In this document: positions 1 through 22,650 of the stretch, in pieces
Layout of the letters: every line of letters begins with the position of its first letter
How positions within the stretch are numbered: the first letter of the stretch is position 1
From: a virus
Length of the DNA stretch: 22,650 nucleotides
IMG/VR virus record: IMGVR_UViG_3300000115_005082
Coordinates: 1-22,650 of that record
Strand: one strand, 5' to 3'
Notes under the pieces: model-generated
What the model was told of the DNA's origin: nothing
Database searches by the model: none
What the model saw: only the letters and a program-made list of their open reading frames with translations
Position numbers and translations under genes: made by a program

Positions 1-1
1 A

Positions 2-511
2 TGTAGATATGAAGGAGCAGGTTTACAACCACAAAAACAACTTGTACCCACAGTCATATCAGGTTCTCCACTAGGAGCTATAGATAAAGAAGATAAACTG
101 TCTATTAGAATATTTGACTCTAGTGTGACTGAAAATGATAGGTTTAACTCGATGGTAGACAGAAAACCTGATAGAGGCATTGAATCAGAACGTAAGTTTG
201 ATGTAATTAAGTTTGAATCATCAGCCGGATACGAAAAAAGACGACTAAAATCTAGACGAGCTAAGCGAAATTACACATTGACATACACTAATGTTACAGG
301 TATCGAAAAAACAGCTATTGAGTCTTTTTACAATCAGAGAAGTGGTGAATTTGAATCTTTCATATTTGACTTGTCTCATATTAATGAAAGTGGTACAATT
401 ACAACAAGATTTGATGGTACTTTAAAAATAAATCAAATCTTATCTTCTGGTACAAGTCTAATAGATAACTATTATACTATTGATTTTAAACTTCAAGAGG
501 TGTACGATTAA
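2..511 (+). CDS. Lambda M-like minor tail protein, 5' end outside window
   Basis: This is the C-terminal part of a likely tail-tip protein resembling the phage minor tail protein M family, which sits at the tail tip below the tape measure protein. The reading frame is open from the left edge through position 511 with no stop. A GTG at 125 exists but has no Shine-Dalgarno sequence, so the true start is probably outside the window. The family-like part is the last ~110 residues: a GYE motif, a TLTYTNVTGIEK strand, then FYNQRSGEFESFIF, which fits the aromatic-Gly-aromatic pattern of M proteins, and a closing FKLQEVYD. The 40 codons before the GTG (for example GSPLGAIDKEDK, then RIFDSS) read as ordinary protein. 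Its stop overlaps the next start (TAATG), and an M-like gene directly before an L-like gene matches lambda order. The family call rests on motif and synteny. Confidence 0.7.
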   Translation, partial: CRYEGAGLQPQKQLVPTVISGSPLGAIDKEDKLSIRIFDSSVTENDRFNSMVDRKPDRGIESERKFDVIKFESSAGYEKRRLKSRRAKRNYTLTYTNVTGIEKTAIESFYNQRSGEFESFIFDLSHINESGTITTRFDGTLKINQILSSGTSLIDNYYTIDFKLQEVYD

Positions 512-2316
512 TGACTGCTCGCAATTATGATGTAATTTTAACTGTAAATGGTACAACAGGTTTTGTATCAGGTAATACAATTATCGGAGTGACATCAAAA
601 ACTCAAGGATTTATTGCTAATGTAGACTCTGCTACTAACAAAATAAAAGTTAAAATTAATAATGCAATGCAAGAATTTAGTAGTACTGAACAGGTATTTG
701 CTAATGCAATAGTTATTTCTGGTACAGCAAATGGTGCTCTATCAGGAGGCGATGACGGTACTAAAGTTCCTTTTCAATCTAATGTGCAGACAGGTTCTGA
801 ATCAACTCTTGGTACTGCTACAATTTCTGCTATTGCTCCTAGTCCTTTCAAAGCAGAAAAAAATGCATTCACACAAAATCCTATTGTAAGATTATACGAA
901 ATTTTCTATCCAGGTGAATGGTTCCCTTTTAATCGCTTTGGCAACCCCACAGGGGCTGGTGCTGGTAAGTCTTGGCCTTCTGTATTTCCACTTAGATTTG
1001 CTGATATAAGAGGTGATTTAATATCTGATCTACAATATAATGTAACTTACGACGGTACTTCTTATATACCTTTTCCTGTAAATCTTTCAAGTATTGATCA
1101 GGATGCTGATGGTAAAATTAATGAGTTATCATTAACTGTTTTTAATGTTGATAATATTATTTCGTCTTTAATAGAAGACCCTTTCTTACTCGGAGAAAAT
1201 GATAATGCAGATGCAAGTATGTCTGCTCATGTTAATGGAGAGTTAGTTTCTGGTATTGATAGAAGAACTGTACCTCAAGATACAGCAAACTATGATTTAG
1301 CAGTAGTAGGTCAATATGGTAAAACAAATGCTGCTTGGACTTACAGCACTACTCTAGCTAAGGAAGATCCATGGAAATCGGCTAAGAGTGATACAAGAGA
1401 CTTATTAGGAGGGGTGGTGAATATAAAAACCACTTTTGCAAACTTTTTAGATGTATGGCCAGAGTATAGTAGTGTACGATATATTAGTGGAAATGTAGTT
1501 GAGGTATTTAATGCCATGCCTTACAGAGTAGGAGATAATGTAAGATCTTCTACTGGTGATACAGAAGCTACAGTACAATTAATACAAGAAAATAAATTTT
1601 TATTTTTAAGTGGTGATTTGGATCAAAATTCTGCGGTGGGTGATAAGATATTTATTGTTAATCAGGACAAGGATACTGATTCATATATTGAAGACAGATT
1701 TAGAATAGATCAACTAGAGAAGATGGATGAAAGCACTGCTACCTTTGGTTTAGTTTCTTGGTTACAATATTTCAAACAACAGACTCCTAATAGAAAATAC
1801 TATAAAAATACATGTCAATGGGAATATAAAGGTGAAGAGTGTCAATATCCTGGCCCAGGAGAGAATAATACTGATACAATTACTGCAGCTACTAGGGCAA
1901 ATCCTGTTGTTTTAACACTTACTACCACTAATATGATAAATACTCAAAGAATTTTAATTGAGAATGTTAGCGGTATGACTCAGCTTAATACTAATAACTA
2001 TTTTGCTAATGTACTAAGTTCTACTACTGTAGCTTTATACTCTGATTCTGCTTTAACTACTACTATTAATGGTACAGGTTTTGGAACATATACTTCTGGA
2101 GGCACTGCTAAAAGTGGCGCTATAATACCTGGTAGTTTAAGAAATCAAGGAGTTGTTGCCTTTGCTAACACTTCTCCTATTACTGCTGCAAATGAAACAG
2201 CAGCTAGTTTAGATTTAGATGTTTGTGGCAAAAATATTCAAGCTTGCAGTATAAGAAATAATACTTTACATTTTGGAGGCTTCCCTGCTACAGGAAGAAC
2301 TGTACCTGTCAACTAA
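511..2316 (+). CDS. Lambda L-like tail-tip protein with four-Cys Fe-S site
   Basis: Lambda gpL is a tail-tip protein whose C-terminal domain binds a 4Fe-4S cluster through four cysteines. The same signature is visible: C435 and C444 in CQWEYKGEECQYPGPG, then C572 and C579 in CGKNIQACSIRNN, followed by LHFGGFPATGRT, close to the lambda C-terminus (RNNVGNFGGF). The protein has 601 residues against about 230 in lambda. The extra length is an N-terminal beta-rich module (about 1-105), an insert around 325-385 that looks OB/KOW-like, and a module at about 456-536 that splits the two cysteine pairs. Residues 110-320 and 390-435 would be the conserved core. The start is ATG 511 with GAGGTG upstream and a 1-base overlap with the M-like gene. 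The 3' end overlaps the radical SAM frame by up to 44 bases. Family assignment is strong from the Cys motif and synteny; insert names are tentative. Confidence 0.82.
   Translation: MTARNYDVILTVNGTTGFVSGNTIIGVTSKTQGFIANVDSATNKIKVKINNAMQEFSSTEQVFANAIVISGTANGALSGGDDGTKVPFQSNVQTGSESTLGTATISAIAPSPFKAEKNAFTQNPIVRLYEIFYPGEWFPFNRFGNPTGAGAGKSWPSVFPLRFADIRGDLISDLQYNVTYDGTSYIPFPVNLSSIDQDADGKINELSLTVFNVDNIISSLIEDPFLLGENDNADASMSAHVNGELVSGIDRRTVPQDTANYDLAVVGQYGKTNAAWTYSTTLAKEDPWKSAKSDTRDLLGGVVNIKTTFANFLDVWPEYSSVRYISGNVVEVFNAMPYRVGDNVRSSTGDTEATVQLIQENKFLFLSGDLDQNSAVGDKIFIVNQDKDTDSYIEDRFRIDQLEKMDESTATFGLVSWLQYFKQQTPNRKYYKNTCQWEYKGEECQYPGPGENNTDTITAATRANPVVLTLTTTNMINTQRILIENVSGMTQLNTNNYFANVLSSTTVALYSDSALTTTINGTGFGTYTSGGTAKSGAIIPGSLRNQGVVAFANTSPITAANETAASLDLDVCGKNIQACSIRNNTLHFGGFPATGRTVPVN
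1876..2118 (+). repeat. FCCH-like module, copy 1 (inside L-like protein)
   Basis: This is a protein-level repeat unit of about 80 residues. It starts with ITAATRANPVVLTLTTTN, continues with VSGMTQLNTNNYFANV and ends with NGTGFGTYTSGGT. The same pattern occurs in the J-like protein at 10329-10571: ITGITKANPAVVTT, then VNGMTQINNRELYVNRV, then NSSGFDTYST. Modules of this form in phage tail proteins are often matched to the FCCH domain of ubiquitin-activating enzymes; I apply that name from memory. In this protein the unit lies between the two cysteine pairs of the iron-sulfur site. Confidence 0.7.
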
Positions 2317-3475
2317 AATAAAAGGATGTATTCTTCCTTGGATGCATATATTTGGTGAGTTAAATGGTACATTTCATTTATGTTGTCATGCAGCATTTCA
2401 AGATAACCCTACTATTGTAGGTTCTCATGAAGAGTCACTAGTAGATATTTGGAATAGTGATATTTATAAAAAAACTCGTTTAAATTTTTTAAAAAATAAA
2501 ATACCTGCTGACTGTATAACTGCTTGTTATAATAAAGAAAAACAAGGAAGTGATAGCAACAGACTTCAAGTTAATAAAAGATTTTCAAAACATGCACATT
2601 TACAAGCTAAAACAAACTTAGATGGATCATTGAATAATAAGCCTACTTATCTAGACATAAGATTTGGTAATTTATGCAATTTTAAATGTCGTATGTGCTC
2701 TCCTCACTCATCTACTAGTTGGTATACTGATACTTTAGAGACTGGATTTTCTAAAGTAATTGATCATTTTACAAAAAATAAAGTTTTTTGGGAAGATGTA
2801 CCTGATTTTATTCCTCATTTAGAAGAAATATATTTTGCCGGTGGTGAGCCTTTTGTTCAGGACGGTCATTATAAATTACTTGAACTAATAATTGACTCTG
2901 GTCATGCAAAAAATATAAATTTAAGTTATAATACTAACTTAAGCTATTCAAAATATAAAAAACATAATATTCAAGAGTTGTGGGACAATTTTAAATCTAT
3001 ATCATTATGGCCGAGTATGGATGGCTTTGGAAAAAGAGCTGAATATTCTAGAAAAGGTTTATCATGGGAAAAGTTTCATACTAATGCCATGCTTTATAAA
3101 AAATATATTACTACTATTAGTTCAGTTATTAATATTTTTAGTATAACTTCTATGCCTGATCTTATACTTTGGTGTAAACATAATAATTTTGATTTTTATG
3201 GTACAACACTGATATATCCTCTTGAACAAAAAATTACTTGTTTGCCTAAATCTACAAAAAAAGAAATACTAGCTATGTATAAGTGTTTTCTTTATACTCA
3301 TAAAGATATTTTAAATACATATGATATTGAACAAATTAAAAATTGGCTAACCTTTATGATGAGTAGAGACGACTCTCATCTTTTACCAGCTTTTAAACTA
3401 GAACAGACACGTCTTGACAATTTAAGAAACGAATCATTCACAGAAATTTTTACGGAGTATTCTTCATGGTATTAA
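2273..3475 (+). CDS. Radical SAM enzyme with N-terminal twitch-like cysteine region
   Basis: Radical SAM enzymes use a 4Fe-4S cluster and S-adenosylmethionine to start radical chemistry. The cluster motif CNFKCRMC gives C135, C139 and C142 (numbered from TTG 2273), and FAGGEPF at 189-194 is the GGEP-type SAM-contacting motif. YNTNLSY, SMDGFGKRAEYSRKG and NIFSITSMPDLILW match later barrel strands of the twitch radical SAM proteins found in marine phages. An N-terminal CILPWMH..., CC pair and CITACY (C19, C37, C38, C81, C85) resemble an auxiliary Fe-S cluster domain. The substrate is unknown; such enzymes often act on peptides, some on sugars or small molecules. No ATG precedes the conserved CILPWM segment: TTG 2273 lacks a Shine-Dalgarno, while CTG 2306 has AGGAAG upstream, so the start is unsettled. 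The gene lies inside the tail operon between the L-like and K-like genes, overlapping both neighbours. Confidence 0.88.
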   Translation: MEASLLQEELYLSTKIKGCILPWMHIFGELNGTFHLCCHAAFQDNPTIVGSHEESLVDIWNSDIYKKTRLNFLKNKIPADCITACYNKEKQGSDSNRLQVNKRFSKHAHLQAKTNLDGSLNNKPTYLDIRFGNLCNFKCRMCSPHSSTSWYTDTLETGFSKVIDHFTKNKVFWEDVPDFIPHLEEIYFAGGEPFVQDGHYKLLELIIDSGHAKNINLSYNTNLSYSKYKKHNIQELWDNFKSISLWPSMDGFGKRAEYSRKGLSWEKFHTNAMLYKKYITTISSVINIFSITSMPDLILWCKHNNFDFYGTTLIYPLEQKITCLPKSTKKEILAMYKCFLYTHKDILNTYDIEQIKNWLTFMMSRDDSHLLPAFKLEQTRLDNLRNESFTEIFTEYSSWY

Positions 3476-3855
3476 ACTATTTAGGGCATAGACATGTGTA
3501 TGGTCAAATGGACTGTATTGAGCTTATACGTATTTTTTATAAACATGAATTAAAATTAGATTTCAATCTACCTGCTTACACAAAATCAAGACAGTGGATG
3601 AAGGATTTTAGCACTGAAGGTGTTGATAAATGGGCATCAACATATGCTACAAAAGTTAATTTGACAGATGCTAGAGATTATGATGTAATAGCTTACAAGT
3701 CAAATAAATCAAATTTAATAATTCATTTTGGAATATATTTGGCACCAGTAAGAATGTTACACATTGAAGAAGGGGGCATTTCGTGTGTTGAAACTTTATC
3801 TGACTATTGGGTAGAGAAGATTCATACATTGTATAGACATGGAAGTATGGTATAA
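3466..3855 (+). CDS. NlpC/P60-like tail peptidase, first copy
   Basis: This is a 129-residue protein resembling the C-terminal NlpC/P60 domain of lambda K, a cysteine peptidase fold associated with the tail tip and thought to process tail or cell-wall peptide bonds. Visible signs are YGQMDCIELIRIFYKHEL with the candidate nucleophile C17 at the start of a helix, followed by LDFNLP, and LIIHFGIYL with candidate catalytic H87 and then MLHIEEGG. The closing DYWVEKIHTLYRH also fits phage members. It starts at ATG 3466 with GGAG eight bases upstream, overlapping the radical SAM stop by 10 bases. The following gene is a second protein of the same general type. It could instead be an inactive structural relative, since I cannot test the third catalytic residue. 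Confidence 0.68.
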   Translation: MVLNYLGHRHVYGQMDCIELIRIFYKHELKLDFNLPAYTKSRQWMKDFSTEGVDKWASTYATKVNLTDARDYDVIAYKSNKSNLIIHFGIYLAPVRMLHIEEGGISCVETLSDYWVEKIHTLYRHGSMV

Positions 3856-4270
3856 AAAATATGTTGGATTACCTTTTAAACATTTAGGTAATGATCCTAA
3901 AACAGGTATAGACTGTTTTAACTTATGTAGGTATATTCTACAAAAAGAAACTGATTCAGCTCCTCCTAATACTACAGATCATTATTGCAAGATTGTTGAT
4001 GATGACTGGTATAATAAAACCAATGAAAGACTATTTTTAGATAATGCTACCAAAGAAAAGGGATGGCATAAAGTAAAACACCCCTCAGTATTTGATATTA
4101 TTGTAATGCGATTAGGTTCTACAAATACAGACAATCATTGCGCTATGTATATTGATAATAATAAAATACTACACACAATGGAAGGCTATTCAAGTTGGGT
4201 AGCTCCTTATGGAAGATACTATAAACAATATACAACAGGGATTTGGAAATGGAAGAATACAGACAATTAA
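3839..4270 (+). CDS. NlpC/P60-like tail peptidase, second copy
   Basis: This is a 143-residue NlpC/P60-like protein. GIDCFNLCRYIL carries candidate nucleophile C26 at a helix start. DNHCAMYIDNNKILHTMEG provides candidate H100 and the usual strand-turn-strand that follows, and VAPYGRYY resembles the end of the K-type domain. The N-terminal YVGLPFKHLGNDPKTGIDC fits the family pattern in which a Gly-rich loop and Asp precede the catalytic Cys, so it looks more canonical than the upstream copy. It overlaps that gene by 17 bases and the JAB gene by 22 bases, which points to coupled translation. The two copies differ strongly in sequence, so they are either an old duplication or separate acquisitions. 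The likely role is tail-tip maturation or peptidoglycan contact during entry, inferred from lambda K. Confidence 0.74.
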   Translation: MEVWYKKYVGLPFKHLGNDPKTGIDCFNLCRYILQKETDSAPPNTTDHYCKIVDDDWYNKTNERLFLDNATKEKGWHKVKHPSVFDIIVMRLGSTNTDNHCAMYIDNNKILHTMEGYSSWVAPYGRYYKQYTTGIWKWKNTDN

Positions 4271-4620
4271 AAGACGATATGGGATCTCATTCACAAACTG
4301 AGTATCCTAGAGAATGTGTAGGAATTATTACTAAGAATTTTAAGTATATTCCTTGTAAAAATATTTCTGATGAGCCTAAGTTAACTTTTATACTTGATCC
4401 TGCTGATTTAGTTCGTAATGATGGTAATATTTGGGGAATTTTTCATTCACATCCTGGAGATGAAAAACCTATTCCCAGTAAAGAAGATAAGGTAAGCGCA
4501 GCTTTTCAAGAATATAAATTTTTAGTAGGATTTGGTAATAATTTTAATATCTATTGGTTAGATAAAAGAGTAGACGCACTTATTTTTGATGAGTTTAAGG
4601 AAGAACATCTTGCAAATTAA
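4249..4620 (+). CDS. JAB/MPN metallopeptidase, lambda K N-terminal domain-like
   Basis: This 123-residue protein is built from one JAB/MPN (JAMM) domain, the zinc metallopeptidase fold forming the N-terminal half of lambda K. Metal-site residues are visible: E22 in YPRECVGII, H66 and H68 in FHSHPGDEKPIPSKED, S77 and D80. The spacing between the second His and the Asp is 11 residues, one more than I expect in classical JAMM motifs. I chose ATG 4249 (GGGA eight bases upstream) over the in-frame TTG at 4243. In lambda, JAB and NlpC/P60 lie in that order on one polypeptide. Here JAB is separate and comes after two NlpC/P60 genes. It likely acts in tail assembly or wall degradation at infection. 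Confidence 0.85.
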   Translation: MEEYRQLKDDMGSHSQTEYPRECVGIITKNFKYIPCKNISDEPKLTFILDPADLVRNDGNIWGIFHSHPGDEKPIPSKEDKVSAAFQEYKFLVGFGNNFNIYWLDKRVDALIFDEFKEEHLAN

Positions 4621-5338
4621 AGTAAAAGTACATTCAGCATTTCATAAATTTTTTGAGGATACAGAGTATACTATAGATGCTATTACAGCACTTGACGTAT
4701 TTCTGTATTTACGCTCTATGCATCCAAGATTTTCTTCTTACATGACTCAAACAGAGAGTAGGGCATCAGATGAAGATTTTGCTTTTTTAGATAAAGATTT
4801 AAAAATGATAGATGTACAAGCCATTGAATTTAAAAAGTTTAAAGAAGGTGATGTAGTACATTTAGTTCCTCTCATAGTTGGTGGAGGAGGTAAAAGAGGA
4901 TTATTAGCTTTCTTTGCTATAGCCGCTTTTATCGTATTTTTGCCTATGATAGCAGGTGCTTTAGCTCCTGCTGCAGGTGCAGGTGCAGGTGCTGCTGCAC
5001 CAGTTGCTACAATGTCAGCTACTGTAGCACCACAGGCTGCTCCGATGGTATCTAAAGGCTTTAGTATGAGTGGTTTTCTAAAAAAGATGGCGGGTAATTT
5101 ACTTATGAATATAGTTTCCAAAATCTTTACTAAAAGTGGTAAATCCAATAGTGATGAAAATGTTAGAGATAATAATATGTTTGGTAGTTTAAAAAATACT
5201 ACCTCAAGCGGTACCCCTATTCCTCTTCATTATGGATTAATGAGAGTTAGTGGGCAATTTCTTAGTGGATATATTCAAACTAATCGACATGGTAAGTCAG
5301 ATCAAGTAAATGTAGGAGCTGAGTTTGATGGTACATAG
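4610..5338 (+). CDS. Lambda I-like tail assembly protein
   Basis: This matches the lambda tail assembly protein I family, needed for tail-tip formation together with K and J. The N-terminus QIKVKVHSAFHKFFEDTEY and the ALDVFLYLRSMHPRF stretch fit the ubiquitin-like first domain. HLVPLIVGGGGKRGLLAF precedes a hydrophobic segment of about 20 residues and an Ala/Gly/Pro-rich linker. The C-terminal SGTPIPLHYGLMRVSG...SGYI is typical of the family. I chose TTG 4610 because AAGGAAG lies six bases upstream; ATG 4589 is in the same frame without a Shine-Dalgarno and would add seven residues. It overlaps the JAB gene by 11 bases and the J-like gene by 11 bases. It directly precedes the J-like gene, as in lambda. 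Confidence 0.78.
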   Translation: MQIKVKVHSAFHKFFEDTEYTIDAITALDVFLYLRSMHPRFSSYMTQTESRASDEDFAFLDKDLKMIDVQAIEFKKFKEGDVVHLVPLIVGGGGKRGLLAFFAIAAFIVFLPMIAGALAPAAGAGAGAAAPVATMSATVAPQAAPMVSKGFSMSGFLKKMAGNLLMNIVSKIFTKSGKSNSDENVRDNNMFGSLKNTTSSGTPIPLHYGLMRVSGQFLSGYIQTNRHGKSDQVNVGAEFDGT

Positions 5339-8300
5339 ACAATATACACAACACGCTAGTATAAGTGTTCCTATTATTCATGGATCAAAAGGTGGTAAAG
5401 GCTCTCCTAAAGAAGATCCTAACAATCTATTTTCTACTGATATCATGTTTGTAGTAGTAGGTCTTGGGGAAGGACCAATATACAGAATAAATCCTAATGG
5501 GCCCCAAGATATTAATATTAATGACGGAACTATTGATGACTTAGTTAATATTGACGGAGATGGTGAACAAAAATCGGAAGATTTTGTTACACTAGCTAAT
5601 ACCGGTACTATTAATCAGACTCGTTTAGATGTTTTTGGCGAAACCACAGTTACTCCTCAAAATTTTGCTTCTCCAGTTGGTCTTAGAAAAGGTGACGCAG
5701 AAGGAGTTCCTGCTAATGGTGTTGTTTTACAAGAAACATCTGCTTTTGCTTGGGACGCTTTACAATTTAATTTTCGTATTGGTGCTCTTCAAGAAGTAAC
5801 TGATAAGGGTGACGTACTTCAGCACAGTGTGGCTATACAAATAGTTGTTTTTGATCACACTGGAAGCACGCAGATTGCTACACTTTCAAGAACTATACAT
5901 GGTAAAACTACTGTGCCTTTTGGTTTTTCAGAAACTATAAATATCCCTGCTGCAAGTCAAAATGTTCTTGGTTATAGATTTAGTATTTCAAAAACTAGTA
6001 AAGATACTATTAATTCTAAAATTAGTGAAACTGTGAGTGCGGTAAGCTGGAATGAAATTGAAAATAAACCTCAAGCATATCCCAGAACTGCTCATATTGG
6101 TTACGCTTTAAAAGCTAAAAATGAGCATATTGGTGGGATTCCTACTTTTACCTCTATGATAAAAGGATTATTAGTTAAAGTTCCTAGTAACTATAATCAG
6201 CCTATACTTGAAAATGGTGAGATAGACTGGCGATATGTTGAAAGTGAAACTCCAGGTAGTCATCTACTTCAACAGACTGGTGGTAGTTCAGTACAAACTG
6301 GAGACCCTCAAATTTATAAAGGTGCTTGGGATGGTACTTTTGTATACTCATGGACTCAAAATCCTGCTTGGATAGTTTATGATATTTTAACAAATACAAC
6401 CTATGGTTTAAGTTTACCAGAAGAAAATATTGATAAATATAGATTTTACCAAATAGCTCAATACTGTGATGCTTGTGATTTTACCACTGGAAAATTTGTA
6501 GGAGTCGATGCTTTAGCTGATGGCACTTTTAGACATAGAAATAGGGGTTCATTCTTTTCAGTAAGAGAGAATCAACTTGGACTTAGTGATACCACTAAAA
6601 TAAAAGAACGTAGATTTACTCTGGATATTACTCTTGCTGATCAAAAACTAGCAATGGATCATATTAATGCTATATGTGCTTCTTTTAGGGCCGCACTAGT
6701 TTACTCAATAGGTAAACTTACTTTAGCTGTTGATATGCCTGACGAAGTTCCTGTAATGATATTTAATGAAACAAATATGAAAGCTGGGTCATTTGAGTTA
6801 CAAGGTAATAAACAGCAGGATATTTTATCAGGAGTAGATGTTAGTTACATTGATGTTAATAATCATTACAAAAGAGAAACAGTAAGAGTAGATCAAGAAG
6901 GATCAAATAGTGGTATAGATAAAAATATTATTCCTAATATCACTTCATTAGACTTAGCGGGCGTTACTAGAAGAAGTCAAGCTATTCGTTTTGCCCAATA
7001 CCAGATTGCAGCATCTAAATATATTAGAAGAAGTGTAACATTTACAACCAGTACTGATGCATTAAGCTTGGCTCCTGGAGATGTAATTGCTGTTAGCCAG
7101 CAACAAAATGGTATTGCCTATGGATTTGGAGGCAAAATATCTACTAATAGTGGTGTTGGTACAAATCACAATGTTTTTTTAGAGCATTTTACTGTACCTT
7201 CATTAGCCACGACTACTTTTACTGCTAATACAGGACCAATAGCTTTACGTATTATTGATCTAGAAGATGAAAGAATTGATCTGTATATAGTTTCTAATAC
7301 TATTTTTACGTTAACTCAGTCAGATTTTGTTGATACAGGTTTTGACGGGGCTATTGTAAATCCAATATTAAGATGGAATCCTATTAGAGGGGTGTATGAG
7401 TCTATATCAACTTTTACTGCAAATAATGCTCCTAAAAAAGGTAATCTTTGGACTCTAGGATATGTAAATAGCCTAGATAATTTTTACTCTGCTAAAGATA
7501 GTAAACTATTTAAAGTACTTGGTATAGGCAGAGATAACGAAAGTAATGAAATAGAACTAAATGCTACTGAGTATATTTCTAATATATATGTAGATTCTGA
7601 TACCTTTATTGACTACGTACCTACAGCTTATACTGATATACAATCAGCACTAAGCGTACCACCTCCTCCAAACTTTACTTTTACTCCTACACCTAGAAGA
7701 AGACTTGATGGCTCAGTTGTTGTAGATGGTGTAATAACTGAAGCTACAGATATAACTGATTTTGGCTTACAGATAGAAACAGAATATTTTATTTCAAAAC
7801 CGGCAATAGGAGCTACTTTACTTTCCAATGCACATATTAAACCTGACGGGGCATTCTCTGTAAAGTTAGAGCAATCTAATGTTATGGTTAACGATTCTAA
7901 TCCTACTGTTATAGTAGGTAAAAATGGTTTTTCAAGTTCTATTGGAGAAATAAAATTACTTTGTACAGAGGTATCAGTAGTCGATACTGAAGGAGGAACA
8001 AGTAGTGGTAAGATTCAGCTTACAATAGAAGGATTAGTACACGTTTTTGATGAAAATTTTCATAGACATGTTCTAGATACTAATGATTCGTTGGTATTTG
8101 GTAATTTAAAAGGTGCTGACTTTATTAGTATACCTGTTAAAGATAAAAATAATGATGGAAGTCAAAGAAACTTTGTTGGCTTTACAGGTATAGAAAGTGT
8201 TATTAGTAGACAAATTGAGTCTCATACTGTAGCTACTGATATAATTAAAATTGATAATCCTATTACTAACGGAACAGCTTTAAATACTGTACTACCTACT

Positions 8301-11300
8301 ACTCCTTTTTATGTTACTATTAATCAGCTTTTAGATTCTAGACATTATAATAATAACAGTTTTTATGTATCAGGTTCTGAATCAGTTTTTATAAAAAGTG
8401 GAGAAACTGAGGCCCCTACTACTACTGTAGACTTATCTGTTAGGCCCAGGCATGCAAATTTTGTTAGATTGTTTATAGATGGTACTGAAAAAAGTTCAGG
8501 TCAGTATACAGTTAATTTAAATATTGATGCTGCAGCGGGTATGAATGCAAACATTGAGTATACTACTCAATCTGGTGATACAGCCTTTAGAGCAGAAGTA
8601 GATTATTATACCGTTCCTGTTATAGAAGTTGGTGATAATGTTCAGACATCTGCGGGTAATACTTTTCCTGTTGTAAATACTAGTTTTGATGTCGCACATG
8701 CAACATATAATGCAGCTATTACAGCAAATTATATATATAGACTACAAACTGAGACTGCGCCTAGAGCAAATTTAGCAGGATTTACATTTATTAATGTATC
8801 TCCTGATCCTACAGGTACGCTAAATAATGTTTCTTCAGGATTAGGTACTTTAGACTATAATAAAGGAACTTTTCCAGGTAACTTTAGACTTGCTAATAAT
8901 AGAGTTTATAATGTACAAATAGGCTCTGAATTTGATAAACTTTTTGATATTAAAGATAAGACAATTAAAGATTTAGGCGAAGGAGTAACCACTCTTAAAG
9001 CAAGAAATAAAAGTCTTACTGGTAGATTTAGTCCTTTCGTAACTAAAACAATTACAGTACAAGATCTTCCTATCCAAAAAGTACGTGATTTATCTGTAAG
9101 CGAATCAATGTATAGAGAACAGACTGGTGGTGTATCTGTTAGAGCTACTGTTGAATTTACTCATATAATTGGGCAGGAAGTTACTGACTATGAAATATCT
9201 TATAAAATGGATAGCGTAGATGATGTAGGAAGTGATGATGGTGGACAAGATCTAACTTCATTTAATACAGTTAAAGTACCTGCAACTGGTGTAGAAGATG
9301 ATGGTAAAATTAGATTTACAGTTTCTAATATAAATAGAGGTATTACTAGTGATACAAAAAACATTATTTTTAAAATTGTACCCCTAAATAAGAGTGTTAG
9401 AGGTATTTCAGCTATTATTAGTAAATCAATTATAGGTAAAACTGCTAAACCAGCTAACATATTTAATTTTACCGGCGGCCAACAAACTGACCAACTTACT
9501 CTACTTTGGCAGTACGAAAGAACTACAGATGCAGAACTAGCTGATCTTGATTTAAAAGAGGTAGTTATACGACGTAGTGCAGGTGATGTTGCGGCAAACA
9601 TAGACACTTTTCTTAGTGCACAGCCTTTAGTTACTGTATCAGCAGGTACTGCTCGTAAATCAATTCCAATTGATATATTTGGGGAGTTTACTTATCTTGC
9701 TAGAACTCGTGATACTAGTGGTAATTTTAGTGAAAGTATTGTAGGAATTACTATTACTACCACAAGACCAGCTAGAAATACAGTTGTGGCAGCCTATAAT
9801 GAAGATGATCCTGCTACAGATTTTACTTTTATCCCAAATACTAATAAGGGTGAATCTAATTTTCCTTCATTTACTACTTCAGTAACAGGTGGTAGAGCTT
9901 TTAGCGATGTAGGCGGCCATACTCAGAGTAGTATTGTAGACAATGCTAATGGTACTGCTATAGGATTTTCAGCTTCTTCTTCAGTCTCTGATCTATTAGC
10001 TACAGCTAATGGAGAATATATTACACAAATTAGAGACTTTGGTGCAGTAGTTACTGGCTCTATTTTTGTTGATATCACTGCATCTCAAACTATACAAACA
10101 GGCTATAATGATACTAAATCTACTATTTTATCGGGAGTTACTGAAGTATCGGGAACAGCTGGTGTATTAAAAGAAACAGCTTTTGGTGGTATAGGACATA
10201 TATTAGGTTTTTCAAATACTGCTGTTCCAAATCCTAGATTTGATGCTAATAATAAAACAATAATGAGTGGCGGAGTTGATGGTACTGTATATGCTATTTG
10301 GAATGATGGACAGTATACTGGTAATGTTATAGCTATTACGGGGATTACGAAAGCTAATCCTGCAGTGGTAACTACTAGTGGTAGTGAACATGGGTTAGTA
10401 AATGGTGATAGAATTATTATTCATGGTGTAAACGGTATGACTCAAATAAACAATAGAGAACTATATGTTAATAGAGTAAACGGTACTAGTGTTCAACTAT
10501 ATACTAATGCTGACAGAACCTCTGCTCTTAATTCAAGTGGTTTTGATACGTATTCTACGCCATCTGGTGTTTTAGATCAAGGTGATTATGCAAATGCTAA
10601 CTCATACGCTCTTATAGCAGGTACTATTGATGCTGATGAAATACGTCTTGGCTCTACTTTCCATTCAAATGGTGAATCTACTGGGGGCAACGCTATTAGT
10701 AATATTACCGGAGTAGCATCCTCTTATAAATTAGTTAACTTAACTCAATATAATGATACTGGTTCTGGAGATACTTATGCAGGTAATCTTGGGTCAATTC
10801 AGTCACAAACATTAATTAGAACTTCAACTTCTGATAATGCCGCAATATATACTGCTAATGTGCTTCCGTCAACTTTAGCTTCTTGTGGTAATGTAGATGT
10901 ATCTAAATTTGTAAGTTCTTCAGTAGATAATGGTTTTCAATCTTACCAAGCTGGATCGAGAACATTTAGACAGTTCCAATTAAAATTTATTGTGAACAAT
11001 TTACAACCTGAACAATTTGACTTTACAATTGATAAATTTAGGTATACTATAGAAAAAGATACTGTAACATTTACAGACACAACTGCCTACGATGCTACTA
11101 CAAAAACTATTGATATTACTTCTGCAGGATTTTTAAATAGACCTGTTATTAACTATTCAATGATTGATGAAGATAGTGATAAACCTCATGTGGTAGTAAC
11201 TACTGCTGCTTCAAATCAAGCAATTAGCTACCAAGTATTTAGAAGTAGTACGGGAGCTGCTGCAAGCGTCACATCAGGCATGTCGGTAATGTTAACAGCA

Positions 11301-11312
11301 ACAGGAGTATAA
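5328..11312 (+). CDS. Lambda J-like central tail tip protein
   Basis: This 1994-residue protein matches the host-specificity protein J family, the trimeric tail-tip spike that binds the receptor. The N-terminal GSKGGKGSPKEDPNNLFS...VGLGEGPIYRI resembles J proteins, as do WIVYDILTNTTYGLSLPEEN (about residue 350) and RSQAIRFAQYQIAAS (about 555). A Pro-rich break PPPPNFTFTPTPRRR lies near residue 780, a beta-rich insert follows, and fibronectin-III-like modules begin near residue 1250 (PIQKVRDLSVSESMY). An FCCH-like module at about 1668-1748 is shared with the L-like protein. The last ~185 residues form a beta-rich domain that could bind carbohydrate. It is longer than lambda J (about 1130). I chose ATG 5328 (AGGAG nine bases upstream); TTG 5325 is also possible. 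The stop is followed at once by the fibre ATG. The central and C-terminal parts would carry receptor choice. Confidence 0.9.
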   Translation: MVHRQYTQHASISVPIIHGSKGGKGSPKEDPNNLFSTDIMFVVVGLGEGPIYRINPNGPQDININDGTIDDLVNIDGDGEQKSEDFVTLANTGTINQTRLDVFGETTVTPQNFASPVGLRKGDAEGVPANGVVLQETSAFAWDALQFNFRIGALQEVTDKGDVLQHSVAIQIVVFDHTGSTQIATLSRTIHGKTTVPFGFSETINIPAASQNVLGYRFSISKTSKDTINSKISETVSAVSWNEIENKPQAYPRTAHIGYALKAKNEHIGGIPTFTSMIKGLLVKVPSNYNQPILENGEIDWRYVESETPGSHLLQQTGGSSVQTGDPQIYKGAWDGTFVYSWTQNPAWIVYDILTNTTYGLSLPEENIDKYRFYQIAQYCDACDFTTGKFVGVDALADGTFRHRNRGSFFSVRENQLGLSDTTKIKERRFTLDITLADQKLAMDHINAICASFRAALVYSIGKLTLAVDMPDEVPVMIFNETNMKAGSFELQGNKQQDILSGVDVSYIDVNNHYKRETVRVDQEGSNSGIDKNIIPNITSLDLAGVTRRSQAIRFAQYQIAASKYIRRSVTFTTSTDALSLAPGDVIAVSQQQNGIAYGFGGKISTNSGVGTNHNVFLEHFTVPSLATTTFTANTGPIALRIIDLEDERIDLYIVSNTIFTLTQSDFVDTGFDGAIVNPILRWNPIRGVYESISTFTANNAPKKGNLWTLGYVNSLDNFYSAKDSKLFKVLGIGRDNESNEIELNATEYISNIYVDSDTFIDYVPTAYTDIQSALSVPPPPNFTFTPTPRRRLDGSVVVDGVITEATDITDFGLQIETEYFISKPAIGATLLSNAHIKPDGAFSVKLEQSNVMVNDSNPTVIVGKNGFSSSIGEIKLLCTEVSVVDTEGGTSSGKIQLTIEGLVHVFDENFHRHVLDTNDSLVFGNLKGADFISIPVKDKNNDGSQRNFVGFTGIESVISRQIESHTVATDIIKIDNPITNGTALNTVLPTTPFYVTINQLLDSRHYNNNSFYVSGSESVFIKSGETEAPTTTVDLSVRPRHANFVRLFIDGTEKSSGQYTVNLNIDAAAGMNANIEYTTQSGDTAFRAEVDYYTVPVIEVGDNVQTSAGNTFPVVNTSFDVAHATYNAAITANYIYRLQTETAPRANLAGFTFINVSPDPTGTLNNVSSGLGTLDYNKGTFPGNFRLANNRVYNVQIGSEFDKLFDIKDKTIKDLGEGVTTLKARNKSLTGRFSPFVTKTITVQDLPIQKVRDLSVSESMYREQTGGVSVRATVEFTHIIGQEVTDYEISYKMDSVDDVGSDDGGQDLTSFNTVKVPATGVEDDGKIRFTVSNINRGITSDTKNIIFKIVPLNKSVRGISAIISKSIIGKTAKPANIFNFTGGQQTDQLTLLWQYERTTDAELADLDLKEVVIRRSAGDVAANIDTFLSAQPLVTVSAGTARKSIPIDIFGEFTYLARTRDTSGNFSESIVGITITTTRPARNTVVAAYNEDDPATDFTFIPNTNKGESNFPSFTTSVTGGRAFSDVGGHTQSSIVDNANGTAIGFSASSSVSDLLATANGEYITQIRDFGAVVTGSIFVDITASQTIQTGYNDTKSTILSGVTEVSGTAGVLKETAFGGIGHILGFSNTAVPNPRFDANNKTIMSGGVDGTVYAIWNDGQYTGNVIAITGITKANPAVVTTSGSEHGLVNGDRIIIHGVNGMTQINNRELYVNRVNGTSVQLYTNADRTSALNSSGFDTYSTPSGVLDQGDYANANSYALIAGTIDADEIRLGSTFHSNGESTGGNAISNITGVASSYKLVNLTQYNDTGSGDTYAGNLGSIQSQTLIRTSTSDNAAIYTANVLPSTLASCGNVDVSKFVSSSVDNGFQSYQAGSRTFRQFQLKFIVNNLQPEQFDFTIDKFRYTIEKDTVTFTDTTAYDATTKTIDITSAGFLNRPVINYSMIDEDSDKPHVVVTTAASNQAISYQVFRSSTGAAASVTSGMSVMLTATGV
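10329..10571 (+). repeat. FCCH-like module, copy 2 (inside J-like protein)
   Basis: This is the second copy of the module described at 1876-2118. ITGITKANPAVVTT, VNGMTQINNRELYVNRV and NSSGFDTYST align without gaps in the key positions. At DNA level the short stretch GGTATGACTCA is identical in both copies, but the rest has diverged. A matching module in the L-like protein and in J suggests exchange or duplication between two proteins that meet at the tail tip. Confidence 0.7.
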
Positions 11313-12584
11313 ATGGCATTAACAGATTCAAATACCTATATTGAACCTACAGCAGGTACGTCACTTAATGGCGCAAGAACACAGTTTAATGCAACATTAC
11401 GCTCTATTCTAACTAATTTTAAAAGCGCTGCTACTCCCACTACTGTAAATTTAACGTCTGCTGGAGATGCAATAGGTGAACAAGACGGTATGTTATATTA
11501 CCGTACAGATACTAATATCAAAGCTTTATATATCTCAGATTTAGCAAACAAGAAGAGTTCATTAGTAGGTGGTAATTTTACAAGAGCGGGTATTGCACTT
11601 AGAACCGAAGATGGTTATACTGCAATGGCAAGTAAAGCTGCTACGTATGAGATTGGTGAGTTAGCTGCTACAGTAACAGCCACTGCTGGAGCAACTATGG
11701 CCAGTAATGCGCGACTTTATTTAAATGTAGCTAATGCTGGAAATGATACTGATTTTATAGATGTGGGTATACCTCCTACTAATGGCTCAGTTACAAACTT
11801 AATGGTGGCTGCTGGCGGTATAACCAGTGATAGAACAAATTTTAGCACTCAACCACTAAATACTAATTTTGTTAATATAATTCCTACTACCGAATATGGC
11901 CCTACTAGTGGGGCTAAATGGTTTCCTGAAACTACTGGTGTAAAAAATGCCCAGCTTAAGATTAGTGGATTAAATGCAGATGCTAACGCTGCTATAGTAT
12001 TTGCACATACTAATAATACTTTTAATGTGTCTGTGGCCCATACTCCCGGAAGAGAAGGAATAAGTTCAGGTATAACTGTGGTAGGATCAAATGGTACTTA
12101 TGTACCTGTAACTTCAAACCTAGCACTTCAATCGGCTATTATGGGTGATACTACTGCACCAGTTCCTGTAATGCCTGCGGGTACTATCATCATGTATGGT
12201 GCTGCAGCTGTTCCTGCAGGATATTTACACTGTAACGGTAGCACAGTTAGTAGAACTACTTATGCAGCTTTATTTGCGGTGCTAGGAACAGGATATGGTG
12301 CAGGAGATGGTTCTAGTACTTTTACTCTTCCAAACTTTACAGATAAAACCGTAATTGGTCAAAGTAGTACACATCCTATTAGTGCCGGAGCTGGTAGCTT
12401 TGCAGCAGGAGGCACTTTAACCACTGCTTCAGGCGGTTCAACACTATCAACTTCTACTGGATCTGCATCTTCTGGAGTTAAAGATGCTGGAGGTGTTTCC
12501 TTAATTTCTGCTGTGAGTATCGGTAATCATACACATACTGCTGTAGTTCCTCATGGCGTAGCCAGATTTATAATAAAAACCTAG
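11313..12584 (+). CDS. Tail fibre protein with phage collar domain
   Basis: This 423-residue structural protein likely forms a side or tip fibre. Residues about 287-350 are a phage tail collar domain: PAGTIIMYGAAAVPAGYLHC, then STVSRTTYAALFAVLGTGYG, then GDGSSTFTLPNFTDK. The C-terminal VPHGVARFIIKT is the usual end of collar-domain fibres. Between these lies a Gly/Ser/Thr-rich stretch with a final NHTHT, suggesting a metal-binding tip as in T4 short fibres; that role is inferred. The N-terminal ~100 residues (ALTDSNTYIEPTAGTSLNGA) probably attach to the tail. The ATG follows the J stop directly, with AGGAG five bases upstream. It ends 11 bases before the acidic protein gene. Confidence 0.85.
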   Translation: MALTDSNTYIEPTAGTSLNGARTQFNATLRSILTNFKSAATPTTVNLTSAGDAIGEQDGMLYYRTDTNIKALYISDLANKKSSLVGGNFTRAGIALRTEDGYTAMASKAATYEIGELAATVTATAGATMASNARLYLNVANAGNDTDFIDVGIPPTNGSVTNLMVAAGGITSDRTNFSTQPLNTNFVNIIPTTEYGPTSGAKWFPETTGVKNAQLKISGLNADANAAIVFAHTNNTFNVSVAHTPGREGISSGITVVGSNGTYVPVTSNLALQSAIMGDTTAPVPVMPAGTIIMYGAAAVPAGYLHCNGSTVSRTTYAALFAVLGTGYGAGDGSSTFTLPNFTDKTVIGQSSTHPISAGAGSFAAGGTLTTASGGSTLSTSTGSASSGVKDAGGVSLISAVSIGNHTHTAVVPHGVARFIIKT

Positions 12585-12595
12585 AAAGGTAATAG

Positions 12596-13195
12596 ATGGA
12601 ATATATTAAAGTAAATATAGATGAGATGAACCAAAAAATGGTTTTTTTTGATTATAGAGAGTACGAACCAGGAAATAAAGGTAAACTGGTATCTAGAGCT
12701 TTTCCTTTTGAAAAATTAGCAGAAAAAGTTCCAAGAGTAGAACAGGAAGTAGTAGGAGATATAATTGGTATATACTTTGAGCAAAGAGGTGATGAAACTA
12801 ATAGATATAGTGAACAACAGTTTAGTGATCACTGTGAACCTCTTGAAGAAGAAGTTATTGACTGGTGTATAGAATTATGTAAAAAAGCTTGTGTAGAATT
12901 AGCTTATGATGAAATTTTAAAACCTCCTTCAATTGATGAACAGGTAGAAGATTTTATTAAAGAATTTTTTGAAGAAGGAGAATCTGAACCTTTTGAAGAA
13001 AAAGATTTCTTATCTGATTTCTTTACCGAACTGGAAGATGATGAGATAAAAGAAGCTGGTAAAAGTAATTTAGAAGTTCCTGTTATAGAAACTTTAGAAG
13101 ATAAAATTGAAAATACCTTTAAAACAAAACAACTAGAATCAGTAGATTTTCTAGCAGAGTTTTTCTCTCAACTAGACGAGGAAAATAAGGAGTAA
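12596..13195 (+). CDS. Acidic protein with three DFxxxFF motifs, unknown function
   Basis: I do not recognise this 199-residue protein. It is strongly acidic. The N-terminal half (to about residue 110) looks folded, with EYIKVNIDEMNQKMVFFDYR and EEVIDWCIELCKKACVEL, which has three cysteines. The C-terminal half is Glu/Asp-rich and carries three spaced copies of one motif: DFIKEFFEEG (119-128), DFLSDFFTEL (137-146) and DFLAEFFSQL (184-193). A repeated short amphipathic motif in an acidic linker is typical of a multivalent partner-binding segment, so an adaptor or chaperone for the adjacent fibres is a reasonable guess, not shown. It has AAAGGTAATAG before ATG 12596 and lies between two fibre genes with tiny gaps on each side. 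Confidence 0.8.
   Translation: MEYIKVNIDEMNQKMVFFDYREYEPGNKGKLVSRAFPFEKLAEKVPRVEQEVVGDIIGIYFEQRGDETNRYSEQQFSDHCEPLEEEVIDWCIELCKKACVELAYDEILKPPSIDEQVEDFIKEFFEEGESEPFEEKDFLSDFFTELEDDEIKEAGKSNLEVPVIETLEDKIENTFKTKQLESVDFLAEFFSQLDEENKE
12950..13174 (+). repeat. Three DFxxxFF motif copies in acidic protein
   Basis: Three ten-residue units are encoded at 12950-12979, 13004-13033 and 13145-13174. All share Asp-Phe, an aliphatic residue, two variable residues and Phe-Phe, and acidic residues surround each. The spacing between copies is uneven (8 and 37 residues), which argues for linear motifs in a flexible tail rather than a tandem-repeat fold. Confidence 0.75.
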
Positions 13196-13197
13196 AT

Positions 13198-14904
13198 ATG
13201 GCTCTAACACGAGTTACATCATCAGTATTAGATTCAAATGCTGTTAGTGCAGAAAAAATTGCTAATTCTGCATTAACCAATAGAATGTATGGAGTTAAGT
13301 CTATTGGTCTTGAGCATTTAGCTAACGATGCTAATCTGCTTGTTTCAATCGGAAACTTTAATGCAAATACTAACTTAGTTGAGAATAATGTTAGACAAAC
13401 TTCAGCAAATGCTGCTGCTGAAAGGGCTAATGTTTTAACTATCACCTCTAATATTGTACAAACTGTAGCAAATATAAATCTTAATGCAGCTAATACTATA
13501 CAGTTACAACAGAATCTAGCTGCTAATGTAAATCAAACCACCGCTAATGTTACAGCTGTAGAGGCTAGAAGAGTAGCTAATATCGCTGGTGCTGTATCTA
13601 CTATTACTACTGGGAATCTTACTGCCTCAAGAGCTTTAGTATCTGATGGTAGTGGTAAGGTAGCCATATTAGCTTCTGTCACTTCTACAGAGTTAGGTTA
13701 TGTAGATGCTACTTCATCTATACAAACTCAGCTTAATGCAGGTGTTACAAAAATAAATCAAACTACAGATAATGTAAATCAAACTTCAACTAATGTAGCT
13801 GCTATACTTGCCGGAACTACAGGCTTTACTGGGCAAGTTACTATGGCAGATGATTTAGTCATTCAAGGTAATTTAACAGTACTTGGTGATAGTGTTACTG
13901 CTAATACTATTAATTCTGTTATACAAGATAGATTTCTTATGCTTGCTAACTCTGCAACAGGAGCCCCTTCTGCTGATGTAGGTATCTTTATGAATAGAGG
14001 TAATGAGGGTAATGCTGCTATTTTCTATGATGAATCTGCTAAGTCATTTACTATGGCAGAAACTAGAGATCCTGATGCTAATGTTGTTATTAGTCCTACA
14101 GGTTTAGCTAATTTAGTAGTAGGTACATTAAAATATAATGGAGCAGATTTAAATACTGCTATTACTGATAATAGATCTGGTGCTGTATCTACTGTTTATA
14201 AAGATAATCTTACAGCTTCCCGTGCTTTAGCTTCTGATGGTAGTGGTAAGATTGTTATTTCAGATGTTACTAGTACAGAACTTGGTTATCTAGATGGCGT
14301 TACTAGTGCAATACAAACTCAGTTAACTGCTGGAGTAAGTAATGCTGCCGCTGTTGTTGCTGAGGCCGTAGGTATAGAAGCTAGAAGAGCGGCAAATATA
14401 GCAGGTGCTGTATCTACTATTACTACTGCAGACCTTACAGCCTCTAGAGCTTTAGTATCCGACGGTAGCGGTAAAGTAGCTGCTTTAGCATCTGTTACCT
14501 CTACTGAATTAGCTTTTTTAGATGCTACCAGTTCTATTCAGACACAACTAGATAGTAAAGGTAGTACTGCGGATTTTGAAGCTAACGACTTTGTAACTTT
14601 TACTAGACTCAATGCAAATATTAATGTGGTGTCAGCTAATATCGCTGTTGGCCAGATTATGAAAGTTAATGTTATTGCTAGCACTGATGGTGAAGGAGCA
14701 GGTAATAATAATTTCTTTATAGCTACTCCTCCAGCAGGTAACCCTGCTGTAATTGACAATATAGCTGTTACTATAGATGGAGTTACACAAGCTAAAACAA
14801 CAGATTATTTATATACTGCAGGAACAGGTAAAATAACTTTTAAAGATGCTGCTATACCTACAGGATTAACTGTTACTATTACAAGTTTGAACCCTCCTAC
14901 ATAA
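13198..14904 (+). CDS. Tail fibre protein with three ~60-residue repeats
   Basis: This 568-residue protein looks like a trimeric tail fibre. The N-terminus ALTRVTSSVLDSNAVSAEKI is a common start of marine phage fibre proteins and probably the tail attachment part. An Asn/Ala/Thr-rich stretch to residue 120 with heptad-like spacing (NVRQTSANAAAERANV, NVNQTTANVTAVEAR) suggests a coiled coil. Repeats lie at residues 122-183, 326-380 and 394-455, each built around LTASRAL(V/A)SDGSGK, then VTSTEL, then IQTQL. Between copies 1 and 2 lies a domain that starts TGFTGQVTMADDLVIQGNLTV and is common in phage fibres. The C-terminus (IDGVTQAKTTDYLYTAGTGK) is a short beta domain. The ATG has AAGGAG upstream and lies two bases after the acidic gene. 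The stop overlaps the following radical SAM start (TAATG). Confidence 0.85.
   Translation: MALTRVTSSVLDSNAVSAEKIANSALTNRMYGVKSIGLEHLANDANLLVSIGNFNANTNLVENNVRQTSANAAAERANVLTITSNIVQTVANINLNAANTIQLQQNLAANVNQTTANVTAVEARRVANIAGAVSTITTGNLTASRALVSDGSGKVAILASVTSTELGYVDATSSIQTQLNAGVTKINQTTDNVNQTSTNVAAILAGTTGFTGQVTMADDLVIQGNLTVLGDSVTANTINSVIQDRFLMLANSATGAPSADVGIFMNRGNEGNAAIFYDESAKSFTMAETRDPDANVVISPTGLANLVVGTLKYNGADLNTAITDNRSGAVSTVYKDNLTASRALASDGSGKIVISDVTSTELGYLDGVTSAIQTQLTAGVSNAAAVVAEAVGIEARRAANIAGAVSTITTADLTASRALVSDGSGKVAALASVTSTELAFLDATSSIQTQLDSKGSTADFEANDFVTFTRLNANINVVSANIAVGQIMKVNVIASTDGEGAGNNNFFIATPPAGNPAVIDNIAVTIDGVTQAKTTDYLYTAGTGKITFKDAAIPTGLTVTITSLNPPT
13561..14562 (+). repeat. Three dispersed repeat units in fibre gene
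   Basis: Copies lie at 13561-13746, 14173-14337 and 14377-14562. Copies 1 and 3 share an identical 25-base segment at 13588-13612 and 14404-14428, and their proteins differ at few positions. Copy 2 lacks the EARR.ANIA lead-in and is more divergent. Near-identical DNA between copies 1 and 3 implies recent duplication or gene conversion and offers a site for homologous recombination that would change fibre length. Confidence 0.85.
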
Positions 14905-15896
14905 TGACACGTAAATATAGACAACTCACTACGGAACTAACCTTTAGATGTAATGCTAAATGTCCTGCATGTCACAGACAAAAACCTTTACGTATAAATT
15001 TAAATGATAAGCTATATACTTATACACTAAATAGTTTTAAGCAAGTATTTTATCCAGACTTATTACGTAATTTAGACTGGCTAGTATTAAATGGTAATTT
15101 TGGAGACTCTATAATGAACAAGCATTTTAGAGAAATTATTAGCTATGTTAAATCACATGGCACAAGATTATTAATACATACTAATGGTGGTATACATGGA
15201 CATGATTATTGGACAGATGTAGGTAATATTTTAACTAAACATGATATTATAAATTTTGATATGGACGGTTTAGAAGATACTCATTCTAAATATAGAATTA
15301 ATACAGAGTTTACAAATGTTTTTAATAATGCTTGTTCTGTAATTAATACGGGTAATACTCAAGTACACTGGAAGTATATTGTATTTGAGCATAATAAGCA
15401 CCAAGTAGAAGAAGCTAAAGAACGCGCAGTTAAATCTGGTTTTCATACTTTTTCTACTGTAAAAACTTCAAGAGATGTATTTGCACCAAAAACTGGACAG
15501 TTTGTTCACTCTAAAAAGAAAAAAGAAAATATGGATAAAGCTGAAAAGATAATTAAATGTGTATGGGATAACTGGGGTAAATGGTATATAGCTCCTGATG
15601 GTCTTGTTTTTAGATGTTGTTGGACAGGTGGTCACTATTATGATGAAAACAATTCTAGATTTTACTATCCTCCAAAATTTGAAAATCTCTTTAATGCTTT
15701 TCATGTACCACTTGATAAAATTTTAGAATACGGATATTGGAATAAGCTACAACAATATTTAAAAGGTTATGATAGATCTTTTGCTATATGTAAATCTCAG
15801 TGCGGTAAAATTGTTTCTTCAATCGAAAAAACAGAAGAAAATCTATTAACTGGTCAACGTACTTTTTTTGACTCAGATAATCAGATAGGAAATTAA
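14904..15896 (+). CDS. Radical SAM enzyme with SPASM-like C-terminal domain
   Basis: This is a 330-residue radical SAM protein unrelated in detail to the one at 2273. Its cluster motif is CNAKCPAC (C16, C20, C23), right at the N-terminus as in SPASM-type enzymes. LVLNGNFGDSIMNKHF (about 60-75) holds the glycine-rich strand that replaces GGEP in this branch, and LLIHTNGG and INFDMDGLEDTHSKYR are the next barrel strands. A second cysteine set, C219, C238, C239, C296 and C300, lies around WYIAPDGLVFRCCWTGG and CKSQCG and matches a SPASM or twitch auxiliary cluster. Enzymes of this architecture often install thioether or carbon-carbon links in peptides or oxidise Ser/Cys; the substrate here is unknown. 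ATG 14904 overlaps the fibre stop by one base, and the next gene starts immediately after its stop. Confidence 0.87.
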   Translation: MTRKYRQLTTELTFRCNAKCPACHRQKPLRINLNDKLYTYTLNSFKQVFYPDLLRNLDWLVLNGNFGDSIMNKHFREIISYVKSHGTRLLIHTNGGIHGHDYWTDVGNILTKHDIINFDMDGLEDTHSKYRINTEFTNVFNNACSVINTGNTQVHWKYIVFEHNKHQVEEAKERAVKSGFHTFSTVKTSRDVFAPKTGQFVHSKKKKENMDKAEKIIKCVWDNWGKWYIAPDGLVFRCCWTGGHYYDENNSRFYYPPKFENLFNAFHVPLDKILEYGYWNKLQQYLKGYDRSFAICKSQCGKIVSSIEKTEENLLTGQRTFFDSDNQIGN

Positions 15897-16121
15897 ATGA
15901 GCAGTCGTAAAGTAGTAATAAAAAAAGGAAAATATAAATTTTTAAGACCTGTAAATAGGGGCATTCGTCGTAATGAAAAGATTAGAAAACTTGCCACTTC
16001 TGGAAAATTAGACTATCCTACACTGGAGAAGTTTATAATAAAAGAGAGAAATCTTGGGTATCCAGTTAAATACTCTAAACCAATAGGTTTTAATATTAAA
16101 AAAAGGAAGAAACGCAAATGA
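15897..16121 (+). CDS. Small basic protein, unknown
   Basis: This is a 74-residue, strongly basic protein (start SSRKVVIKKGKYKFLRPVNR, end NIKKRKKRK). I recognise no family. It could bind nucleic acid or pack against a negatively charged virion component. It starts directly after the radical SAM stop, with GGAA upstream, and its stop overlaps the next gene by four bases (ATGA). The tight packing and the polybasic C-terminus support a real gene rather than chance. Confidence 0.7.
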   Translation: MSSRKVVIKKGKYKFLRPVNRGIRRNEKIRKLATSGKLDYPTLEKFIIKERNLGYPVKYSKPIGFNIKKRKKRK

Positions 16122-16777
16122 GAAAAGATGGACATACTGATGTAGCATCCTCAAGAAAAATGATGCAAACTGTAATAGAAGATGCGCGTGATATTCTAAA
16201 TGCTTTGCCTGGAGATGAAGAAGCTTCTTTACCTACTTGGTGGACCAATAAATTAGCTGTATCCTCTGCATATATAAATTCAGCTAGAGATTATCTTGTA
16301 TACTCAGGTAGTGATTCTGTTACTACAGTTACTAATGAAATGCCTGCAATGATGGCTCCTATGGCGTCACAAGATAGTATGACACCTAATGGAAACCTAG
16401 TAGTAGGGGATTACCAGACAAAACATTTTGACATATGCCCTACTGCACAGTTACTCTATACTGAGTTATCTAATAATCCTGACTTAGTAGATATGGCCGA
16501 AGAATCTGCAATTCTACAAGATCAAATTTTTAAGATCGAAAAACGAGCTATTGCAGCAAATTCAGCTACAGATGAAATGGTTCATAAAGCAGAACACTAT
16601 GCTGATATGATTATGGAAATAGCAGAAGAAATGGATATGGTAGACGAACATGCTTATGTAAAAGATACACATATAGCTAAAATAAAACAGCTTGCAGGCA
16701 TGGATACCATAATGGAAGATAATAGTAATGAAGTACAGCTTCCTCCTTCCTATATGATGATGCAAAATGCCTCTTAA
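16118..16777 (+). CDS. Conserved phage protein, 219 residues, unknown
   Basis: The N-terminal part, RKDGHTDVASSRKMMQTVIE then LPTWWTNKLAVSSAYINSAR, is a pattern I have seen in marine phage proteins of unknown role, where a short helical segment with the WW motif recurs. Residues 75-110 are Met/Ala-rich with low complexity. The second half is helical and acidic (AILQDQIFKIEKRAIAANSA, then MIMEIAEEMDMVDE) and may form a coiled coil. No catalytic motif or membrane segment is visible. Its start overlaps the previous gene by four bases, with GGAAG upstream, and its end overlaps the following basic gene by 11 bases. The role could be structural or regulatory; I cannot tell. Confidence 0.75.
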   Translation: MRKDGHTDVASSRKMMQTVIEDARDILNALPGDEEASLPTWWTNKLAVSSAYINSARDYLVYSGSDSVTTVTNEMPAMMAPMASQDSMTPNGNLVVGDYQTKHFDICPTAQLLYTELSNNPDLVDMAEESAILQDQIFKIEKRAIAANSATDEMVHKAEHYADMIMEIAEEMDMVDEHAYVKDTHIAKIKQLAGMDTIMEDNSNEVQLPPSYMMMQNAS

Positions 16778-16979
16778 ACGAGGTAAGTCACAGAAAATCA
16801 TATCTTCAAATATAAAAGAGCTAATGAAAAAACCTTCAAAAGCTCGTGCTAAGGGCGTCAGCACATTAGCAAAAAAACAAGGTATAACTAAAAAAGAGGC
16901 ACAACGTCGACAAGCTGTTGCTATTGCATTAGGATCGGCAGGAAAAACTCTAAAACGTAAAAAACGTAAATCTAAATAA
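16767..16979 (+). CDS. Small basic protein with QAVAIAL motif
   Basis: This is a 70-residue lysine/arginine-rich protein. PLKRGKSQKIISSNIKELMK followed by EAQRRQAVAIALGSAGK resembles a family of very short basic phage proteins ending in a QAVAIA helix, which I associate with virion or DNA-binding roles but cannot name securely. The C-terminus KRKKRKSK is polybasic. It begins inside the end of the upstream gene (11-base overlap) without a clear Shine-Dalgarno, so translation is probably coupled. A gap of 24 bases follows, with the strong ribosome binding site of the next gene. Confidence 0.72.
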   Translation: MPLKRGKSQKIISSNIKELMKKPSKARAKGVSTLAKKQGITKKEAQRRQAVAIALGSAGKTLKRKKRKSK

Positions 16980-16989
16980 ATATAATTCT

Positions 16990-16996
16990 AAAGGAG
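16990..16996 (+). promoter_or_regulatory. Strong ribosome binding site (AAAGGAG)
   Basis: AAAGGAG lies seven bases before ATG 17004. It is one of the two best matches to anti-Shine-Dalgarno in the window and sits in a true intergenic gap, unlike the overlapping starts elsewhere. It suggests high expression of the gene that follows. Confidence 0.7.
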
Positions 16997-17003
16997 AATT
17001 AAC

Positions 17004-17669
17004 ATGGCAAATATAGTATATGCAGTTGGTGGACCCAACTCTAACTACGACACAGTTGCGGATATACCTCATAGTGTATGGCAGCGTGGTTCTGGAGATG
17101 AAAGCTCCAACACAACAATTCAACTCTACGGCGGAACACATACATGGCCTCAAGAGGAAAAAGCATTTCACAACGTAACTGTTGTAGGCATGGGTGCAAG
17201 AGACGCTGTAAAAATTAAAGGTTCCATTCTTTTAGGTACTAATGGATCAAATGTAGCAGGAGGACATAATTTCTTCCAAAATATTAATATTACCGCTACA
17301 GCATCAACACCGGCTATTGATGCGCGTACACCTGCATCACTATGTGGTGTTCACGCTTATGATTGCAGATTCAGTGGTGGCACTTTTGCTATTCAAAATC
17401 ACACACCTATTGCAAAAATTGGAGCAACAACAGATTTTTATGATACTCACGCTACTTCAGTTGAGCGTGTATGGTCTGATTGTACAAAGTTCTTATCATG
17501 TAATGCTAATGTTATGGCTATCAGTTCTACTGGCGCTGGTGCTTGGTGTACCCCACCTGTCAATTCGCAAGACGAAACTAAATTAGTTGGTAAAGTTGAT
17601 CTTGTTTATGCTGCTGCAAATGCAGGTAATATGACAGAGACTGTTGTAGCACGTACCATCGTAAGCTAA
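17004..17669 (+). CDS. Beta-rich virion-like protein, possibly beta-helix
   Basis: This is a 221-residue protein without a recognised enzyme motif. Short repeated beta segments (TTIQLYGGTHTW, NVTVVGMGARDAVKIKGSIL, NFFQNINITATA, YDCRFSGGTFAIQNHT) look like rungs of a right-handed beta-helix or a related pectin-lyase-type fold. The N-terminus ANIVYAVGGPNSNYDTVADI has no signal peptide. The strong Shine-Dalgarno, the separate gap and the Thr/Asn/Gly-rich composition fit an abundant virion component such as a capsid decoration or spike protein. That role is inference; the position after the fibre and radical SAM genes does not fix it. It could also be the substrate of the nearby SPASM enzyme. Confidence 0.75.
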   Translation: MANIVYAVGGPNSNYDTVADIPHSVWQRGSGDESSNTTIQLYGGTHTWPQEEKAFHNVTVVGMGARDAVKIKGSILLGTNGSNVAGGHNFFQNINITATASTPAIDARTPASLCGVHAYDCRFSGGTFAIQNHTPIAKIGATTDFYDTHATSVERVWSDCTKFLSCNANVMAISSTGAGAWCTPPVNSQDETKLVGKVDLVYAAANAGNMTETVVARTIVS

Positions 17670-17677
17670 TAATATAT

Positions 17678-17684
17678 AAAGGAG
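17678..17684 (+). promoter_or_regulatory. Strong ribosome binding site (AAAGGAG)
   Basis: The same AAAGGAG as before the previous gene lies eight bases before ATG 17693. The flanks TATATAA and AATAATTC resemble the leader at 16981-17003, so the two genes may share expression control. Confidence 0.65.
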
Positions 17685-17692
17685 AATAATTC

Positions 17693-17983
17693 ATGGGAAT
17701 GATTTCAAAAACAGTAACAGGTAGTGCAGAAGCTATGAAATATACCAGAAATGGTCAAGTAACTGCTGCTCAACCATCCGCAGGAGGTGGAGTTATTGCT
17801 GATGGTGTGGATAAAGGTTTAGGACCATCACCAGTAGGCTATGATAAACCTATCGTTGGTGGAAAAAAAATTAATGCTGCTACCCCTATTATGATGGATG
17901 TAACCAGTGGTAATAAAATTCCAGGCGTCGGTGGCTTGAAGGGCGGACCTAAAAAGCCAAATGCAAAAGGTATAGCTAGCTAA
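17693..17983 (+). CDS. Gly/Pro-rich small protein, unknown
   Basis: This is a 96-residue protein rich in Gly, Pro, Ala and Lys with little predicted secondary structure. VTAAQPSAGGGVIADGVDKG and KIPGVGGLKGGPKKPNAKG read as an extended, flexible chain. There is no cysteine, signal peptide or membrane segment. The strong ribosome binding site suggests high expression, so a virion-associated or short-lived assembly protein is plausible. Its stop overlaps the next ATG by one base. I recognise no family. Its small size and nearby radical SAM gene make it one of several conceivable peptide substrates, without direct support. Confidence 0.68.
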   Translation: MGMISKTVTGSAEAMKYTRNGQVTAAQPSAGGGVIADGVDKGLGPSPVGYDKPIVGGKKINAATPIMMDVTSGNKIPGVGGLKGGPKKPNAKGIAS

Positions 17984-18186
17984 TGGCTAAATCTCTAGCT
18001 GGAGTAACACTCAGAGCAGGCAAAAGCGTAACGATTGGTGACAATCGTTACGGTGCTCGTGAAGTGTATGACCCTAAAGCAATGCAAGAAACTTTAGCTT
18101 ATTATAAAGGTGGAGATTCTTTAACTGTTAAAGAGGTTAAAAGCTACTCTAAAGCAAATAAAACGGTTAAAACAAGTAAAGTTTGA
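17983..18186 (+). CDS. Small protein, unknown, end of plus-strand operon
   Basis: This is a 67-residue protein. The first half, SLAGVTLRAGKSVTIGDNRY, looks like two short beta strands with a turn, and the second half is helical then basic (VKSYSKANKTVKTSKV). I recognise no family. It is joined to its neighbours by one-base overlaps at both ends (TAATG at the start, TGATG at the stop), so it is likely co-translated with them. Confidence 0.65.
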   Translation: MAKSLAGVTLRAGKSVTIGDNRYGAREVYDPKAMQETLAYYKGGDSLTVKEVKSYSKANKTVKTSKV

Positions 18187-18320
18187 TGGGTATTGTACCT
18201 GAAGTTTTTCAAAGGACACCGAATAAATATCCTAAGAAAAAGATTAAACCAAAAGGTAAGAAAATATCTAATAAAACTATTTATGGCTCATTAAGAATTA
18301 AGTATCAGCAAAAGAAGTAA
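18186..18320 (+). CDS. 44-residue basic protein, overlaps convergent gene
   Basis: A short frame begins at ATG 18186, which overlaps the stop of the preceding gene (TGATG), and ends at TAA 18318-18320. The protein starts GIVPEVFQRTPNKYPKKKIK and is Lys-rich, like the small basic proteins upstream. It is too short for a standard length cut-off, but its one-base overlap with the gene before it matches the packing of the operon. Its last 23 bases run tail-to-tail into the minus-strand gene that ends at 18298. Confidence 0.5.
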   Translation: MGIVPEVFQRTPNKYPKKKIKPKGKKISNKTIYGSLRIKYQQKK

Positions 18321-19104
18321 TTCCTACGCTGCTTTTTGTAATTTTTAAACTAAGCACTAAATTCTTTAACCAAGTTTTTTCGTAAGGCGCACATATAAAT
18401 ATGGGCGCCTTACTTGTTTCTATAACTCTTTTTATAATTTTTTCGGTACTAACATCACAAGATACAAATACTAAATCTTCTTGCTCAAGATGTCCATAGT
18501 CATAATCTTTTCCATCCATACCTACTATATTAATATGATTTCTTGCAGCAGTATACTTTACTAAATCAGTTCCTATCTTTGCGATATTAGGATCTATCTC
18601 TATTCCAATTTGTTTTATATGTTTATATTTCTTATGTATATCAAACATAGAATAAGGATTCATACCACATCCAACAAGAACAAGTGTGTTACATGTTTTA
18701 AATAAACTAAGTTTCTTTTTTTCTTGTAAAGTTTTGTATATCCACGCATTAGGTTCAGCATTTCTATATGCCATTCTACTTCTTATCCATTTATAAGGAG
18801 TTACTTTTATACCGCTTTCATCATTAAATTTTTTTGCAAGTTTACGAATATAATCATCTCTTTTAGTTTCAGTAGTTTGGTATTTAGTATCAAAAAATAT
18901 AAATGAACTATAACTATTTTTAATTGCTTTTTCTCTTATTTCTAAAAACTTACTTATACATTCACTAAATTTAGGATTTTGATTTTCAAACTCAATTTGA
19001 GCATTTTTATTAAGTAGTTTTATAGTCTCAATTTCTGATCTTATTACTAAATCTTTCCAAATAAGTTCATTTTCTGTTACATATTTAAGTATTGAGCTTG
19101 TCAT
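18298..19104 (-). CDS. SAM-dependent enzyme, nicotianamine-synthase-like
   Basis: Residues 141-148 (LVLVGCGM) form the glycine loop of a class I SAM-dependent methyltransferase fold; IEID at 168-171 is the acidic end of strand 2, MDGKDYD follows at 196-202 and EDLVFVSCDV at 209-218. GCGMNPYSMFDIHKKY (145-160) and the later segments resemble nicotianamine-synthase-like proteins, which transfer the aminocarboxypropyl rather than the methyl group of SAM. The N-terminal ~135 residues are helical and contain WKDLVIRSEIETIKLLNKN. It could instead be an ordinary methyltransferase, so the product is uncertain. It is the last gene of the minus operon, starting at ATG 19104 with AGGAA eight bases upstream and overlapping the glycosyltransferase by 20 bases. 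Pairing with a glycosyltransferase suggests a shared modification pathway. Confidence 0.68.
   Translation of the reverse strand: MTSSILKYVTENELIWKDLVIRSEIETIKLLNKNAQIEFENQNPKFSECISKFLEIREKAIKNSYSSFIFFDTKYQTTETKRDDYIRKLAKKFNDESGIKVTPYKWIRSRMAYRNAEPNAWIYKTLQEKKKLSLFKTCNTLVLVGCGMNPYSMFDIHKKYKHIKQIGIEIDPNIAKIGTDLVKYTAARNHINIVGMDGKDYDYGHLEQEDLVFVSCDVSTEKIIKRVIETSKAPIFICAPYEKTWLKNLVLSLKITKSSVGITSFADT
18382..18413 (+). terminator. Hairpin near the convergent operon ends
   Basis: A perfect 9-base inverted repeat (GTAAGGCGC at 18382-18390, GCGCCTTAC at 18405-18413) with a 14-base loop is GC-rich in otherwise AT-rich DNA. On the plus strand it is followed by TTGTTTCTATAACTCTTTTT, so it could end plus-strand transcription past 18320. 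It lies inside the minus-strand coding sequence, which weakens the case, and on the minus strand no T-run follows it. Confidence 0.35.
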
Positions 19105-20218
19105 ACATAGTTCCTAAAAATTTAGCTGTATTTGTTGTACCATTTAAATTAAATTGATCTTCAAATGATTTAGGTTTATAGCCTGCTAATACTTCATCAA
19201 GTACTTCTTTAATACTTCCAACTTCTTGCACAGTTAATACTTTGTGAAAATCATAAGGTTCAAAAGTAAAAGCTCTAACAAATTGTTCTAGCTTTTTACC
19301 ATCTTGTCTGGGTATTATAATAGAAGGTATCTCACCTTTCAGAATCTCAACTGTTGCATTATATCCTCCGTAAGTAATATATGCAGCACAATCAGCAAGC
19401 TTACTTCTTAGTTCCGGTATATATTCTACTAAGTATATATTTTTATTTTTTCTATTTCCCAGACTCTTATACCTGTTAGCAAAGGGCATTATAAATTTAT
19501 AATCAGGATACTCAGATGCTAAGGCAGCTACATGTTTAAATATAGTAACTGCTTCATCTTTATTTAAACCTGTACTAATATAGATATTATTATTTTTTCT
19601 TGAATGTTTAGGTTGTGTCTCATCACATACATAACCAGTATATTTTAGTAAATGTTTTATATCTTTTATTATTTGTTTTGAATGTGCATGTTTAGTTCTG
19701 TCACTTATTAAAGGAAGTAATTTTTCATCACCATGTACCAGAATATAATCTGCAAAATACTTACATACTATATTCTGGGTATATACAACCCAATCTGTTA
19801 GTTGACCGCTATGAGGTTCATCCCAAGGAAAATCTCTTACAGATATTATTATTTTTATATTTCTTTTTCTACATTCTTCTAAATACCTAAAATACTCATG
19901 AGCAAATTGCTGCCTACAAAAGGGAAAGCCTTCACATACTAATATTTTTACTTTATATTTTTCTATAGTCTCAATAAATTGTTTAATTCTTAAATTAATT
20001 ATAGAATCACTCTGAATAAATTGAAATATGTTATCAAAATTAGATACTTTATAATCTCTTAAAAAAGCGATATGAGGAACTTTATGCTCTATAGGCGGAT
20101 CGAATAGTTGATCCATAACTACTACATCATGAGTTTCAGCAGTTTTTTCTGCTATAAACTTAATTCGTTGAGAATGCCCTAATCCTCTATAGTATTGAGT
20201 TAAAAACCCTATTGACAT
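19085..20218 (-). CDS. GT-B fold glycosyltransferase
   Basis: The N-terminal loop YYRGLGHSQR (10-19) and the C-terminal YITYGGYNATVEILKGE followed by IPSIIIPR and EQFVRA identify a GT-B glycosyltransferase close to the MurG/GT28-type predicted glycosyltransferases (the YNT..E..., EQ..RA pattern). It would transfer a sugar from a nucleotide donor; the acceptor is unknown. The N-terminal half (to about 190) is the acceptor-side Rossmann domain and the C-terminal half holds the donor site. I chose ATG 20218; a TTG at 20245 lies further upstream in the same frame but would overlap more of the previous gene. It overlaps the small gene before it by 10 bases and the SAM enzyme after it by 20 bases. 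Phage glycosyltransferases modify DNA, virion proteins or host surface glycans. No choice is possible from sequence alone. Confidence 0.8.
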   Translation of the reverse strand: MSIGFLTQYYRGLGHSQRIKFIAEKTAETHDVVVMDQLFDPPIEHKVPHIAFLRDYKVSNFDNIFQFIQSDSIINLRIKQFIETIEKYKVKILVCEGFPFCRQQFAHEYFRYLEECRKRNIKIIISVRDFPWDEPHSGQLTDWVVYTQNIVCKYFADYILVHGDEKLLPLISDRTKHAHSKQIIKDIKHLLKYTGYVCDETQPKHSRKNNNIYISTGLNKDEAVTIFKHVAALASEYPDYKFIMPFANRYKSLGNRKNKNIYLVEYIPELRSKLADCAAYITYGGYNATVEILKGEIPSIIIPRQDGKKLEQFVRAFTFEPYDFHKVLTVQEVGSIKEVLDEVLAGYKPKSFEDQFNLNGTTNTAKFLGTMYDKLNT

Positions 20219-20421
20219 TGTAGTTTTTTTATACCTATAGACCAATTCTCTGCGGCATCTTCTACATATCTAAGAGTCTTACCATGAAAACTTTCTTCAA
20301 AATATTTAACACCTTGTTCAGTAAAATATCTCAAATAAGCATACTCTTCTTTATAATCAAAATGCACTTCACAATAATCTCTGCTTGTGGTTGACATGAC
20401 CGTACTAAGTTTTCTTCCCAT
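20209..20421 (-). CDS. Small acidic-aromatic protein, unknown
   Basis: This is a 70-residue protein of unknown family. DYKEEYAYLRYFTEQGVKYF and RYVEDAAENWSIGIKKL suggest a small alpha/beta domain rich in Tyr and Phe. ATG 20421 gives residue 1; ATG 20397 (residue 9) is an alternative that yields the conserved-looking SRDYCEVHF start. It lies nine bases after the ThyX stop and overlaps the glycosyltransferase start by 10 bases, so it belongs to the minus operon. Confidence 0.65.
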   Translation of the reverse strand: MGRKLSTVMSTTSRDYCEVHFDYKEEYAYLRYFTEQGVKYFEESFHGKTLRYVEDAAENWSIGIKKLQCQ

Positions 20422-20430
20422 TTTACTACT

Positions 20431-21102
20431 CTATGTTTCTGAGGTATAAAAGTCATTAGCCATTGGAAATATAGTAGCAATTGCTTTTGCACATTCTATT
20501 GCTAATTTCCTATGCTCTTTTTGAGTTCCATTATCGCTTCTTAATTCAATGTAGTGAATCCATGATCTTAGCGTTCCGTTGACGTATAGCCGCGACATTG
20601 TAAGACCTTCTGGCAAAACTTTCCTTGCTTGTTCCTTAGCGATACCATTTTCGATTGCCCATTCATACGCTGATTTAGTTGCTTCAATTACAACTTGCTG
20701 CTGACTTACCCATTCTTTTTGAAGTTCAATATCATCATGTTCAATGCTATTTTGTCTGTTCTTAGGGTCTTGCAATCGTGCCTCACAAACCTCAAACATA
20801 TTGTCACCAAATTCATCAACATTAGCATACCTTTGACTAAATTCTTGAAATGAAAATGAACGATGTCGTAAGAGTTGTCTGGCAATATCTCTTGTACATT
20901 GTATTTCAACTGTTGCTGAGACCATTTCAAAAGGGGACCAGTGTTTATGTTTAATTAAATATTTTAATAGTTTTTCACTTGTTTCACTATTTATTTGGTT
21001 TGAAGGGTTAGATACTCTAGCACAGTATGCTATAAGTTCTTGTACATTTTCTAAGCCAGGGGATTCTGATACTTGCGTGTATCCTATTAATTTAGCTATC
21101 AT
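20431..21102 (-). CDS. thyX: Flavin-dependent thymidylate synthase ThyX
   Basis: ThyX makes dTMP from dUMP using methylenetetrahydrofolate, NADPH and FAD. The signature RHRSFSFQEFSQRY at 79-92 corresponds to the family motif RHRxxSxNxxSxR, with Gln at the usual Asn position. R71-DIARQLL just before it, the C-terminal LPEGLTMSRLYVNGTLRSWI and LRSDNGTQKEHRKLA also match family strands that form the nucleotide and flavin sites. At 223 residues the length is typical. It acts as a homotetramer in the cytoplasm. The gene overlaps the dUTPase-like gene by 11 bases, so the operon plausibly couples dUMP supply with its methylation, independently of host ThyA. The Shine-Dalgarno is weak, which fits coupled translation. 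Confidence 0.93.
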   Translation of the reverse strand: MIAKLIGYTQVSESPGLENVQELIAYCARVSNPSNQINSETSEKLLKYLIKHKHWSPFEMVSATVEIQCTRDIARQLLRHRSFSFQEFSQRYANVDEFGDNMFEVCEARLQDPKNRQNSIEHDDIELQKEWVSQQQVVIEATKSAYEWAIENGIAKEQARKVLPEGLTMSRLYVNGTLRSWIHYIELRSDNGTQKEHRKLAIECAKAIATIFPMANDFYTSET

Positions 21103-21790
21103 CTGATTTTAATCCGCTTGATTCTGGTAAATTACTTGTGTGGATTTTTGTTTCTCCACTTACTTTACTTATATTGGTGGTGTTAAAACCTCCATCTATA
21201 TAAGAGTCAATTGCCTGTCTACTATACCCTAATACTATACTTCTTTTATCAAAATTTTTATCATACAGTTCTGCATTAATTTTTTTCTTAATTTTTTGAA
21301 TATAACTTTTAGCTGATGAATTTTTCCAAGCAATATCTTGTATCTGATCAACGTAATTTAATACCATTTGTGGACGATAGTTTACTGAAAAAGTTGCTAT
21401 TTTTTGAGTTGGCTGTAGGATTTGTGCTGTTTCAAAATTATTTTTAATTAAAAGCCATATTTCATTTCTAAACGTATATTCGAAAGTAGATATTCCATCA
21501 GCTAATGTTAATCCTTGCTCGTACACTAAATCAGTAAATGAATTGACTTCTATCCTAAAATTAGGACTTTTCAATGCTGGATATATACCTGTAGGTATAG
21601 GTATCATTTTACCTGGAGCAAATTTTATAGGTGAACTAATACATGCACGTAAATGAAAAAAAGGATCTAGATGGGTATCTTCACTAAATGCCCAATCTAG
21701 ACTATATACAGCTTCTAAATGTTTTGCTTTTGTACTTTTTTCAATATCAATTTCGCAAATTCGTGAGTCTCTCAAGAGCTTCTTCTCCAT
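21092..21790 (-). CDS. dUTPase-like protein with altered motifs
   Basis: The core (about 40-140) reads as a dUTPase/dCTP-deaminase fold: HLRACISSPIKFAPGKMIPI followed by PTGIY (motif near 46-69), ADGISTFEYTFRNEI (97-111) and ILQPTQKIATFSV (124-136). dUTPases hydrolyse dUTP to dUMP, feeding ThyX directly. The middle stretch corresponds to motif III (GxIDxDYxGE) but the uracil-pocket Asp reads Glu104, Tyr reads Phe107 and Gly reads Asn109. A C-terminal extension of ~90 residues contains GGFNTTN, which may be a degenerate form of the GGFGSTG motif V. ATG 21790 has AGG six bases upstream; it overlaps the exonuclease by 44 bases and thyX by 11. It may act on another nucleotide or be catalytically weak. 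Confidence 0.7.
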   Translation of the reverse strand: MEKKLLRDSRICEIDIEKSTKAKHLEAVYSLDWAFSEDTHLDPFFHLRACISSPIKFAPGKMIPIPTGIYPALKSPNFRIEVNSFTDLVYEQGLTLADGISTFEYTFRNEIWLLIKNNFETAQILQPTQKIATFSVNYRPQMVLNYVDQIQDIAWKNSSAKSYIQKIKKKINAELYDKNFDKRSIVLGYSRQAIDSYIDGGFNTTNISKVSGETKIHTSNLPESSGLKSDDS

Positions 21791-22592
21791 CTTTACCTGC
21801 TATAATTGCTTTAGTACAGTGTTCTAAGTTGATTAATGTTTCATTTTTAATTAGCGTATTTTTACCTGCGTTGAGATTCTGTATATATTTAGAACGACCT
21901 TTTATTGGTAGTGCAGCAATTAAATTATCTAAAGTCTTATACTGTTTAGCCAAAGTCTGTGCCCTCTTAGGACCTATACCCTCAATTCCTATAATATTAT
22001 CACTCTTATCACCTTCTATGATTCTTGATAGCATGAACTCTGATGAAGTTATTTCCAGATCTTCTTCAAGAGATTGAACAGTAACTTCTTTACGACCAAA
22101 AATATTAAATACGGATACATTATCATTTACTAGCTGAATTAAGTCTTTATCTGAAGAAACAACCCATGTATGATCATAGTCTTCAGAAACATTTTTAGTT
22201 ATCCAAGCTATAGTATCATCAGCTTCTACTCCTCTGAATTTAACTACTTCATCATGAATATCATCAGGTAGTGCATTTAGTACAGAAAAGAAATCTTCAA
22301 ATCTTTTTACTTCATCTGGATCATCAGATTTAGTTCTAGTACCTTTGTACTCATCTAGCATTTCCATTCTGTAATAACTTTTACCAAAATCAAAACATAC
22401 AATAGTTTTAGCAGCTTCATAAGACTTAGCTAAAGATTCTATTGTACGTATAAAGTCTGCGCCAAAAGAACCGTGATTAGGTCTACGAAGCCAACGATAT
22501 GATAGATTATTTGCATCTATAACTAGTAGGTTATTATATTCTGAATAGTCAGTTTCTTGCACATCTGCAAGATCATTCCATGATTTAGTCAT
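21747..22592 (-). CDS. 5'-3' exonuclease, FEN/T5-exonuclease family
   Basis: This 281-residue protein has the full metal-ion signature of the phage 5'-3' exonuclease/flap endonuclease family: D26 in LLVIDANNLSYRW, D68 in FDFGK with Arg-Gly later in EYKGTR, E123, D125 and D126 in GVEADDTIAWI, D148 and D150 in SSDKDLIQLV, and D195 and D198 in IEGDKSDNI. IEGIGPKRAQTLAKQY is the DNA-binding helix-two-turn-helix. It would remove RNA primers or degrade host and flap DNA during replication. ATG 22592 has TAGGAGATAA just upstream, the best ribosome binding site of the minus operon, and is the first gene of that operon in the window. The gene overlaps the dUTPase-like gene by 44 bases. Confidence 0.93.
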   Translation of the reverse strand: MTKSWNDLADVQETDYSEYNNLLVIDANNLSYRWLRRPNHGSFGADFIRTIESLAKSYEAAKTIVCFDFGKSYYRMEMLDEYKGTRTKSDDPDEVKRFEDFFSVLNALPDDIHDEVVKFRGVEADDTIAWITKNVSEDYDHTWVVSSDKDLIQLVNDNVSVFNIFGRKEVTVQSLEEDLEITSSEFMLSRIIEGDKSDNIIGIEGIGPKRAQTLAKQYKTLDNLIAALPIKGRSKYIQNLNAGKNTLIKNETLINLEHCTKAIIAGKDGEEALERLTNLRN

Positions 22593-22650
22593 ATTTATCT
22601 CCTATGTTTATAAATAAATATAACAAATATAAAACAAGTTAGCAATAGCT
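22593..22650 (-). promoter_or_regulatory. Upstream region of the minus operon
   Basis: The 58 bases before the exonuclease start are extremely AT-rich and contain TAGGAG close to the ATG. On the minus strand TTGTTT and TTTATA with a 17-base gap resemble a weak sigma70-like promoter. In sequence this AT-rich such matches arise easily, and the window ends here, so an upstream gene could also drive the operon. Confidence 0.3.

Follow-up and report, generated by a model that had tools for sequence, protein, structure and literature searches.

The window, by which the whole 22,650-nucleotide stretch of viral DNA analyzed here is meant, contains a tail-tip operon like that of phage lambda, in which L, the K domains, I, and J follow in the same order downstream of a DUF2460-like protein (Table 1). 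It differs from lambda at two points. A gene for a twitch-type radical SAM enzyme, rSAM1, is inserted after L, and K (3466-4620) is split into three genes, NlpC, NlpC, and JAB, the reverse of the phrog_30 domain order. The interruption of the L, K order by a radical SAM gene had been predicted from an earlier inspection of the DNA and holds; the division and reordering of K went unmentioned there. The gene upstream of rSAM1 encodes, again as predicted, a four-cysteine L-like protein. It lies above the TIGR01600 equivalog cut-off (75.2 versus 70.75 bits), and its four cysteines are located in NTCQWEYKGEEC and DVCGKNIQAC. In lambda gpL, four cysteines hold a [4Fe-4S] cluster (PMC10721106).

Table 1. 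Genes of the tail-tip operon, the fibre side, and the minus-strand operon discussed in the text
Feature	Coordinates	Strand	Basis
Lambda L-like tail-tip protein, four C-terminal cysteines	511..2316	+	TIGR01600 75.2 bits, PF05100 86 bits
rSAM1, twitch-type radical SAM enzyme	2273..3475	+	NF033640, PF13186 SPASM, AF2, Foldseek
NlpC1, first NlpC/P60 part of split lambda K	3466..3855	+	PF00877 29.3 bits, phrog_30
NlpC2, second NlpC/P60 part	3839..4270	+	PF00877 40.7 bits
JAB part of split lambda K, after the NlpC parts	4243..4620	+	PF14464 39.5 bits, phrog_30
Lambda I-like tail assembly protein	4586..5338	+	phrog_32 66.5 bits
Lambda J-like central tail fibre / host specificity protein	5325..11312	+	tblastn to lambda J and relatives, E about 1e-29 or better
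Tail collar-domain protein, retained in relatives without rSAM1	11313..12584	+	PF07484 75.9 bits
p199, folded N-terminal domain and flexible acidic tail	12596..13195	+	alignment of 18, motif scan, AF2
fib568, fibre-like virion protein	13198..14904	+	phrog_16122 virion structural protein 1.6e-10
rSAM2, second radical SAM enzyme, right behind fib568	14904..15896	+	phrog_21308 95 bits
m268, CntL / nicotianamine-synthase-like SAM-using transferase	18298..19104	-	NF033601 CntL 7.3e-6, under its cut-off
GT386, GT28-type glycosyltransferase	19085..20245	-	PF04101 24.5 bits, cut-off 22

In the L genes of relatives, one segment aligns with L residues 457-535 and also with J residues 1648-1737; this common domain lies at 1879-2115 and 10266-10535 of the window, with a weak Pfam E1_FCCH match in L. 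Because one segment matches both genes, the domain seems to move between tail genes. In addition, positions 14904-22592 (rSAM2 to the exonuclease) are 99%-100% identical at the protein level to one related contig, G001 (L260), and the tail-tip half is about 46%-77% identical to it, with a sharp mosaic boundary near the fibre gene.

Sequence and fold of rSAM1

The open frame of rSAM1 begins at 2255, just past a stop, and its first usable start is a TTG at 2273, which gives a protein of 400 residues. Most relatives share this TTG, but an ATG closer to 'IKGC' occurs in one clade, which leaves the start uncertain. The gene overlaps the 3' end of L by 44 nt (the L stop ends at 2316) and NlpC1 by 10 nt (start at 3466), in agreement with the overlaps noted originally. 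The frame is open in dozens of relatives at about 41%-72% identity and shows dN/dS values of 0.10-0.27 in close pairs, indicating purifying selection, so it is beyond chance.

With the NF033640 (N_Twi_rSAM) profile, whose cut-off is 170 bits, rSAM1 scores 351.7 over model positions 5-398 of 398, and a PF13186 SPASM match covers residues 19-81, ahead of the CxxxCxxC motif (CNFKCRMC). This motif, GGEP, and five N-terminal cysteines are invariant among 52 homologues; the invariant cysteines of the alignment are C4, C22, C23, C66, C70, C120, C124, and C127. The predicted combination of a CxxxCxxC with a twitch-like N-terminal cysteine set is thus present. A search for the twitch cysteines by regular expression missed 26 of 88 sequences; since several of these belong to an alignment (A4) in which the cysteines are invariant, the misses are taken as a spacing artefact of the expression.

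The AF2 model of rSAM1 has a pLDDT of 92. Its best Foldseek matches are SkfB, CteB, BlsE, SuiB, and MoaA, with the similarity residing chiefly in the radical SAM core, and its top VIA match is BlsE (Z 11.4, rmsd 4.7, 218 residues aligned), with MoaA, SkfB, and others within 1 of it. By sequence, rSAM1 is an intact radical SAM gene of the N_Twi_rSAM family. We infer that the enzyme is catalytically active and carries an N-terminal auxiliary iron-sulphur (twitch) domain.

Position of rSAM1 and relatives that lack it

The predicted link between rSAM1 and the tail is supported by its position. All IMG/VR loci found with rSAM1 and having enough room contain L upstream and NlpC1 downstream. When loci were instead found with L alone, which does not favor rSAM1, and clustered into lineages at 95% identity, with later scans added, rSAM1 lay directly after L in 63 of 71 lineages and was missing from 8. 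The first L-seeded tally stood at 212 loci with and 8 without the gene, a count in which some contigs appear more than once and rSAM1-seeded loci are included. Among N_Twi_rSAM proteins, the tail-operon copies form a single clade (SH-aLRT 100) that also encloses one copy from a bacterial chromosome. This copy, a 51% relative, lies between two lipoprotein-like genes (L258:7878-9062) on a contig that carries bacterial genes and comes from a Candidatus Neomarinimicrobiota MAG.

More distant N_Twi_rSAM proteins are found away from tail genes, within rSAM arrays, where their neighbors are other rSAMs together with a few hydroxylases and a few sugar epimerase or glycosyltransferase genes. The tail linkage that the original prediction proposed to look for among homologues is therefore conserved in the tail clade and not in the wider family; scattering away from tail genes occurs only outside the clade. 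Two loci encode proteins of 864 and 1416 residues in which two N_Twi_rSAM units are fused in tandem (L168:3961-6552 and L186:10332-14579, both on the minus strand). In the collections of cultured phages searched, rSAM1 gave only 21% matches in two Vibrio phages and L gave none.

The lineages without rSAM1 are informative. In seven cases NlpC1 follows L directly (L304, L354, L355, L359, L373, L380, and L388), and one group lacks both rSAM1 and NlpC1 (L284/L286/L289). All eight lineages retain L, NlpC2, JAB, I, and J, and the four cysteines are kept in all eight distinct L sequences. The L cluster and the L-K-I-J set are thus independent of rSAM1 and, as judged from these genomes, the L-K-I-J tip can be built without the enzyme. 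On the L tree the presence of rSAM1 changes state twice, with seven of the rows without it together and L284 apart; as a quick tree without an outgroup, it does not separate loss from gain.

Alleles of rSAM1 are also exchanged under an unchanged L. In the pair L031/L097 identity over L is 100% and then drops to 54%-73% in DNA windows across rSAM1, whose protein identity is 57%. In a second pair, L047/L056, L (94%), JAB (96%), and the start of J (92%) are similar, but rSAM1 is only 52% identical. Past J, p199 of this pair is 86% and fib568 55% identical; this is the one swapped pair with such data and fib568 is variable in general, so that its divergence here is at most suggestive of a connection with rSAM1.

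Genes inherited together with rSAM1

Downstream of J and the collar gene lie p199, fib568, and rSAM2, partners that had not been connected with rSAM1 in the original prediction. rSAM2 contains FRCNAKCPAC and a cysteine-rich C-terminal part and, with a median identity of 73%, is better conserved than rSAM1. Further along, GT386 and m268 lie on the minus strand, in a different operon that also holds Thy1, a dUTPase-like gene, and an exonuclease. CntL, which m268 resembles, is an aminobutanoyl transferase. Counting the window, every rSAM1-positive contig that reaches the respective gene has it: 19 for p199, 18 for fib568, 18 for rSAM2, and 13 of 13 for both GT386 and m268. Four contigs without rSAM1 run well past J (G016, G018, G028, and G029). 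All of them have the collar gene, and p199, fib568, rSAM2, GT386, and m268 are absent from all four. Two more contigs, G024 and G031, are uninformative on these later genes because the former ends inside p199 and the latter starts within J. Contigs of the L284 and L304 lineages, likewise without rSAM1, stop too soon to show this region. The association is equally strict when approached from p199: fib568 lies downstream in 75 of 75 p199-seeded loci, rSAM2 in all 20 with more than 5 kb of room, and rSAM1 upstream in 30 of 31, the contig of the exception ending inside NlpC2, short of the site. Since the four informative contigs without rSAM1 belong to one clade, the co-loss amounts to about one event.

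Pairwise identities did not single out a partner. When rSAM1 was set against each tail gene in a mirror-tree analysis, all of them correlated by shared descent and none stood out. Among pairs with similar backgrounds, which are not independent of one another, rSAM1 tracks p199 and the collar slightly better than J; the measure for fib568 in this comparison is spoiled by internal repeats (one contig scores 0.35 against itself).

The product of p199 has a confidently modeled N-terminal domain followed by a flexible tail of short helices (AF2). The tail bears three F[LI]x[ED]FF (DFLAEFF-like) motifs in the window and two to three copies in 80 related loci; among the loci then scanned, the motif is confined to p199. 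No relatives of p199 were found in the 50,697 phage records searched. The N-terminal domain has no clear structure match, and hence p199 shows no sign of a RiPP recognition fold and could not be assigned to a solved structure. A 2OG-Fe oxygenase assignment was likewise set aside, the match being weak (E 0.005) and lying over the acidic tail. Set against an adjacent RiPP precursor with an RRE, p199 has repeats and is co-inherited with rSAM1 but lies 9 kb from it. A 74-residue ORF after rSAM2 was considered as a precursor peptide and rejected, as G007 has no space for it.

Possible roles and comparison with known systems

Taken together, these patterns suggest that phages carrying the rSAM1 set may chemically modify part of their own tail. 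The reading we favor, tentatively, is that rSAM1 and rSAM2 modify a virion protein on the fibre side, fib568 or the repeat tail of p199, as a co-inherited module of rSAM1, p199, fib568, and rSAM2, with GT386 and m268 as possible helpers. Both enzymes would act by radical chemistry like that of peptide maturases, and the location of rSAM1 between L and K would have it made together with the tail proteins. That the substrate is a protein, and which one, we infer. This reading is favored because p199, fib568, and rSAM2 come and go with rSAM1, and the best fold matches lend it support since they include the peptide maturases SkfB, CteB, and SuiB. It is weakened by the co-loss being about one event and by identity comparisons that single out no partner, by a p199 that has not shifted along with rSAM1 (86%) in the swapped pair L047/L056 and whose fold has no clear structure match, and by the wider family, whose neighbors are other rSAMs, hydroxylases, and sugar enzymes rather than tail genes. 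A more specific version, in which p199 is a multi-core substrate, borne on the virion with the fibre, and rSAM1 and rSAM2 cross-link its DFLAEFF repeats or modify them in some other way, seems unlikely; should it hold, these phages would encode a radical-SAM system for virion modification that has no described counterpart.

The main rival places the chemistry on a small molecule: rSAM1 and rSAM2 would tailor a nucleotide sugar or similar donor, and GT386 would attach the product to the virion fibre or the host surface, with m268 perhaps adding an aminocarboxypropyl-type group. The strict presence of GT386 and m268 with rSAM1 (13/13 against 0/4), the sugar-nucleotide rSAM BlsE as top VIA match, tied within 1 with others, and the few sugar epimerase and glycosyltransferase neighbors in wider-family arrays all agree with this. 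The core fold match is, however, generic to radical SAM enzymes, the co-loss is again about one event, and the two pairs of genes are in different operons, rSAM1 and rSAM2 in that of the tail, GT386 and m268 in one on the minus strand; on balance we regard this route as somewhat doubtful. The same two genes adjoin Thy1 and the dUTPase-like gene (18298-21790, minus strand), which could point to enzymes that make a modified base. This is very improbable, given that both radical SAM genes have their fixed place in the tail operon, with likely late expression, and that G018 has Thy1 but none of rSAM1, rSAM2, GT386, and m268.

A direct action of rSAM1 on the tip proteins L, the split K, I, or J, as originally proposed for L or J, for example in maturing the L iron-sulphur protein during assembly, draws on the overlap with L and NlpC1, on the fixed position, and on the four cysteines of L, whose lambda homologue binds a [4Fe-4S] cluster (PMC10721106). 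It fares poorly against the eight lineages in which the enzyme is missing but NlpC2, JAB, I, J, and an L with all its cysteines persist. Nor is L expected to be the substrate when rSAM1 changes under a constant L, as where it was replaced by a 57% allele, and it is the p199, fib568, and rSAM2 set that leaves together with rSAM1; we consider it quite unlikely that the tip proteins are the target. The exchange of rSAM1 alleles resembles that of a host-interaction gene, and the bacterial relative between lipoprotein-like genes on a Neomarinimicrobiota chromosome contig is also consistent with an enzyme that alters a host envelope molecule, for example to prevent superinfection, and is simply carried along in the late operon. 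Such a host-directed role would leave unexplained why rSAM1 and the p199, fib568, and rSAM2 set always occur together, and it is very unlikely.

Marine phage genomes commonly carry radical SAM genes, which are as a rule catalogued as auxiliary metabolic genes without a known use. The tie of rSAM1 to defined tail genes, together with natural relatives that lack it, makes the role of a phage radical SAM enzyme a bounded question, and the search for a modified residue narrows to four or five named proteins. If the favored modification of a fibre-side protein is correct, it would give phages a novel means of diversifying the chemistry of the structures that contact the host.

Analogous to the RiPP maturases SkfB, CteB, and SuiB, which are among its best structure matches, rSAM1 combines a radical SAM core with an auxiliary iron-sulphur domain. 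In those enzymes the auxiliary domain is C-terminal, whereas in rSAM1 it is N-terminal (residues 19-81); rSAM1 has no proven precursor peptide, and the Foldseek TM of about 0.33-0.38 refers to the core only. With the N_Twi_rSAM family (NF033640) it shares a full-length match over the cut-off, the N-terminal auxiliary cysteines, CxxxCxxC, and GGEP, but the other viral members found mostly belong to arrays containing at least two radical SAM genes, not beside lambda tail genes, and the tail copies form one separate clade. In pelagimyophages, radical SAM cassettes occur in the host recognition cluster (PMC7029224); there too the genes vary among near relatives and lie near tail-fibre genes. Those phages are myophages with cassettes in that cluster, in contrast to the single gene fixed here inside a siphophage-type tip operon. 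The open-access literature searched yielded no description of phage tails being modified by a radical SAM enzyme. The enzyme family itself is known; what is new, to our knowledge and within that literature, is a single enzyme of this kind, rSAM1, that holds a constant place in a siphophage-type tip operon and is inherited together with rSAM2, a fibre, and a repeat protein.
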